Shown here one piece after another: positions 1 through 64,000 of a DNA stretch of 64,000 nucleotides. The DNA is taken from the NCBI RefSeq assembly GCF_002252705.1, contig NZ_NQLA01000008.1, positions 1 through 64,000 of the forward strand. Direction: 5' to 3'. Source of the DNA: Vulcanococcus limneticus LL. GTDB lineage: Bacteria; Cyanobacteriota; Cyanobacteriia; PCC-6307; Cyanobiaceae. The translations under genes and the position numbers were made by a program. Numbering within the stretch: the first letter of the stretch is position 1; each line of letters begins with the position of its first letter. A model generated the notes under the pieces. The model saw only the letters and a program-made list of their open reading frames with translations. It searched no databases and was not told where the DNA came from.

Positions 1-94
1 GCTGTGTGCCTGGTGCGTTTCATGGTCGAGTCCCCGGCCCAGTCTGGCCGGATGAGGACTCTCATTCACCCTGGACCGGTTTCCGGGGTCCACG

Positions 95-1426
95 TCAATC
101 CCGCTCCGTCTGATCCGCGTAGCCCCCTGCGAAGTCAGCAAGGGCCCGATCAAACCTGTCGGACTTGCCCAAGTAGCCACTGATCATGGCCGCATCGCCC
201 GATTTGGCATGGGCACGGGCCAAGGTCCAGGCGCAGACGTCGGCATAGCGCTCCAGCTGGATGGCCGTGAGGCCCTCGAGCGGCACCGACAGCTTCATGT
301 CGCGCAGCTGGCGGATAAACAGATCCACGCCATTGATGCTGCGCACCCAGCCGAGCATGATGTCGCTTGAAGACTGCATCAGCCGCTGACCGACCACCAC
401 CCTCTGCCCTTGGTTGTCGTACGCACTTGGCTGGGTGAAGGGTTCAAGAACGGACCTCCGGGCCTCCTTGATCTGCAGGATCATCGGATGATTGTCTTCG
501 GAGAAAAACAACGCCACCCAGCAACGCGTGGCCACACTGCCGATGCCGACCACCTTGATGGCAACATCCTCGAGCCTGTAGCGATCGAACAGCACCTGTC
601 GCTCATGCGAAAGCGACTGTCTGTAGTCTTCCAAGGCTGCCTTGACGCGTTGATCCAAATCAGGATCATCGACATGAAACAGCACCGGGGGCATGTCGAC
701 AAAGCGGTGGGTGCCACCAACCTGACTCACGATCTTGGGGAAGAGGTGGTCGATCACTCGCTTACGGGCCTTGAGCGCAAGCTTTTCTCGAAACTTCCTC
801 GACTTTTCATCCGGCGCCATGGCGATCAGATCACGTGCGTCCAATCGCTCGTACCACACGTCGAGAGGACTGAGGTGGGAGTATTCGCGAAGCTTGGTTC
901 GATAGGAATGAACGCAGGCCAGCACGGCCGCCTCTGCCTCCTGATCAGTCATTCGAGAGTCGCGAGCCGCCACCACAAGGCTGGCAGTCAATCGCTTCAG
1001 GTCCCACTCGAAGGGTGCGGGGTGGGTTTCATCGAAGTCGTTGAGATCGAAGACCAGATTGCGTTCAGGTGTCGCGAAAAGGCCGAAGTTGAGAACATGG
1101 CAGTCGCCGCAAGCCTGCACCTGCACATTCGTGGTTGCAGTCGTGGCCAGGTCGGAGGCCATCAGGGCCGCCGATCCACGCAGGAAAGTGAACGGGCTGC
1201 GCATCATCCGGCCATAGCGGATCGGAATCAACGAAGGCAAACGCCCGGCGCTGGACTCCTCCAGGGTGGCGATCGGATCCGGCCGGTCCGGCGCCGGCCT
1301 CCAAGTGGCATGGGCCTTGCGCGGCACCGTCTGGCGCAGGCCCTTGCCAGCGGCCAGTCGCTCGGCCCGCGGGCGGAAGCGGGCCTGGGAATCGGCACGG
1401 ATCAGGCGGCCGTCTGTGGTGTCCAT
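95..1426 (-). CDS. DUF2252 family protein
   Basis: The product is about 443 residues and belongs to the DUF2252 family, whose biochemical role is not established. The sequence shows the family's kinase-like core: a GDCHVLNFG segment (a GDxHxxNF-type loop) followed about 20 residues later by DLNDFDE, then a long alpha-helical C-terminal half. I chose the ATG at 1426 (MDTTDGRL) over an upstream in-frame codon at 1465 because the extra 13 residues are proline-rich and unlike the family. It reads toward the left edge, away from the pgi block. The two motifs resemble the catalytic loop and metal-binding acid of aminoglycoside-phosphotransferase-like folds, so a small-molecule kinase role is possible but only inferred. 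Family assignment is fairly sure, function unknown. Confidence 0.85.
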   Translation of the reverse strand: MDTTDGRLIRADSQARFRPRAERLAAGKGLRQTVPRKAHATWRPAPDRPDPIATLEESSAGRLPSLIPIRYGRMMRSPFTFLRGSAALMASDLATTATTNVQVQACGDCHVLNFGLFATPERNLVFDLNDFDETHPAPFEWDLKRLTASLVVAARDSRMTDQEAEAAVLACVHSYRTKLREYSHLSPLDVWYERLDARDLIAMAPDEKSRKFREKLALKARKRVIDHLFPKIVSQVGGTHRFVDMPPVLFHVDDPDLDQRVKAALEDYRQSLSHERQVLFDRYRLEDVAIKVVGIGSVATRCWVALFFSEDNHPMILQIKEARRSVLEPFTQPSAYDNQGQRVVVGQRLMQSSSDIMLGWVRSINGVDLFIRQLRDMKLSVPLEGLTAIQLERYADVCAWTLARAHAKSGDAAMISGYLGKSDRFDRALADFAGGYADQTERD

Positions 1427-1533
1427 GGCTGATTCCCGTTGCGGTGGCGGACCCAGCGGCGCCACCCACCCAGCGCTCTAGCAAGCCTGGGCAGCCGTGC
1501 CCAGAGGAGCTCGGCCGAGCGAGCGCCAGCGCT

Positions 1534-3135
1534 TCAGTGGTGCAGGAACACCAGGCTCTCGGGGTTGCCCCAGTCACCGCGGGCGCTGATGTGGCGGCGG
1601 TTGGCGCAGAGGTGGCGCAGGATCCAGTAGAGGGGCTCGGGGCTCTCCAGCTCCAGGTCCGCCTGCAGGCCCGCCAGGGTGTGCTCCCTGTCGTCCGCCA
1701 GCCGCTCTTCCAGCCGCACCTGCAGCTCCAGCAGGGCCGCAGCGGCCTTCTTGCCCGCCTCCACGCCGGGCTGGTGGTAGGCGTTCACATTCACCAGCTC
1801 GCCGTAGATCCCCACAGCCCGCTCGAACAGGGCGATCAGGGCGCCCAGGCTGTGGGCATCCAGGCGCTGCAGGGTGATGGTGAGGTTCTGGCGGCCCTCC
1901 TCGGTGAGGGCGGCGCGGGTGCCCTGCAGGAAGCCATCGAGGAAATCGCCAGGGTTCTCGCCCTCCAGCGGCGGGATGTCACCCGGGTCTTCCAGCACCT
2001 CGATGAAGGTCACGAAGAAGTTGTCCACGCCATCGCGCAGCTGCTGCACGTAGGCGTGCTGGTCGGTGGAGCCCTTGTTGCCGTACACCGCCAGACCCTG
2101 GTGCACCACCTGGCCGTCGCGGTCGTGCTTCTTGCCCAGACTCTCCATAACCAGCTGCTGCAGGTAGCGGCTGAACACTTCCAGCCGGTCCCGGTAGGGC
2201 AGAACCACCATGTCGCGGCGGCCCTGGCCCTCGCCGGCGGCGTACCAGGCGGCCGCCAGCAGGGCAGCGGGATTGGCCTCCAGCTCGGCTACGCGGGTGG
2301 CGGCATCCATGGCGCCGGCACCGGCCAGGAAAGCGCGGATGTCGGCGCCGATCAGCACACCTGGCAACAGGCCCACGGCGCTGGTGACGCTGGTGCGGCC
2401 ACCCACCCAGTCGAACATGTCAAAGCGGGCCAGCCAGCCGCCGGCCTCCGCCTCCTGGTCCAGGCGGCTGCCGAGCATGGTCACGGCCACGGCCTGGCGG
2501 GCCCAGCTGCCGCCATGGGCCTCCAGGGCCCGCTTGGCCTGGAGCATGCCGATGTGGGGCTCGGGGGTACCGCCGGATTTGCTCACCACAACCACCAGGG
2601 TGGTCTGCAGCCGCTGGCCGAGGGCCGCCAGGGTGCGGCGCATCCCGTCGGGATCGACGTTGTCAAAGAAGTGGAAGGGCAGCCCGGAGCCCGGATCCTG
2701 CAGGGCCCGCACCATGAGCACCGGACCCAGGCCCGAGCCCCCGATGCCGATCCAGAGCACATCGGTGAAGCGCTTGCCGGGGGCCGGGGCGATCACCCCC
2801 GCCTGCACATCGCGGCCGAAGGCCTCGATCCGGTCCACCTCAGCGCGGATGTGGTCACCGGCGGCAGCATCCGGCGCCAGCTCGGGGCTGCGCAGCCAGT
2901 AGTGGCCCACCTGGCGCCCCTCATCCGGGTTGGCGATCGCGCCGGCCTCCAGGGCCGCCATGGCCTCGAAGGCGCCGGCGAACCGGGGCCGCAGGGCCTC
3001 AAGGCGCTCCGGATCGAGGGCCATGCGGCTCAGATCAAGCCAGAAGCCCAGGGCCGGATCGTGCCACAGCAGGCCGCAGAACCGCCGCCAGAGGGCCTCG
3101 GGGCCGGCGCCGGCGGTGGCGGGGAGAAAGGTCAT
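1534..3135 (-). CDS. pgi: glucose-6-phosphate isomerase
   Basis: This 533-residue protein interconverts glucose 6-phosphate and fructose 6-phosphate in the cytosol, linking glycolysis, the oxidative pentose phosphate pathway and glycogen metabolism. Visible signatures are IGIGGSGLGP (around residue 125, sugar-phosphate SIS domain), SKSGGTPE (phosphate-binding serine loop), GGRTSVTSAVGLLP, and near the C-terminus the QPGVEAGKK signature carrying the catalytic lysine. Length matches cyanobacterial Pgi. The open frame extends far upstream, but ATG at 3135 (MTFLPATAG) begins the conserved protein and the extension overlaps the divergent gene. It is divergently oriented from the exported protein at 3376, with a 240-bp promoter region between them. 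Confidence 0.96.
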   Translation of the reverse strand: MTFLPATAGAGPEALWRRFCGLLWHDPALGFWLDLSRMALDPERLEALRPRFAGAFEAMAALEAGAIANPDEGRQVGHYWLRSPELAPDAAAGDHIRAEVDRIEAFGRDVQAGVIAPAPGKRFTDVLWIGIGGSGLGPVLMVRALQDPGSGLPFHFFDNVDPDGMRRTLAALGQRLQTTLVVVVSKSGGTPEPHIGMLQAKRALEAHGGSWARQAVAVTMLGSRLDQEAEAGGWLARFDMFDWVGGRTSVTSAVGLLPGVLIGADIRAFLAGAGAMDAATRVAELEANPAALLAAAWYAAGEGQGRRDMVVLPYRDRLEVFSRYLQQLVMESLGKKHDRDGQVVHQGLAVYGNKGSTDQHAYVQQLRDGVDNFFVTFIEVLEDPGDIPPLEGENPGDFLDGFLQGTRAALTEEGRQNLTITLQRLDAHSLGALIALFERAVGIYGELVNVNAYHQPGVEAGKKAAAALLELQVRLEERLADDREHTLAGLQADLELESPEPLYWILRHLCANRRHISARGDWGNPESLVFLHH

Positions 3136-3275
3136 GGGCCCGGGCGGTGGCGTGTCGAGGCAGGGCGACGCTATCCGTGTTCGGTCCCATGGCAAAGCGC
3201 CGCAGGTTGCAATCCGTTCAAAAATCCGGGTCTGGGCTGGGACTGTGTGGACCGCCACACAACCGTCCTGTGTGA

Positions 3276-3304
3276 TTGGTGAAGATGAAAGAAGTCCGTA
3301 GAAT
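3276..3304 (+). promoter_or_regulatory. predicted sigma70-type promoter for the exported protein at 3376
   Basis: TTGGTG at 3276-3281 and TAGAAT at 3299-3304 are separated by 17 bp, about 70 bp upstream of the start codon. A small inverted repeat, TGTGTGG-ACCG-CCACACA (3244-3261), lies just upstream of the -35 and could be a regulator site. Both are pattern calls only. Confidence 0.4.
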
Positions 3305-3375
3305 TGCTGCGTCATTTCGTGAGAAAGCTTTCCGTGCCGCGCCGCCCCGCCGCGCCCCAGCGCTGGAAAGCCCCC

Positions 3376-4197
3376 ATGAGCCTGTCCAGCCTGCGGCGGC
3401 GCCTGTGGATTGGACTGCTGGTGTCCTCCAGTGCCCTGCTGGGCTCTGCCCAGGCTCCCCAGACCGGTGCGGGAACCCTGATCAGCGGCCCCAGCCTCGC
3501 CGTCAGTTCCGCCGCTGACGCCAACAGCGGCCTGGTCAATGAAGGGCAGCGGCCCAACCCGGCCAGCTTCAGCCCGGGCGAGCTGAAGGAGCTGCAGCGG
3601 CGGTTCGGGGTCCACGGACCCCAGCCGCGGCTGGCCCAGCTGTTCACCAGCGGCGTGGACCAGCTCACCCCCCTGCGCAGCCACACGATCAGCCGTCTGG
3701 AGGGCCTGCAGCCCTACGTGCTGCGGGAGGGCCGTCGCACGGGCATCAACCCGATGCTGCTGGCGGCGATCCTCTTCGATGAAATGCAGCACGCCAAGCC
3801 GGGCGAGGACCTGCCGATCGCAGCCCATTCCGGCCTGTTCAGCACCCACGGGCCGGCCCAGCTGGGCCTGAGCGAGATGGTCAAGCAGGGCCTGCTGCGT
3901 CCCGACGCCACCCCCGAGGAGATCCAGGCGGCCCGGGACCAGCTTCTGGACCCGGAACGCAACGTGGCTCTGCTTGCCGGCAAGCTGCAGCGCATCCTGC
4001 GAGAACTCCCCCAGAACCCGATCCGCACCCATGACGTGAGCCGCCTGCCACGCCACGCCAAGACGGTCGCCACCCTGGCCTACCTACACAACGGCAAGCT
4101 CGACTACCCCACCCGCATCCTGCGCTACATGCAGGACCCCGAACTGCACGGCGTGATCTACGGCCAGCAGCGCGAACCGCTCTCCCCCTTGATCTGA
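3376..4197 (+). CDS. exported protein with lysozyme/transglycosylase-like segment
   Basis: The product is about 273 residues. Starting at ATG 3376 gives a Sec-type signal peptide (MSLSSLRRRLWIGLLVSSSA..., probable cleavage after GSAQA), which an upstream in-frame start at 3304 would bury; I therefore prefer 3376. The mature part has a helical region with NPMLLAAILFDEM (residues about 130-142, a glutamate in a lysozyme-like context) followed by GPAQLGLSEM, an arrangement resembling transglycosylase-fold domains. It is probably periplasmic and cell-wall associated. Cyanobacterial homologues are often labelled hypothetical or, misleadingly, 'DnaB helicase'; no helicase motif is present here. The neighbouring convergent gene is an amidase, which fits a cell-wall theme. 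Enzymatic activity is inferred, not shown. Confidence 0.6.
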   Translation: MSLSSLRRRLWIGLLVSSSALLGSAQAPQTGAGTLISGPSLAVSSAADANSGLVNEGQRPNPASFSPGELKELQRRFGVHGPQPRLAQLFTSGVDQLTPLRSHTISRLEGLQPYVLREGRRTGINPMLLAAILFDEMQHAKPGEDLPIAAHSGLFSTHGPAQLGLSEMVKQGLLRPDATPEEIQAARDQLLDPERNVALLAGKLQRILRELPQNPIRTHDVSRLPRHAKTVATLAYLHNGKLDYPTRILRYMQDPELHGVIYGQQREPLSPLI

Positions 4198-4235
4198 CCT
4201 GGCCAGGGTCTGACCGCGCGGCGTCGGCCGGGCGA

Positions 4236-5195
4236 TCAGCAGAGCTTGCCGAGGGCCGCCAGGCGGGATTGAAGGGCCCGCCAATCGAAGCTGCGGGGAT
4301 CGGCCCGGGCTCCCCCCAGATCCACGTGCCTGTGGGTGGTGACCGCCGTGGCCGGGATGGGGAATCGCCCCATCCAGTCCGCCAGCACCACGGCAAGGGC
4401 GTCGTACTGGGCCTGGCTGTAGCCGCTGTGGGATGGACCGTCGTGCTCGCCGTCGAGCGGCGTTTCCAGACTCACGTGCAGGGCGAAGTTGTTGACCGAT
4501 CCCGCCAGGGCCGCATTGCTCACCACCCAGGCGCCGTTGAATGCCGAATAGCCCGCACCGAAGGCCCGCTGCCCGGGATCGACGGCCTGCACGACGCGGC
4601 CATCCTCGCCGATCAGGATGTGATAACTCACCTGGTCGTCGTCGTTGGCATGGGGGGTGCGGAAGGTGTTGATCGCCGAGCCCAGGCCGTAGACAGTCTC
4701 GTGCAGCACCACCAGCCTGGGGGTGGGATCGAGGGGATTGCCGAAGGCGTCCTCGCGGAAGCGCTCGCCGTAGTTGCTGGGGTCGATGCGAACGGCGTTA
4801 CGGCGGCTGGGCAGGCTGGCCAGCTGGGCCTGAAGCCGCTGCTGCAGGCCGCGGTCCACCCCCTGACACTGGCGCCGCAGTGGACTGCGCCAGGCGGCCT
4901 GGGTCGGCGGGGCCGGAGCCCGGCCCAGGGGAGCCGTGGCTGGAGGGCGGCCCATCTGGCGCAACTGCTCCAGCAGCGACGGGCGCTGGCCGATCTCGCC
5001 GCCGCCGCCCAGATCCCGCCCGATCCAGCCCAGGCCGAGGCCGCTCAAGGCCAGGCCTGCCGCCAGAGGCAGCAGCCAGTGCCGATGGGGCTCAAGTTGG
5101 CGAGAGAGGAGCCGCAGGCGGCGACGCGGCGCTGCGAGCTCCCCGAGGAGCCGCTGCCAGCGCAACCGCTGCAACCACGGAGCGCGGCTCAGCAT
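4236..5195 (-). CDS. N-acetylmuramoyl-L-alanine amidase (Amidase_2 family), membrane anchored
   Basis: This 319-residue protein has an arginine-rich N-terminus, one hydrophobic segment (about residues 39-58, WLLPLAAGLALSGLGLGWI) that should act as a signal anchor, a variable linker, and a C-terminal Amidase_2/PGRP-type domain. Zinc-ligand and catalytic features are visible: VVLHETVYG early in the domain, FALHVSLETP, and THRHVDLGGARADP near the end. Such enzymes cleave the amide between N-acetylmuramic acid and the stem peptide in the periplasm during remodelling or recycling. Its start overlaps the stop of the M61 peptidase gene by 7 bp, indicating co-transcription. murQ at 12.5 kb provides another muropeptide-recycling activity nearby. 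Confidence 0.85.
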   Translation of the reverse strand: MLSRAPWLQRLRWQRLLGELAAPRRRLRLLSRQLEPHRHWLLPLAAGLALSGLGLGWIGRDLGGGGEIGQRPSLLEQLRQMGRPPATAPLGRAPAPPTQAAWRSPLRRQCQGVDRGLQQRLQAQLASLPSRRNAVRIDPSNYGERFREDAFGNPLDPTPRLVVLHETVYGLGSAINTFRTPHANDDDQVSYHILIGEDGRVVQAVDPGQRAFGAGYSAFNGAWVVSNAALAGSVNNFALHVSLETPLDGEHDGPSHSGYSQAQYDALAVVLADWMGRFPIPATAVTTHRHVDLGGARADPRSFDWRALQSRLAALGKLC

Positions 5196-6910
5196 GGCAA
5201 CAGCCCCAGCCAGCGCTGGCGTCGCTCGCGGGCTTCGGGCGTGGCCTGGGGCTGCTCCTCCAGCTTCCAGCGCTCGGTGCGGGGCGGCTGGGCCTGGACC
5301 TGCAGGAACCGCAGCTGGCCGCGGCGGCAGATCAGCAGCTCCTGCTCCTGGCCAGCGGCCAGCCAGCTGCCCAGCTGCTCAGGCTCCCGCAGGCGCCGAC
5401 CCTCCAAGGCCAGCAGCTCGTCACCCACCATCACGCCGGCCGCCTCAGCGGGGCCATCGCGATACACCCGGCTGGCCATGAGCTGGCCTGCCTCGCTGCG
5501 GGCCACCAGACCGATCCAGGGGTGCGGCGCCGCCACGGCACTGAGCTGCAGGCCCGCATCGGCCAGATAGCCATCCAGGTTGGGATCCTCCAGGCCATCC
5601 AGCCAGGCGGGCAGCAGCGCGGCCAGGTCGGGTGCGGCGGCGGCGAAGGCCGCCAGAAGATCCGTCTCGCGGTAGCCCCGGCCCCACTGGCCCAACCCCT
5701 GCCACAGGTTCCGCAGCACCGCAACCAGGCAGGAGCCGTGGCGGCGCAGGTGGAGGTCGAGCACCAGGGCCAGCACGGCACCCTTGAGGTAGTAGCTGAT
5801 CTGGCTGTCGGCCGCGTAGGCATCGGCGCGGTAGAGCTTCACCCAGGCCTCCTGGCTGCTCTCCCGCAGGCTCTGGACGCTGCGGCCCGGGGTGAGTCGG
5901 TAGCGGCTGAGGTCCTCGCCCTGGTCCCCGAGGAGTTCCGCGGGGGTGGAGCGTCCCGCCAGCAGGGGCAGGAACTGATCGAGGTAGCTGGTGATCCCCT
6001 CGGCGAACCAGAGCGTTGGCACGATCGGCGGCCGCTGGTAGTCGATCGGCGTGAGCTCGGCGGGCCGCAGCCGCCGCACATTCCACTGATGCAGGTATTC
6101 GTGGCCGAACAGCTGCAGCAGCTTGCGCAGACCGTCCGGCGTCTCCAGCGCCCGTCGCCCGTAGACCAGGACCGTGCCGTGGTCGTGCTCCAAGCCGCCG
6201 TAGCCGTCGTCGATGAGATGCAGCACCACCAGGTAGTCCCGGCAGGGCGGCGGGCCGGATCCCATCAGGCGGCAGCAGCTCTCCGCCACGGCCGCCACGT
6301 CGTCCAGCAGGGTGGGGAAGCGCTGCAGCAGCCAGTCGCCCTGCTCGGGTGTACCACCCCAGGTGACCCAGCGGTGCGGCACTCCCCGCACCTCGAAGCG
6401 GTGCTCCCGGTGGGGACCCACCTCCAGGGGGCTGTCCACCAGGGCATCGAAATCGGGCGCCAGCCAGCTGCCATCGGCCTGCTGGGGCAGGGTCAGGAAG
6501 GGCCGCCAACCCTCGGGCAGCTGCAGCCGCAGCCGATGCGGCGACCAGCGCTCCCCCTCCAGCTCCAGCACCACGGCCGCCAGGGCCAGAAAGCCGTGCT
6601 CGCTGTCCAGGTGGCAGGTGCGCACCGTGAGCTCACTGGCCATCACCCGGTAGCGGACCTGCAGGGCGCCGGCTGTGGGATCACAGACCAGCTCCCAGCA
6701 GGAGGGTTCCAGCCGGCGCAGGGCCAGGCGCCGCTGGCCCTGGTGGGCCTCCAGGCCCTCCAGCTGGCGCACGTAGTCGCGGATCAGGTAGGAGCCGGGG
6801 GTCCAGGCGGGCAGCCGCAGCCGCAACACCGGCGTGCGGGGCACCAGGCGCAGGGTGACCTCCACCAGGTGCCGGTGGGGGGCCTGAAGGTTCAGAAGCA
6901 GGTCGACCAC
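5189..6910 (-). CDS. M61 family metallopeptidase with C-terminal PDZ domain
   Basis: The 573-residue product matches the M61 (glycyl aminopeptidase-type) family. It has an N-terminal beta-rich domain (about 1-170), a zinc-binding HEYLHQWN motif (HExxH, around residue 270), a downstream glutamate in WFAEGITSYLD as third ligand, and a C-terminal PDZ domain containing GPAEAAGVMVGDELLALEG. No signal peptide is obvious, so a cytosolic or weakly membrane-associated location is likely. M61 enzymes remove N-terminal residues, preferring glycine or alanine; substrates in cyanobacteria are not known. It precedes and overlaps the amidase gene by 7 bp and lies 11 bp after the DUF1257 gene on the same strand, suggesting a three-gene transcript. 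Confidence 0.88.
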   Translation of the reverse strand: MVDLLLNLQAPHRHLVEVTLRLVPRTPVLRLRLPAWTPGSYLIRDYVRQLEGLEAHQGQRRLALRRLEPSCWELVCDPTAGALQVRYRVMASELTVRTCHLDSEHGFLALAAVVLELEGERWSPHRLRLQLPEGWRPFLTLPQQADGSWLAPDFDALVDSPLEVGPHREHRFEVRGVPHRWVTWGGTPEQGDWLLQRFPTLLDDVAAVAESCCRLMGSGPPPCRDYLVVLHLIDDGYGGLEHDHGTVLVYGRRALETPDGLRKLLQLFGHEYLHQWNVRRLRPAELTPIDYQRPPIVPTLWFAEGITSYLDQFLPLLAGRSTPAELLGDQGEDLSRYRLTPGRSVQSLRESSQEAWVKLYRADAYAADSQISYYLKGAVLALVLDLHLRRHGSCLVAVLRNLWQGLGQWGRGYRETDLLAAFAAAAPDLAALLPAWLDGLEDPNLDGYLADAGLQLSAVAAPHPWIGLVARSEAGQLMASRVYRDGPAEAAGVMVGDELLALEGRRLREPEQLGSWLAAGQEQELLICRRGQLRFLQVQAQPPRTERWKLEEQPQATPEARERRQRWLGLLPC

Positions 6911-6921
6911 GGGCAGCGCGC

Positions 6922-7266
6922 TCAGGCCACCAGCTCGACCTGGGCCTGGGGAAACTCCCGGGCGGCCTCGCGCAGGGCCAGCCGGGTGGCGTAGGCGCGG
7001 GTGATGCGGCCGATCAGCTGCTGCAGGGGGCGGGAGCGCCCCAGGCGCTGCAGATCGCCCACCAAGGCCAGGCTGCCATCGCCCTGGGGCCGCCAGCCAA
7101 GCCGCTCACCCTCGCCAAGGCGCACCCACAGACTCACCGTCACCCGCTCGTCGGCGAAGCCGCGCAGGCTGCCGCCCCGCTGGGGATCGAGTCCCAGATC
7201 CTGCAGGGCCTCCGCCAGCAGGTCGGCGTCGCGGAGGACGGTGGGCAGGATGGAGAGATGGGACAT
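6922..7266 (-). CDS. DUF1257 (Ycf35-like) protein
   Basis: This 114-residue protein starts MSHLSILPT, typical of the DUF1257/Ycf35 family found in cyanobacteria and algal plastids, where the role is unknown. The conserved pattern continues through LLAEALQDLGL and ends with ITRAYATRLALREAAREF. There are no membrane segments. It is the first gene of a probable operon with the M61 peptidase and amidase (11 bp spacing), and its start is only about 14 bp from the first possible start of purN on the other strand. Family assignment is good; no function can be assigned. Confidence 0.8.
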   Translation of the reverse strand: MSHLSILPTVLRDADLLAEALQDLGLDPQRGGSLRGFADERVTVSLWVRLGEGERLGWRPQGDGSLALVGDLQRLGRSRPLQQLIGRITRAYATRLALREAAREFPQAQVELVA

Positions 7267-7280
7267 GGAGGCGATGCCCT

Positions 7281-7967
7281 TTGGTAGACCCTAGCGATCC
7301 GGGCCTTGCCGTCCAGTGGCCGTTGTCACCACAGCGGCCGATCCAACCGGGGGATGGACTGGCCCCGGCCGGGGCCGATGCCGGCCGGATCCTGCGGCTG
7401 GGGGTGATGGCCTCGGGCAACGGCAGCAACTTCGAAGCCCTGGTGGGGGCCTGCCGCCGCGGCGAGCTGGCGGCCCAGGTGGTGCTTCTCGCCGTCAACA
7501 ACCCAGGTTGCGGTGCGGTGGCGCGGGCCGAGCGGCTCGGCGTTCCCGTTCAGCTGCTCGACCACCGCCAGGCCGCCAGCCGCGAGGCCCTCGACGACGG
7601 CCTGGCCGCCTGCTTCCAGGCAGTCGGTGCCGATCTGGTGGTCATGGCGGGCTGGATGCGCATCGTCACCCAGCGCCTGATCGATGCCTTCCCCGATCGG
7701 CTGGTCAACATCCACCCCTCGCTGCTGCCCAGCTTCCGTGGCGTGGATGCCGTGGGCCAGGCCCTGGCGGCGGGGGTCACCCTCAGTGGATGCACGGCCC
7801 ACCTGGTGCGGCTGGAGGTGGATGGGGGGCCGATCCTGGTGCAAGCCGCCGTGCCGGTGGAGTCCGGCGATGACCATGCCGCCCTGGCCCGGCGTATCCA
7901 GGTGCAGGAGCACCGCATCCTGCCCCTGGCGGTGCAGCTGGCGAGCGAACGGCTGGGCCTGACCTAG
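7281..7967 (+). CDS. purN: phosphoribosylglycinamide formyltransferase
   Basis: PurN transfers a formyl group from 10-formyltetrahydrofolate to GAR in de novo purine synthesis. The core begins at RLGVMASGNGSNFEALV (phosphate-binding loop). The active site is recognisable as NIHPSLLPSFRG (Asn and His) plus the aspartate in LVRLEVDGGPILVQ. The frame opens at a TTG at 7281 and no ATG precedes the core; the first 37 or so residues are low-complexity, so translation may begin later, for example at TTG 7323. Downstream, argC converges with a 6-bp gap. Function is secure, start is not. Confidence 0.92.
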   Translation: MVDPSDPGLAVQWPLSPQRPIQPGDGLAPAGADAGRILRLGVMASGNGSNFEALVGACRRGELAAQVVLLAVNNPGCGAVARAERLGVPVQLLDHRQAASREALDDGLAACFQAVGADLVVMAGWMRIVTQRLIDAFPDRLVNIHPSLLPSFRGVDAVGQALAAGVTLSGCTAHLVRLEVDGGPILVQAAVPVESGDDHAALARRIQVQEHRILPLAVQLASERLGLT

Positions 7968-7973
7968 CCCCGC

Positions 7974-9038
7974 TCAGGGGTAGAAGGGCAGCAGCGGCAG
8001 GCCCGTCTCGGCCGGCAGGCCCGCCAGCAGATTCAGACACTGCACCCCCTGGCCGGCCTGGCCCTTGATCATGTTGTCGATCGCACTCATCACGATCAAC
8101 TGGCCCGTGCGCGGATCCACCTGCACCGAGAGCAGGGCCCGGTTGGTCTGGCGCACCCACTTCGTGGAGGGGTAGGTGCCCACCGGCAGCACCTGCACGC
8201 AGGGGGCCTTGCGGTAGGCCGCCTCCAGCAGGGTGGTGCAATCGTCGGCGCTGAGGCCTGGATCCTTGAGGCGGCCGTAGACCGTGGCCAGCAGGCCCCG
8301 CACCATCGGGATCAGGTGCGGCGTGAACTGCAGCTGCACCGCCTGGCCAGCAGCACGGCCACAGAGCTGCTCGATCTCACTGGTGTGGCGATGGCCCACC
8401 ACGCCATAGGGCGCCACCCCCTCGGAGGCCTCGGCCAGCAGCAGGTGTTCCTTGGGGGCACGGCCGCCGCCGCTGGTGCCGCTCTTGGCATCGATCACGA
8501 TGCCACCGGTCTCTATCAGCCCCTGGTTGAGAAAGGGGGTGAGGGCCAGCAGGCTGGCGGTGGGGAAGCAGCCGGGGGCCGCCACCAGCCGGGCCGTGCG
8601 GATCCGCTCCTCCTCCCACTCCACCAGGCCATAGACGGCTTCGGCGCAGAGGTCCGCGTCGCTGCGGGGGAAGTGGCGGGCCTCGGAGGCATACACCTCC
8701 TGCCACTGGCCCAGGGAGCTGTAGCGGTAGTCGGCCGAGAGATCCACCACCTTGACGCCGCGTTCCAGGAGGCCGGGCACCAGGGTGGAGGCCAGGCCGT
8801 TGGGCAGGCTCAGCACCGCCAGGTCGGCGGCCTCGGCGATGGCGTCGACCTCCGGGCTCTGCACCACCGGATCGCCCGGCAGGGGCAGGAAGGGGGTGAG
8901 CTCACTCCAGCGCTTGCCGCTGCTGCGCTCCCCGCCCAGATAGGTCACGCTGAGGCTGGGGTGGCCCTGCAGCAGGCGCAGGGTCTGGAGGCCGCCGTAG
9001 CCGGTGGCTCCGATCACGGCGACGCGCTGGCTGGCCAT
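7974..9038 (-). CDS. argC: N-acetyl-gamma-glutamyl-phosphate reductase
   Basis: ArgC reduces N-acetylglutamyl 5-phosphate to the semialdehyde with NADPH in arginine biosynthesis. The 354-residue protein begins [16 protein letters not shown] (NADP-binding Rossmann loop). It contains the catalytic cysteine in [22 protein letters not shown]-type substrate loop residues, and the conserved histidine region [13 protein letters not shown]. The open frame runs much further upstream but that extension lies over ribBA; ATG at 9038 begins the recognisable protein. It is divergently arranged with ribBA and convergent with purN. Confidence 0.95.
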
Positions 9039-9072
9039 GCCGAAGGCTCGGGAACGGCCGACTGTACCGGGC

Positions 9073-9080
9073 TTTATAAA
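9073..9080. promoter_or_regulatory. palindromic TTTATAAA, possible shared -10 region for argC and ribBA
   Basis: TTTATAAA is the only AT-rich octamer between the divergent argC (start 9038) and ribBA core. Being self-complementary, it could serve as a -10 element in either direction. It also argues that ribBA translation begins downstream of it rather than at the codons at 9004 or 9037. Confidence 0.3.
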
Positions 9081-9138
9081 AGTGGCAGCGCCATCCGACT
9101 CCGGGTGGTCGTGGTCCGCCCACCTGCCGAGCCCGCCC

Positions 9139-10869
9139 TTGAGCGCCAGCCCCTCCAGCACCCCTAGCGCCACGGACAGCGCGCCGGCCGCCAACGGCGG
9201 CCGGGCGATCGCCTTCGACTCGATCGCCGATGGACTGGCCGCGATCCGCAACGGCGAGATGGTGGTCGTCGTGGACGACGAGAACCGCGAGAACGAGGGC
9301 GACCTGATCTGCGCCGCCCAGTTCGCCACGCCCGAGCAGATCAACTTCATGGCCACCGAGGCCCGGGGCCTGATCTGCCTGGCGATGGAGGGGGAGCGGC
9401 TCGATGCCCTGGAGCTGCCGCTGATGGTGGCCCGCAACACCGATGAGAACCAGACCGCCTTCACCGTCAGCGTCGATGCGGGGCCGGAGAACGGTGTCTC
9501 CACCGGCATCTCCGCCGAGGATCGGGCCCGCACGATCCAGGTGGCGATCCATCCGGCCACCCAGCCGGCGGACCTGCGCCGCCCCGGCCACATCTTTCCG
9601 CTGCGGGCCCGGCCCGGCGGGGTGCTCAAGCGCGCCGGCCACACCGAGGCGGCCGTGGATCTCTCGCGCCTGGCGGGGCTGTATCCGGCCGGGGTGATCT
9701 GCGAGATCCAGAACGTGGACGGCTCGATGGCGCGGCTGCCCCAGCTGGTGGCCTACGCCCGCCGCCACGGCCTGCGGCTGATCAACATCGCCGATCTGAT
9801 CCGCTACCGGCTCGACACCGAGCGCTTCGTGCGGCGCCAGGCCGAGGCCGCCATGCCCAGCACCTTCGGGCAGTTCCGGGCCATCGGCTACCGCAACGAG
9901 CTCGACGGCAGCGAGCATGTCGCCATCGTCAAGGGCCATCCCGAAGCCGCCACGGGTCCGGTGCTGGTGCGGGTGCACAGCGAGTGCCTCACCGGCGACG
10001 CCTTCGGTTCGCTGCGCTGCGACTGCCGGCCCCAGCTGGAGGCCGCGCTGCGTATGGTCGAGGCCGCCGGCGAGGGGGTGGTGGTGTACCTGCGCCAGGA
10101 GGGGCGCGGCATCGGCCTGATCAACAAGCTGCGGGCCTACTCGCTCCAGGACGGCGGCCTCGACACGGTGGAGGCCAACGAACGGCTCGGCTTCCCCGCC
10201 GATCTGCGCAGCTATGGCGTGGGGGCCCAGATCCTCAGCGACCTGGGCGTGCAGCGGCTTCGGCTGATCACCAACAACCCGCGCAAGATCGCCGGTCTGG
10301 GCGGCTACGGCCTGCAGGTGGAGGACCGGGTGCCGTTGGTGATGGATCCCGGCCTGCACAACGCCGCCTACCTGCAGACCAAGCAGGCCAAGCTCGGCCA
10401 CCTGATGGATGGCCCCAGCAGCGACAGCTCCTGCGGCGACGCGGCACCGGGCCAGGCCGCCCTGAGCTGCCGGTTGGGTCCGGCGGCGGTGCTCGCCTGG
10501 CGATGGGGCGGCACGGGTGAGCTGGAACCCAGCCAGCTGACCGGCCACTGGCAGGAGCTGCGTTCCTGGGCGGCGGAGCAGGGCATGGAACTGGAGCTGG
10601 AGGAGCACCCGCGGGTGCTGGCGCTGCTCGATCAGCCCAGCCTGGCGGTGCTGTTGGTGGGAAGTTCCGAACCCGGGCTGGCGGAGGCCCTGCACCGCAT
10701 GGCCACCTGGCCCGGCACCGCCAGCGTGAGCCTGCTCCTTGCCCCCGACAGCCAGCGCACCACCCATCCCAGCAACACGCTGGAGGCCCAGCGTCGACCC
10801 CTGGTGGAACTCGCCGCCGAGCAGCCAACCCTGCGCATGGCACCGGGCACCTTGATCCGCTGGTGCTGA
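9139..10869 (+). CDS. ribBA: bifunctional DHBP synthase / GTP cyclohydrolase II
   Basis: This fusion feeds both branches of riboflavin synthesis. The RibB half makes 3,4-dihydroxy-2-butanone 4-phosphate and shows [12 protein letters not shown] and GHTEAAVDL. The RibA half opens GTP and shows the zinc-cysteine set [15 protein letters not shown] and RQEGRGIGL. About 120 extra residues follow the RibA domain, a C-terminal extension seen in cyanobacterial RibBA, of unclear role. The start is uncertain: GTG 9004 and ATG 9037 are in frame but overlap argC and its probable promoter; TTG 9139 is the choice that leaves room for divergent transcription, giving 576 residues. It converges on the cyclophilin gene. 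Confidence 0.93.
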
Positions 10870-10967
10870 CCGGGGGCTGGTGCTGAGCGGGGCAGGCCGG
10901 CCTTGAGCGGCACTGCCCTGGGCCCAGGCCATCCAAGCGGATCGACCCGGGCCTGGCTTTGAAGGGT

Positions 10968-11405
10968 TCAGCCTTCGATGGTGACCGTCTTGATGCGGGT
11001 GCCGGTCTTCAGGGCCAGCACCACATCCAGGTTGCCCGTGTGGCCGAACACGGTGTGCACGCCATCGAGGTGGGGCTGGGCCTCGTGGCAGATGTAGAAC
11101 TGCGAGCCGCCGGTATTGCGGCCGGCGTGGGCCATGGCCAGGGTGCCGGCCTGGTGCTTCTGAGCGTTGATCTCGCAGTCGATCTGGTAGCCGGGGCCGC
11201 CGGTGCCGGCCACGCCGCGGGCGCCTTCGCGGCTGTTGGGACAGCCGCCCTGGGCCATGAAGCCCGGGATCACGCGGTGGAAGGCCAGACCGTCGTAGAA
11301 GCCGTCCTTGGCCAGCTTCACGAAGTTGGCCACGGTGTTGGGGGCGTCGGCGTCAAACAGCTCCAGTTCGATGCGGCCGGCATCGGTGTCCATCACGGCC
11401 TTGGT
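10968..11405 (-). CDS. peptidyl-prolyl cis-trans isomerase, cyclophilin type
   Basis: A compact cytosolic cyclophilin of about 145 residues that accelerates prolyl isomerisation. Family motifs are [13 protein letters not shown] (active-site Arg, Phe, Met, Gln), [16 protein letters not shown] and the terminal [14 protein letters not shown]. No signal peptide is present. I prefer the GTG at 11405 (reading [11 protein letters not shown], as in related small cyclophilins); an in-frame codon at 11423 and ATG at 11393 are alternatives. It is convergent with ribBA and divergent from the MTA phosphorylase gene, about 155 bp away. Confidence 0.92.
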
Positions 11406-11561
11406 CACAGCTGCGTCCTTCAAACGACCCCAAGTATGCGCGTCGCCCCGCGCTGGAGGGCAGCGCCCGCCGGCCCCTCGCCGGCTCAGGGGCGTTCAGC
11501 GGTGGTCCCTGTCCGGTAGAACGGAACCCAGCATTCGCGCGGTCGCCGCGCCCCCACGCCG

Positions 11562-12470
11562 ATGAGCTTCAGCCCCGGTCTCGACCTCACCCAGGCCCGC
11601 CTCGGGGTGCTCGGCGGCAGCGGGCTGTACGCCATGGAGGGGCTGGAGGACATCCAGGAGATCAGCCTCGACACCCCCTTCGGCCCGCCCTCCGACAGCC
11701 TGCGGCTCGGACGGCTCGGCGGCATGGAGGTGGTGTTCCTGGCGCGCCATGGCCGCCACCACAGCTTCACCCCTTCCGAGGTGCCCTATCGGGCCAACAT
11801 CTGGGCCCTGCGCTCCCTCGGCGTGCGCTGGATCCTCTCCCCCTCGGCGGTGGGCTCGCTGCAGCCGGAGGTGCGGCCGCTCGACATGGTGGTGCCCGAT
11901 CAGTTCATCGATCGCACCCACCAGCGTCCGCTCACCTTCTTCGGCGAGGGCGCGGTGGCCCACGTGGCCCTCGCCGATCCCTTCTGTCCCACCCTCAGCC
12001 GTCTGCTGGCGGATGTGGCCGACAGCCTGATGCCCGAAGGCCGCAGCCTGCACCGCGGTGGCACCTACCTGTGCATGGAGGGGCCGGCCTTCTCGACCCG
12101 GGCCGAGTCGACCATCTACCGCAGCTGGGGCTGTGCGGTGATCGGCATGACCAACCACACCGAGGCGCGACTGGCGCGGGAGGCGGAGATCGCCTACGCC
12201 ACCCTCGCCATGGCCACTGACTACGACTGCTGGCACACCGACCACGACAGCGTCAGCGTGGAGATGGTGATCGGCAATCTGCGCAGCAACGCCGAGCTGG
12301 CCCAGCAGATCGTGCGCACCACCGCCGAGCGGATCGCCGCCCAGAGGCCGGCCAGCAGCGCCCACTCGGCCCTGCGCGATGCCCTGATGACCCCCAAGGA
12401 TCAGGTGCCGGTGGAAACCCGCCGCAAGCTGGACCTGTTCACGGCCCCCTACTGGGGCGAACTGGGCTGA
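11562..12470 (+). CDS. mtnP: S-methyl-5'-thioadenosine phosphorylase
   Basis: This 302-residue enzyme phosphorolyses 5'-methylthioadenosine, a by-product of polyamine synthesis, to adenine and methylthioribose 1-phosphate. It belongs to the PNP/MTAP family II: GVLGGSGLY at the N-terminus, RHGRHHSFTPSEVPYRANIWAL (phosphate and substrate contacts), TYLCMEGPAFSTRAES, and IGMTNHTEARLAREAEI. The MTN context with the following ATDYDCWH supports MTA over inosine or guanosine as substrate, though family members can be promiscuous. It stands alone, converging with murQ 45 bp downstream. Confidence 0.92.
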   Translation: MSFSPGLDLTQARLGVLGGSGLYAMEGLEDIQEISLDTPFGPPSDSLRLGRLGGMEVVFLARHGRHHSFTPSEVPYRANIWALRSLGVRWILSPSAVGSLQPEVRPLDMVVPDQFIDRTHQRPLTFFGEGAVAHVALADPFCPTLSRLLADVADSLMPEGRSLHRGGTYLCMEGPAFSTRAESTIYRSWGCAVIGMTNHTEARLAREAEIAYATLAMATDYDCWHTDHDSVSVEMVIGNLRSNAELAQQIVRTTAERIAAQRPASSAHSALRDALMTPKDQVPVETRRKLDLFTAPYWGELG

Positions 12471-12515
12471 GGGCAACAGCTGGGGCGAACCAGCCGGTTC
12501 GCGCGTTCGTGCGCC

Positions 12516-13442
12516 TCAGAGCTCCAGAGCCCGCCGCAGCAGACCGCCGGACGCCTCCAGGCGCCGCCGGCCCTGTTCGGGCTCCAGGCCGGTGAGGGCC
12601 AGCAGCAGCGCCAGCTTCACCGAGCCACCGCTGCGCTCCAGCAGTTCTGCCCCCTGCTCCCGCTCCATCCCCGCCAGGTCGGCGAGGATGCGCAGGGCCC
12701 GGTCTTCGAGCTTGCTGTTGGTCACCGCCACGTCGACCATGCGGTTGGCGTAGACCTTGCCAAGGCGCACCATCACGCCGGTGGAAAGGATGTTGAGAGC
12801 CATCTTGGTGGCGGTGCCGGCCTTGAGACGCGTCGAGCCCGCCAGCAGCTCGGGGCCGGTGAGCAGCCGGATCTCGATGTCACTGGGCATGGGCACCTGC
12901 TCGGCGCTGACGCAGGCCATCGCCACCGTGAGCGCCCCGAGGGAGCGGGCGTAGGCCAGGCCGCCGTGGACGTAAGGGGTGGTGCCACCGGCGGCGATCC
13001 CCACCAGTGCATCGTCGCCAGAGAAGCCGCGGGCCTCCAGGTCGGCGCGGCCTCCATCGGCCAGATCCTCCAGGCCCTCGGAGCTGCGCAGCAGGGCGGG
13101 GGCACCCCCGGCCAGCACCCCCTGCACCAGCTCCGGCGGGGTGCAGAAGGTGGGCGGACACTCGGCCGCATCGAGCACCCCCAGGCGCCCGGAGGTGCCG
13201 GCCCCCAGGTAGAAGAGACGCCCCCCCTGGCGCAGCCGCTCGGCGATGGCATCGATGGCGGCGGTCAGGCCGGCGGCGGCACCGGCCAGGGCCTCCTGGG
13301 GTCGGCGGTCCTCCTCGATGAACAGATGCACCAGCTGGCTGGTGTCGAGCCGGTCGAGTTCGCTGCTGCGGGGGTTGGGCTGCTCGGTCAGCAGGTGGCC
13401 GCGGCTGGAGCCGCCGCCGGAGGAGAACGCGGACAGGCTCAC
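12516..13442 (-). CDS. murQ: N-acetylmuramic acid 6-phosphate etherase
   Basis: MurQ cleaves the lactyl ether of MurNAc-6-phosphate, giving GlcNAc-6-phosphate for wall recycling. The 308-residue protein has the SIS-domain signature LFYLGAGTSGRLGVLDAAECPPTF (shown partly; residues about 70-95), ALVGIAAGGTTPYVHG, and the diagnostic RLKAGTATKMALNILSTG block. Translation starts at GTG 13442, overlapping the DUF3110 stop by 4 bp (GTGA), so the two are translationally coupled. It would receive amino sugars freed by periplasmic amidases such as the one at 4.2 kb. Confidence 0.95.
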   Translation of the reverse strand: MSLSAFSSGGGSSRGHLLTEQPNPRSSELDRLDTSQLVHLFIEEDRRPQEALAGAAAGLTAAIDAIAERLRQGGRLFYLGAGTSGRLGVLDAAECPPTFCTPPELVQGVLAGGAPALLRSSEGLEDLADGGRADLEARGFSGDDALVGIAAGGTTPYVHGGLAYARSLGALTVAMACVSAEQVPMPSDIEIRLLTGPELLAGSTRLKAGTATKMALNILSTGVMVRLGKVYANRMVDVAVTNSKLEDRALRILADLAGMEREQGAELLERSGGSVKLALLLALTGLEPEQGRRRLEASGGLLRRALEL

Positions 13443-13888
13443 AGCAGGCCCTCAAGGCGGCGGCGGAAGTCCTCCAGCTCGGTATCGCCGCTGCTGATCG
13501 GGCCGTCCTGGGGCGCCGCGGCGGCGCCGCTCACCAGGGTGGCGCCGCCGGCCTGGGCCTCGCCGTCCTCCCGTTCCTCCCAGCCGGTGACGTCCATGTT
13601 CTTCTCGGGCGGCGCGATCAGCAGCCGCTCCTCCGGCGACTGGGGCAGGAAGCCGACCGGCACGAAGCGTGCCTCGTAACCCGCCTGGACGCAGAACTGC
13701 TCCATCTCCGCCCGGTCGAGGGCCTCCACCGTGGGTAGCGGGAAGTCCTGGGCCTCCAGAAGACCGGCGTAGCGCTCGGCGTCGTCGCGGTCTTCAAACA
13801 GAAGCACCACCGTGGTGCCGTTCAGTTCGAGCGAGTGGATTCCCTCGTTGTCGCTCCCGGCATCGAAGAGCAGGACATGCACCGGCAT
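13439..13888 (-). CDS. DUF3110 domain protein
   Basis: A soluble 149-residue cyanobacterial family protein. The N-terminal half matches DUF3110: VHVLLFDAGSDNEGIHSLEL, VVLLFEDRDDAERYAGLLEAQDFP and PTVEALDRAEMEQFC (about residues 1-80). The C-terminal half is variable and acidic, ending DTELEDFRRRLEGLL. ATG at 13888 was chosen because the upstream in-frame extension is not conserved in style. Function unknown. The gene overlaps murQ by 4 bp and follows the dnaJ gene by 90 bp on the same strand. Confidence 0.8.
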   Translation of the reverse strand: MPVHVLLFDAGSDNEGIHSLELNGTTVVLLFEDRDDAERYAGLLEAQDFPLPTVEALDRAEMEQFCVQAGYEARFVPVGFLPQSPEERLLIAPPEKNMDVTGWEEREDGEAQAGGATLVSGAAAAPQDGPISSGDTELEDFRRRLEGLL

Positions 13889-13978
13889 GGCGGAGGGCGA
13901 TGGAGGGCCCAGCCAGTGTCTCACCGATCGCCGATCTGTGTGGCGGCGATCGAGGGGAGAACGGCTGCGTGGCGGGGA

Positions 13979-14992
13979 TCAGGCCTGCTGCTCAGCCGCC
14001 AGCTGCTGCAGCCGGCCGTAGAGGGCCTCCTCCACCTCGCTGAGCTCGGCAGGCACCACCAGCCGGATCTCCACCAGCTGGTCGCCCCGCTCGCTGCCGC
14101 GCTCCAGACCCCGGCCCCGCAGCCGCAGCAGGCGGCCGCTGGAGGACCCCGGAGGCACCCGCAGCTGCACGGGCCCCTGCAGGGTGGGGACCACCGCCAG
14201 GCAGCCCAGGGCGCCATCGGCCGGTGCCAGCTCCAGCTGATAGAGCACCCGCAGACCATCGATGCGCAGCCCGTCCGGCGTGCGCACCCGCAACTGCAGG
14301 AAGTGGTCGCCGCCGCCGGGGGCCACGCCGGCCAGCCGCAGCCTCCAGCCGTCACCGGCGAGGGGCGGGGTCCAGACCTCGATCGCGGTGCCGTCCGCCA
14401 GCTCCAGTTCAACCCGTTCGCCGGCCAGGGCCTGCTCGGGACTGAGCTCCACCAGGGTCTCCTGATCCGTGGCGGCCACCACCGGCGGCGGCGCGGGAGC
14501 CGACGCGGTGACGGGGCCACCGGAGGACGCCTCGGCTGCTGGGCTGGTCCGGGTCTGGGCGGCTGCCGACTCCCCATAGCCCTGCGCCGCCACGTCGGGC
14601 TCCTCCGCGTCGGGCCCGTCCGAGCCGGCCCAACCACCGTCGGTGGGCCGCTGGGACCGGCGGCGGCGACCGAACAGTTCATCGAGGTAATCCTCGAAGG
14701 CGGGAAAGCCCGTGGCAAAGGGATCGAGGCCAGCGGCGGCGCCCTCCGGACCCGCCAACCCCTGCTCCCAGGCGGCCCGGCGCGCTGGATCGCTGAGCAC
14801 CGCATAGGCCGCGTTCACGGCCTTGAACCGCTCCTCGGCCACCGGGTCGTTGCCGTTGAGGTCGGGGTGCCAGCGGCGCGCCTGCTGGCGGAAGGCCCGC
14901 TTCAGGCTGCCGGCATCGGCGCCGGGCTCCAGGCCGAGCACGGCCCAGAGGTCAGGGGCCTCGATCGACGATGTTCCTGCCCGCATGGGCAT
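13979..14992 (-). CDS. dnaJ: J-domain co-chaperone (DnaJ family) partnered with DnaK
   Basis: This 337-residue protein has an N-terminal J domain (about 12-75) with the HPD motif in RRWHPDLNG. A long proline/alanine-rich linker follows, then a DnaJ C-terminal substrate-binding domain (about 170-330, ending with RLLRLRGRGL and REGDQL-like RGDQLVEI). The cysteine-rich zinc domain is missing, so it is a type II/CbpA-like J protein. Its ATG overlaps the dnaK stop (TGATG), implying translational coupling. This resembles the cyanobacterial dnaK3-dnaJ3 arrangement, in which the pair is thought to act at thylakoid or plasma membranes; that localisation is inferred from the family. Confidence 0.9.
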   Translation of the reverse strand: MPMRAGTSSIEAPDLWAVLGLEPGADAGSLKRAFRQQARRWHPDLNGNDPVAEERFKAVNAAYAVLSDPARRAAWEQGLAGPEGAAAGLDPFATGFPAFEDYLDELFGRRRRSQRPTDGGWAGSDGPDAEEPDVAAQGYGESAAAQTRTSPAAEASSGGPVTASAPAPPPVVAATDQETLVELSPEQALAGERVELELADGTAIEVWTPPLAGDGWRLRLAGVAPGGGDHFLQLRVRTPDGLRIDGLRVLYQLELAPADGALGCLAVVPTLQGPVQLRVPPGSSSGRLLRLRGRGLERGSERGDQLVEIRLVVPAELSEVEEALYGRLQQLAAEQQA

Positions 14993-17424
14993 CAGACCTC
15001 AGCCCAGGGATCGTCGTGCTGGCCGCCCTGCCGCGCCGGCTCTGGCACATAGCGGCGCTCCTCGTAGGAGCGACTCTCGTGGCCCTCGCCGGCGAACGGT
15101 TCGCGATCGTTGGACCCAGGGGCCGTCCGACGGGAGGCGCTCACCTGGCGGGGATCCGGCTCGCGCTCCCAGCGATCTTGGTCGGCCCAGCGATCGGGCT
15201 CAGGGTCCGGGCGTTCGCGCCCCCAGCTGCCGTTGCCGCGAGCCGGCTCAGCGGCGGGCCGATCCGCAGCAGAGCGGGCCGCATAGGCGCGATCGGGGGA
15301 GGAACGATCCGGGCGGCCCCAACCCGAGGGTTCCAGCTCGGGGCGCGCCCGGTCCGGGCGCTGCCGGTCCTGATCCGACCACTCCGGCCGATCCCAGGCC
15401 TGGCGGTCCCAGCTGGAGCCAGAGCGCTCGCGCTCATTGCGGGCCGCCGACCAGGAGGGCTCGGCCCAGGGGTCGCGGTAACGACCGCCGGTGCCGCCCC
15501 GATCCCAGTCGTCCCAGTCGTCATCGGCGAACAGCTCATCCTTGAGGGAGCCCAGGGTGTTCTTGAGGCCCTGGAGCGGGTTGCTCTCCACCTTGCGCTC
15601 GCTCGCCAGGCGGCGATTCAGTCCGTAGAGCGACTCCTGCAGCTGGCTCACCGCCAGGTCCAGTTCACCCAGGTCGCCGCCGTCGCGGCTGGCGGCGGCG
15701 AGCAGGTCCTGCACGTCGCGCACGGCGATCTCCACCGCCCGCTGCTGGCGCTCGGCCCCATAGGGCCCCAACTCCAGGGCGGCATCGCGCAGGCGGCGTT
15801 CGGCCTGGGCCACCAGGGTCTGGGCGCGGTTACGGCGGTCGATCTCGGCCCGTTTGCGCCGATCCTCCGTGGCCTTGCGCTCCGCCTCCTCGATCAGCGC
15901 CTTGATCTCGTCCTCGCTGAGGTTGGAGCCGCCCTGGATGCTCACGCTCTGCTGGCGTCCGGTGGTGCGGTCGGTGGCCGACACCTGCAGCAGCCCGTTG
16001 GCATCGATGTCGAACGACACCTGCACCTGGGGCACACCGCGCGGAGCCGGCGGAATGCCTGAGAGGCGGAAACGGCCCAGGCTCTTGTTGCCCTCGGCCA
16101 TCTGGCGTTCACCCTGCAGCACGTGGATCTCCACCGAGCTCTGATTGGCCTCGGAGGTGCTGAACACATCGCTCTTGCGCACCGGGATCGGCGTGTTGCG
16201 GGGGATCAGCACCTTCATCACCCCGCCGATCGTCTCCAGCCCGAGCGACAGGGGTGTGACGTCGTTGAGCATTAGATCCCGCAGCTCGCCGGTGAGGATG
16301 CCGGCCTGCACCGCCGCGCCGATCGCGACCACCTCATCGGGGTTCACCGACTGGCAGGGCTCGAGCGGGATCAGGGTGCGCACCATCTGCTGCACCATCG
16401 GCATGCGGGTGGAGCCGCCCACCAGCACCATGTCGTCGATGTCTTCAGCGGCCAGGCCCGAATCACGCAGGGCCCGCTGCACGGGGCGCAGCAGCCGATC
16501 GAGCAGGTCGGGGCAGAGGCTCTCGAAGCGGGAGCGCTCCAGGGTGGTCTCGATGTGGAGGGGGCCGGCATCGCCGGTGGCGATGAAGGGCAGGGAGATC
16601 GGCGTGCTGCTGACGCCCGAGAGCTCGATCTTGGCCTTCTCGGCCGCCTCGGTGAGCCGCTGCAGGGCCTGGCGGTCGCGGCGCAGATCGAGGCCGTGCT
16701 CGGCCTGGAAACCATCGGCAAGCCAGTCGACGATGCGGCGGTCCCAGTCGTTGCCGCCCAGCTGGGTGTCGCCGCTGGTGGCCTTGACGTCGAAGACGCC
16801 CTGGGCGATGCGCAGCACCGACACATCAAAGGTGCCGCCCCCCAGGTCGAACACCAGCACCCGCTTCACGGTGCTGCGATCGAAGCCGTAGGCCAGGGCC
16901 GCCGCCGTGGGTTCGTTGAGGATCCTCTCCACGGCAATCCCCGCCAGGCGGCCGGCGTCGCGGGTGGCCTGGCGTTGGGCATCGTTGAAGTAGGCGGGCA
17001 CGGTGATCACCGCCGCCTCCACCGGCTCGCCCAGGTAGGTGGCCGCGTCGTCCACCAGCTTGCGCAGGATGCTGGCCACCAGCTCCTCAGGCGCGTATTC
17101 GCGCTCGGTGGCGGGACAGACCGCGCGCACGTTGCCGGCGTCGTTGGCCCGCACCGTGTAGGGCACCGCCAGGCTGCCGTCGTCGAGCTCCTCCCACTGG
17201 CGCCCCAGGAAGCGCTTGAGGTTGGCGAAGGTGTTGCGTGGGTTGAGCACCAGCTGGCGCCGGGCCAGCTGGCCCACCAGCAGCTCCTGCTCCTTGCTGA
17301 AACCCACCACCGAGGGGGTGGTGCGCCCGCCCTCGGTATTGGCGATCACCTGGGGCCGGCCGCCCTCCAGCACCGCCACCACCGAGTTGGTGGTGCCCAG
17401 GTCGATGCCGACGATCCGCCCCAT
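14992..17424 (-). CDS. dnaK: Hsp70 chaperone with extended C-terminal tail (DnaK3-like)
   Basis: At 810 residues this Hsp70 is about 170 longer than canonical DnaK. The ATPase domain shows [26 protein letters not shown] and [12 protein letters not shown]. The substrate-binding domain follows to about residue 600. The last 180 or so residues are a hydrophilic, disordered tail rich in Asp, Arg, Trp and Pro (repeated DRW, DRP and DPWAE-type stretches, ending DDPWAEV) with no EEVD-like terminus. Long tails and an adjacent dnaJ are features of cyanobacterial DnaK3, an essential, membrane-associated paralogue. Other DnaK paralogues presumably lie elsewhere. It is the first gene of dnaK-dnaJ, immediately downstream of tRNA-Ser and its terminator. 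Confidence 0.93.
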
Positions 17425-17610
17425 GGATCCCTGAATGGAAGACCCAAACTAACGGTCCCGCCGCCGAACTCCAGGCCTGGGGTCCCAAGCGCGGCCACGG
17501 CGGCGGAAATCAGCAGCTGCGCGGCTCCATCCAGGGCCCCTAAAGAGCCCCGGCGCCGTTATCCGCTGCCTGCCCCCAGCAGGGCAGACCGGCCAACACA
17601 ACCAGCCAAC

Positions 17611-17632
17611 AAAAAAGCCGCCCGGAGGCGGC
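17611..17632 (-). terminator. rho-independent terminator of tRNA-Ser(GGA)
   Basis: On the minus strand GCCGCC-TCCG-GGCGGC forms a 6-bp perfect stem with a tetraloop, followed directly by TTTTTT, 10 bp after the tRNA 3' end. It insulates dnaK from the tRNA transcript. Confidence 0.8.
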
Positions 17633-17641
17633 TCTTTGAAA

Positions 17642-17728
17642 CGGAGAGGGAGGGATTCGAACCCTCGATAGAGTTGCCCCTATACAGCATTTCCAGTGCT
17701 GCGCCTTCGACCACTCGGCCACCTCTCC
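17642..17728 (-). tRNA. tRNA-Ser(GGA)
   Basis: An 87-nt tRNA on the minus strand. The acceptor stem GGAGAGG pairs with CCTCTCC. The anticodon stem-loop is CAGCA-CTGGAAA-TGCTG with anticodon GGA, a long variable arm is present (type II, as expected for serine), and the T-arm carries GGTTCGAATCC. No CCA is encoded. A terminator follows. Confidence 0.95.
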
Positions 17729-17828
17729 GCGAGGGGCAATGCACAGACCAACGGAAACTCCGTTGATGTCTGCGGTGGGGCAACGGTGAGAATGTAGCAG
17801 TCGCCCCCTCCCGCACCGCCCGCCGGCC

Positions 17829-18224
17829 ATGCCGTTCAGCAGCCCCCCTTCGAGCGCACGCCGCAGCCATCCGATCACGGTGCACTGGCGCCAGGAGGCG
17901 CGCACGATCCGCCTGGACGTGCCCGAGGGCGAGTACATCCTGCGCAGCTTCGAGCAGCAGGGGGAACCGCTCCCCTTCAGCTGCCGCAACGGCTGCTGCA
18001 CAGCCTGTGCCGTGCGGGTGATCGCCGGCGAAATCGACCAGCGGGAATCCCTGGGCCTGTCGCGGGAGGTGCGTCGCAAGGGCTATGGCTTGCTGTGCGT
18101 GGCCCGGGCCCTCGGCCCCCTGGAGGTGGAGACCCAGGATGAGGACGAGGTCTACGAGCTGCAGTTCGGGCGTCACTTCGGCCGTGGCAAGGTGCGTCCC
18201 GGCCTGCCCCTCGACGAAGAATGA
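17829..18224 (+). CDS. plant-type [2Fe-2S] ferredoxin
   Basis: A 131-residue soluble electron carrier. Cluster ligands are visible as CRNGCCTAC (C-x4-C-x2-C) and a fourth cysteine in YGLLCVARALG. It is longer than photosynthetic PetF, with about 15 extra N-terminal residues and a basic C-terminal tail (FGRGKVRPGLPLDEE), so it is likely a specialised ferredoxin rather than the main photosystem I acceptor. Its stop overlaps the start of the inositol monophosphatase-family gene by 4 bp (ATGA), so they are co-translated. Confidence 0.88.
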   Translation: MPFSSPPSSARRSHPITVHWRQEARTIRLDVPEGEYILRSFEQQGEPLPFSCRNGCCTACAVRVIAGEIDQRESLGLSREVRRKGYGLLCVARALGPLEVETQDEDEVYELQFGRHFGRGKVRPGLPLDEE

Positions 18225-19135
18225 GCCTGAGCGCCAGCTTTCCCCCGCGCCTCAGCGACGCGGCCCGCGCGGGATCGGGCCTGCCGGATGGCGAGCTGGA
18301 ACGGCTGGCCGGGGTCGCTCGCCGCGCGGCCGAGGCGGGCGCATCTGAACTGCGGCGGCATTTCGGCCAGCTGGAGCAGATCCGGGAGAAGGGCCGCGCC
18401 GGCGATCTGGTGACCGAAGCCGACGTGGCCGCTGAGCGGGCCGTGCTGGCGGTGCTGGCGGCCGAGACACCGGACCTGGGCGTGCTGGCCGAAGAAAGCG
18501 GCCGCCGGACCGGACGCTCGGAGCTGGAGTGGTGCGTCGATCCGCTCGATGGCACCACCAATTACGCCCACCGCTATCCCTTCTTCGGCACCTCGATCGG
18601 GCTCACCTGGCGCGGGCAGCCACTGCTGGGGGCCCTGGCGGTGCCGGCCCTGGAGCAGCTCTACTGGGCAGCGCCGGGCCTGGGGGCCTGGTGCAACGAG
18701 GCCCTGATCCAGGTAAGCGGCTGTGGGTCGCTGGCGGAATCGCTGCTGGTGACGGGCTTTGCCTACGACCGCCACACCCGCCTCGACAACAACTACGCCG
18801 AGTTCGCCTACTTCACCCACCGCACCCGCGGGGTGCGCCGCGGCGGTGCGGCGGCGGTGGACCTGGCCTTCGTGGCGGCGGGCCGGCTCGATGGCTACTG
18901 GGAGCGGGGGCTCTCCCCCTGGGATCTGGCCGCCGGCGTGGCCCTGGTGGAGCAGGCAGGCGGGGTGGTGTGCGCCTACGACGGCGGCCCGGCCGAGCTG
19001 GGTGCCGGCCGCCTGATCGCCTGCACCCCCGACCTGCGCCAGGCCCTGATCGAGGGCCTGGCGGCCTGCCATCCCCTGAGTGGCGCCAGCTTCGGGGCTC
19101 CGGAGCTGGATGGCGCACAGCCAGAGCGGGGCTGA
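18221..19135 (+). CDS. inositol monophosphatase family protein
   Basis: A 304-residue metal-dependent phosphatase of the IMPase/SuhB/CysQ superfamily. Metal-site motifs are EESGRRTG (Glu of site 1), WCVDPLDGTTNYAH, and SPWDLAAGVALVEQAGG. Such enzymes may hydrolyse inositol phosphate, histidinol phosphate or 3'-phosphoadenosine phosphate; the motifs do not separate these. It overlaps the ferredoxin gene by 4 bp and lies 68 bp upstream of hisZ. Proximity to hisZ makes a histidinol-phosphatase role (HisN type) worth considering, but this is only contextual. Confidence 0.88.
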   Translation: MSLSASFPPRLSDAARAGSGLPDGELERLAGVARRAAEAGASELRRHFGQLEQIREKGRAGDLVTEADVAAERAVLAVLAAETPDLGVLAEESGRRTGRSELEWCVDPLDGTTNYAHRYPFFGTSIGLTWRGQPLLGALAVPALEQLYWAAPGLGAWCNEALIQVSGCGSLAESLLVTGFAYDRHTRLDNNYAEFAYFTHRTRGVRRGGAAAVDLAFVAAGRLDGYWERGLSPWDLAAGVALVEQAGGVVCAYDGGPAELGAGRLIACTPDLRQALIEGLAACHPLSGASFGAPELDGAQPERG

Positions 19136-19203
19136 GCCTGCGAGCCGTGCCCATGGGGCCGATCCATAGGATCGAGCCCGATCTCCGTCCCCCCCCCGTC
19201 CCC

Positions 19204-20439
19204 ATGGCCCTGCAACCCGCCGCCGGCGCCAGGGACCTCAATCCGCGCCAGGTGGAGGGCAACCGCCGCCTCTGTGACCAGCTGGCGGAGGTCTACCGCC
19301 TGTGGGGCTACCAAGAGGTGGCACCCCCGACGATCGAGCGGCTGGAGACCCTGGCGGCGGGCGGAGGCATTGCCAGCCGGGAGCTGGTGCGCCTGGCCGC
19401 CGATGAGCCCCTGGGGCTGAGGCCGGAGATGACCGCCTCGATCGCCCGGGCCGCCTGCACGCGGCTGGCGGCCCGGCCCCGGCCGCTGCGGCTTTGGAGC
19501 AGCGGTGTGGTGTTCCGCAGTGGCGTGGGCGATGCCGGCGGGCAACGGATCGAGGAGCAGCTCCAGAGCGGCGTGGAGCTGCTGGGCAGCGGCGGCGCCT
19601 CTGGCCCGGGCCCTGGCGACGGCAGCGCCTCACCGGCCGGTGTGGCCGATGCCGAACTGCTGCGACTGCTGCTTGCCTGCCTGCGACGGGTTGGGATCAC
19701 GGCCGCCCACCAGCCGCGCCTGCTGCTCGGCCACCACGGCGTGCTCACGGCCCTGCTCGATCAGGTGCCAGGCGAGCAGCGCACCGCCGCGCGGCAGGCC
19801 CTCACCGGCTTTGACCCCCTGGAGCTGGCGGCCCTGGAGCTGCCGGAGCGCCAGCGCCAGGGACTGCAGGCCCTGATGCGGCTGCGGGGTAAACCGGCCG
19901 CCGTGCTCTATCAGCTGGAGCAGCAGCTGGGCCCCTGCGCCCTGCTCGACGACCTGGACGCCACGCTCAAGGCCATCGCCCCGGTGGCAGCGGCCCAGGG
20001 GGTGACCCTGCAGCTCGATCCGAGCTTCCAGCCCCACTTCGACCTCTATGACGGGCTGGTGCTCAAACTCGTCTGCCAGGGCGCCGATGCGCCAGTGGAG
20101 CTGGCCAGCGGCGGCCGCTACGACGCCCTGGTGGGGCGCTTCAGCAGCGAACAGGAGCGTTCCAGCGCCTCCGGCATGGGCTTCGGCTTCGCTGTCGAGG
20201 CGCTGCGGGAGCTGCTTGATGCGGAGGTCGGCGAGTCGGAGCCGCAGCCGCCGGTGCTGGTGGCCTACGCCAATGCCCTGGCATTGCCGGCGGCCCTGGA
20301 TCGGCTTGAGCAGCTGCATGGGGCGGGCCAGCGAGCCGAGCTGCTGGGGGAACCCTGCCCCACGCGAGCCGACGCCGAGGCCATCGCCGCCGAGCGGGGC
20401 TGCGCCGCCAGCATCTGGGTGGAGCCTGGCGCTGCCTAG
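19204..20439 (+). CDS. hisZ: ATP phosphoribosyltransferase regulatory subunit
   Basis: HisZ is a histidyl-tRNA synthetase paralogue that activates and confers feedback control on short-form HisG in the first step of histidine synthesis. The 411-residue protein shows the class II synthetase-like core: GARDLNPRQVEGNRRLCDQL, motif 2-like LRLWSSGVVFRSG with RPEMTASIAR, and motif 3-like ELASGGRYDALVGRF. An anticodon-binding domain is not evident. ATG 19204 follows an unusually C-rich leader; the open frame upstream is spurious. A small ferredoxin gene follows 31 bp later. Confidence 0.92.
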   Translation: MALQPAAGARDLNPRQVEGNRRLCDQLAEVYRLWGYQEVAPPTIERLETLAAGGGIASRELVRLAADEPLGLRPEMTASIARAACTRLAARPRPLRLWSSGVVFRSGVGDAGGQRIEEQLQSGVELLGSGGASGPGPGDGSASPAGVADAELLRLLLACLRRVGITAAHQPRLLLGHHGVLTALLDQVPGEQRTAARQALTGFDPLELAALELPERQRQGLQALMRLRGKPAAVLYQLEQQLGPCALLDDLDATLKAIAPVAAAQGVTLQLDPSFQPHFDLYDGLVLKLVCQGADAPVELASGGRYDALVGRFSSEQERSSASGMGFGFAVEALRELLDAEVGESEPQPPVLVAYANALALPAALDRLEQLHGAGQRAELLGEPCPTRADAEAIAAERGCAASIWVEPGAA

Positions 20440-20470
20440 GATCCACCCCAGCCCTTCGCCGCAGAACCCC

Positions 20471-20695
20471 ATGGCCCACACGATCCTCACCGACGTCTGC
20501 GAGGGCGTGGCGGATTGCGTGGATGCCTGCCCGGTGGCCTGCATCAACCCCGGCAAGGGTGCCAATGTGAAGGGTACCGGCTTCTACTGGATCGACTTCG
20601 ACACCTGCATCGACTGCGGCATCTGCCTGCAGGTGTGCCCGGTGGCTGGAGCGATCGTGCCGGAGGAGAAACCCGAGCTGCAGCGGGCCTTCTGA
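20471..20695 (+). CDS. small 4Fe-4S dicluster-type ferredoxin
   Basis: A 74-residue iron-sulfur protein. The second half has a canonical CIDCGICLQVCP motif (Cx2Cx2Cx3CP). The first half has a modified cysteine group (CEGVADCVDACPVACINPG) that could bind a second 4Fe-4S or 3Fe-4S cluster. Acidic residues surround the clusters, as usual for low-potential carriers. It lies 31 bp downstream of hisZ on the same strand. Redox partner unknown. Confidence 0.9.
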   Translation: MAHTILTDVCEGVADCVDACPVACINPGKGANVKGTGFYWIDFDTCIDCGICLQVCPVAGAIVPEEKPELQRAF

Positions 20696-20736
20696 TCGCC
20701 GGAACTGCCGCCGAACCCCAGTCGTGGAGACGGCCG

Positions 20737-21087
20737 ATGCGCGACCCACTGCCAAGCCCAATTCCTCACCCCTTGGCAGGAGAGACGGCACCGTGGACAT
20801 GGCGCAACGCTGAACGGCACGGCCGTGGCCTGGTTCTGCTGGTCCTGGTCTTCTACTGGAGCTTGCTGCTGCTGATCTGCGGACCAGCAACTGCAGCCAC
20901 GAACGATCTCGATGGGCCAGGCAGTTTCACTGGGCCCCGCGGCACCCCAATACAGCAGCTGGACGACGAGGCAATGCCCGAGTTGCAGCTGTTTGACCGT
21001 GCCGGAGCCGATGGGGAGGATGAGCTGCTGCCGCCCCTGGGCTCGATGGCCTCCCAAGCCCTGGGTGGCGACCTGTTGGGGGAGTAA
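20737..21087 (+). CDS. small single-pass membrane protein, unknown
   Basis: A 116-residue reading frame starting at ATG 20737, 41 bp after the ferredoxin. Residues about 30-50 form a strong hydrophobic segment (LVLLVLVFYWSLLLLICG) followed by an Ala-x-Ala-like site (PATAATN), so it is either a signal peptide or an anchor. The rest is acidic (QLDDEAMPELQLFD, ADGEDELLPPL). No family is recognised. Support is the membrane segment and its position in an otherwise empty interval; it could still be spurious. Confidence 0.45.
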   Translation: MRDPLPSPIPHPLAGETAPWTWRNAERHGRGLVLLVLVFYWSLLLLICGPATAATNDLDGPGSFTGPRGTPIQQLDDEAMPELQLFDRAGADGEDELLPPLGSMASQALGGDLLGE

Positions 21088-21149
21088 CCCCAAGCGGTCG
21101 CCGCGCTCCAGTTGATCGCTTCAGACCGTGAAGCCAGGCGGCGCTGGAT

Positions 21150-21758
21150 TCAGCGAACCAGCAGGCCGAGCACCCCAAGGGAAGCCACACCGCCGCAGAG
21201 GACCAGCAGCAGGGCCAGGGCGCGGGTCCAGGCCTGGGGCATCCGGCGCAACACCAGGAAGCTGCCACCACTCACAACCACGGAGGCGGCAAAGGCACCG
21301 AACCACCACCCCAGGGCAGCCCCCTCGGCCGGGGCCTCCAGGCCGTGGAGCATGGCGTGGGTGGCCACCGCGGAGGCCACCAGGCCGGCGGCAAGGACCT
21401 GCGGGGATGTCTGATGGGAGCGGACGCTGCGCAGCACCAGCAGGGCCACGGCCGAGATCGCCAGGGCCGCCAGCAGCTCCAGTCCGGGGACGGCGGCGCC
21501 CATGGCCCCAGCCACGCCGCCCGCCACCGCACCCGCCAGGGCCCAGAGCAGCAGCTGGCTGGACAGCTGCGCAGCCGCCGCCCCCACCGCGATCAGTAGG
21601 AGGAGATGGTCGGCGCCGGAGATCGGATGGAGGAAGCCAGCCGCAAGACCACCAGTGGCGATCTGGTGGGCCTGGGCCGGTTGATCCAACGCCAGCAGCG
21701 CCAGGGCCGCAGCACCGGCCAGCAGGGCGAGTGACCTGGGGGAAAGGGTTTGAGTCAT
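21150..21758 (-). CDS. HupE/UreJ family metal (Co/Ni) transporter
   Basis: A 202-residue integral membrane protein with a cleavable-looking N-terminal segment, then HQIATGGLAAGFLHPISGADHLL. This contains the family's HPxxGxDH metal-binding signature. About six further hydrophobic helices follow, one with ATHAMLHGLEAP (second histidine cluster). HupE/UreJ proteins import nickel or cobalt. The leader carries a cobalamin riboswitch, which strongly suggests cobalt uptake for B12 and repression by B12. The frame is open far upstream but ATG 21758 starts the protein; the upstream part is the riboswitch. The gene is transcribed toward, and converges with, the small membrane protein gene. Confidence 0.88.
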   Translation of the reverse strand: MTQTLSPRSLALLAGAAALALLALDQPAQAHQIATGGLAAGFLHPISGADHLLLLIAVGAAAAQLSSQLLLWALAGAVAGGVAGAMGAAVPGLELLAALAISAVALLVLRSVRSHQTSPQVLAAGLVASAVATHAMLHGLEAPAEGAALGWWFGAFAASVVVSGGSFLVLRRMPQAWTRALALLLVLCGGVASLGVLGLLVR

Positions 21759-21784
21759 CGAGGGAGCCGGTCCGCGCCGGAGAG

Positions 21785-21935
21785 GGAAGGCATCAGGCGG
21801 TGAGCGTTCTGACTGAGGAAGCTGCAGGTAGCTCCCATCACAGCTGCGGGACAGCGCCGGACTCGATGCAGGACAGGCCTGCGCCCCACCGGACTTTCCT
21901 CGTTGCCTCCAGGGAGTAACCCACCGGAACCGCTG
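21785..21935 (-). promoter_or_regulatory. cobalamin (AdoCbl-type) riboswitch upstream of HupE/UreJ
   Basis: Read on the minus strand the leader has the ordered conserved blocks of the cobalamin riboswitch. GGTTCCGGTGG is at 21931-21921 (5' side), followed by GAGGAAAGTCCGGTG. Next comes GAGTCCGGCGCTGTCCCGCAGC followed by TGTGA (core, near 21865-21838). A B12-box variant, CAGTCAGAACGCTCACCGCC, lies around 21815-21796. The start codon lies about 35 nt beyond the box, compatible with translational control through ribosome-site occlusion. Confidence 0.85.
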
Positions 21936-22433
21936 GGGCCATTCTGCCCTGACTGCCGTGGGGCCGCCGCTGGCGATGGCCCAAGCACAGCCAGGCGGTA
22001 CCTGGGAGCGCACCGGTTGGCCTTGGAGACCGTGAAGGCTCGCCGTCGGCCAGGCCCGCCCAGGACGCACGCCTACCCCAGAAGGCATAGAAGAAGACGG
22101 ATCAACAGACGCCTCCCGGATGCCTTGACCCTCAGCAGAAGTAGCCGAGATGCTTCAAGATCGATCGTTTCCAATGGCCCCTCCACCTCAAGCAGGGATG
22201 GCCACCAAGGCGATGCAAGACGAACGGACGCGGCCAGCATCCAGTGCGACCGCTGGCATTGAAGAATCCCAGCCATTGCAGGGCCAACCGAGCGCAGCTT
22301 CAAGTGCCAAGTGAAGGATCAGCACCATGGCGAACACCGCTTTATGAGCCATTAGAGGTTTCTTACGGTTGCTCAGATTGACAAGCCACACCCGGGCTCC
22401 AATGCCTAGTCTTGATCCGAGACGGTGTTCCAC
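21936..22433. other. intergenic region between riboswitch and GGDEF/EAL gene
   Basis: About 500 bp without a convincing gene. Small open frames exist on both strands but look like background. The last 60 bp hold a TTGACA at 22378-22383, a possible -35 for the gene at 22434, with only a weak -10 downstream (around 22405). The region must also contain the promoter of the riboswitch-hupE transcript. Confidence 0.4.
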
Positions 22434-25400
22434 ATGCCAGGCAATGCCGCCCAAGCGATCAACGTCGGTGGCGGCGTGGACCGGCTGCTGGAGGGCTTCC
22501 ACATCCTGGCCGAGCTGAGCAACGCCGACCTGGTGATCGCCGAACTGCCAAGCGGGCGCTTTATCGACTGCAGCCCCAGCGCCCATGGGCGACTCGGCTA
22601 CAGCCGAGACGAATTCCTGGCCCTGCGGCCCGAACAGCTGCAGGCCGATCCCGACCACGACCGCGACTGGGTGGCCGAGCACATGGCCGCGATCCTGCGG
22701 GATGGCGGGGGGACCCTCACGACCCGTCACCGCTGCAAAGATGGCACGGTGCTGGACGTGACGGTACGCCACAGCGTCTGTGAACTCAACCGCGGTAAGG
22801 TTCTGGTTTCGGTGGTGACGGATCGCACCGAGACCGAACAGATCACCCGCGAACTGAAGGCAACCACCCGGCTGTTCGATGACAGCGAACGGCTCAGCGG
22901 CATCGGGTCCTGGTGTTACCAGTTCGGCAATGAGCAGATGCGCTGGTCAGCCCAGACCTATCGCATCTGCCAACTGGATGCCGCCAGAACGCCACCAAGC
23001 ATGGACGCCTACGCCAGCCTGGTGCACCCGGATGACCGGACCCAATGGCGGCGCGACTTCTTCATGGCGGTGGATCGTGGCACGTTGTTTGAGAACTGCC
23101 ATCGCCTGCATCTGGCCCAGGGCCAGCAGAAGATGGTGCGCGCCCGGGGCATGACCAGCTACGACAGCCGGGGCAATCCCACCGTGGTGATTGGAACCCT
23201 GGAAGACATCACCCACCAGGTGGAGCTGCAGCGCTCAATCGAACAGATCCGCTGCATTGATCCGCTCACAATCCTGCCAAATAAGCTGGCCTCATTACAA
23301 CATCTGCAGCAGATTCTACGGGGGCGGGCCTACAACTCAACCCTGGCCATCTTCAGTATCGACATCGATCGCTTCCAGGAGCTCAACGACAACTTTGGTC
23401 CCGAGGTGGGCGATCAGTTGCTGGTGGCCCTGGCCGAGCGCTTGCGACAGATCGTGGAACCGGACGACTGGCTGGCCCGCCTGAGCAGCGATGAGTTCCT
23501 TGTGCTGCGCAACCGCGGGGTTATTTCGCTCGGGGAGGCGATCAAGGCAGGGCGCCTCCTCCAGAGCCAGTTGCAGGCCGGCCCCGCCCTGATCCCTGAA
23601 CTGCCGATCAATCCCAGCGTGTGCGTGGGGATCAGCACGTTTCCCGAGCATGGCGATACGGCGCAGCAACTGATCCAGTCGGCCAACACCGCCCTGATGG
23701 AGGCCAAGCACCAGGGCCACGGCCAGCTGCGGGCCTACTCCACGGCCCTCAGCCACCAGATTCGCGACCGCATGCAGCTTGATACCGAGCTGAACCGCGC
23801 CCTGGAGAGCGATCAGCTGCGCCTGCTGGTGCAGCCCCAGGCCCACAAGAGCGGACAGATTGTCGGTGGGGAGGTGCTGCTGCGCTGGACGAACCAGCGG
23901 GGCATTCAGGTTCCACCCTCGCAGTTCATCCCCGTGGCTGAACAGAGCGGCATGATCTTTCCGATCAGTTGCTGGGTGCTGGATCAGACCCTGGGCCAGA
24001 TCGCCTGTTGGCATCGGCTCGGGCTCACGGTACCGACCCTGGCGATCAACATCTCGACCCGCCTGTTTGATGGCGGCGATCGGCACCTGGTGCACCAGCT
24101 GCTCGATGCCCTGGAGGAGCACGCGCTCTCACCGCAACACCTGGAGCTTGAGATCACGGAGACGGCCCTGATCGCCAATCCCCTGCAGACCCGGGAACAA
24201 CTGCGCGCGCTCGCGGATCAGGGATTCCGCATTGCCATCGACGACTTCGGCACAGGCTATTCGTCGCTCGATCTGCTGCGCACCCTGCCCGTGCACAAGC
24301 TGAAGATCGATCGGGCCTTCACCCAGATGATCACGGCAGCCCCCGAAGATCAGGCCATCGTGCAGGCCACCATCACCCTGGCGCTGGGACTGGGGATGCA
24401 GTGCATCGCCGAAGGGGTGGAAACCGAGGAGCAACGGGCCACGCTGGAGGGCTTCGGCTGCGAGCTGTATCAGGGCTACCTCTGCGGGAAACCCATGGCC
24501 ATGGAGACCTTCAGCGAGCTCCTGCAGGCCCCGGCTCCTTCCACTGGCTCGGGCCCACCCGTGCTGGGGGCTGGCACCGCCCTGGCCCTGGAGCGCCAGC
24601 TGGAGCCTGTCGCCATGCCGCTGCGATCCGGCGCCTCCAGCTTTGAACAGCTGGAGGTGTTGCGCCATTCGCTCGATGTGTCGCTCGACGCCTACTTCCT
24701 GCTGCAGGCCAGTTACGGCGCCATGGGCGCCATCCTCGATTTCGTGGTGCTGGAGGCCAATCAGGCCGCCTGCCACCAACTGCAGCAGGAGCGAGAAACG
24801 GTGATCGGCCAGCGGATCTCCACGCTGTTGCCGAATCTGCAGGGCAGTGGCCTGCTGGATCAGTGTCTTGAGTGCATGCGCAGTGGAGCCGCGCTGGAAC
24901 TCAACGACTTTGCCTATGGGCAGCATGAGAACTCTGAGGATCTGCGCGTCTATGACCTCCGCGGCTATGCCAGCGGCAATCTGCTCACACTCACCTGGCG
25001 CGACGTGACCAGCCGCAGCCGTTCGGTCCGCAGCCTGGCCGATGCGGCGGCCCTCTATCAACTGCTGGCCGAGAATCTGGTGGAGGTGATCGTGCTGCTG
25101 GGCACCGATCAGCGGGTGCGCTGGGTATCACCGTCGCTGCAGGGGATGACGAACTGGAAACCCGAGCAGTGGCTGGGCCAATCGTTTTCCGACCTGTTCG
25201 CTTCGGCCAGCGGCACCCCTGATCCTGTGCGGCTGGAGCAGTGGCTGGCCGGCCACGGCCATGTGCGACAGGGGCGCCTGCGCATGGTCGATCCCCGCGG
25301 CGGCTGGTGCTGGGTGGACCTCAACCTGCGGCGCCTGCAGGGCAACAGCCTGCGGGCCAGCGACCAGGCCCATGGGGTCGGACTGTCGGCCGATGCGCTT

Positions 25401-25958
25401 GAGCAGGGCTATGTGCTCACCCTGCAGACCGCCGATGAGCAGGTAATGAATGAGCGGCGTCTGCACCGGCAGGCCAACACCGATGAGCTCACGGGCCTGC
25501 GCAACCGCAGCAACATCTTTGGCTGGCTTAAGCAACGTATTGATCGCGATCCCCAGCAGCTCCAGCCGATCGCCCTGCTCTTCTGCGATTTCGACAACTT
25601 CAAGACCATCAACGACAACTATGGCCACGCCGTCGGCGATGCGGTGCTCCAGGGTGTGGCCAAGCGACTGGCCTCTGGGATCCGCGATCAGGATCTGGCT
25701 GGCCGCATCGGCGGGGATGAATTCCTGGTGGTGCTCGATGGCGTTCGCAGTGCCGCCGACAGCCTGCATGTGGCGAACAAGCTGAGGCTGCTGGCCGCCG
25801 AGCCGATCGACATCGGAGAGTTGCGCATCACCCCGACTCTCTCCATCGGGGTGGCCCTGCACGCCAAGGGGGAAGATTCAGACCTGCTGCTCAGGCGCGC
25901 GGACCGCGCCATGTATGCCGCCAAGGACCAGGGCCGCAACAGTGTGATCGGGCTCTGA
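22434..25958 (+). CDS. PAS/GGDEF*/EAL/PAS/GGDEF cyclic-di-GMP protein
   Basis: A soluble protein of about 1,174 residues. Order: PAS (about 20-135), PAS (150-265), degenerate GGDEF (270-430; SSDEF replaces GGDEF), EAL domain (440-690), PAS-like regions (735-880 and 880-1005), and a C-terminal GGDEF. The EAL domain reads GEVLLRW instead of EALLRW but keeps the catalytic glutamate and EITE, DDFGTGYSSL, KIDRAF and EGVE. The terminal domain has GRIGGDEF with an RDQD I-site five residues before it, so it should be an active, product-inhibited cyclase. The SSDEF domain probably regulates the EAL domain, for example by binding GTP. A GTG at 22425 is an alternative start. It converges on a similar giant gene with 6 bp between stops. 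Confidence 0.9.
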   Translation: MPGNAAQAINVGGGVDRLLEGFHILAELSNADLVIAELPSGRFIDCSPSAHGRLGYSRDEFLALRPEQLQADPDHDRDWVAEHMAAILRDGGGTLTTRHRCKDGTVLDVTVRHSVCELNRGKVLVSVVTDRTETEQITRELKATTRLFDDSERLSGIGSWCYQFGNEQMRWSAQTYRICQLDAARTPPSMDAYASLVHPDDRTQWRRDFFMAVDRGTLFENCHRLHLAQGQQKMVRARGMTSYDSRGNPTVVIGTLEDITHQVELQRSIEQIRCIDPLTILPNKLASLQHLQQILRGRAYNSTLAIFSIDIDRFQELNDNFGPEVGDQLLVALAERLRQIVEPDDWLARLSSDEFLVLRNRGVISLGEAIKAGRLLQSQLQAGPALIPELPINPSVCVGISTFPEHGDTAQQLIQSANTALMEAKHQGHGQLRAYSTALSHQIRDRMQLDTELNRALESDQLRLLVQPQAHKSGQIVGGEVLLRWTNQRGIQVPPSQFIPVAEQSGMIFPISCWVLDQTLGQIACWHRLGLTVPTLAINISTRLFDGGDRHLVHQLLDALEEHALSPQHLELEITETALIANPLQTREQLRALADQGFRIAIDDFGTGYSSLDLLRTLPVHKLKIDRAFTQMITAAPEDQAIVQATITLALGLGMQCIAEGVETEEQRATLEGFGCELYQGYLCGKPMAMETFSELLQAPAPSTGSGPPVLGAGTALALERQLEPVAMPLRSGASSFEQLEVLRHSLDVSLDAYFLLQASYGAMGAILDFVVLEANQAACHQLQQERETVIGQRISTLLPNLQGSGLLDQCLECMRSGAALELNDFAYGQHENSEDLRVYDLRGYASGNLLTLTWRDVTSRSRSVRSLADAAALYQLLAENLVEVIVLLGTDQRVRWVSPSLQGMTNWKPEQWLGQSFSDLFASASGTPDPVRLEQWLAGHGHVRQGRLRMVDPRGGWCWVDLNLRRLQGNSLRASDQAHGVGLSADALEQGYVLTLQTADEQVMNERRLHRQANTDELTGLRNRSNIFGWLKQRIDRDPQQLQPIALLFCDFDNFKTINDNYGHAVGDAVLQGVAKRLASGIRDQDLAGRIGGDEFLVVLDGVRSAADSLHVANKLRLLAAEPIDIGELRITPTLSIGVALHAKGEDSDLLLRRADRAMYAAKDQGRNSVIGL

Positions 25959-25964
25959 CGACGT

Positions 25965-28900
25965 TCAGGGCCGCGTGGGATTGGCCGGATCCGCCACTGG
26001 GTTGGGAGCGTGAGCGGTGCCAGCCGTAGGGCCATCGGCGGGAATCGGGATGACGCAGTTGCGCCCCACGCGCTTGGCCTCGTACATCCCCGCGTCGGCC
26101 CTGGCGATCAGGGCATCGCTGCTCTCGCCCGGCTGGGCCAGGGTGACGCCGATGCTGAGGCTGATCTGCAGCTCTCCCGCGACCGTGGCCACCGGAGCCT
26201 GGGCGGCCACGCGGATCTTCTCGGCGATGGCCACGGCGTTGTCCAGATCCTGCACCCCCTGCAACAGCACCAGCAGCTCATCGCCCCCCAGCCGAGCCGC
26301 CAGATCATGGCTGCGTAGACAGTCCCGGATCCGCTTGGCCAGGACGCGCAGCAGCTCATCACCGATGGCATGGCCATAGCGGTCGTTGACCGGCTTGAAC
26401 GCGTCCAGGTCACAGAACAGGGCAGCCGTGCGCTGGCCGTTGCGCGGGGTGTGGCTCCTGAAGGAGTCGATTCGGGCAAGCACCTCGCGACGACTGAGCA
26501 GGCCGGTGAGCTCATCGGTGCGGGCCAGGCGGGCCAGCTCCTGCTCCGCCTTCACCTCCGCATCGATGGTGCGGAAGGAGGAGACGATGCCGTCGATCTC
26601 GCCGCTGGAATTGCGGAAGGGGCAGGCGTGGGTTTCGGCCCAGTGCCAGCGGCCGTCCCTGGCACGCACCCGGTCGCGGGCCACGACCGTGCGGCCGGCG
26701 CGCAGGGCCTCCAGGTTGTCGCGGTAGTGGCTGGCATTGCCCTCGTGCTCAAGGAACTCGGTGCCAAGGCGGCCGACCCACTCCTCCGGCATCCAGCCCA
26801 GCGTCGCCGTCAGGGACGGAGACACCCAGACAATCGTGCCGTCACCGGTCAGCTGCATCACCACATCGGAGGAGTTCTCCGCCAGGAGGCGGTATTGCAG
26901 CTCCGAGGCCGCCAGGTGCCGAGCCGCCTCCACCCGATCGCTCACATCGCGCCAGGTGCAGCTGAGGGCCTCGCCCACCCGCACCACCCGCAGATCCAGC
27001 CAGCCCTGCCGGCCCAGCTCCTCGCGGCGGAAAGGCACCTCGTTCAGCGCCAGCGGTGCTCCACTCTCCAGCACCACGGCGCACTGGCGGGGCAGATCGG
27101 TCGCCGGCTCGGCGGGCAGCAGCGCCGCCAGGGACCTGCCGAGCAGCTGCTCCCGGGGCAGCTGCAGGTCGGCGCCAGCGGCCTGGTTGGCGTCGCGACA
27201 GACGAACTCGACAGGCCGACCGGCCGCGTCGCGCAGCGGCTCCAGGGTGATGTGGGGATCGAGCAGGGAGTCGAGGATGCGGCGCAACCTCGACTCGTTG
27301 TCCTGCAGCCGCCGCTGGGTGCAGATCCGCTCGGTGATGTCGATCAGCACCCCCTCCCACACGACGCTGCCATCGGAGAGCTGACGTGGAATCGACTCGG
27401 CGCTGATCCAGCGCACCTCGCCATCCACCACGATGCGGGTTTCGCCGTAGAAGGGCAATCTGGTGGCGAACGCCTCGGCATTGCGGGCGAGCCAGGCGTC
27501 GTAGTCGTCCGGGTGGACGCAGGCGAAGGCCTTGAAGGGATCGGCCGCGGCGGCCTCGCGCTCCAGGCCACAGATCGCCAGGAAGCGCTCGCTCATGAAC
27601 GCGAACGAGGCCATGCCGCCGTCGGGAGGCTGCAGCATGGTGTAGGTACCCACGGGGATCGCCTCGGTGACCGCCAGGGCGGTTTCGGCCAGCTGCAAGC
27701 GGGCCTGCTGCAGCTGTTTTTCGGCCTGGCGCCGCTGCGTGATGTCGAGCATCGACACCACCAGCATCTCCTCGAGCACCACGGCGCTGAACACCACCGC
27801 GAGGCGGCGACCGTCGGCCGTCATCACCTCGGCTTCGAGCGTCCCGACCGTTCCCTCCTGATGGCGCGCCACCTCCAGGGCCTCCGCCCAGCGTTCCATG
27901 ATCTGGGCTCGGTAGGCGGGGTCGGGATAGGCCAGCCGGGACCAGTCCGACAGCCTGGGGATCGTGTCCCGGTCGTAACCCAGGGTGCGTTCAAACTGGC
28001 GATTCACATAGGTGATCGCCGGGTCCGCATCCGTCAGGGAGTTGAGTGCAATCGCAATCGGCGCGTTGTCGAGCAGGCGCTGCAGATCGAGCTCCTTGTT
28101 TTTCAGGGCCGTGATGTCACTCATCACCCCCTGCCACACGCAGCTGCCGTCGGACTGGGGCTGGGGAATGCCCTCGATCCGCACCCAGGACACGGATCCC
28201 TCGATCAGCAGCCGCCCCTCCCAGTACAGCGTCTCGCCGGCGTCGATGCTCGCCTGCCAGTGCTGGCCAAAGCTGTCGCGATCCTCCGGATGGACGCGAT
28301 TGAAAGCGAGGGATTCCTGCGCGAGCACCTCCTCCCGGGTCAACCGCAGCATCTCCAGCCAGCGGCGACTGACGAACAGGAACTCCTTATCACCCGCCGC
28401 TGAGATCCGCAGCGCATAGAGGCCCACCGGCACGCTCTCCGTGACGGCCAGGGCCCAGCTGCTGCGGCTGCGCACCAGCTTCAACTCGGCCGGGGCGATG
28501 GGCGGCACCGGGGGCAGCGCCGGGATGGAGCTGGGGCCTGGAGGGAGGGAGCAGGCGATTCTTGGATCGGGGTCAAGGGGAGCCGCCTTGCCATAGAGCC
28601 AGCCCTGGCCCCTGTTCCAGCCCAGGTCGAGCAGGAAGGCCGCCTCCGCCGCCGACTCCACCCCCTCCGCCACCGTGTCCAGGCCCAGTCCTTCGGCCAG
28701 ACCCGCCAAGGCCTGGGCCAGCCTCACGCTCTTCTGATCGCCCTTGGCGATTGCGGCGGTGAAGGAGCGATCCAGCTTGATGGCGTGGATGGGCAGGTCG
28801 CGCAGGTGGCTGATCGAGGAGAAACCCGTGCCGAAATCGTCGATTAGCCAACGCACCCCCAGGGCTGCCAGCTCCTCGAACGTGGTCCTCACCGCAGGCG

Positions 28901-30305
28901 TCAGCGTCAGCAGGTCGGACTCGGTGATCTCCAGGTGCAGCCGCGCGGCGGGCAGGCCGTCCTGCTCCAGCCACTGCCGCACCGTGTCGGCGAGACCCGG
29001 ATGGCTGAGGGTGGAGGGGGTCACATTGGCCGCCACGAACAGGTGGGGCGGCAGGCTCGCCAGGGCAGTGAGGCTTTGGCGCAGAACGGCCAGATCAATC
29101 TGGGCCGCGAGGCTGGCGCGGCTGGCGGCGGGCAGGAAGGTGTCGGGCATCGCCACGCTGCCGTCCGGCTGCAGCCAGTGCACCAGCGCCTCGTAGCCCC
29201 GCAGCTCGCCGGTGTCGAGGTCCACCTGCGGCATGAACCAGGCCTGGAAGGCGTCGCTCTCCAGGGCCGCTCGGATTCGGGCCTGCAGCACCAGCTCGCC
29301 CCGCGCCCCATCGGCAAAGGCCTGTTCACCAAAGGCCACCCGGTCCCGGCCCTCGGCGGCGGCCTGGCGCATGGCCAGGCTGGCATCGCGCAACAGCTCG
29401 TCGGCGTCCTGAGCGGCTTCGGCAATGGCGATGCCGATGCTCACTGAAGGATCGATCTGGTGATCGCCGTAGGACAGGACGCCCTTGCAGGCCAGACGCA
29501 ACCGCTCGGCGAGCGAGGCGGCTTCGGCCACTGAGCCAAGCCCCGGCATCAACAGCACAAAGGTGTCGGCAGTGCCGCGCGCCAGCAGCGCCGCCGGGGG
29601 CACGGCCTCTGCCAGCCGCGCGGCCAGGGTGGCGATCAGCAGGTCACCGGCCCTATGGGTCAGTGCGTCGTTGATCTGGGTGAGTCGATCGATGCCAATG
29701 CTCAGGATCGCCAGCAGCTCCGATGCTCCACTGCGCTCGACCAGGACCGCCTCCAGCTGCGCCACCATCACGCCACGGTTGGCCAGCCCCGTGAGCGGGT
29801 CGGTCTGCAGGGCCTGCAGCGCCTGCTTGGTGCTGGAGAGATCCAGGATCTGAACGATGAACAGCACCTCCGGCTGTTCCTGCTGACCCAGGCAGGAGAC
29901 CGAGACCTGGCCCCAGATCACGTGTCCGTCGGCGTGGATGTAGCGCTTCTCCAGCTGGAAGCTGTCGAGCCGGCCCGCCACGATCTCCCTCACCAGATCC
30001 AGGCTCTCGTCGAGATCGTCGGGATGGGTGACATCCCGCAGCAGCATCTGGCCCAGGGCCTGCTCGTCGCGGCCCAGCAGGCGGCAGAGGGCGGGATTCA
30101 CCTCCAGGAAGCGGCCCTCCGGGGTGACCAGTGCCATGCCGACTGCGGCATGGCGCATCACCTGCTCAAACAGCGCCTCCCGTCCCGCCGACGTCAGCGA
30201 CAAAGCGCTGGCCCCCGTGCTGGGGCCACCGGAGCGGGAGTGGGCGCATCGCCTGCTATCTTCCCCAACCCTGCCCAAATCAATAAATTTTGCCGATTTG
30301 AGCAT
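25965..30305 (-). CDS. PAS/GGDEF*/EAL/multi-PAS/GGDEF cyclic-di-GMP protein
   Basis: About 1,446 residues from ATG 30305 (MLKSAKFIDL); an in-frame ATG at 30440 would add 45 residues of low-quality sequence. Order: PAS (about 40-160), degenerate GGDEF (GTADTF replaces the motif), EAL domain (YEALVHW, EITESD, DDFGTGFSSI, KLDRSF, EGVES), then five or so PAS/PAC repeats with HPEDRDSF and HPDDYDAW signatures, and a C-terminal cyclase with RLGGDEL. An RSHD I-site lies five residues before GGDEL. The EAL catalytic set looks complete. No membrane segment, so cytosolic multi-signal integration is likely. It shares architecture with the convergent neighbour, suggesting an old duplication. Confidence 0.9.
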   Translation of the reverse strand: MLKSAKFIDLGRVGEDSRRCAHSRSGGPSTGASALSLTSAGREALFEQVMRHAAVGMALVTPEGRFLEVNPALCRLLGRDEQALGQMLLRDVTHPDDLDESLDLVREIVAGRLDSFQLEKRYIHADGHVIWGQVSVSCLGQQEQPEVLFIVQILDLSSTKQALQALQTDPLTGLANRGVMVAQLEAVLVERSGASELLAILSIGIDRLTQINDALTHRAGDLLIATLAARLAEAVPPAALLARGTADTFVLLMPGLGSVAEAASLAERLRLACKGVLSYGDHQIDPSVSIGIAIAEAAQDADELLRDASLAMRQAAAEGRDRVAFGEQAFADGARGELVLQARIRAALESDAFQAWFMPQVDLDTGELRGYEALVHWLQPDGSVAMPDTFLPAASRASLAAQIDLAVLRQSLTALASLPPHLFVAANVTPSTLSHPGLADTVRQWLEQDGLPAARLHLEITESDLLTLTPAVRTTFEELAALGVRWLIDDFGTGFSSISHLRDLPIHAIKLDRSFTAAIAKGDQKSVRLAQALAGLAEGLGLDTVAEGVESAAEAAFLLDLGWNRGQGWLYGKAAPLDPDPRIACSLPPGPSSIPALPPVPPIAPAELKLVRSRSSWALAVTESVPVGLYALRISAAGDKEFLFVSRRWLEMLRLTREEVLAQESLAFNRVHPEDRDSFGQHWQASIDAGETLYWEGRLLIEGSVSWVRIEGIPQPQSDGSCVWQGVMSDITALKNKELDLQRLLDNAPIAIALNSLTDADPAITYVNRQFERTLGYDRDTIPRLSDWSRLAYPDPAYRAQIMERWAEALEVARHQEGTVGTLEAEVMTADGRRLAVVFSAVVLEEMLVVSMLDITQRRQAEKQLQQARLQLAETALAVTEAIPVGTYTMLQPPDGGMASFAFMSERFLAICGLEREAAAADPFKAFACVHPDDYDAWLARNAEAFATRLPFYGETRIVVDGEVRWISAESIPRQLSDGSVVWEGVLIDITERICTQRRLQDNESRLRRILDSLLDPHITLEPLRDAAGRPVEFVCRDANQAAGADLQLPREQLLGRSLAALLPAEPATDLPRQCAVVLESGAPLALNEVPFRREELGRQGWLDLRVVRVGEALSCTWRDVSDRVEAARHLAASELQYRLLAENSSDVVMQLTGDGTIVWVSPSLTATLGWMPEEWVGRLGTEFLEHEGNASHYRDNLEALRAGRTVVARDRVRARDGRWHWAETHACPFRNSSGEIDGIVSSFRTIDAEVKAEQELARLARTDELTGLLSRREVLARIDSFRSHTPRNGQRTAALFCDLDAFKPVNDRYGHAIGDELLRVLAKRIRDCLRSHDLAARLGGDELLVLLQGVQDLDNAVAIAEKIRVAAQAPVATVAGELQISLSIGVTLAQPGESSDALIARADAGMYEAKRVGRNCVIPIPADGPTAGTAHAPNPVADPANPTRP

Positions 30306-30680
30306 ACGCGGGGAACTTACCGCGAATGGAGGCTTTGCAAGACGCTGAGGCCATGGAGACCGCCAGCAGTGGGAGAGGAGCTGAGGGCGGAGGCTCCTCT
30401 GGAGCGGGCCCAGGTCCGTTGGAGCGCCATGAATCTCCACAGGAGGACCGGACAGGGATTCCAGCTCTTCAACCTCATCTGGATTCCGACCTCAGCCGTC
30501 TGAGCTGGGACCTTCGGGGCCTAGAAGAGGGCACTAGGGCCGGTTTGTCTGTACCGAGCGTGACAAATTGAACCGTCCTCTGACTCCGGGAGAATCCCAG
30601 GAGGACCTCTCAGACCAGGTCGGAGCAAAACGCCCCAAGACCGCTCTGGATGGAATGGTGGTTGATGCCTCGATCGGCAT
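30306..30680. other. intergenic region, no convincing gene
   Basis: About 375 bp between the GGDEF/EAL giant and the amidotransferase gene. The giant's alternative 5' extension would lie here. An imperfect inverted repeat, TTTGTC (30544-30549) and GACAAA (30562-30567) with 12-bp spacing, is the only structured element seen. Confidence 0.3.
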
Positions 30681-31433
30681 TCAGGCCTGAGGCGCTGTGG
30701 CGGCCAAGGCATCCAGCAGCCTGCCCAGCAGAAGCCGGTTGCGTGCCTGAATCCGCTCACCCCAGGCCTCCAGATCAGCCAGCACCCGATCCACGCCACC
30801 GGCACCATGGGCCCGCATCACGAAGTCTGGGGCTGCTTCCACCCACGACCGCGCCAGGGCAGGGGTGATCTCGGCGTGGAACTGCAGCCCCCAGGCGCAT
30901 GGGCCCATGCGGAAGGCCTGTTCGCGGCAGGCCAACGAGGAGGCCAGCAACACCGCATGGGCAGGCAAGCGGCAGCGATCGCCGTGCCAGAAGAACGCCG
31001 GTTCACAGGCATGGAACCCAGCCAGGGCCGGCTCCTCGGCAGCGGCCGGCAGCCACTGCACAGCCCCGCACCCCACTTCCGGCCGTGCCTGACGAGGATC
31101 CCCCTGGGTGAGGGGCTCCACCGCTCCGCCGGCCACATGGGCCAGCATCTGGGCACCCAGGCACAGGCCAAGCACCGGTGCCTGGGCCTCCAGGCGAGCC
31201 CTGATCAGTGCCAGTTCAGCCGGCATCCAGCCAAAAGCTGGGTCGTCGCGATCGCCCACACCCATGGTGCCGCCAAGCACCACCAGGATCTGGCCGGGCT
31301 GCTGGTCCTGGGGCAGGGGATCGCCACAATCCAGCCGACAGAGCCTCCAGGTCCATTGCCGTTCTGCCACCAGTTCGGGCAAGGTGCCGGGCCCAACCAG
31401 CGCCTGGTGCTGCAGCACGATCACTTCAGGCAT
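30681..31433 (-). CDS. class I glutamine amidotransferase-like protein
   Basis: A 250-residue stand-alone GATase-1 domain. The nucleophile elbow is GLCLGAQML (Cys around residue 95) and the catalytic histidine lies in WGLQFHAEITP; the oxyanion segment LGGTMGVGD precedes them. Such GMP-synthase-like proteins hydrolyse glutamine or gamma-glutamyl compounds; the acceptor is unknown. ATG 31433 (MPEVIVLQHQ) is preferred over a GTG nine bases upstream. Transcription runs away from the tRNA-Ser repeat that begins the island about 200 bp to the right. Confidence 0.85.
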   Translation of the reverse strand: MPEVIVLQHQALVGPGTLPELVAERQWTWRLCRLDCGDPLPQDQQPGQILVVLGGTMGVGDRDDPAFGWMPAELALIRARLEAQAPVLGLCLGAQMLAHVAGGAVEPLTQGDPRQARPEVGCGAVQWLPAAAEEPALAGFHACEPAFFWHGDRCRLPAHAVLLASSLACREQAFRMGPCAWGLQFHAEITPALARSWVEAAPDFVMRAHGAGGVDRVLADLEAWGERIQARNRLLLGRLLDALAATAPQA

Positions 31434-31632
31434 GGCGCCCACTGTTGGATCTGAACCCCAGGTCGGCTTCCCAGACGCTGATGATCAAGGTGACCTGGAG
31501 ATCCTCAGCCTGGCCGGTGGCGGTAGGCCAGCCACCACCTGCGGCGGGTGTTCGACGGGCGTCGCTACGTGGAGCGAGTGCGAATTCCCGTGGATCGGGG
31601 AACCCCAGCGGGCGTGCCCGTGGTTTTTGGGA

Positions 31633-31694
31633 AACGGAGGGGGTGGGATTCGAACCCACGGTGCCTTTCGGCACGCCGGTTTTCAAGACCGGAG
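31633..31694 (-). repeat. left attachment site: 3' remnant of tRNA-Ser(TGA)
   Basis: Sixty-two bp identical to 52687-52748. On the minus strand it contains the anticodon loop, variable arm, T-arm and 3' acceptor strand (31635-31694) but no D-arm or 5' acceptor strand, so it cannot make a tRNA. The match ends exactly at 31694, just 5' of the anticodon stem. Confidence 0.93.
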
Positions 31695-32024
31695 TAGTTG
31701 CCACAAGAATGCATGATAGGACTTGTCTTTTGGAGAGAGGGCGAATCTGCTTGACCACTTCTTGACCGCTGTGGTGTTGGATGCCTGGGCGGCCTCGCAA
31801 ACTTCCGCCAGATACCAGCCGAGAGATCGCCAGCAACGGACGGCAGGGACACGGATGGTTTTGAAATCATGGCGTGGAGTGCCTAGTCGGGGCGTAAGTA
31901 AGGCGGGGAGAAGCTTCTTGGACTCCTGCAGCAGGGCCACTTCACGCACCGCGGGGTCGCCGTAGGCAGCGCGGATGTGGATCCGGGCCCGGCGCACCAG
32001 GCGGTTCAAGCTGGCGTCCATCAC
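31683..32024 (-). CDS. hypothetical protein ending inside the attachment site
   Basis: A 113-residue basic frame of no recognised family (…VRRARIHIRAAYGDPAVREVALLQ…). Its GTG start (32024) overlaps the stop of the portal gene by 4 bp, as expected in a phage structural operon. Its stop codon is the TGA at 31685-31683, which is exactly the anticodon of the tRNA-Ser remnant. The C-terminus is therefore set by integration, and the protein is probably a truncated relic of a gene that continued in the ancestral phage or element. Confidence 0.4.
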   Translation of the reverse strand: MMDASLNRLVRRARIHIRAAYGDPAVREVALLQESKKLLPALLTPRLGTPRHDFKTIRVPAVRCWRSLGWYLAEVCEAAQASNTTAVKKWSSRFALSPKDKSYHAFLWQLLRS

Positions 32025-33139
32025 GCCTTTGATGCGGGTGATGGCGTCGTCGTCGATGGAACGGAGGAGGCTTTGTCGCGCTCCAGGAGGTTTATTGCTC
32101 CTTCAAAGGGGCCGGCGTTGATGTCGCCCGCGGTGTGGGTCACCTGGATGCGGAGTCCCCGGGCCTCGTAGGTGTCGAGGGCGTCTGCCGCTACGCGGCC
32201 TCCGGCATCGGGGGCGGGAGTGGGCTTCGCACCATCCTGGGCACCAGCGTCCTCGGGGGGAGCCAGGGCCATCTCCCGCTGGGCGGCCATGGAGAGCATC
32301 TGGGTTTCGAACTGGGCTGCGGTGGTCTCGGCCAGCTGCTCGGTGACGGCGTCGTTGAGGGGGGTCTCGAGGGAGAACTCGGCCGAGCCGAAGCGGGCCT
32401 GGCGGATCTCGATGGGCTGGAGGACACCCAGCTGCGCGTAGATCGTGTCGCTGTCTGCAGCGAGCTTGCGCAGGGTGGCCTTCTCTTCGTCCGTCTGGGT
32501 GAAGACCGAGGGGAAGTGGACTTCCCAGTCCTCGGGGGGACGGCCTTTGGCAGGGCCCTCACGGGCGGCGAGGATGTAGGTGAAGATCTGGGTGACAGGG
32601 TCCTGGCAATAGCCGCTCTGCCACTCCTCAACGAGGCTGGCCCAGACGCGCTCCTCGAAGCGGCCTTCTTTGCCGAGGCCACCGGGGCTTGTGCCCATGA
32701 GGATGGAGGCGGGCCAGCCGGTGACAGCCTGCAGGTACTGGACAAAGGGTTCGGTGGCGCTGGCGATGTTCGTCAGGTTCCGGGAGAGGTTGGAGAGGGT
32801 CTCCTCCTTGTCCAGGACGTAGGTGCCGTACACGGAGCGGGAGAGGCGGTTGAGCTCCAGGCGCTTGCGGATGGCGTCCTCCCCGCCGGCGGCGATGCGC
32901 TGCATGAGGCCCGGCATGTTGTGGACCAGGAGGTCGCCTTCCGAGATCAGGGCGTTGAGGCCGTGGAGGGAGCTGACGTAGTCCTGCCAGGCGTCCCAGA
33001 TGACTTCAATGACGGACTGGCCCCATCCGGTGTTGTTGACGCGGAGGTTCCAGGGCAGCTCAAGGTTCAGATCCAGGATGTTGCTTAGGGAGAGTCTGGA
33101 TAACCCAGGAAATTGCCCAAGGCAGGGACTGAGACTCAT
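32021..33139 (-). pseudogene. phage portal protein (DUF1073-like), 5'-truncated
   Basis: The 372-codon frame matches the middle and C-terminal parts of DUF1073-type portal proteins. It has RVNNTGWGQSVIEVIWDAW, a stretch with LLVHNMPGLMQRI, the WPASILMGTSPGGLG loop, and a C-terminal region with EEKATLRKLAADSDTIYAQLGVLQP. Intact members have another 150 or so N-terminal residues that are missing; the first 28 codons here look unrelated, and the upstream sequence becomes AT-rich. No terminase or capsid gene remains. Portal proteins form the DNA-entry ring of tailed-phage heads. I read this as a decayed phage remnant or a gene captured during mobilisation in phage particles. Confidence 0.65.
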
Positions 33140-33372
33140 GCCCCGTCTTAATGGCGATTTCTCAGCAGGAGGTTGTCCAGACCTTCCTTAGATATTAACC
33201 GTGAAACAACCTGTCCGTTCTGACCGGAAAACCCACTTATCCGCTTGGTCCAGGAGTCGCTCACTTGCTGTATGCAAAAGCTGCATCACACTGCCCCCAT
33301 CTCTATCAAGAGTTGTTTCACGAGCTTGCAACTCGCCAGGCTTATCTTTAGACTGCTCGAAAGCTTTTTCTT

Positions 33373-33606
33373 ATGAACAGCGTTTTGTCAGCGTTTGTCT
33401 TTTGGACGGCCGGAATTGTTCTTATTGTATCTGGCATAAAGAGCATTAATATCCAAGCCGCTTCTGAAGTGGACGGTTCGAGCAGTCTTATCGCTGAGAA
33501 CATCCGGAGCAGAGGCTACCAGACATTAGGCTTAGGAATCGCTTTTATCGGGTTTGGCTGCATACCTGTGAGGGGTGGCGCTAAAAATGATAATGACCAA
33601 GCCTGA
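33373..33606 (+). CDS. small two-helix membrane protein, unknown
   Basis: A 77-residue frame starting at ATG 33373 in an AT-richer tract. Hydrophobic segments at about residues 4-22 (VLSAFVFWTAGIVLIVSGI) and 50-64 (TLGLGIAFIGFGCIP) predict two membrane helices. No family recognised. Codon use differs from the GC-rich core (many A/T third positions), indicating transfer. It lies 20 bp upstream of another small membrane-protein gene on the same strand. Confidence 0.5.
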   Translation: MNSVLSAFVFWTAGIVLIVSGIKSINIQAASEVDGSSSLIAENIRSRGYQTLGLGIAFIGFGCIPVRGGAKNDNDQA

Positions 33607-33626
33607 GCTACTAGTACTGGATCGTT

Positions 33627-33977
33627 GTGAGTATGTATTTTGGCATTGGCTGGCTAGCCCCGCGATTTAAGACGGCTGCTTCGTTTGCATCAAGAAGACC
33701 ACAGCTTTCCGGCGTTATCTTGCTCTTGACAATTGCTGCAGGCTATTTGTCTTTAGAACGCATTAGTTATTATCGCGGAATTTCGGCGCAGCGGGCCGAC
33801 TGCATCGCTAACAGGGACAGGATAAGGCATCTTTATGTCGAGTCGGAACGACTTGCCGATAGCGCATACTCGCTTGGCGATTCAATTGACTCTATCGGCA
33901 TTGGCCGAGTTCAGGAAATTAGGGATAAAGCAAAAGAAAACTTTGACCTGTGCAAGAGCCTGCTCGAGAATTGGTGA
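33627..33977 (+). CDS. small membrane protein with C-terminal helical domain, unknown
   Basis: A 116-residue frame from GTG 33627 (or ATG 33633). One hydrophobic segment, LSGVILLLTIAAGYLSL (about 28-44), is followed by a polar helical region (RDRIRHLYVESERLADSAYSL...VQEIRDKAKENFDLCKSLLENW). The layout suggests an anchored soluble coil. It is AT-richer than the core and probably co-transcribed with the 77-residue gene. No recognised family. Confidence 0.5.
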   Translation: MSMYFGIGWLAPRFKTAASFASRRPQLSGVILLLTIAAGYLSLERISYYRGISAQRADCIANRDRIRHLYVESERLADSAYSLGDSIDSIGIGRVQEIRDKAKENFDLCKSLLENW

Positions 33978-34472
33978 ACTGAGGTCAGCAGTGTTAGCGG
34001 CCATCTGCTGTAATCTTTCTTGGATATATTCCTGCGGCTTGGGAAGCTCTGAAAAAACCCGTACTTCCGCGTGAAAATGGCAGCGTGATCGGAGGCCGGG
34101 ACTGAGGTGATGGGTGGTCAACAGCTCAGCCTCTCGGTTTACGAGCCCACCACGGCCAAGAAACAGAACAAACGGGACCTTAAACGCATACCCCACTTCT
34201 GCTCCACGAATGCCAGAGACCAGGCCGGGCGCCAAAAGCCCCGGGCCTTGACTCCCGGGAATAGCCGAATCCTGGCCCCCCCGCGCAGCAAACCTGCTCC
34301 CGCAAGCCTGCTGCAGCCCAGCTTCTATGCGATATCCGCATAGCTTCCAGGCATCTTGTTATGGGTCTCATCGGCATCGGGTACCAGGGGATGACCAGTT
34401 CGCATTCAAGGGTCAGGATGGGGCTCGACACTCTCCTGCACTCTGGTTCGCCAGGGTCGTCCAGCCCACTCC
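33978..34472. other. intergenic leader of the defence-like operon
   Basis: About 495 bp without a credible gene. A perfect inverted repeat, CTATGCG-ATATC-CGCATAG, at 34325-34343 lies 130 bp upstream of the DUF499 start and could be an operator. Short open frames here have no protein-like character. Confidence 0.4.
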
Positions 34473-37400
34473 ATGAGCCCTCCGACCATCTACGAGCTCT
34501 GCCGGCCGCGGGCCGACGTGCTGGAGGGGCGGATCCGGGATGAGGACTTCGCGGCTGACCTCAGCCAGGTGCTCAAGGGAACGGCGCCGGAGCTCTACAA
34601 GAACCCGGCTGTTTTCTTCGCCAACACCCACCCAACCCGGGGCCTACGCGACCTGTTTCTGGCGGTGGTGGACCGGCTCACCGGTTCCGGCAGCCAGCTG
34701 GGCAGCATCCTGCGGCTTGACACCAGTTACGGCGGCGGCAAGACCCATGGCCTGATCGGCCTGCGCCACATCCTCACGGCCGCCGATCAGATCCCCAACC
34801 TGGCGGAGTTCATCGACCCGGCTCGCCTTCCCCGTGAGCCGGTCACGGTTGCGGCCTTCGACGGGGAGAACGCCGACCCGATGAACGGCCGGCGGATGGC
34901 CACCACGGGGGAGGGGGGCGACATCTTGGCCTACACGCCCTGGGGTGAGCTGGCGGTGCAGCTGGCTGGCGCACCGGGATACGAGCGCATCCGCAACAGC
35001 GATCGCCTCGGCGCTGCGCCTCCTGGTGCTGAAACCCTGCGGGAGCTGATCGGCGAGCGGCCGGTGCTGATCCTGATCGATGAGCTCTCGATCTACCTGC
35101 GCAAGATCAAGGGCCCAGCTGCCGGCCAGGCCGCCGAGCAGCTCACCCCCTTCCTCACCGACCTGATCAAGGCGGTCAACTCCTCCCCCCAGGCGGTGCT
35201 GGTGTTCACCCTGGCCCTGGGCAAGGGCGGCCAGGCGGTCGATGCCTACGCCGAGGAGAACCAGCGGATCGATCGGATCTTCGCCGAGCTGCAGTCGGTG
35301 ACGGGCCGGCAGATCACCGCCCTCACCCCCACCAGCGAAGACGAAACCGTCCAGGTGCTGTGCCGGCGCCTGTTCGAGTGGATCGACCGCAGCCGGGCCG
35401 AGGAGGTGGTGCGCGCCTACCAGGAGATCTGGCAGCGCCACGGGGATGCCCTCCCGCCGGCGGGTCAGAACGACGATCGTGCCGAGGAGCTCCGACGCGG
35501 CTATCCGCTCCACCCGGAGCTGATCCAGACCCTGATGCAGAAAACCGCCACCCTGGAGAACTTCCAGCGGGTGCGGGGCATGCTTCGCCTGCTGGCGCAG
35601 ACAGTGGGCCAGCTCTGGCGGGAGCAGCCCCGCGCCTCAGCGATCCACCTGCATCACATCGATCCGGGCAACGAGCGGATCCGGCTGGAGATCAGCACCA
35701 AGCTGGCCCAGCAGGCATTCATTCCCGCGGTGCGGGCGGATGTCTCCAGCACCGCGGCCGAGGGCGGCAAGGCCCTGGCCCAGCGCCTCGATGCAAGTGA
35801 GTTCAGCGGCCTGGAGCCCTACGGCTCGATGGTGGCCCGCACGGTGCTGTTCCACTCGCTGGCCTTCAACGAGCCGCTCAAGGGTCTGAGCCGGCTGGAG
35901 CTGAACTACAGCCTCTACGCCCCCGGCGTCGATCCGGCCTTTGTCGACAAGGCCGTCCGCCACCTGCAGGAGGAGTCGGAATACCTGGACGACAGCGGCA
36001 CCAGCAAGCTGCGCTTCCTCACCGACGCCAACCTCAACCAGATGGTGAGGAAGCGGGAGGGGCAGTTCGATCTGGAGACGGTGCGGCAGGAGCTGAATGC
36101 CCGCATCGGTACGATCTTCGCCAAGCAGCGGTTTGAGCCGGTGCGATTCCCGGCCAGTCCAGCCGACATTCCCGATGACACCGACGGCCCCTACCTGGCA
36201 GTGATCCACTGGGAGGGGCACACGGTGGAGCAGTCCAACGTGCAGCTGCCGGAGCTGGTGGTGCGGCTGTTCAAGGAGAAGGGCGACAACGCCAACCTCA
36301 GGCTGAACCGCAACAACGTGGTGTTCGTCTGCGCCGATCGGCTCCAGGTCGACGACATGCTGCGCAAGACCCGCACCTATCTGGCGCTGCAGCAGATGCA
36401 GCAGGGCGACCTGTTCGCCAGCCTGCAGTCGCACCAGCAGGACCAGGTAAAGGAGCGCTACGGGCAGGCCCAGCAGGCCTTCGCGCTGGCGGTGCAGCAG
36501 GCCTACCGGCATGTCTTCTTCCCTGAGCGCGGCCCCTGGCCTGACACGCCGCTCACCCATGCGGCGATCACCGTCACCAGCGCGAGCAGTGAACCGGGGG
36601 TGGGCCAGAGGCAGGTGGAACGGGTGCTGCGGGAAGCCCGCGAGCTGGTGCTGGCTGAAGACCAGCCGCCGGCCCCGAACTACATGGCCGACAAGACGCC
36701 GCTAAAGCGCCAGGGGGTGATGAGCACCCAGCAGCTGCGCAACGAGTACTACCGCGATCCAGCGCTGCCGATTCTGCTGGGCGATCAGGTGCTCAAGGCC
36801 TGCCTGCGCAAAGGACTCGACGAAGGTCTGTTCGTTTACAAGGAGGGCGAGCGGCTTGAGGGGCAAGGACTCCCTCCCGGCATCCTCTCAATTAGTGAAG
36901 ACGCCCAGATCTTCATGATGGAGAAGGCCCTGGAGATGGGCATCTGGCCGCCCAAGACCAAGGAGAGCGAGCCGACGACTGTCATTGGCCTGCCGCCAAA
37001 CCAAGGCGGCGGTGCCTCGACAGGGCAAACAGGCGTGGTCGGCTCCGGAGGCTCCATCACGCAGCCCTTCGGAGGTGGTAGCGGGAGCGGACCAGTCGGC
37101 GGAAGTGGCATCCCTCAGCCGGTCACGCCCGGCGTGATCGAGCGGACGGACAACATCAAGACCGCCCTCACCCAGCTCGCGGAGCAGGTGAGCAGCTCGG
37201 GCAAGGCGATCAAGGCCATCACCTGGCGGATGAACAGTGGCGACGGCTTCCTGCCAATGGCCCTGCTCAAAGCGGAACCTGGGGCCACCGTGCGGGTCGA
37301 GATGATGGAAGGCGGCTGGAGCAGCGGCGACGGCAATGCCGAATGGACCTTCGAGTTCAACGGCACGCCGGAGGAGGCCACCTACCTGCGCAGCTTCATC

Positions 37401-37571
37401 GAGGGCCAGTGGCGCCGGGGGGGAGAGAAGGCGCTCGACATCACCTACCAGCTCCAGTACGAGCCTGCCTTGAGCTGGGATGACGGCGGCGAGGGCTGGA
37501 TCGGTCGCCTGACCCGGGCCGGCCTGGCCACCCAGTCCGCCACGATCCGCCTGGAGCTCACCAACGCATGA
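34473..37571 (+). CDS. DUF499-family AAA ATPase, defence-module core
   Basis: A 1,032-residue protein of the DUF499 (COG1483) ATPase family. It begins with an IYELCRPRADVLEGRIRDEDF segment, followed by Walker A in DTSYGGGKTHGLIGL (about residue 90) and Walker B in VLILIDELSIYLR (about 197). The C-terminal third has a Gly/Ser-rich linker (about 855-890) and a beta-rich end domain. DUF499 ATPases are related in domain content to BrxC/PglY of BREX and are frequently found beside DUF1156 methyltransferases in defence islands. The role is presumably ATP-driven regulation or assembly of the methylase-nuclease complex; that is inferred. The stop overlaps the next start by 4 bp. Codon use is GC-rich, like the host. 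Confidence 0.85.
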   Translation: MSPPTIYELCRPRADVLEGRIRDEDFAADLSQVLKGTAPELYKNPAVFFANTHPTRGLRDLFLAVVDRLTGSGSQLGSILRLDTSYGGGKTHGLIGLRHILTAADQIPNLAEFIDPARLPREPVTVAAFDGENADPMNGRRMATTGEGGDILAYTPWGELAVQLAGAPGYERIRNSDRLGAAPPGAETLRELIGERPVLILIDELSIYLRKIKGPAAGQAAEQLTPFLTDLIKAVNSSPQAVLVFTLALGKGGQAVDAYAEENQRIDRIFAELQSVTGRQITALTPTSEDETVQVLCRRLFEWIDRSRAEEVVRAYQEIWQRHGDALPPAGQNDDRAEELRRGYPLHPELIQTLMQKTATLENFQRVRGMLRLLAQTVGQLWREQPRASAIHLHHIDPGNERIRLEISTKLAQQAFIPAVRADVSSTAAEGGKALAQRLDASEFSGLEPYGSMVARTVLFHSLAFNEPLKGLSRLELNYSLYAPGVDPAFVDKAVRHLQEESEYLDDSGTSKLRFLTDANLNQMVRKREGQFDLETVRQELNARIGTIFAKQRFEPVRFPASPADIPDDTDGPYLAVIHWEGHTVEQSNVQLPELVVRLFKEKGDNANLRLNRNNVVFVCADRLQVDDMLRKTRTYLALQQMQQGDLFASLQSHQQDQVKERYGQAQQAFALAVQQAYRHVFFPERGPWPDTPLTHAAITVTSASSEPGVGQRQVERVLREARELVLAEDQPPAPNYMADKTPLKRQGVMSTQQLRNEYYRDPALPILLGDQVLKACLRKGLDEGLFVYKEGERLEGQGLPPGILSISEDAQIFMMEKALEMGIWPPKTKESEPTTVIGLPPNQGGGASTGQTGVVGSGGSITQPFGGGSGSGPVGGSGIPQPVTPGVIERTDNIKTALTQLAEQVSSSGKAIKAITWRMNSGDGFLPMALLKAEPGATVRVEMMEGGWSSGDGNAEWTFEFNGTPEEATYLRSFIEGQWRRGGEKALDITYQLQYEPALSWDDGGEGWIGRLTRAGLATQSATIRLELTNA

Positions 37572-38020
37572 CCCAGGCCATCGCCTCAGGCCGTCCGGCC
37601 TACGAACTGCGCAGCAGGCAGCGCGGCCCCAGCGATCTGGAGCTGGAGGTGTGGCAGGTGCTCAGCACCGCCACCCCCGAACTGAAGGAGCCCAGGCGCG
37701 TTGCCGGCCTGGGCGGCCACAAGCTGCTGCTGGTGGAGGGGGCGGTGCTGCGGCGTCTCAAGGCGGAGAAGGTGAGCCTGGCCAAGCTCAAGAAGGGCGA
37801 GGCCCGCCGCGATCCCCTGTCTGAGGATCTGGCCCTGGCGATGGGCCTGCTGTTCAAGCTGCTGGCCCCGATGCGCAACGTGGCCGCGATCGAGAACTGC
37901 GCCCGCGGCATCGATGCCATGGCCCGCGAAGAGGCCGCCTACTGGCTGGGGATGGCCATGCACCGCAAGAACCCCAGACGGGTGCTGGCGGCGCTGCGAT
38001 TGCTGCTCTCGGCAACCTAG
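37568..38020 (+). CDS. small helical partner protein of the DUF499 module
   Basis: A 150-residue, mostly helical, lysine- and arginine-rich protein (LRRLKAEKVSLAKLKKGEARRDPLSEDLALAMGLLFKLL) with no membrane segment. It is translationally coupled to the DUF499 ATPase (ATGA overlap). I recall small proteins of this kind next to DUF499 genes in similar modules, but no domain name can be supported from sequence alone. Likely a complex subunit; function unknown. Confidence 0.65.
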   Translation: MTQAIASGRPAYELRSRQRGPSDLELEVWQVLSTATPELKEPRRVAGLGGHKLLLVEGAVLRRLKAEKVSLAKLKKGEARRDPLSEDLALAMGLLFKLLAPMRNVAAIENCARGIDAMAREEAAYWLGMAMHRKNPRRVLAALRLLLSAT

Positions 38021-38039
38021 CGATAACATTGGAGTTATC
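38000..38039 (+). promoter_or_regulatory. toxin-antitoxin promoter/operator with palindrome
   Basis: GATAAC-ATTGGA-GTTATC (38022-38039) is a perfect 6-bp-arm inverted repeat immediately upstream of the toxin start. TTGCTG at 38000-38005 and ATAACA at 38023-38028 are spaced 17 bp and overlap it, so binding by the HTH antitoxin could repress transcription. GGAG at 38031-38034 is the ribosome site for TTG 38043 and also lies within the repeat. Confidence 0.5.
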
Positions 38040-38042
38040 AGC

Positions 38043-38342
38043 TTGAACTGGGAGGTCGTCTTCTACTCGTTGCCAAGCGGCAAGCAGCCAGTCCTCGCCT
38101 GGCTTGCCGAGCAGTCGCCGGAGGTGCGCGCATCCTTCGCTCACCTGTTCGAGCTGCTCGAAAGGAACGGCACAGCCATGGGAGAGCCCCATGTGAAGCC
38201 CCTTGGCAAAAAGCTCTACGAGCTGCGAGTGAACGGACGCGATGGCACCTATCGCACGCTGTACTTCGCCGCGACGGGACGCCGGTTCGTGATGGTGCAC
38301 GGCTTCCAGAAAAAAACCAGAAAACACCCAAGGCCGAGCTAG
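38043..38342 (+). CDS. RelE/HigB-type (Gp49-like) toxin, C-terminus frameshifted
   Basis: A 99-residue frame from TTG 38043, eight bases after GGAG. The sequence is typical of Gp49-like RelE-superfamily toxins that cleave mRNA at the ribosome: PVLAWLAEQSPEVRASFAHLFELL, VKPLGKKLYELRV, and RTLYFAATGRRFVMVHGFQKKT. After a run of seven A (38310-38316) the frame ends early with HPRPS. The -1 frame instead reads KTPKAELDKALRRMADFL and stops at 38393-38395, one base before the antitoxin ATG, which is the normal family C-terminus. Either a one-base loss in the A run (mutation or sequencing error) or slippage expression explains this. Confidence 0.8.
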   Translation: MNWEVVFYSLPSGKQPVLAWLAEQSPEVRASFAHLFELLERNGTAMGEPHVKPLGKKLYELRVNGRDGTYRTLYFAATGRRFVMVHGFQKKTRKHPRPS

Positions 38343-38396
38343 ACAAAGCCCTCAGGCGCATGGCCGATTTTCTCGCCACCGACCCCACTCCCTGAC

Positions 38397-38744
38397 ATGA
38401 CCACTGCGGCAACCACCAACACGAGGCACCACCCCAGCTGGCGCGAAGTGCGCGATGGCTTCCTGGCTGACCCAGCGGTGCAGGTGTCGTATCAGGAACT
38501 GGCACCCCGTTTTGCGGTGGTGCGGCAGCTCATCGCCCTGCGAGAGCAGCGGGGCTTGAGCCAGCGCGAACTGGCCGATCGCGCCGGTATGAAGCAGCCC
38601 CAGCTGGCCCGCCTGGAAACCGGGCAGGTGGAACCCAAGCTCGACACGCTGCAACGACTCGCAACCGCCATGGGGTGCAGGGTTCGCGTGAGCTTCGAGC
38701 CCGCTGATCAAACCGCTGTGCAAGGAGAGCCCGCCCTGCCATGA
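38397..38744 (+). CDS. XRE-family HTH antitoxin (HigA-like)
   Basis: A 115-residue protein with a C-terminal helix-turn-helix: LIALREQRGLSQRELADRAGMKQPQLARLETGQVEPKLDTLQRLATAMG (about residues 42-92; quoted in pieces it contains SQRELADRAG and QPQLARLETG). The N-terminal part (WREVRDGFLADPAVQVSYQEL) is the usual toxin-contacting region in this arrangement. Gene order toxin then antitoxin is HigBA-like. It should neutralise the upstream toxin and autorepress at the 38022-38039 palindrome. Its stop overlaps the next gene by 4 bp. Confidence 0.88.
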   Translation: MTTAATTNTRHHPSWREVRDGFLADPAVQVSYQELAPRFAVVRQLIALREQRGLSQRELADRAGMKQPQLARLETGQVEPKLDTLQRLATAMGCRVRVSFEPADQTAVQGEPALP

Positions 38745-39910
38745 ACCTCAACGTCGTCTTTGATGTCCCGGCCCTGGTCGCCCAGGGGCTGATGAATGGC
38801 TCACTGGAGCGGGTGGGGGGTGTGGTGCGCGACGCCTCCAGCAAGCAGGTAGTGATGTGGCTGCAGGAGGGTGGGTCAGGGGTCTCGAAGGCCCTGACCA
38901 ATCCACCCTTGGCAGGGGGGGCGAATGCCCTAGCAGCTGCTAACCCTTATCTAGCAGCAGTCGATATCGGTGTATCTGTGGCTGGATTCGCGATGGTGCT
39001 CCAGCAGCTGAACCGCATCAGTGATCAGATCCGGGCCGTGGAGGCCAAGGTGGATCGGATCAGCCACAAGCTCGACGATCAGGCTCTGGCTCAGCTGAAG
39101 GCTGGTATCAATGCCTGCCAGAACGCGGTGGAACTTCAGGATCCGAACCTGCGGATCCAGATGGCAGGCCAGGCGCTCACCACCCTCCATGCCGCCCGTC
39201 AGTACTTCAATCAGCAGGTAATACGCAGTGCGGGAAAGGCGGAAGCCACCAGCGCTGAATACGTGGGCTTGGCGTTTGTGGCCCTTGCTGCCGAAGTGCA
39301 GACCTACCTGCAGCTGGATGAAGGCGCCAAAGCCGCCCGAATCCTGACGCAGGGCCTGGAGGAGCTGCGGCCAGGGCTCACCCAGCTGATGAATGCCGTA
39401 CTGGATTGCACGTGCCATTACCTCAAGCCTGAGTTCGCCGGTCAGGTTGACCTGGATCTGATTCTCTGGCTTCACAACGGGTTCCGACGAATGAAGTGCA
39501 AGCCAGGTGAATCTGTCGAGCAGCTCAGCGCTTCTGAGCTGTTTGAGATCATGCGGCCCCACATCACCAAGGTCTTCAAGAGCCACGAGGATTGGCACGG
39601 TGAGATCCCCCAGGTGATCGTCGACACCAGTGATGTCCCTGATTGGTGGATTGGTCCTCTGAACCAGGGCACAGACAAGGCTGCTCGATTCAGGCAGGTG
39701 AAAGAGGAGCTCGCCGAAGGCCTCAACAAGATCGTTGCGTTGGTGGAAGCACACGACAGGCTGATAGCCCAGGTACTTCAACTCGAAGAGATGGAGCGAT
39801 TAGGGCTGAAGCCCATGGATCTGAAGCAGCAGCTCTTGCTACCGGAGGGCCCGGCGTCTGCCGTTGTTCTTGATGCTCGTTGGATTGCCCAGGAGGCTTG
39901 GTCCAGATGA
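38741..39910 (+). CDS. unknown 389-residue protein with hydrophobic segment and coiled coil
   Basis: Not recognised. It begins MNLNVVFDVPALVAQGLMNG, followed by a segment with DASSKQVVMWLQEGG and a small-residue hydrophobic stretch with AAANPYLAAVDIGVSVAGFAM (about 65-85). A predicted coiled coil with ISDQIRAVEAKVDRISHKLDD (about 92-112) follows, then a long helical body. A short hydrophobic hairpin before a coiled coil is reminiscent of membrane-acting effectors, but no fold can be claimed. It is coupled to the antitoxin by a 4-bp overlap, so it is expressed with the TA pair, inside the DUF499-DUF1156 module. A role as effector or structural subunit is speculation. Confidence 0.7.
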   Translation: MNLNVVFDVPALVAQGLMNGSLERVGGVVRDASSKQVVMWLQEGGSGVSKALTNPPLAGGANALAAANPYLAAVDIGVSVAGFAMVLQQLNRISDQIRAVEAKVDRISHKLDDQALAQLKAGINACQNAVELQDPNLRIQMAGQALTTLHAARQYFNQQVIRSAGKAEATSAEYVGLAFVALAAEVQTYLQLDEGAKAARILTQGLEELRPGLTQLMNAVLDCTCHYLKPEFAGQVDLDLILWLHNGFRRMKCKPGESVEQLSASELFEIMRPHITKVFKSHEDWHGEIPQVIVDTSDVPDWWIGPLNQGTDKAARFRQVKEELAEGLNKIVALVEAHDRLIAQVLQLEEMERLGLKPMDLKQQLLLPEGPASAVVLDARWIAQEAWSR

Positions 39911-40028
39911 ATTTCTTCATGACACACTTGTCATCTTTCAAGTACAGACATGATCAGCTTGAGACGCTCGGACTGATACATGTTGATTCTTATCGTCGCG
40001 GCGAGGTCCCCAGGGGGTACAACTAGCA

Positions 40029-40634
40029 ATGGATAACACTGCTCATTTGGCTCTTGATGCCGTTGTGGCCGCCACGGGGTCGACAAAGTCAACCACCGGA
40101 CAGCTTGATCTAAGAGTTTATATCCCCTTATTCTCGTTTGTTGGAGCTCTATGTGGAAGTATTGTCGCAGCCTTCGCTCAGGTTCAGATCGCAAGGTTCA
40201 ACGCAGATCGCTCGGACAGGTCCAGGCTCGCAGCCCGAAGGGAAGAGATTGTCTCGGAGGGAATTTTAGGGCTAATTAGGCTCGACCCATGCAGCAAGAA
40301 AGACGGTGAAGCAAACCAGCTTGCTTTGCGATCTGCGAATTCCATTAAGCTATTTCTCGACGATAACAGAATGGCTGACAAGAGACTGGAGGAGTCCGTG
40401 GACACTCTCATTCATCTGTACTCGTGTATAGCCAACCCAAGTCAGGACGAAGAGCTTGTGGACAGGATCATGAGCCTGGAAGATCCGGATTCCGATGCCA
40501 GCAGTATCGAAATAGAACGACTTGAAGATTTGCTGGAGCTCTTGGAGGATGCCCGCACCGAAGCTCTCATGGCAGCAAGAGAACTGATCGCAGACGATAG
40601 GGCGAGGCTGCAAAGTCAATCCGCGCCGCGTTAA
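40029..40634 (+). CDS. single-pass membrane protein, unknown
   Basis: A 201-residue protein with one N-terminal membrane helix (YIPLFSFVGALCGSIVAAFA, about 31-50) and a long charged, helical C-terminal domain (RSRLAARREEIVSEG..., IEIERLEDLLELLEDARTEAL). It is AT-richer than the flanking genes, preceded by a 118-bp AT-rich gap, and ends 2 bp before the DUF1156 methylase start. No family recognised. Its position between module genes suggests either a membrane-anchored accessory of the defence system or a passenger insertion. Confidence 0.65.
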   Translation: MDNTAHLALDAVVAATGSTKSTTGQLDLRVYIPLFSFVGALCGSIVAAFAQVQIARFNADRSDRSRLAARREEIVSEGILGLIRLDPCSKKDGEANQLALRSANSIKLFLDDNRMADKRLEESVDTLIHLYSCIANPSQDEELVDRIMSLEDPDSDASSIEIERLEDLLELLEDARTEALMAARELIADDRARLQSQSAPR

Positions 40635-40636
40635 TC

Positions 40637-43600
40637 ATGATAGATATCGCCAAACGCCTGATCGAAGAGTGGCTGCCGATCGCCGAGCTGGGTGAGGAGA
40701 GCATGCGCGAGCGGCGCTCGATGACGGCCCTCCCACCGATCTATTACCTGCATGTGTGGTGGGCGCGGCGGCCGCTGGTGGCCTCGCGGGCGGCGGTGCT
40801 GGCGTCGTTGCTGCCTGCCGATGCCGATCGAAGCACGTTTATGCACATGCTCGGGATTCATGGGGATCCGGTCGCGGCGAAGAAGCGGATCACCAAGGCC
40901 AAGAAGACCGGAGAGGATCTCGGGCTGAATGTGTATGGCTATCCCCGGGCGTTCCAGTACAGCCCCAGTGACGAGGAGGAGATCTGGTTGCTGGAGGAGG
41001 CCCAGAAACTCGGTATCGAACACCCCACAGTGCTGGACCCCACTGCCGGTGGTGGATCCATTCCTTTTGAGAGCCTCAGGCTGGGTTGTAAGACCCTGGC
41101 TAACGACATCAATCCTGTCGCGGTGTTGGTGCAGAAAGCCACCTATGAGTGGCCGGCTGAGCACGGACGGGCGTTGCTCGATGAGTTCAACCGGCTGACG
41201 AGCCGTTTTCTTGAACTGGCAGAGCCGCGGTTTCAGACCATCTACCCTTCCGAGCCTGCAGGCACTCAGGTGCTCGGCTACCTCTGGGCTCGCACGATCC
41301 AATGCCCCTACTGCGCTGGCAAGGTGCCGTTGTCTCCCAACTGGAAACTGGCGCCTGACGGCACCGGCGTGAGGGTGTTGCCGCAACTTGGTGATGGACC
41401 AGGCGATACCAATCGTCACTGCCGTTTCGAGATCGTGGGCAGCGCACGCGAACAGAGCGACGGCACGGTGAAGGGCGGCGATGCAACCTGCCCCTATCCC
41501 GACTGTGGCCGGGTGATCGACGGCGATCAGGTGAAGGCCCAGGCCCAGGCCGGGGGCATGGGTGAGCAGTTGTTTGCGGTGGTCTTCAAGAAGCAGGTGA
41601 TCACGGGTTATACCAAAGCAACGAAGAAGAAACCCGCCAGCCCGAAGATCAAGTGGGAGCGGTGTTACCGGGTGCCACAACCGCAAGACGACAACAGCGC
41701 CGCAATCGAAGTTGCCTTAGCCGAAAAGCTGCCGGAATGGGAAGCTCTTGACTCTATACCTTCTGAAGAAATTCCTCCTGGACACAAGACAGGCGACCAC
41801 AACGACGCCTCGGGCACTGACTTGCCTCTTAAGAGAGGCGACACCCACTGGGTGAAGATGTTCTCGCCCCGCCAGTTGCTTTGCCATGGCATCAGTGTGG
41901 AGATCTTCCGCGAGCTTGTGAGCGAAGAGTCGGCCAAGCCTGGTGGGCTCACAGATGCCGCCCGCTCAGTTCTCGCCTACATCGCCCTCGCGCTCGACAA
42001 GCTGCGCGACTATAACTCGCGCATGACGCGTTGGCACAGCAACCGCGAAGTCATTGTCAACACCTTTGACCGCCATGACTTTGCCTTCAAGTGGTCCTAT
42101 GCCGAGATGGCTCCGCTCATCGTCGGGCTTGGCTATGACTGGGCCTTCGGGCAGGTCGCCAAGTGCATCGGTGAGCTCATCGACCTCATCGCTCCGCCAA
42201 ATGGGTTGATTGCTGAAGCCGGTCCCTTGTTTTCAGCTAGTGCAGCTTCAGCTCACCCCAGCCCTATAGCTCCAGCAGTGATCTCCTGCAGCTCCGGTGA
42301 TTCTCTGGATCATCTCGACGCAGGCACAGTGGATGCGGTGGTAATGGACCCTCCTTACTATGACAACGTGATGTATGCGGAGCTGAGCGACTTCTTCTAC
42401 GTGTGGCTCAAACGAACTGCTGGTCTGCTCTACCCCGAGCTGTTCATGGCTCCTCTCACCGACAAGGAGAACGAGGCCGTTGCCAATCCTGCGCTACACA
42501 AAGGAAAGAAGGCGGCGAAGGCTCTGGCTGGTCTCGACTACCAGCAGAAGATGGCCGAGATCTTTGCGGAGTGTCGACGTGTCCTGAAGGACGACGGGGT
42601 GATGACGCTGATGTTCACCCACAAGGCCACCGGGGCCTGGGATGCGCTCACCAAGGGGCTGATTGATGCCGGCTTCGCCATCACGGCGTCCTGGCCGATC
42701 AACACCGAGGCGGAGGGCTCGCTACATATCAAAGACAAGTCCGCCGCCAACAGCACGATCTTTCTGGTCTGCAGGCCGCGTCCTGAACAGAAGCCAGAAG
42801 ACGGCGTGCAGTACTGGGAAGACCTCGAACCCCGCGTGAAGGCTGCTGTGCGTCGGCGCATCGAGCAATTCCAGGCCGGTGGAATCAGGGGTGTGGATCT
42901 CTACCTCTCGTGTTTCGGTCCAGCCCTGGAGGAGTTCTCCCTGCACTGGCCCATCAAACGCGGTCAGCCCAAGCCCATCGAGGAGAAAACAAGAAAGCGC
43001 GGACGTGCCCAGCTCACCTTGGAGGAGCTGCTGGAGCAGGACGATCCCTATTCCGTGAGCCCGGAAGACGCTCTCGATGCCGCCCGCCGCGAGGTAAAGG
43101 CCTGGCGCATGGAGAAGCTCACCTCTGGATCCCGTCGTGCCCAGCTCGATCCCCTCACCGAATGGTTCGTGCTGGCCTGGGATGCCTTCGAGGCACCGCA
43201 GTTCCCCTTCGATGAAGCCCTGCGCTTGGCCCGTGTCGTCGGCCTCGATCTCGACAAGGACGTGGTGGGCGTGCTGGCCGAGAAGAAGGCCAGCGATCTG
43301 ATCCTCTGGGACAGTTCCACCCGCGCCACCAAGGGCAAGCTTGGCGCCCCCGATGGCACCCGCTCCTGGATCGATGCCATCCACCACTGCGCCCACCGCG
43401 CCCGCAGCATCGACCTCAACGCCGCCAAGCAGCTACTCGATGACAACGGCCTGGCCAACAGTGCCGATTTCCTCACAGCCCTGGAGGCCGTGCTGGAAGT
43501 GCTGCCCCTCTCCGCTCGCTACACCGGCTTCGATCCGGTGAAGGCCGCCGCGCCTGCCGCGTCGGACTTCGAGGCACTGGAGAATCTGCGTCGCCTCGCC

Positions 43601-43669
43601 CTGGCTGAGCAGGTGCCAGCGCCCAAGCAGCTGGAGCTGGTGCTCGCTGAGTTGGCCGAGGCATCCTGA
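40637..43669 (+). CDS. DUF1156 adenine-type DNA methyltransferase with zinc ribbon
   Basis: A 1,010-residue methylase of the DUF1156/COG1743 family. The N-terminal DUF1156 signature (EESMRERRSMTALPPIYYLHVWWARRPL, in part) is followed by the SAM-binding loop VLDPTAGGGSIPFE (about 134), an inserted zinc ribbon (CPYC around 227 and CPYPDC around 287), and the catalytic motif VVMDPPYYDNVMYAELSDFF (about 573). DPPY is typical of N6-adenine (or N4-cytosine) methyltransferases. The C-terminal 250 residues are family-specific. It probably marks host DNA for a restriction-like system comprising the ATPase and the PLD-helicase. Same strand as all module genes; the MNT gene follows after 17 bp. Confidence 0.9.
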   Translation: MIDIAKRLIEEWLPIAELGEESMRERRSMTALPPIYYLHVWWARRPLVASRAAVLASLLPADADRSTFMHMLGIHGDPVAAKKRITKAKKTGEDLGLNVYGYPRAFQYSPSDEEEIWLLEEAQKLGIEHPTVLDPTAGGGSIPFESLRLGCKTLANDINPVAVLVQKATYEWPAEHGRALLDEFNRLTSRFLELAEPRFQTIYPSEPAGTQVLGYLWARTIQCPYCAGKVPLSPNWKLAPDGTGVRVLPQLGDGPGDTNRHCRFEIVGSAREQSDGTVKGGDATCPYPDCGRVIDGDQVKAQAQAGGMGEQLFAVVFKKQVITGYTKATKKKPASPKIKWERCYRVPQPQDDNSAAIEVALAEKLPEWEALDSIPSEEIPPGHKTGDHNDASGTDLPLKRGDTHWVKMFSPRQLLCHGISVEIFRELVSEESAKPGGLTDAARSVLAYIALALDKLRDYNSRMTRWHSNREVIVNTFDRHDFAFKWSYAEMAPLIVGLGYDWAFGQVAKCIGELIDLIAPPNGLIAEAGPLFSASAASAHPSPIAPAVISCSSGDSLDHLDAGTVDAVVMDPPYYDNVMYAELSDFFYVWLKRTAGLLYPELFMAPLTDKENEAVANPALHKGKKAAKALAGLDYQQKMAEIFAECRRVLKDDGVMTLMFTHKATGAWDALTKGLIDAGFAITASWPINTEAEGSLHIKDKSAANSTIFLVCRPRPEQKPEDGVQYWEDLEPRVKAAVRRRIEQFQAGGIRGVDLYLSCFGPALEEFSLHWPIKRGQPKPIEEKTRKRGRAQLTLEELLEQDDPYSVSPEDALDAARREVKAWRMEKLTSGSRRAQLDPLTEWFVLAWDAFEAPQFPFDEALRLARVVGLDLDKDVVGVLAEKKASDLILWDSSTRATKGKLGAPDGTRSWIDAIHHCAHRARSIDLNAAKQLLDDNGLANSADFLTALEAVLEVLPLSARYTGFDPVKAAAPAASDFEALENLRRLALAEQVPAPKQLELVLAELAEAS

Positions 43670-43686
43670 GCCCAGGAGGTGCAGCC

Positions 43687-44037
43687 ATGACCACCACGCC
43701 CAGCTCTGCCATCAGCGAAGCCCAGCTGCAGCAGATGGCTGCCGAGATCCACCAGGAGATTCCAGGGGCTGAGGTGCGCCTCTTTGGTTCCCATGCCCGA
43801 GGCGAGGCTCGCCCCGAGTCCGACATCGACCTGCTGATCACGGCAAACGACGGCTGGCTGGCGCAGCACAACCGCTTCGAAACCCTGGGCCGGCTCTGGC
43901 GCAAGCTCGCCCATCACCGCATCCCTGTCGATCTGCTGCTCTACTCCCAGAGCCAGGTGGAGGAGCGGCGCCACTGGCTCAGCCACGTGATCGCCCGGGC
44001 CTATCGCGAAGGGCGGGTGCTGCATGGCCAACCCTGA
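43687..44037 (+). CDS. MNT-type minimal nucleotidyltransferase
   Basis: A 116-residue polymerase-beta-like nucleotidyltransferase. The active site is clear: LFGSHARGEARPESDIDLLI (GSxxxGxxxxxSDxDL) with a third carboxylate in IPVDLLLYSQ. In MNT/HEPN pairs the MNT protein acts as antitoxin, in characterised cases by adenylylating the HEPN toxin. It overlaps the HEPN gene by 14 bp. Located between the methylase and the helicase-nuclease, it may regulate the module rather than form an independent addiction pair. Confidence 0.9.
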   Translation: MTTTPSSAISEAQLQQMAAEIHQEIPGAEVRLFGSHARGEARPESDIDLLITANDGWLAQHNRFETLGRLWRKLAHHRIPVDLLLYSQSQVEERRHWLSHVIARAYREGRVLHGQP

Positions 44038-44407
44038 ATCCCTGGCTCTGCTGCGGATCGCTCGCCGCGACCTCAGGGCTGCAGCTCTGCTGGAGGATCC
44101 TGCCGCGGATGAAGCCAACTGGGGTTTCCAGATCCAGCAGGTGGTGGAGAAGGCCCTCAAGGCGTGGCTGTTCAGCCTGGGCGACGATCCGCCCTTCATC
44201 CACAACCTCACCGCGCTGTTTCAGCGGATCACCGATCGGGGCGGCACTGTTGACCCCTTCCTGCAGCTGGAAGCGTTCACTGCCTTTGCTGTGCAGTTCC
44301 GCTACGACGCGGAGCCCGAACCGATGAACCTCGACCGCCAGTTCTGGCAGCAGCAGGCCGAGGCCCTGGTGGAGCACGTCGCTTCGATCTGTGCAGCGCT
44401 GCCATGA
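44024..44407 (+). CDS. HEPN domain protein, lacking the RX4-6H motif
   Basis: A 127-residue helical HEPN protein: RIARRDLRAAALLEDP, then WGFQIQQVVEKALKAWL and FIHNLTALFQRI, ending with FRYDAEPEP and a helical tail. This is the family's usual layout, but I find no arginine 4-6 residues before a histidine, the motif of ribonucleolytic HEPN toxins. It may be a non-nuclease HEPN that binds nucleotides or partners. It overlaps the MNT gene (14 bp) and the helicase gene (ATGA, 4 bp), so all three are co-translated. Confidence 0.85.
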   Translation: MANPESLALLRIARRDLRAAALLEDPAADEANWGFQIQQVVEKALKAWLFSLGDDPPFIHNLTALFQRITDRGGTVDPFLQLEAFTAFAVQFRYDAEPEPMNLDRQFWQQQAEALVEHVASICAALP

Positions 44408-47400
44408 GCGGGCTTGCTGATCACCAATGGCGTCGTCGCTTCAGCAGCTCCCTGGAGAGCCTGCTGGAGGGCTTCTACAGGCCAGCCCTGATGGATGCGG
44501 TGCGCTACTGGCGCATCACGGGCTACTTCACCAGCCGCTCCCTGCTCCAGGTGCTGGACGGCGTCGAGCAGCTGGTGGCCTCCTCACCCGACGGGCGTGG
44601 CCATGGCCAGATGCGGCTGATCACCGGTGTGTTCCTCAACGAGGCCGACATCCGCGCCCTGGCTACCGGCAGCAGCCCCGAGCAGGTGCTCAGCCAGAGC
44701 CTCACGGCCAACTTCCCCTTCCGGCAGGTCCAGCCCGGCGACAACAGCGACGCTGCCAAGGGCGCTGAGCTGCTGGCCTGGCTGGTGCAGCACGGGCACC
44801 TGGAGATCCGGGTGGCGCTGCCCCTCCATCAGGGCCAGTTGGCCAACGACGGCTCGATCTTTCACGCCAAGGAAGGCGTGGTGGAAGATCGCCACGGCGA
44901 TCGCCTGGGCTTCAGCGGCAGCGTCAACGAAACGCCCAACGGCTGGACCAGCAACTTCGAGACCATCCAGACCTTCTGCTCCTGGAAGCCGGGCGGCGCC
45001 GAGACCATCGACGATCTGGAGGCCGGTTTCCTGCGCCTCTGGCAGAACCACGACGAAGGCGCCCGCACCTTCACCCTGCCGGAGGCGGTGCGCCAGCAAC
45101 TGGCGATCTTCCAGCCGGTGGAAGGCGTGCCCCGCCGGCTCAAGCCCTACCTGAAGGATCTGCCATCCCCTGAGCCACAGCCTGAGCCCCCAGGTGAGGT
45201 GATCCCTGATCTCGACGAACGGCGCCGCATCATCTGGAGCTACGTCCTCCATGCCGCCGCCAGTGGTCTCCCCGGTAGTGAGAGGGTGGGTGAGGCCACC
45301 AGTGCGGTGAGCCCGTGGCCCCACCAGCAACGTGCCTTCCAGCGGCTCTGGCAGCACTGGCCGCCCCGCCTGCTGATCGCCGATGAGGTGGGTCTGGGCA
45401 AAACGGTGCAGGCCGGCCTGTTGCTGCGGCAGTCCTGGCTGAGTGGCAGAGCCAGCCGAATCCTGGTGATGGCACCGGCCTCGGTGCTCAAGCAGTGGCA
45501 GCGGGAACTGCGCGAGAAGTTCGCCCTCGACTGGCCCGTCTACACCGGCAAGGCGCTGGAGTGGCAGTCCACCTGCCTGCGGCCCAAGGGTGAATCCCGG
45601 CCCGTGGGCCGCGACGCCTGGACTGCTGAACCGTTCGTGCTGGTCTCCAGCCACTTGATGCGCCGCCGCGATCGCCAGCGCGAGCTGCTGGAGGCCGAGC
45701 CCTACGACCTGGTGGTGCTCGACGAGGCCCACCACGCCCGCACCCGCCGCGAAACCAGTGCCAGCGGTGGTGATCGACTGCGCCCCAACACCCTGATGCA
45801 GCTGATGCAGCAGCTGCGCTCCCGCACCCAGGGCCTGCTGCTGCTGACTGCCACGCCGATGCAGGTGAGCGAGCTGGAGGTGTGGGATCTGCTGTGCCTG
45901 CTCGGCATGCCCAGCGAATGGACCGAGGAGGCCTTCGAGCGGTTCTTCGAGTGGGTGGAGAAGGAGAACCCGGATGAAGCCACCCTCTCCTATCTGGCGG
46001 GCCTCTGGCGCAGCAGCGTGGCGGCGTTCGACGAGCCCCCGGCCACGGCCTGGCCTGAGCAGCTGCGGCGCTCACCGATGAAGAAGAAGAAGGTGCTCAA
46101 GGCCCTCAAAGACACCGATCCCCTCTCCCGCCGCAACCTCGGCATTCCCGAGCGCCAGGCCGCCCTTGCCCTGGCCAAGCGCTGGACCCCGGTGCAGGGC
46201 CTCATCTCTCGCCACAGCCGCACGCTGCTGCGGGCCTACAAGCAGCAGGGGGCGATGGATCTGGCAATCGGCACCCGCCATGTCGACGATCGCTTCCTGC
46301 CGATCAGCACCGACGAGCGGGCCCTCTACGACGCTGTGGAGGACTTCATCTCCACCCAGTACGCCCGGGCCTCCGGTCAGAAGAAGTCGGCTGTGGGCTT
46401 CGTGATGACCATCTACCGCCGCCGCCTGGCCAGCAGCGTGGCGGCCCTGGTGGCCACGCTGGAGAAGCGGATGGCCGGCCAGCTCCAGCAGCTGGAGGAA
46501 GACGCCGCAGCAGCGGAAGACGACGACATCAGCGGGGAGCAGACCTTCGACCTGGAGGGGCTGGAAAGCGCCTTCGAGGAGGTGTCCGTGCAGGACGAGC
46601 TGGATGCCATCGCCGCCCTGCTGGAGCAGGCCCGGCCGCTGGTCGGACACGACAGCAAGGGCACGGAGTTCCTGGCCGCCATCGAGCAGCTCCAAAACCA
46701 GGGCTACCGACAGGTGATCGTCTTCTCCCAGTACACCGACACAGTTGATGCCCTCAAGCAGCTGTTGATCGAGGCGGGCCGCACCAGCCTGATGTGCTTC
46801 ACGGGGCGGGGCGGAGAGCTGTTGCAGCGCGGCGGCACTTGGACAAACCTCAGCCGCGAGGACGTGAAGCGCGACTTCAAGGCGGGCAAGGCCGAGATCC
46901 TGCTCTGCACCGATGCGGCGGCCGAGGGCCTGAACTTCCAGTTCTGCGGTGCCCTGATCAACTACGACATGCCCTGGAACCCGATGAGGGTGGAGCAGCG
47001 CATCGGCCGTATCGACCGCATCGGCCAGACCCATGACCAGATGCAGATCATCAACCTCCACCTCGACGGCACGGTGGAGGCGGACGTCTACAAGGCTCTC
47101 AAAGGCCGCATCGCCATGTTCGAGCAGGTGGTGGGCAAGCTGCAGCCGATCCTGGCCAAGGCCTCCAGCTCGATCTCCCAGGCCACCCTCGTCAGCCGCG
47201 AGCAGCGCGAGAAGGCACGCTTCCAGGCGGTGGATGCCGTCATGAGTGAGCCCGAGATCAAGGGTCTCGATCTCGACGATGGCCTGCAGGACCTGGAGGC
47301 CATCCGCGATGTGGTGGCACAGCCGCCACCGCTCACCTTGGCCGACCTGGAGGCGATCCTCGATCGCCCCGAACTCCTCCCACCCGGCTGCAGCGCCACC

Positions 47401-47619
47401 CGGATCGGAAAGTGCGACTTCAAGTGGACCCAGCCCGGCCTCGAACAGGAGCTGCGCATCACCTGTGACCCGCAGTACTACGAAGATAATAGCGACAGCT
47501 GTGAGCTTTGGGTGCCGGGAAGTCCGCTATTCCCCCTTGATCTAGTGCCAAGCCTGCAAGCTCTTAGCGGCACTGAAGCCACATCTGATTTCAAGAAAGC
47601 ACTTACCGGGATGTACTGA
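44404..47619 (+). CDS. PLD-nuclease/SNF2-family helicase fusion
   Basis: A 1,071-residue protein. The N-terminal phospholipase-D-like domain (about 1-220) has one HKD-type motif, FHAKEGVVED, followed by LGFSGSVNETPNGW. A single motif implies dimerisation to form the nuclease site. Then an SF2/SNF2 helicase: Walker A ADEVGLGKTVQAG (about 328), motif II VVLDEAHHAR, motif III LLTATPMQ, and C-terminal motifs TDAAAEGLNFQ and EQRIGRIDRIGQ. Such fusions are common in restriction-like and DISARM-type systems, where they translocate on and cleave foreign DNA. It is the last gene of the operon; no clear terminator follows within about 100 bp. Confidence 0.92.
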   Translation: MSGLADHQWRRRFSSSLESLLEGFYRPALMDAVRYWRITGYFTSRSLLQVLDGVEQLVASSPDGRGHGQMRLITGVFLNEADIRALATGSSPEQVLSQSLTANFPFRQVQPGDNSDAAKGAELLAWLVQHGHLEIRVALPLHQGQLANDGSIFHAKEGVVEDRHGDRLGFSGSVNETPNGWTSNFETIQTFCSWKPGGAETIDDLEAGFLRLWQNHDEGARTFTLPEAVRQQLAIFQPVEGVPRRLKPYLKDLPSPEPQPEPPGEVIPDLDERRRIIWSYVLHAAASGLPGSERVGEATSAVSPWPHQQRAFQRLWQHWPPRLLIADEVGLGKTVQAGLLLRQSWLSGRASRILVMAPASVLKQWQRELREKFALDWPVYTGKALEWQSTCLRPKGESRPVGRDAWTAEPFVLVSSHLMRRRDRQRELLEAEPYDLVVLDEAHHARTRRETSASGGDRLRPNTLMQLMQQLRSRTQGLLLLTATPMQVSELEVWDLLCLLGMPSEWTEEAFERFFEWVEKENPDEATLSYLAGLWRSSVAAFDEPPATAWPEQLRRSPMKKKKVLKALKDTDPLSRRNLGIPERQAALALAKRWTPVQGLISRHSRTLLRAYKQQGAMDLAIGTRHVDDRFLPISTDERALYDAVEDFISTQYARASGQKKSAVGFVMTIYRRRLASSVAALVATLEKRMAGQLQQLEEDAAAAEDDDISGEQTFDLEGLESAFEEVSVQDELDAIAALLEQARPLVGHDSKGTEFLAAIEQLQNQGYRQVIVFSQYTDTVDALKQLLIEAGRTSLMCFTGRGGELLQRGGTWTNLSREDVKRDFKAGKAEILLCTDAAAEGLNFQFCGALINYDMPWNPMRVEQRIGRIDRIGQTHDQMQIINLHLDGTVEADVYKALKGRIAMFEQVVGKLQPILAKASSSISQATLVSREQREKARFQAVDAVMSEPEIKGLDLDDGLQDLEAIRDVVAQPPPLTLADLEAILDRPELLPPGCSATRIGKCDFKWTQPGLEQELRITCDPQYYEDNSDSCELWVPGSPLFPLDLVPSLQALSGTEATSDFKKALTGMY

Positions 47620-47792
47620 CGAAGGCCCTGACCCCTCATGCAGAGGGAGCCCGAAAGGCACCTAAGAGATCAGGTCACCTTGGCTTGCGAAGGGCAGAGA
47701 AGCGGACTGCATCAAACACAGCAGCAACCCTATAGACACAGAGACTTTCGCTATCTCTAACCCGAGGAAGAGCATCTGACTAGCAAGCACTT

Positions 47793-47808
47793 TCTCTTCG
47801 CGAAGAGA
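47793..47808. promoter_or_regulatory. 16-bp perfect palindrome upstream of primase gene
   Basis: TCTCTTCGCGAAGAGA is a perfect 16-bp palindrome 66 bp before the primase-polymerase start. Position and symmetry suit an operator for an element-encoded repressor, though no repressor is assigned. Confidence 0.45.
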
Positions 47809-47842
47809 CGCATACGTTGTGATTGTCCCACCCCTCTCAGGA

Positions 47843-47862
47843 CTCCGCGCAATCTCGCGGAG
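47843..47862 (+). promoter_or_regulatory. hairpin covering the ribosome-binding site of the primase gene
   Basis: CTCCGCG-CAATCT-CGCGGAG forms a 7-bp perfect stem whose 3' arm contains GGAG, the likely Shine-Dalgarno for ATG 47874 (11-nt spacing). Folding would hide the site and limit replication-protein synthesis. Confidence 0.45.
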
Positions 47863-47873
47863 AATGTATAAAG

Positions 47874-50774
47874 ATGGCCGATCGTGAGAAGAACCAACCA
47901 GAAGAAAGCACCACTCCGCCCTCGGGGGGCAAGCAGCTGCCGCCTCCTGGTTCACCCCTGGAGTGGCTCCGGGCCGGGGTTTTTCCCGAGGACTGGACCC
48001 TGATTCCGGTGGCGGGCAAGGCCACCTACATCAAGGAATGGGGTGACCACAAGCGGCGGCGGATCGACTCGGAGGGCCTGTTCTTCGAGGACAGCCGGTA
48101 CAACGGCTTTGGGGTCGTGACCGGGGAGCTCTCGGGGGGACTGATCGCCCTGGACGTGGACGGCAACCAGGCGGATGCCCGGTATCGGACGGAGGCCGGC
48201 GGGGGCTATGAGGCCTACGGCGAGGAGCAGACCATGAGCTGGACGTCCGGGAAACCCGGGCGCCGGCAGCTGCTGTACCGGGTGCCGGAGCACATGGTGC
48301 CCCTGATGGCCGACATCAACACCGTGATCCTGCGGGAGGACGGGGAGTGGGCCCTGGGCCAGGGGGACACCAACCGGACCAAGAAGGAGCAGGCCGGCGA
48401 GGAGTACGAGGAGCTGGTGCTGCGGTTCAACCGCTGCCAGTCGGTGCTGCCGCAGAGCATCCACCCGGACACTGGGCAGCGGTATCGGTTCCTCAACTAC
48501 AACGGCGGCCAGCCGGCGGAGGCGCCGGAGTGGGTGCTCGAGGTGATCAGGCCCCACCTGAAGGCGAAGGCCTGGCTGTCCGAGGAGGAGATGGGGCAGC
48601 TGGAGGCGGAGGCGGGCAAGACCCTGCTGCCGAGCCGGCAGATCCGCGGCTGGTTCTTCTCCGAGGAGGTGCAGAGCAAGCTGCTGCCGCGGCTCGATGA
48701 GCTGATCTTCAAGCACCCCACCTTCGACCAGTACGGGTGGGACATCAGGCCCGGGAAGAACCCGCAGATGATGAGTGGCTGCCCCTGGCACGGGGGCAAG
48801 TCGGGCACCAGCTTCCAGTATTCGGAGCTCTCGGGGTGCTGGGACTGCAAGGCCTGCGGGGTCGGTGGCGATGTCTTGGACTTCGTCCACAAGATCAAGA
48901 CCGGGGACAAGTTCGCAGGGAAGCCCAAGGGGCCGGCTCTGGAGAACTACGTCGCGGAGATCGCCAAGGAGCTGGGGTATCGGTATCCCGATGACGCCCA
49001 GGCGGTGGTGCGGACTGAGGTTACGGCCCGGCCCCAGCTGCTGATGACTTCGGAGGGCTTCCTCAAGACACTAAGCAAGATCATCAAGGAGCACCCCAAC
49101 CCGGCTCACGCCAAAGACTTGATGGCGGATCTCGCCATGAGGACTGGGCGGCGGATGTCGGCGATTGACTGCATCAGGGCGGAGCAGGAGTACAGCGCCT
49201 ATGTGCTGGCCCAGAAGACCAATGACAAGCCCTGGTGGCAGATCGAGAAGATGACCTTCACGATCCCGGGCCTGATGATGCGGCCGACGCAGATCATCCT
49301 GCATGCGGCCCCGGGGAAGGGGAAGACCTCTGCTGCCATGGGGTTTGCACGGATGGTGGGGCGCGGGGAGCCCATGACGATCCGGGGCATTCAGGTGCCG
49401 ATCCAGGCCGGGAAGGTCTTGTGGATCCAGAACGATCAGAACCCCGCGAAGCTGGTCAGGGACTGCGAGGACAACGGGATCGATCCTGAGAAGGACTCGG
49501 ATTGGTTCATCGTGAGGCGCAGCTTCCAGATGAACTACGTCGCGGACCTGACGGAGTGGATCAATGAGGTCAAGCCGGCCCTGGTGGTGATCGACTCGAT
49601 CGGCTCCTGCTCTACAGACATGCAGGAGCAGGAGAAGGACAAGGCGTTCGCGTCGCCGCTGTACTACTACAGCCGGATGAATGGTGAGAGTCTCGACCTC
49701 GGGGGGTTCAATCCCTGCACCATCATGTGGATCCACCACGACAACGCGCAGGGGGAGGTGCGGGGCACCCGCTACCTGACTGCGGCGGTGGACGAGCAGT
49801 GGCACCTCCGGGACCTGACGGACCAGGAAAAGGAGCAGGTCCGGGCCAAGGGGAAGGTGGCCAGCAACTGCCGCTTCATCCAGGTCAAGAAGAGCCGGAT
49901 GGGCCGGGAGGGCGACCTGCTGATGGTGGAGCGGGACATCCAGGGCACCTACAGCGTCTGGGACCACACGCCGACCGAGAGGCGCACCGATGAGGGGCAG
50001 GGGGACCCTGAGCCGTCGACGATGGCGCTGCGGATCGTCAGGGACCGTGCTCGGGGGGAAGGGCCCCCGGAGGAGCGCCGGATCGCTGCGCCGGAGGTCT
50101 GGGAGCAGCTGGTGGAGGAGCTGCACGGCCTCGGGGTGAGTGACGCTCCCTCGCGGCGGACGGTGGAGCGCTGGCTGCGCCGCTGGGTCGAAGACGGGGT
50201 TCTCGTCCTCGGGGGGATCGTCACGACGGGCAAGTCTCGGACCAAGACCTATACGACACCCACCCCCCCTCGTGTGGGGCGGTCGTTGGAGTGTCGCTTG
50301 TCGCTCGTTACCTCAAACCCCAGTGGTGGTGGGGATTTAACGAGCGACACGGAGGACGCCAACGAGCGACATGTCGCACGTAAAACGGAGGAGCCAACGA
50401 GCGACATGTCGCTCGTCCCCGAGGACGGTGTCGCTCGTACAAACCCAGTCGTAGAAAGCGATCTGACCCAACGCGCGACAAGCGGCACCTTTTCAGATGC
50501 ACCGATTGGCTCATCGCACACAGACACCACTGAGACCCATGGCGAGAAAGGGAAATCGGCTGGCGCACCGGCAGGCGGCGCTGTGGAAGGCCTACAAGGC
50601 GTTGGCGGAGGTGAGGCCCGGCCTCTCCCCCGAGAGCGTGATGAGGATGCTCCAGGAGATCGAGCAGACGGAGCAGGAGAGGCCCTCAGAGGCGAGGCGG
50701 CGACAGCACTCGATTTCAAGTCACTTCTGTCCCATCAGTCCTGGTGGGACAGCTATGAGACCGCCTTTGGGTAA
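47874..50774 (+). CDS. primase-polymerase / RecA-like ATPase replication protein
   Basis: About 966 residues from ATG 47874. The N-terminal prim-pol domain has VVTGELSGGLIALDVDG (the DxD metal site). A zinc finger of CHC2 type follows (CPWHGG and CWDCKACGVGGDVLDF, about 300-345). A RecA/AAA_25-like ATPase has Walker A HAAPGKGKTSAA (about 475) and Walker B LVVIDSIGS. A winged-helix region (RRTVERWLRRWVEDGVL) precedes a disordered C-terminal tail encoded by the iteron-like repeats. This combination is typical of replication proteins of satellites, plasmids and integrative islands. It is plausible that it primes or initiates replication of the excised island from the repeat cluster. Confidence 0.85.
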   Translation: MADREKNQPEESTTPPSGGKQLPPPGSPLEWLRAGVFPEDWTLIPVAGKATYIKEWGDHKRRRIDSEGLFFEDSRYNGFGVVTGELSGGLIALDVDGNQADARYRTEAGGGYEAYGEEQTMSWTSGKPGRRQLLYRVPEHMVPLMADINTVILREDGEWALGQGDTNRTKKEQAGEEYEELVLRFNRCQSVLPQSIHPDTGQRYRFLNYNGGQPAEAPEWVLEVIRPHLKAKAWLSEEEMGQLEAEAGKTLLPSRQIRGWFFSEEVQSKLLPRLDELIFKHPTFDQYGWDIRPGKNPQMMSGCPWHGGKSGTSFQYSELSGCWDCKACGVGGDVLDFVHKIKTGDKFAGKPKGPALENYVAEIAKELGYRYPDDAQAVVRTEVTARPQLLMTSEGFLKTLSKIIKEHPNPAHAKDLMADLAMRTGRRMSAIDCIRAEQEYSAYVLAQKTNDKPWWQIEKMTFTIPGLMMRPTQIILHAAPGKGKTSAAMGFARMVGRGEPMTIRGIQVPIQAGKVLWIQNDQNPAKLVRDCEDNGIDPEKDSDWFIVRRSFQMNYVADLTEWINEVKPALVVIDSIGSCSTDMQEQEKDKAFASPLYYYSRMNGESLDLGGFNPCTIMWIHHDNAQGEVRGTRYLTAAVDEQWHLRDLTDQEKEQVRAKGKVASNCRFIQVKKSRMGREGDLLMVERDIQGTYSVWDHTPTERRTDEGQGDPEPSTMALRIVRDRARGEGPPEERRIAAPEVWEQLVEELHGLGVSDAPSRRTVERWLRRWVEDGVLVLGGIVTTGKSRTKTYTTPTPPRVGRSLECRLSLVTSNPSGGGDLTSDTEDANERHVARKTEEPTSDMSLVPEDGVARTNPVVESDLTQRATSGTFSDAPIGSSHTDTTETHGEKGKSAGAPAGGAVEGLQGVGGGEARPLPRERDEDAPGDRADGAGEALRGEAATALDFKSLLSHQSWWDSYETAFG
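50292..50480. repeat. iteron-like cluster of ACGAGCGACA, possible replication origin
   Basis: The decamer ACGAGCGACA or its complement TGTCGCTCGT occurs at 50299-50308, 50340-50349, 50362-50371, 50397-50406, 50407-50416 and 50429-50438. One-mismatch copies lie at 50292-50301, 50372-50381 and 50471-50480. Copies at 50397-50416 form a perfect 20-bp palindrome ACGAGCGACATGTCGCTCGT; those at 50362-50381 a near-perfect one. The cluster lies in the 3' end of the primase gene. Confidence 0.7.
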
Positions 50775-50984
50775 GCACAGTCATCACACAACTGCGCCAT
50801 AGCAGTTGAAGCCAGGGGCTAGCGGAAGCCAGCCAGCCCCTTCCTCCTCTGCAAGATGACAAGAAGAATCCCAGACTCAGATATTAGCCAGCAAACCCCA
50901 AGAGGGAAACGCCACATACATACAGCCTGCACCCGCTAAGCGACTACAAAGACAGAAGCAAGTGGGCTTACAATAGAGACCCGA

Positions 50985-51010
50985 GTCATTCTGACTGCGC
51001 TCAGGATGAC
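50985..51010. terminator. inverted repeat between primase and excisionase-like genes
   Basis: GTCATTCTGA-CTGCGC-TCAGGATGAC has 10-bp arms with one G-T wobble, 30 bp past the stop of the minus-strand gene at 51041. No T-run follows on either strand, so termination is uncertain; it could also be a protein site. Confidence 0.4.
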
Positions 51011-51040
51011 CAGCTCCGTATCACCCTTAAATCGCCGAAG

Positions 51041-51334
51041 TCAGACTATACCGAGGTCACGGAGCACTATTTCTCGGTGATAACGATAGACAAAGCCTGT
51101 GCCGCGTGGAATCTTTTTGTAGGATGCCCTGGACAGGCGATCTGCATTGACGTAGTTCTGCAGCGTCCGTGGAGTCACACCAACAAGCTTGCCCATGTCA
51201 GCTGGGGTGAGCCAGATTCGGCTCGAGGCAGAACGATCCTTGTCGACCTGATCTAGTCGGCTACGGAGATGACGGATCTCCAAGAGAATCTCCATCTGGA
51301 GACGCATGGGATCCAGGGAGTTGGTTGCTTCCAT
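51041..51334 (-). CDS. small HTH DNA-binding protein, excisionase-like
   Basis: A 97-residue protein from ATG 51334. It has an N-terminal helical segment with MEILLEIRHLRSRLDQVDKD and a MerR/AlpA-like helix-turn-helix WLTPADMGKLVGVTPRTLQNYVN followed by a short wing (KIPRGTGFVYRYH). Size, fold and position 56 bp downstream of the integrase suggest a recombination directionality factor or repressor. The open frame upstream belongs to an antisense reading of the integrase and is not coding. Family assignment is by pattern only. Confidence 0.7.
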   Translation of the reverse strand: MEATNSLDPMRLQMEILLEIRHLRSRLDQVDKDRSASSRIWLTPADMGKLVGVTPRTLQNYVNADRLSRASYKKIPRGTGFVYRYHREIVLRDLGIV

Positions 51335-51390
51335 GAACCAACGTAGCGCTATTGCGAAAAACGGAGAATCAACTCCGACTGGCTCCCTGC

Positions 51391-52536
51391 TCAGGCGCTC
51401 GCTACCGCCATGGCGGCCCGCAGATCGGAGGCCTGGATGTGGGAGTGGTAGGTCTGCTCGTGGACCGCGGCGCTGTGGCCCAGGGCCCGGGCACACAGCG
51501 TCAAGGGCAGGCCGGCCTCGATGCTGCGCACGGCCCACCGGTGCCGCAGGTCGTAGAGGTCGAACTCGGGGGCCAGGGCGGCGAAGACGGCCCGCTGGGC
51601 TTTGGTGCGGCGGCTGTGGCGCCAGGCATCCACGAAGCGCTTGGCCTGGGCGGAGTCGTAGTCCTCGGGGGAGAGCCAGCGGGCGCCGCCGGGCAGGGCC
51701 GGTTTCCCCCCGAGGGCGTAGCGATCGACCCAGGCCCGGGGCAGGGCGAAACAGGTCCGCACCGCTGGCGCCCGGTTGCGGCGCTTCACCGTGAGGCACT
51801 GGGCGGTTCCATCGGCATGCAGCTGCAGGGAGGGGACCTCCGCGGGGCGGCAGCCGAAGGTGGCCAGGGCGGCGTAGCACCAGCCCCAGGGGGTTGGGCG
51901 CAGGGCATCCAGCAGGGCCTCGATCTCGGGGTCGGTGGGCAAGGCCCGGCGGGCCGGCTCGTAGTGACCCTGCAGGCGCGAGATGTCGTCCAGGTTGCCT
52001 GGCAGCGCCAGCAACTTCGCCAGGCGCTTGTAGACCTTGCAGCTCTCGAGCCTGGTGCGGGTGCCGGGCTGCGTTGCAGCCGTGATGGTGGCCACCAGCT
52101 GGCGCAGCGTGCAGGGGGCGCCCTCGGGGAGGCGGCGGAGCTCCAGGGCGATGCGGTCCCAGGTGCGCTCCGCCGCGGAGGTGCGGGGCCGGGCCTCCCA
52201 GTAGGACACCTCGAAGCGGCGGATGGCGGCCCCACAGGAGAGGGGGGCGCCTTCGGCGGACCCTCGCCCCGAGGACGGTGGCGCCGCAGGCGCCCAGGGC
52301 AGGGCCGGGGGGTAGGTGCCGGCCGCGATGGCGGCGTTCAGCTGCAGGCAGCGGAGCTGGGCTTCGGCGAGGACGGAGGGGGTGGCGCGGAGGCCCAGGG
52401 CGACCCGGCTGCGCCGGCGGGAGCCGTCCGGTTGGGGGAAGGTGCCCCGGGCGTAGAGGGCCTGGTTCAGCTGCTCCACACTGAGGCGGAGGCCCAGGCC
52501 CCGCAGGGTGGCGTTGAGGGGGGCCAGGTCGAGCAT
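51391..52536 (-). CDS. tyrosine recombinase / integrase
   Basis: A 381-residue phage-type integrase that would recombine the 62-bp tRNA-Ser repeats. The catalytic domain shows arginine I in AALATFGCRPAEVPSL, box II DLYDLRHRWAVR (the first histidine of the HxxR motif replaced by tyrosine, a common variant), LGHSAAVHEQ and the nucleophile tyrosine in QTYHSH. The N-terminal half is a divergent arm/core-binding region. It is transcribed away from the tRNA, 150 bp from the right attachment site, the standard arrangement for tRNA-targeting islands. Confidence 0.92.
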   Translation of the reverse strand: MLDLAPLNATLRGLGLRLSVEQLNQALYARGTFPQPDGSRRRSRVALGLRATPSVLAEAQLRCLQLNAAIAAGTYPPALPWAPAAPPSSGRGSAEGAPLSCGAAIRRFEVSYWEARPRTSAAERTWDRIALELRRLPEGAPCTLRQLVATITAATQPGTRTRLESCKVYKRLAKLLALPGNLDDISRLQGHYEPARRALPTDPEIEALLDALRPTPWGWCYAALATFGCRPAEVPSLQLHADGTAQCLTVKRRNRAPAVRTCFALPRAWVDRYALGGKPALPGGARWLSPEDYDSAQAKRFVDAWRHSRRTKAQRAVFAALAPEFDLYDLRHRWAVRSIEAGLPLTLCARALGHSAAVHEQTYHSHIQASDLRAAMAVASA

Positions 52537-52686
52537 GGGGTGGGCCAGGGCCTTGACCGAACCTTGACCACTTTGTCACGCGCAACGGCGCGAAATGGTG
52601 CGAAGGGGCAAGGCTTGACCGCCCTCGGGGGGAGGGGGCCTGGGCCTGCAGTTGTAGTCAGGGCCTGCGGTTACAGGGTTTTAGAG

Positions 52687-52748
52687 AACGGAGGGGGTGG
52701 GATTCGAACCCACGGTGCCTTTCGGCACGCCGGTTTTCAAGACCGGAG
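52687..52748 (-). repeat. right attachment site within tRNA-Ser(TGA)
   Basis: Perfect 62-bp copy of 31633-31694, here part of the intact tRNA gene. Flanking bases differ on both sides (G at 52686 versus A at 31632; C at 52749 versus T at 31695), which fixes the repeat limits. Confidence 0.93.
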
Positions 52749-52773
52749 CCATCAACCACTCGACCACCCCTCC
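52689..52773 (-). tRNA. tRNA-Ser(TGA), integration target
   Basis: An 85-nt type II tRNA. The acceptor stem GGAGGGG pairs with CCCCTCC, the anticodon stem-loop is CCGGT-CTTGAAA-ACCGG (anticodon TGA), a long variable arm (GCGTGCCGAAAGGCAC) follows, and the T-arm has GGTTCGAATCC. Integration at the 3' half leaves the gene intact because the island supplies an identical 3' end. Confidence 0.95.
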
Positions 52774-52924
52774 AGGCCCATGGGCCAGAGCCCATCATCC
52801 CATGGACAGCTCGGACCCCTTGCACTCCAGATGGCGCCAAGGCTGGTTGATAGGGCCGGCAGGTGCGGCAAGGGTGCCCGATCCGGCCTAGTCTCCAGCC
52901 GCCAGACGCAGGATTGGAGCAGTG

Positions 52925-54172
52925 ATGGGCAGACCACCCTCCACCAGCTCTTCCCCGCGCTCAACTCACCGCGCAACTCGGCGTTCGACCATCTCCATCC
53001 AGCGCACTTTCCTGGTGATCGCCATCACCAATGGCATCGCGCTGCTCTATCTGATCGTCAGTTCATTCAAGCTCCTGTTCGATCGCAACGCAGGGAGCGA
53101 GAACCACTACGTCACACTGCTATTCAGCCTGGTGCTGTTGATCCTGGCCACCATCTCCGCCAGGATCATCAGCATGAGGGTGGTGCAGCCCCTGGCCCGG
53201 CTCGCCAGGGAGTCCCGGCGGATCGAGGCGGGGGATCCCGAGCTGATGTTGAGCGTGTTCAGCGATGACGAGGTGGGCCGGATGGCCACCGCCTTCAACC
53301 AGGTGCTCAGCACCATGCGCAAGACAATGTTGGAGCTGGAGGCGACGAACCAGCAGCTGCGCAGTGCCCAGCGCCAGATCCACGACTCGATCAGCTACGC
53401 GGCTCTACTGCAGCGGGCGATCCTGCCGCGGCGCCAGCTGCAGGAGGCCTTCGGGGATCAGCACTTCATCCTCTGGCAACCTCGCGACACTGTGGGAGGC
53501 GACTACTACGTCTTCCAATGTGAGGGATCCCGATGCCTGGCAGGCGTGGCCGACTGCGCGGGCCATGGGGTGCCAGGCGCCATGATGACCATGCTGGCCC
53601 GATCTGGCATCGATCGAGCCATCGAGCAGGTGGGCCTCAGCTCGCCCGCCGCGATGTTGACCCGCGTCGATACAACGATGCGGTCCATGCTAGGTGATGC
53701 CCAGCAGTCCCGCGCCATGGCCACCAGCATGGACATGGGCCTCGTGGTTCTCGACAGCACCGCCGACACCCTGCTGTTCGCTGGCGCCAAGATCTCGCTC
53801 TATTGGAGCGATGGCCAGCAGGTGCAGCGGATCAAGGGCGACAACCGCTCCCTCTGTGATCACCGTCCCGGCACCTATCACGACCACGCTGTGCCGCTTC
53901 AGCCAGGATTCACCTACTACCTCAGCACCGATGGATTCCTGGACCAGTCAGGTGGCAGCCATGGCTTCAGCGTCGGCAGTGATCGCTTCGTGTCCTGGGT
54001 GCGCGAACACGCCGGCAAGCCCCTGCAGGAGCAGTCCCGGGCCTTCGCCAACTCGCTCGAGCGCTTCCGGGGTGGGCATCCCCAGCGCGACGACATCACC
54101 ATTCTCTCCTTCCGCTATTGCCCCCAGATCGTGACGACCATGCGCCAATTCGAGACCGTGGAGGTGCCATGA
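52925..54172 (+). CDS. siaA: HAMP-SpoIIE (PP2C-type) phosphatase, SiaA-like
   Basis: About 415 residues. Two membrane helices (about 28-48 and 64-84) flank a short external loop and are followed by a HAMP domain (MRVVQPLARLARESRRIEAGD, about 84-135). A SpoIIE-type phosphatase domain carries GGDYYVFQ, VADCAGHGVPGAMMTML, YLSTDGFLDQ and RDDITILSF metal-site motifs. In Pseudomonas, SiaA dephosphorylates SiaC in response to an external signal to switch on SiaD. ATG 52925 follows GGAG by five bases. The stop overlaps the SiaB start (ATGA). The short sensory loop differs from typical larger SiaA input domains. Confidence 0.85.
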   Translation: MGRPPSTSSSPRSTHRATRRSTISIQRTFLVIAITNGIALLYLIVSSFKLLFDRNAGSENHYVTLLFSLVLLILATISARIISMRVVQPLARLARESRRIEAGDPELMLSVFSDDEVGRMATAFNQVLSTMRKTMLELEATNQQLRSAQRQIHDSISYAALLQRAILPRRQLQEAFGDQHFILWQPRDTVGGDYYVFQCEGSRCLAGVADCAGHGVPGAMMTMLARSGIDRAIEQVGLSSPAAMLTRVDTTMRSMLGDAQQSRAMATSMDMGLVVLDSTADTLLFAGAKISLYWSDGQQVQRIKGDNRSLCDHRPGTYHDHAVPLQPGFTYYLSTDGFLDQSGGSHGFSVGSDRFVSWVREHAGKPLQEQSRAFANSLERFRGGHPQRDDITILSFRYCPQIVTTMRQFETVEVP

Positions 54173-54717
54173 CCGCCACCATCCACAGCCTGTCCACCCT
54201 GCGCCAGTTCTTCAATGCCGAGCGGATCCTGATCTGCTTCAACGGTCCGATTTCCCGCACCCTGATCGGCGAGATCGGCCAGGCCTTGCGCAGCCACATC
54301 GAGGCAAGCCGGACCGATGGTGGCACCGCCATGGATGTGTTCAGTGTCTACATCGAGATGAGTCAGAACATCCGGCATTACGCCAGCGACCGCGGCTACG
54401 GTGACGCAGATTCCTCCGCCACGGTGGTGATCGCCACAACCCCCGAGAACCGCTACGCCGTGTCCTCCGGTAACCTCGTGGAACTCGCCGACGGCCGTGT
54501 CCTGCTCGATCGCGTCAAGGCCCTCGCTGGCCTCGACAAGGCGGCCCTGAAGGTCCTCTACAAACAGCAGCTGCGCCAGCCCCGCGAGGCCCAGCGCAGC
54601 AGTGGCGCCGGCCTGGGCCTGATCGAGATCGCCCGCCGCGCCAGCCAGCCGCTGGAGGTGAGCCTGGAAGAGCAGCACGATGGACGTGGCTTTCTGATCC
54701 TTCGTGCGATTATCTGA
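54169..54717 (+). CDS. siaB: SiaB-family protein kinase
   Basis: A 182-residue GHKL-type kinase. The N-box is visible as FSVYIEMSQNIRHYA and the ATP-lid glycine box as SSGAGLGLIEIARRAS. SiaB phosphorylates SiaC on a threonine, opposing SiaA. The gene overlaps siaA by 4 bp and ends 3 bp before siaC, so stoichiometric expression is likely. The upstream in-frame extension to 54118 lies inside siaA and is not used. Confidence 0.88.
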   Translation: MTATIHSLSTLRQFFNAERILICFNGPISRTLIGEIGQALRSHIEASRTDGGTAMDVFSVYIEMSQNIRHYASDRGYGDADSSATVVIATTPENRYAVSSGNLVELADGRVLLDRVKALAGLDKAALKVLYKQQLRQPREAQRSSGAGLGLIEIARRASQPLEVSLEEQHDGRGFLILRAII

Positions 54718-54720
54718 GCC

Positions 54721-55122
54721 ATGGCTGCCCTTGAAGACACTCGGAACTTCTCGCGCCCCGGCGGCGGCGCCACCCCGGCGATCACGGCCAGCTGGGAGAG
54801 CGGCCTGGTGGTGATTGCTGGCGAGTCCTATCCGGAGAACACATTCGAGATCTTTGATCCCCTGATCTCCTGGGTCGAGACGTTCCTGGCTGATGCCGGG
54901 CGGCGTCTGCAACTTGACCTTCAACTGAATTATCTCAACACCAGCAGCATTCGCGCGATCATCGACGTTTTCGAACTGCTGGAATCAGCCAACAGCGATG
55001 GCAAAGAGGTGCTGGTTCACTGGTTCTATGACCCGCGCAATCCCAGAGCTGCTGAGCTGGGAGAGGAATTCAAGGAAGATTATTCCTTCCCCTTCGCCAT
55101 CCTTGCTGTGAACCCAAGCTGA
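54721..55122 (+). CDS. siaC: SiaC-family regulatory phosphoprotein (DUF1987)
   Basis: A 133-residue protein with the DUF1987 core: VVIAGESYPENTFEIFDPLISWVETFL, then LQLNYLNTSSIRAIIDVFELLE. The threonine in NTSS corresponds to the regulatory phosphorylation site of the family. Unphosphorylated SiaC binds and activates the diguanylate cyclase SiaD. Its stop codon overlaps the siaD start (TGATG). The N-terminal 20 residues are variable. Confidence 0.88.
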   Translation: MAALEDTRNFSRPGGGATPAITASWESGLVVIAGESYPENTFEIFDPLISWVETFLADAGRRLQLDLQLNYLNTSSIRAIIDVFELLESANSDGKEVLVHWFYDPRNPRAAELGEEFKEDYSFPFAILAVNPS

Positions 55123-55931
55123 TGGTGTCTCGGCCAGTAATCACCAGCGAGCTGGAACAGCGCATCCAGCTCCTGTTGGCCGATGAGAGCCATCGGGGCC
55201 ATCCGCTACGGGATGCACTGGAGGAACTCTGGCTGAGTTTGCACACCCACATTGCCGATCTCGAGGCGATCGCCCAGCTTCCCGCAGCATCCCAGGATCA
55301 GTCCGACCTCGCGAAGCGGATCAAGAGGCTCACCCAGCAATTTGAGCGTCAGGTTCGCCAGCTAGAGCGTGTGATCCGCATCTCCGATCGCTACCAGTCC
55401 ACCCTCAAGGACCTCAACGCGACACTGCGACAGGCCTCGACCCACGATTCCCTCACGGGCATCGCCAATCGCTTGCTGGTAGAGGAGCGCTGCCGTCAGG
55501 AAGATGCTCGTGCCGAGCGTAGCGGATCAACCTATTCCCTGGCGGTTCTGGATGTGGACCACTTCAAGATGTTCAACGACTGCTACGGCCATGATGTGGG
55601 CGATCTCGTGCTAAAGCGGCTCGGCGGAACGCTCAAGGCCAGCCTGCGCCAGGGAGATCTCTGTGCCCGCTGGGGTGGTGAAGAGTTTCTGGCCCTTCTC
55701 CCCGACACCTCCCTCAGCGAGGCAGAGCACGTGGTGAACCGTCTGCTTGGCAAGGTCCGCCGGCAGAGAATTGAACACGGCAACAAGGAACTGTCGGTCA
55801 CCGCAAGTGTCGGCGTAGCCGAACATCTGCCCGGCGAGACCTACGAGGAGACCTTTCGCCGGGCCGATCAGGCCCTGCTGGAGGCCAAAAAGCAGGGCCG
55901 CGACCGCTACAGACTGCATCAAGCGACCTGA
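55122..55931 (+). CDS. siaD: SiaD-like diguanylate cyclase
   Basis: A 269-residue cytosolic cyclase. An N-terminal helical/coiled-coil region (about 1-105) serves as SiaC-binding and dimerisation part, followed by a GGDEF domain starting HDSLTGIANR. The active site is RWGGEEF, and an RQGD I-site lies five residues before it, so product inhibition is expected. LDVDHFKMFNDCYGHDVGD is the metal/GTP-binding block. It is the last gene of siaABCD and converges on nrdJ. Confidence 0.9.
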   Translation: MVSRPVITSELEQRIQLLLADESHRGHPLRDALEELWLSLHTHIADLEAIAQLPAASQDQSDLAKRIKRLTQQFERQVRQLERVIRISDRYQSTLKDLNATLRQASTHDSLTGIANRLLVEERCRQEDARAERSGSTYSLAVLDVDHFKMFNDCYGHDVGDLVLKRLGGTLKASLRQGDLCARWGGEEFLALLPDTSLSEAEHVVNRLLGKVRRQRIEHGNKELSVTASVGVAEHLPGETYEETFRRADQALLEAKKQGRDRYRLHQAT

Positions 55932-55936
55932 GCAGG

Positions 55937-55949
55937 CCGCCTGAGGCGG
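55937..55949. terminator. small hairpin between convergent siaD and nrdJ
   Basis: CCGCC-TGA-GGCGG is a 5-bp stem in the 19-bp gap between the two stops, followed by GTTAAC. It is weak as a terminator; listed as the only structure in the gap. Confidence 0.3.
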
Positions 55950-55950
55950 G

Positions 55951-58371
55951 TTAACTCTCCGGCTTGGCCAGGGGCAGCAGGCACTTGTCGGAGTCGCAAC
56001 CGGCGGGGCCGGCCTCCTGCAGTTCGCCACCGTCGTAGCGCTGCAGGGCCTCGAAGAAGTCGGCGGTGCGGCGGCGGGTCGCAACCTCGGCCTGGAGCCG
56101 CGCGTAGGTGGCGGCATCGATGGGCTCGAAGGGCAGACGCGGGAAGGTGGCGTTGGCATCAAAGCGGGCCAGCAGCGCCGCCGAGATGTAGCCCTGACCC
56201 TCATCGATGGCGCGGTGGATGGCCTCGGCCAGGGGCTCGATCTCATGCTCGCGGAACTCCACGGTTGCCGAGGTGTTGTGGGCGGTGTAGTGCTGCTGCA
56301 CCTGCATGTAGAAGTCGAACTGGGCCAGGGCCGAGAAGTTGTTGATCTCCACGGCATCGGCGCCGGGGAGGTTGGCCCAGCTCACTTCGGTCGGGATCTC
56401 CACCAGCCACTCGGTGCAGCGGGGATCGAACGGATCATCCAGCAGGCGTCCCTGCTCGTCCTTGTCGGACTGGCTGGGCACGATGGTGTAGCCGTAGTCC
56501 ATGCAGGCCAGGGCCACCGGATCGTTCTTGCGGAAGGTGATGCGGCGGATGAAACGCTGGGCCTTGGGGGGGTGCCAGCCGGGCGAGGCACCGGTGAGCA
56601 GGCTCTTGGTGCCGGCGGGCTGCACGGTGGTGCAGCGGTTGGGGCGTCGCAGGCCGTGGCGGTCGCAGTATTCCCACACCGCCTGGTTGACGAACTGCTT
56701 CCAACGGCTCAGGTACTCAGCCTCCTTCGCCTTGAAGGCACGGCCCTCCTCGCTGTCGGGGCGACCGGCCTCCCACCACTTGAGCCAGGGGGTGCCGAAG
56801 GCATGCACGAAGAAGTCGAACAGGCCGGTGAAGCTCACGCCCACGATCGGATCCCAGGCGCGGCTCTGGCGATAGCGCTCCACCTCAAAGCGATGGTTGA
56901 GCAGGCAGGCAACCGCCAGGCCACCGGCGGTGAAGGCCTCCTCCTGGGCCACGTGGTCGTCGGGGTCGATGCGGTTGAGGTGGATCTCCGCCAGGTTGCA
57001 GTGGAAGTCGGCGCCGAGAATCTCGCCGCAGGGGTTGAGGCCGTAGCGGCCGAGGCGGTGCTCCAGCTCCGCCGGCTCGATGCCGGGGTGATGCAGCTGT
57101 AGCCAGCGACTCGCCTCCGCCTTGCCCTGGTCCACATAGATGCCGATGAACTCGGAGCGCAGCTCCGGGGTGGGCAACAGGTCTGCGTTGGAGCGGGCGA
57201 TGGCCTCGGGGGCGAACTGGATGGCGCCCTCACCGCTCTGGAACTGCTGGGTGACGGCCTCCAGCACCGTGGCCCGGTCGGGGCGGGTGTGGAAGACGCG
57301 GGTGTGGTTGGCCATGCGCAGGGCATCGCGCTCGGGGTCGATGCGCCAGTTGCCATCGCTGTCCTGCTGCCAGAGGTTCTCCTTGGCACCGGCGGCGGCC
57401 AGATCCTCGGCGGCGAACTGGCGCATGCCGGCGCTGCGGCGGATGTTGCCCGCCACAATCGTGACGGCAGCCTCATCGATCAGCAGACAGCACTCCACCG
57501 AGGTGAGCTGGCGGCCCCGGGCCCGGCCCAGGATCTGGGCCACCCGGCCGTAGAGATCCTTGAGCTTGACAGGGTTGGCCATGCCGCCAAAGCCCTTGAG
57601 AGTTTCGCCCACCGGCCGCACGTCGGAGAGATCCACCGACACCTCGATGGGGGCGCTGGGATCGAAGCGGCCGTCGCTGCTGAGCTCCAGCAGCAGCTGG
57701 TAGCTGTCCACCCAGCCGCGCCGCGTATCACCCACCTTGATGTGAACCCGCTGACCCTCGATCGTGTGGGTGGTGTGATCCTGGCGCAGGGGCGCGGGGG
57801 TGGCACCGATGTCGGTAACGCCGGTGATCAACAGTTCGTTGTGCACCACCGGCAGCCGGTCGATCAGGTGCGGCTCGATGATGGCGCCGGTACCGCAACC
57901 CATCATCGCCAGGTCCATCATCAGCCCGAAGGCCTCCCAATCCACCAGGTTGGTGGAGGTGCAGTTGTAGGCACCGGAGAAGTTGTGCTGCTGCTCAATC
58001 CACTCCGTGCCGCCGATCCACAGCCAGCGGCCGGAGGGCAGGGCCTTCTGCTGCTGCTGCATGCGGCGCAGCAGCTCCACTTCCTGCTGGTTGAGGTGAC
58101 CCAGCTTGCGCAGCCCCTCGAGGTTGCGCTCGGCCACCTCATGCCAACTCTCGCGGCCGTGGGGCGTCTTGCGGGAATAGGTGCGGTAGAAAACCGGGTT
58201 GGCGGCGGGCGCGGTGGCGGGGAAATCCAGGTGGGATCCGATGGAGGGCTGGGCGCGCGCCTGCGGCGTGGCTGGCTGGGCGAAGACCTGCTCAGCGGAT
58301 CCCTGCTCGGCGGCAGCCAGCTCCGTGGTGGCCTGCTCGCGCGGGTCCGGGCGCGTGGGGGTGAGGGTCAC
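55951..58371 (-). CDS. nrdJ: adenosylcobalamin-dependent ribonucleoside-triphosphate reductase (class II)
   Basis: An 806-residue monomeric-type RTPR that makes dNTPs from NTPs using coenzyme B12. Key residues are visible: YNCTSTN (first redox cysteine), LNPCGEILG (thiyl-radical cysteine and catalytic glutamate), FHCNLAEI (second redox cysteine), and a C-terminal shuttle pair CDSDKC. The start is most likely GTG 58371 (VTLTPTRPD); the open frame continues upstream but overlaps the divergent gene's leader. No cobalamin riboswitch is seen upstream. It makes growth B12-dependent unless another reductase exists, matching the B12-controlled transporter at 21 kb. Confidence 0.95.
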   Translation of the reverse strand: MTLTPTRPDPREQATTELAAAEQGSAEQVFAQPATPQARAQPSIGSHLDFPATAPAANPVFYRTYSRKTPHGRESWHEVAERNLEGLRKLGHLNQQEVELLRRMQQQQKALPSGRWLWIGGTEWIEQQHNFSGAYNCTSTNLVDWEAFGLMMDLAMMGCGTGAIIEPHLIDRLPVVHNELLITGVTDIGATPAPLRQDHTTHTIEGQRVHIKVGDTRRGWVDSYQLLLELSSDGRFDPSAPIEVSVDLSDVRPVGETLKGFGGMANPVKLKDLYGRVAQILGRARGRQLTSVECCLLIDEAAVTIVAGNIRRSAGMRQFAAEDLAAAGAKENLWQQDSDGNWRIDPERDALRMANHTRVFHTRPDRATVLEAVTQQFQSGEGAIQFAPEAIARSNADLLPTPELRSEFIGIYVDQGKAEASRWLQLHHPGIEPAELEHRLGRYGLNPCGEILGADFHCNLAEIHLNRIDPDDHVAQEEAFTAGGLAVACLLNHRFEVERYRQSRAWDPIVGVSFTGLFDFFVHAFGTPWLKWWEAGRPDSEEGRAFKAKEAEYLSRWKQFVNQAVWEYCDRHGLRRPNRCTTVQPAGTKSLLTGASPGWHPPKAQRFIRRITFRKNDPVALACMDYGYTIVPSQSDKDEQGRLLDDPFDPRCTEWLVEIPTEVSWANLPGADAVEINNFSALAQFDFYMQVQQHYTAHNTSATVEFREHEIEPLAEAIHRAIDEGQGYISAALLARFDANATFPRLPFEPIDAATYARLQAEVATRRRTADFFEALQRYDGGELQEAGPAGCDSDKCLLPLAKPES

Positions 58372-58486
58372 GGAGGATATCGCCAAGAGTGCGGACACCC
58401 TAACGCCACCAGTGGGGTGCGCAAGGGACTCTCGCCACCAGCCACAGTGCCCCTGACCCAAGTCCCCGCCCCACACGGCGCAGGCC

Positions 58487-59179
58487 ATGGAACGCTGCTG
58501 CGAGCCCGAGCTGATGGACGATGCCCTGCAGGTGCAGGCCTACGCCGAGGCCGATTTCAGCGCCGGTGATCAGGCCGTGGTGGAGCGGATCGCGGAGCTG
58601 TTCCCAGCGGGGCCAGGGCGGCGGGTGGTGGATCTGGGCTGCGGGCCCGGCAACATCAGCTTCCGGCTGGTGGAGCGGTTTGCGGAGGCATCCGTCCTGG
58701 GCCTCGATGGCGCCGCCGCAATGCTGGCGGTGGCCGAGCAGCGGCTGCACCAGTGGCGCCAGGGCCCCGGCGTCGCGCAGCCCGACCGCCTGGCCTTCCG
58801 CCGGGCCCTGCTGCCGCTGGCTCCCGGCGACGCGCGCGAGCTGGCCGGTGGCTTCACGGCGGTGGTGAGCAACAGCCTGCTGCACCACCTCCACGATCCG
58901 CTGGTGCTGTGGCGGGCCGTGGCGAAGCTGGCCGGGCCAGGGGCGACCGTCTATCTCAAGGATCTGCGCCGGCCCTCCAGCCCCGAAGCGGCCCAGGACC
59001 TGCTGGCCCGACACCTGGCCGACGCCCCGCCCGTGCTGCAGCGCGACTATCTGGCTTCGCTGCATGCGGCCTTCGAACCCGGGGAGGTGGCCGATCAACT
59101 GCAGATCACAGGACTGGGGCAGCTCCAGGTGTGCCCACTCGACGATCGCTACCTGGAGGTGTGGGGACGGCTGAGCTGA
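58487..59179 (+). CDS. class I SAM-dependent methyltransferase
   Basis: A 230-residue soluble methyltransferase. Motif I is RRVVDLGCGPGNISFRL, followed by VLGLDGAAAMLAVAE (acidic loop for the SAM ribose) and VVSNSLLHHLHDPL (motif IV region), then a C-terminal QITGLGQLQV strand. The substrate cannot be told; the fold is typical of small-molecule O- or C-methyltransferases. It is divergent from nrdJ (115 bp) and converges on corA with a 13-bp gap. Confidence 0.82.
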   Translation: MERCCEPELMDDALQVQAYAEADFSAGDQAVVERIAELFPAGPGRRVVDLGCGPGNISFRLVERFAEASVLGLDGAAAMLAVAEQRLHQWRQGPGVAQPDRLAFRRALLPLAPGDARELAGGFTAVVSNSLLHHLHDPLVLWRAVAKLAGPGATVYLKDLRRPSSPEAAQDLLARHLADAPPVLQRDYLASLHAAFEPGEVADQLQITGLGQLQVCPLDDRYLEVWGRLS

Positions 59180-59192
59180 GGCGAAGGGCCGC

Positions 59193-60308
59193 TCAGATCC
59201 AGTGGCGACGCCTGAAGTAGGCGAACAGGCCAATGGCGATGGCCACCATCACGACCCAGACAACGAAATAGCCAGGCTGCCATTCGAGCTCAGGCATGTG
59301 CTTGAAATTCATGCCATAGACACCGACGATAAAGGTGAGGGGTATAAAGATTGTAGAGATGATCGTGAGCACCTTCATCACCTCATTCATGCGGTTGCTT
59401 AAACCCGAGAGGTAGGTGTCGTGGAGTGAGGCCAGGACATCACGGGAGGTCTCCACCATGTCGATGACCTGAATAGTGTGGTCATACAGATCACGCCAGA
59501 AGATGATGATGTCCGGACGCAACAGACTGGACTCGCTCTTGCTGATCGCGGCAACCACGTCCCGCAGCGGCCAGACGGCCTTGCGCAGTTTGATCAGGTC
59601 ACTCTTGTAGTGGTGGATCTCCTGGATGTCCCCGGGTCTGGGGCCCATCAGGATGCGCTCATCGAACAGTTCGATCTCATCGCCGATCTGCTCCACGGCC
59701 AGGAAGTAGTGGTCCACCACCGCATCCATCAGGCAGAAGGCCAGGTAGTCGGCCCCCATGCTGCGCACCCGGCCAAGGCCTTTGCGGATGCGAAGGCGCA
59801 CACTGTCGAACACATCACCCTCATCCTCCAGAAAGGAAATCACGTAATTGGGTCCGAGAATCAGGCTGACATGCTCGGCGCCGACACTGCGGCTGGCGCG
59901 GCTGTAGGCCAGCATCTTCAGGGCCACGAAGCAGTAGTCGGGAAGCTCCTCGCACTTGGGCCGCTGACTGGTGTTGACGATGTCCTCGATCGTCATCGGG
60001 TGCAGGCCAAAGCGGCTAGCCAGCGCCTCGATCAGGGCGATGTCGTGAATTCCGTTGACCTGGATCCAGGAGACCGTGGCTGTGCCGCGATGGACGGCAC
60101 AGTCGTCGACGCTCACGTCGTGGGCCTCGTGAACAACGGCCGCATCGAACTCCAGCAGGTCGATGCGGATGCTCTGGCGCTTGCGCTCGCCGATGAACAC
60201 GGCGGTGCCTGGAGCCAGGCCCACCTTGCTGGCGAGCCGGCGACCCGGAACTCCGATGGTGCCTGGCCCGGGCCGCCGCGGGGAACGCGGCAGGTCTGCT
60301 GCTTCCAT
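59193..60308 (-). CDS. corA: CorA-type Mg2+/Co2+ transporter
   Basis: A 371-residue channel protein of the inner membrane. A large cytoplasmic N-terminal domain and the long stalk helix precede two C-terminal membrane helices. The selectivity motif YGMNF lies between them (residue about 337), and the tail ends with the basic RRRHW. The segment HPMTIEDIVNTSQRPK is typical of the family. CorA forms pentamers admitting Mg2+, and also Co2+, which complements the HupE-like importer. No obvious Mg2+ riboswitch is seen in the 170-bp leader. Confidence 0.93.
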   Translation of the reverse strand: MEAADLPRSPRRPGPGTIGVPGRRLASKVGLAPGTAVFIGERKRQSIRIDLLEFDAAVVHEAHDVSVDDCAVHRGTATVSWIQVNGIHDIALIEALASRFGLHPMTIEDIVNTSQRPKCEELPDYCFVALKMLAYSRASRSVGAEHVSLILGPNYVISFLEDEGDVFDSVRLRIRKGLGRVRSMGADYLAFCLMDAVVDHYFLAVEQIGDEIELFDERILMGPRPGDIQEIHHYKSDLIKLRKAVWPLRDVVAAISKSESSLLRPDIIIFWRDLYDHTIQVIDMVETSRDVLASLHDTYLSGLSNRMNEVMKVLTIISTIFIPLTFIVGVYGMNFKHMPELEWQPGYFVVWVVMVAIAIGLFAYFRRRHWI

Positions 60309-60481
60309 CGACTGGCGGCGCCTGGCACCAAGGCTAGGTGGGGCGCTTGATCTGAGCTCCTGGCAGGGGTGAGTCGGCTGGTCTGCCTAGGGGAACGGCG
60401 GGCGGTGCAAGGGAGCGGTGCCGGGGGGCACCACCCCCACACCGCGGGCGCTCCAAACTGGCCTGGAGTGGTTCAGTCCCG

Positions 60482-60898
60482 ATGAGCAGCGCCAGCCCGA
60501 GGGAGTCCCGCCAGCCCCAGTCCCCTGGCCTTCCGGCCGGCAACCCCCTGGTGGGCGGTATCGCCCGGGTGCTGATCGCCCTGGTGTTCGTGCATGCGCT
60601 GGTGGGCAAGCTCAGCGGCTTCGGCGCCGTGGCCGGGAAGATCGCGGCGAAGGGCCTTCCCTTTCCCTCCTTGCTGCTGGGTGCCGCCGTGGTGCTGCTC
60701 ACCATCGGCTCGGCCCTGCTGATCAGCGGCTGGCGCAGCCGGCTCGGGGCGGTGCTGCTGCTGGTGTTCCTGATCCCCACCAGCGTGATCTTCCACGGCG
60801 AAGTGGGCGATCCGCTGCAGCGCATCCAGCTGCTCAAGAACGTGGCGATCATCGGCGGCCTGCTGCTGGTGGCCAACGCCCCAGACGCTCGCCGCTGA
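60482..60898 (+). CDS. DoxX family membrane protein
   Basis: A 138-residue four-helix membrane protein. Hydrophobic segments are at about 26-42 (ARVLIALVFVHALVG), 62-82, 86-104 and 118-132. The pattern VHALVGKLSGFGAVAGKIAAKGLPFPSLLL matches DoxX. DoxX proteins are linked to thiol/redox homeostasis or as accessory membrane subunits; the role here is unknown. prfC begins 54 bp downstream on the same strand. Confidence 0.85.
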   Translation: MSSASPRESRQPQSPGLPAGNPLVGGIARVLIALVFVHALVGKLSGFGAVAGKIAAKGLPFPSLLLGAAVVLLTIGSALLISGWRSRLGAVLLLVFLIPTSVIFHGEVGDPLQRIQLLKNVAIIGGLLLVANAPDARR

Positions 60899-60952
60899 GA
60901 CGGAGCCCAAGGGGCCCCAGAGGCGCTGCGGCTGGCCTGGCAGGCTGGCCCC

Positions 60953-62593
<1,641 letters not shown>

Positions 62594-62673
62594 GCCAGGG
62601 GCCAGGATCCACGGCGGGCACGCGGCTCCGCCAGAATCGTTTGCAACGAAAGGTCACAGCACCTGTCATCCCG

Positions 62674-62952
62674 ATGGCCCGACCTCTCTGGCTCGTTCGG
62701 CCTCGCGCCGACGGCGGCAGCGATTACGTGAGTTTCCAGCCGGCGGCCAGCCGCACCCCTGGCCATGGCGGTAGTGCCATGACCGATCAGCCCGCCACTG
62801 GGCTCGACCAGGTGGAGATGCGCGAGGGCAGCCACCTGCCCCCCCAGATGCCCCTGCTCAAGCGCCGTCAGTGGCTGCCGAGCGATGAGGCCGAACTGCA
62901 GAGCCGTCGCCTGCAGCAGGGTGGCTATCGCCACAGCGAACCGCTGTTCTGA
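62674..62952 (+). CDS. small hypothetical protein
   Basis: A 92-residue frame from ATG 62674 (alternatives: TTG 62641 upstream; ATG at the internal MTDQPATG). The C-terminal part has balanced composition (LLKRRQWLPSDEAELQSRRLQQGGYRH) and looks coding; the N-terminal 35 residues less so. No membrane segment or known domain. It fills an otherwise empty interval between prfC and the CPP1-like gene. Confidence 0.5.
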   Translation: MARPLWLVRPRADGGSDYVSFQPAASRTPGHGGSAMTDQPATGLDQVEMREGSHLPPQMPLLKRRQWLPSDEAELQSRRLQQGGYRHSEPLF

Positions 62953-63002
62953 GCTGCGGCTCCCTACGCTCGGGAGAGCACGCGCTGCCCGAGGGGCCAG
63001 GC

Positions 63003-63722
63003 ATGAACCAGGGAGCCGGATCCGATCCCTCCGCCGATCGCTCTGGAGATGCCGGAGGCACCCAGCCGTCGCCCTACGAGCGCCTGGGCATCAGCCCCGA
63101 GGCCAGTTTCGACGCGGTGCAGGAGGCCAAGCAGGCCCGGCTGGCCGAGCTGGGCGATGACCCCCAGGCCAAGGCCCGCATCGAGGCCGCCTACGACGCG
63201 GTGCTGATGGACCGGCTCAAGGAGCGCCAGCAGGGCAAGGTGAGCAGCGCAGCCCGCAGCGCCTCCCAGCGGGAGGCCACCCGCCCGGCTCTGGCCACGC
63301 CACCCACGCGCCCGGCCTTGCCGGTGCTGCCTTCCCTTCCGGCCCTGGGTCGCCCTGCCTTTCAGGCGCCCAACCTGAGCCTGCCGCGCTTCGCCCTGGC
63401 CGAAGGCCGCGAGCGCTGGTTCCCCCTGGCCAGCCACGGCGCCCTGCTGGCCCTGCTGCTGTTCGCCCCCGCCGCGTCGGCGGAGCTGGTGCTGGCCCTG
63501 GCCACTGGCGTAACGGTGGTCAACCTGCAGCGGCGCAACGGCCGCCTGCTGCCGGCGGTGGGCTGGAGCGTGCTGCTGCTCAGCCTGGGACTGCTGGCTG
63601 GCGGCCTGGCGCTGCAGCTGCTGGATCCAGCCCTGCCCCTGGGACTGCCGCTGGCCCCCCCGCAGGTGCAGAGCCTGCCGGCGATCCTGCTGTTGCTGCT
63701 GGGGGCACTGCTGATCGCCTGA
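63003..63722 (+). CDS. CPP1-like J-domain-related membrane protein
   Basis: A 239-residue protein of the CPP1-like family found in cyanobacteria and plastids. It has a J-like helical region (PSPYERLGISPEASFDAVQEAKQ and KARIEAAYDAVLMDRLKERQQGK, about 22-80) without an HPD motif, a proline-rich linker, and three or four C-terminal hydrophobic helices (about 140-238). In plants, CPP1 stabilises protochlorophyllide oxidoreductase; a chaperone-like role at thylakoids is plausible by homology but not shown. Confidence 0.82.
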   Translation: MNQGAGSDPSADRSGDAGGTQPSPYERLGISPEASFDAVQEAKQARLAELGDDPQAKARIEAAYDAVLMDRLKERQQGKVSSAARSASQREATRPALATPPTRPALPVLPSLPALGRPAFQAPNLSLPRFALAEGRERWFPLASHGALLALLLFAPAASAELVLALATGVTVVNLQRRNGRLLPAVGWSVLLLSLGLLAGGLALQLLDPALPLGLPLAPPQVQSLPAILLLLLGALLIA

Positions 63723-63762
63723 GCCGCCAGGGCATCGAGAGCCACGGCAGCCCGGGGCCCGC

Positions 63763-64000
63763 TCAGACCGCCGCCAACTCGGCGATCAGCTCCTCCAACT
63801 CGTCGGCCTCCAGGGTGTAGACCTCGTTGCAGAAGTGGCAGGTGAGTTCGGCCTTGCCGTCCTCGCGCAGGATCTCGCCGAGCTCCGCCTGGCCGAGCAG
63901 CTTGAGGGCGTTGACGCTGCGACGTCGGCTGCAGGGGCAGTGGAACTTGACCTCGGTATGGGCCTCGGCGTCCTCCAGCAGCTGGGGGTCCAGATCCGGG
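63763..64000 (-). CDS. hslO: Hsp33 redox-regulated chaperone, 3' part (runs off the window)
   Basis: The translated minus strand ends with VKFHCPCSRRRSVNALKLLG, then ELTCHFCNEVYTLEADELEELIAELAAV and a stop at 63765-63763. The CxC and CxxC zinc-binding pairs of the Hsp33 redox switch are both visible. The N-terminal chaperone domain is beyond the right edge. Hsp33 is activated by oxidative unfolding and holds damaged proteins. Confidence 0.9.
   Translation of the reverse strand, partial: PDLDPQLLEDAEAHTEVKFHCPCSRRRSVNALKLLGQAELGEILREDGKAELTCHFCNEVYTLEADELEELIAELAAV

Follow-up and report, generated by a model that had tools for sequence, protein, structure and literature searches.

A dyad-symmetric array of 10-bp units in the primase-helicase gene of a Vulcanococcus limneticus tRNA-Ser island as a likely replication origin

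The window, by which we mean the whole 64-kb stretch of Vulcanococcus limneticus LL DNA analysed here, contains a 21-kb island at a tRNA-Ser gene, with 62-bp perfect direct repeats, an integrase and defence-like genes (Table 1). The integrase-like ORF near the right end matches the PHROG integrase family with E=1.4e-7, and the Pfam family Phage_integrase below the cut-off. With this limit on the Pfam match, the island has the organization of tycheposon-like elements and phage satellites, namely an integrated element bounded by a tRNA and carrying a tyrosine recombinase. In a search of 47-53.5 kb against Rfam with a permissive threshold, the tRNA alone attained its family gathering score. At the left end of the island, a portal-like gene (32021-33139, minus strand; Phage_portal_3, PHROG portal) may be read as a phage remnant or a part of a satellite. 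The cargo (34473-47619) encodes a DUF499/HmaC-like ATPase, a DUF7680 protein, a DUF1156/HmaB-like methylase, a nucleotidyltransferase-HEPN pair and a PLD-SNF2 helicase; it is perhaps an Hma- or DISARM-related defence system, possibly a variant.

The island also encodes a primase-helicase of 983 residues, for which Pfam gives Prim-Pol, Zn_ribbon_DnaG and AAA_25 only, none of which points to homology with lambda O. A profile search of the PDB with the primase alignment gave nothing at E<=0.01. With AlphaFold2, residues 732-827 were modelled with a recognition helix at about 778-791 and wing strands at about 795-802 and 805-811. The confidence of this model is moderate (pLDDT 71, pTM 0.55) and weakest past the recognition helix. 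When it was submitted to Foldseek, no match was obtained at E<=0.001, the best ones including a PadR-DNA complex (5x11) and a replication terminator-DNA complex (1f4k).

In the last quarter of this gene, past the predicted winged helix, we found ten copies of the 10-bp unit TGTCGCTCGT over 196 bp, on both strands and in all three reading frames. Six are exact (TGTCGCTCGT/ACGAGCGACA), three have one mismatch and one has two. A previous sequence-only reading had announced at least six exact and three near copies on both strands and a perfect 20-bp palindrome, all of which our count confirms; it had given the right start for the cluster but had ended it at 50480, seven bases too early. The palindrome is the sole perfect one of 20 bp in the window and is unique in the genome. 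Six of the seven copies of the exact 10-mer in the 3.55-Mb genome are in the array; as a control, the unit pattern read backwards has 12 occurrences genome-wide. In 2000 synonymous recodings, keeping the same peptide and the gene's own codon usage, no 10-mer reached more than 3 copies, against 6 observed. For the register, the exact copy at 50299 was set to 0, plus-strand units being recorded by their first base and minus-strand units by their last base in plus coordinates. The plus-strand units are then at -7, 0, 73, 108 and 130 and the minus-strand units at 50, 72, 107, 181 and 188, and each of the ten sites has a mirror partner, within 1 bp, about 50389. The repeat cluster is thus real, as had been claimed, but its ordering principle is this dyad symmetry, which was absent from the earlier reading.

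Table 1. Coordinates in the window of the island ends, the replication genes and the units of the array
Feature	Position	Strand	Remark
Left attachment repeat, 62 bp	31633..31694		copy of the 3' part of tRNA-Ser
Primase-helicase	47823..50774	+	Prim-Pol, DnaG-type zinc ribbon, AAA_25, predicted C-terminal winged helix; array in its tail
Segment coding residues 732-827 (structure prediction)	50016..50303	+	winged-helix order
Dyad-symmetric array of ten 10-bp units (proposed origin)	50292..50487		centre about 50389
Unit -7	50292..50301	+	TGTCGCTTGT, 1 mismatch
Unit 0	50299..50308	+	exact
Unit 50	50340..50349	-	exact
Extra unit 72	50362..50371	-	exact; imperfect 20-bp palindrome with unit 73
Unit 73	50372..50381	+	TGTCGCACGT, 1 mismatch
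Unit 107	50397..50406	-	exact; left half of perfect 20-bp palindrome
Extra unit 108	50407..50416	+	exact; right half of perfect 20-bp palindrome
Unit 130	50429..50438	+	exact
Unit 181	50471..50480	-	1 mismatch
Unit 188	50478..50487	-	2 mismatches
Integrase-like ORF	51391..52536	-	weak Pfam match; PHROG integrase
Right attachment repeat	52687..52748		overlaps tRNA-Ser(tga) 52688-52774

One relative of the primase, 91% identical, is encoded on contig C41 of the genome analysed here, another (69%) in Synechococcus sp. CS-1329, and many more, 41-61% identical, come from IMG/VR. Among 25 genomes of the genus, a primase match was found in the own genome only; 32 of the 400 other genomes of the family that were searched had a match, many of these being short Prim-Pol matches. 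By tblastn, the primase gave no match in 50,697 phage records and matched 33 plasmid records, all below 60% identity and none covering 80%.

We took as a starting set 96 loci with a primase ORF, from which those with no winged-helix anchor (L019, L022, L075, L082, L083, L096) or with too short a region (L062, L069) were dropped. A set of 53 non-redundant regions excludes overlapping duplicates of one place (L001, L032, L085-L087), regions of less than 400 bp and regions more than 90% identical to one included. We observed that most relatives carry an array at the same place, each with its own unit. The best 8-mer count averaged 7.4 in the 53 array regions versus 4.9 in control stretches taken further upstream in these genes (Wilcoxon p=5e-9), and in 37 of the 53 it was above all 60 codon shuffles. 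For 11 of the other 16 (L007, L011, L015, L026, L033, L036, L037, L038, L041, L042, L077), 1-5 of the 60 shuffles reached the count; for the remaining ones 7 (L044), 25 (L094), 29 (L034), 40 (L095) and 60 (L089) did. L044, L089 and L094 have 6-7 sites once the scan window is shifted, the arrays of L034 and L081 are degenerate and that of L095 is not detectable by the scan.

In the subfamily of the window, 18 distinct arrays could be read at fixed positions, -7, 0, 50 and 73, then 120/142/193/200, the second half being at 107/130/181/188 instead in the window, C41 and CS-1329. Several of the 18 (for example L007, L011, L018) have degenerate outer sites, and L026, L033, L034 and L035 have a different spacing. 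Taking the majority at six sites as the unit of each element, we obtained TGTCGCTCGT for the window, TGTCCCTCGT for C41, TGTCCATCGTT for L004, TGTCCGTTCAT for L014, TGTCCATTGCT for L007, TGTCCCTATAT for CS-1329 and TGATACTTCTT for L020. The arrays of a second subfamily, whose proteins share 41-46% identity with that of the window, occupy the same position and consist of 6-11 sites of the TGTCCAAAACC type.

An array that is in frame with the ORF in most elements, and that in the window includes a period-35 tandem duplication (50349-50416), could be a low-complexity peptide tail grown by slippage. We consider the chance that these are such coding repeats to be negligible: the units use both strands and all three frames, synonymous recoding fails to generate the array and the array is not always coding. 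In L044 and L089 the whole array lies beyond the stop codon, and the sites of L089 (413, 458, 486, 526, 554, 599) are mirror-symmetric too. Only the first two sites of L003 fall within the ORF, six being beyond its end, and in L031 a stop codon precedes the last two units. Since the array is beyond the stop in two elements and the ORF stops inside it in two others, these sequences indicate that selection is on the DNA and not on the peptide, as had been proposed from the window alone. The sequence-only reading had also looked to related islands for the same unit at the same place, of which the place held and the shared unit did not, each element having a unit of its own. It had named, as observations that would speak against it, repeats absent from related islands and a conserved peptide with no conserved DNA symmetry; we found arrays in most related elements, and the symmetry is kept where the peptide is not.

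We then compared the units with the recognition helix and the wing in 22 arrays. With classes that were defined after the units had been seen, wing class and unit class agree in all 20 members of the four classes that have more than one member, L002 and L020 being singletons. At unit positions 8-10, the wing G[SA]DKPV goes with T[GC]C (8/8), GQ[RN][RK]P with TCA (7/7), K[AT]PV with CGT (3/3) and the wing of the window and C41 with CGT (2/2). L020 is the only array-bearer of the 22 with QL in the recognition helix, and the only one in which the TGTC core is changed to TGATA. In an association scan of 503 variable primase columns with backbone distance controlled, the top residues for unit positions 3-11 were 779, 806, 808 and 805, which are in the recognition helix and the wing, and nine of the top 15 columns fell within 745-822 (p=6e-6, a value that ignores relatedness). 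With unit positions 6-11 alone, 5 of the 15 top columns were in the winged helix (p=0.02); with positions 3-5 alone there was no such enrichment (2/15, p=0.53).

Partial Mantel tests were carried out on the 15 arrays of one spacing, a set that does not include the window, C41 and CS-1329. Wing and unit were correlated (r=0.43, p=0.0006) when controlling for the backbone, the spacers between sites and the DNA that separates wing from array, as were helix and unit (r=0.50, p=0.0012) when controlling for the backbone, the spacers, the intervening DNA and the wing. For the DNA between wing and array, r was 0.02 given the backbone; for the spacers, it was 0.25 given the backbone and -0.04 given backbone, wing and helix.

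In the second subfamily, which was not in the scan, the wing KGGRP is accompanied by AAAACC in 20 of 20 rows, two of which have one undetermined base and many of which are closely related, and AAAACC is found in none of the four rows with another wing. L065 and L068 have a common helix, SEKTVKRWV, and different wings, and their units are TGTCCAAAACC and TGTCCGTAAAT, respectively. L044 and L089, which have KGGRP too, have units ending in AAAAC(C). An exception is L092, with KGGRP, another helix and the unit CGTGAAACAACC. At the position of E782 of the window, where most have K or R, L077 and L091 have Q, and they have in common with the window a G at unit position 5; as a further exception, L064 and L067 have E at 782 like the window, yet TGACC and TGnGC where the window has TGTCG. 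The correspondence between helix, wing and unit is therefore not a simple residue-to-base table. Taken together, the units covary with the recognition helix and the wing to an extent not accounted for by backbone relatedness or local linkage, with exceptions that lie outside the main subfamilies. This argues strongly, on computational grounds, for a specific reading of the units by the winged helix of the primase.

Eight pairs of elements were compared along the gene. In three pairs that are 95-99% identical over the preceding 2.2 kb, the sequences part at about the wing, stay different across the array and then become near-identical again. L014 and L025 share 99.3% identity in the roughly 2.2 kb ahead of the helix and 47-85% between the wing and the end of the array, after which the values rise to 93-100%. 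L065 and L068 are 95.4% identical before the helix, drop to 53-67% and recover from 600 nt on. For L018 and L029 (97.2% before the helix), divergence begins slightly earlier and extends across a tail that differs in length between the two, as far as about 660 nt. In the other five pairs, with 75-95% identity ahead of the helix, identity likewise dips over the array. Because identity drops from the wing through the array and then recovers, wing and array appear to be replaced as one cassette. As the two seem to travel together, the arrays are not independent, and the 22 arrays represent fewer events.

Could the array be selected for the fold of one strand, as a stem-loop or cruciform origin of the pRN1 type, and not for units read by sequence? 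Passages of PMC4234260 report that pRN1 requires a 100-nt stem-loop downstream of the PrimPol gene. The window array folds far better than shuffled sequence (z -6.7), all 18 folded arrays have z between -3.2 and -16.5, and in the 15 arrays of one spacing the dyad complementarity outside the units is 43% versus 21-33% off register. However, most of this complementarity falls in almost invariant stretches (12-38 and the mirror positions), part of which is the motif CCCCGAGRNCG, the other spacers being near background. In 18 arrays, the similarity of sites that would pair, as neighbours or across the dyad (0.794 and 0.794), does not exceed that of non-partners on opposite strands (0.806), and compensatory changes maintaining a conserved fold, as in the pRN1 type, were not found across them despite the strong folding energy. 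In addition, the covariation with helix and wing is not predicted by a fold, and we consider that selection for a fold is unlikely to explain the array. As to unwinding, the window array is at the 74th percentile of instability at 100 bp, with no marked AT-rich unwinding element; the nearest weak stretch is at 50852-51050, about 365 bp downstream. As a mean over 49 loci, AT content in the array stretch is 3-6 points above that of its locus. Given both the lack of a marked AT-rich element at the array and the strong folding of the strand, we therefore keep a contribution of a stem-loop as a possibility.

The covariation shows only that the primase most likely binds the units, as it would also do if the array were an operator through which the winged helix regulates its own operon, an antisense RNA or the next gene, and not replication. 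One weak promoter-like match is present downstream (50856-50885), and the gene after the primase in L008 and L045 encodes a DNA polymerase. Against such a role, the array sits at the 3' end of the gene, and a sigma-70-type scan gave no promoter-like match within the array. In the elements of the window, C41 and CS-1329, the primase has no ORF of polymerase size directly behind it, and an operator with 8-10 sites set on a fixed dyad spanning about 200 bp would, in our judgement, be unusual. We hold this explanation to be improbable, somewhat more so than selection for a fold.

Our preferred reading, to which we give a probability of roughly 0.78, is that the array serves the excised island as its replication origin in cis, bound by the winged helix of the island's own PrimPol-helicase. 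Binding of the units by the winged helix is well supported computationally, and origin function is most likely by analogy with the Rep proteins of SaPI and SCCmec (Cch2) and with lambda O. Passages of PMC7581432 describe SaPI Rep/ori and SCCmec Cch2 as, like here, an integrated island, a helicase with a C-terminal DNA-binding domain and short repeats at the 3' end of its gene. Their helicases are of the DUF927 or D5 type, whereas that of the window is AAA_25, and their sites are downstream of the gene, whereas here they are inside it in most elements. Lambda O is not known to be a primase or a helicase. Iterons with inverted symmetry inside the initiator's own gene are described for ori-lambda in passages of PMC5043065 and PMC7466680, and the window array is likewise a cluster of short repeats inside the ORF of the presumed initiator. 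The lambda iterons adjoin an AT-rich tract; none is evident at the window array. ORF904 of the crenarchaeal plasmid pRN1 resembles the window protein in having PrimPol, helicase and a winged helix at the C-terminus, and the 3' end of its gene likewise holds an essential element. Its helicase is of SF3, in place of AAA_25, and its element, in the same passages of PMC4234260, is a stem-loop without iterons, in place of repeat units. The PrimPol-PV1 supergroup, with a RepA-type helicase and a WH domain, is alike by domain order, and a role of this WH domain in origin recognition was proposed in passages of PMC5862659, which do not name a cognate site.

We infer that the winged helix at the C-terminus of the primase-helicase would bind each 10-bp unit, its recognition helix reading the near-constant 5' part (TGTC and the next base) and its wing the element-specific 3' part. 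Because the sites are mirror-symmetric, the bound protein would be set in two opposed groups, which could nucleate two oppositely facing helicase rings, opening the DNA and priming synthesis; the origin would fire after excision. A role of the winged helix in PrimPol origin recognition has already been suggested in print, and what is unusual here is how legible the specificity code is. The present reading proposes a cognate site for a class of PrimPol-helicase initiators for which the papers found name none, and a naturally occurring code of protein-DNA recognition, represented by dozens of matched pairs. In the literature titles and abstracts that we searched, subscription papers being mostly beyond reach, there was no description of these arrays.

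L008 and L045, in which the polymerase gene is followed by an integrase gene, resemble temperate phages or prophages. In the islands of the window and of C41, the primase, the array, the integrase and the tRNA are retained alongside defence-like cargo; these islands would be reduced, phage-derived elements that have kept their own initiator and origin. The C41 element (L115, C41:1-19000) is a second island-like region of the same genome with the same replication module, a different integrase (27% identical), a tRNA-Pro(ggg), and helicase and methylase genes resembling a restriction system. No direct repeats of at least 16 bp of the tRNA-Pro gene were found in the examined stretches of the C41 and CS-1329 elements. 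More tentatively, and with odds that we place a little below even, wing and array may form one specificity cassette, about 0.35 kb long and exchangeable, which would define a compatibility group and be swapped between cyanobacterial phages and defence islands. Within their common cell, the islands of the window and of C41 have different units and recognition helices, and would in this way keep their origins without cross-talk; the code might then be legible enough to predict the origins of relatives. If true, this would suggest how related defence-carrying mobile elements can share a cell, with the same replication module and different specificity cassettes.

Some minor observations were made around the arrays. 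Downstream of the window array, a 101-residue ORF (50497-50802) overlaps the primase gene in another frame, with no match in Pfam and PHROG. By eye, the arrays of L020, L044 and L089 are flanked by GC-rich alternating stretches, GCGTGCGTTG on the left and CACGCG-rich on the right, which are present also where the array is non-coding. The motif CCCCGAGRNCG has 66 occurrences in 38 of the 53 array regions, versus 8.8 expected from the rest of the same loci, and stays constant while the units change, for example at 50417 in the window and also in L033 and L044.
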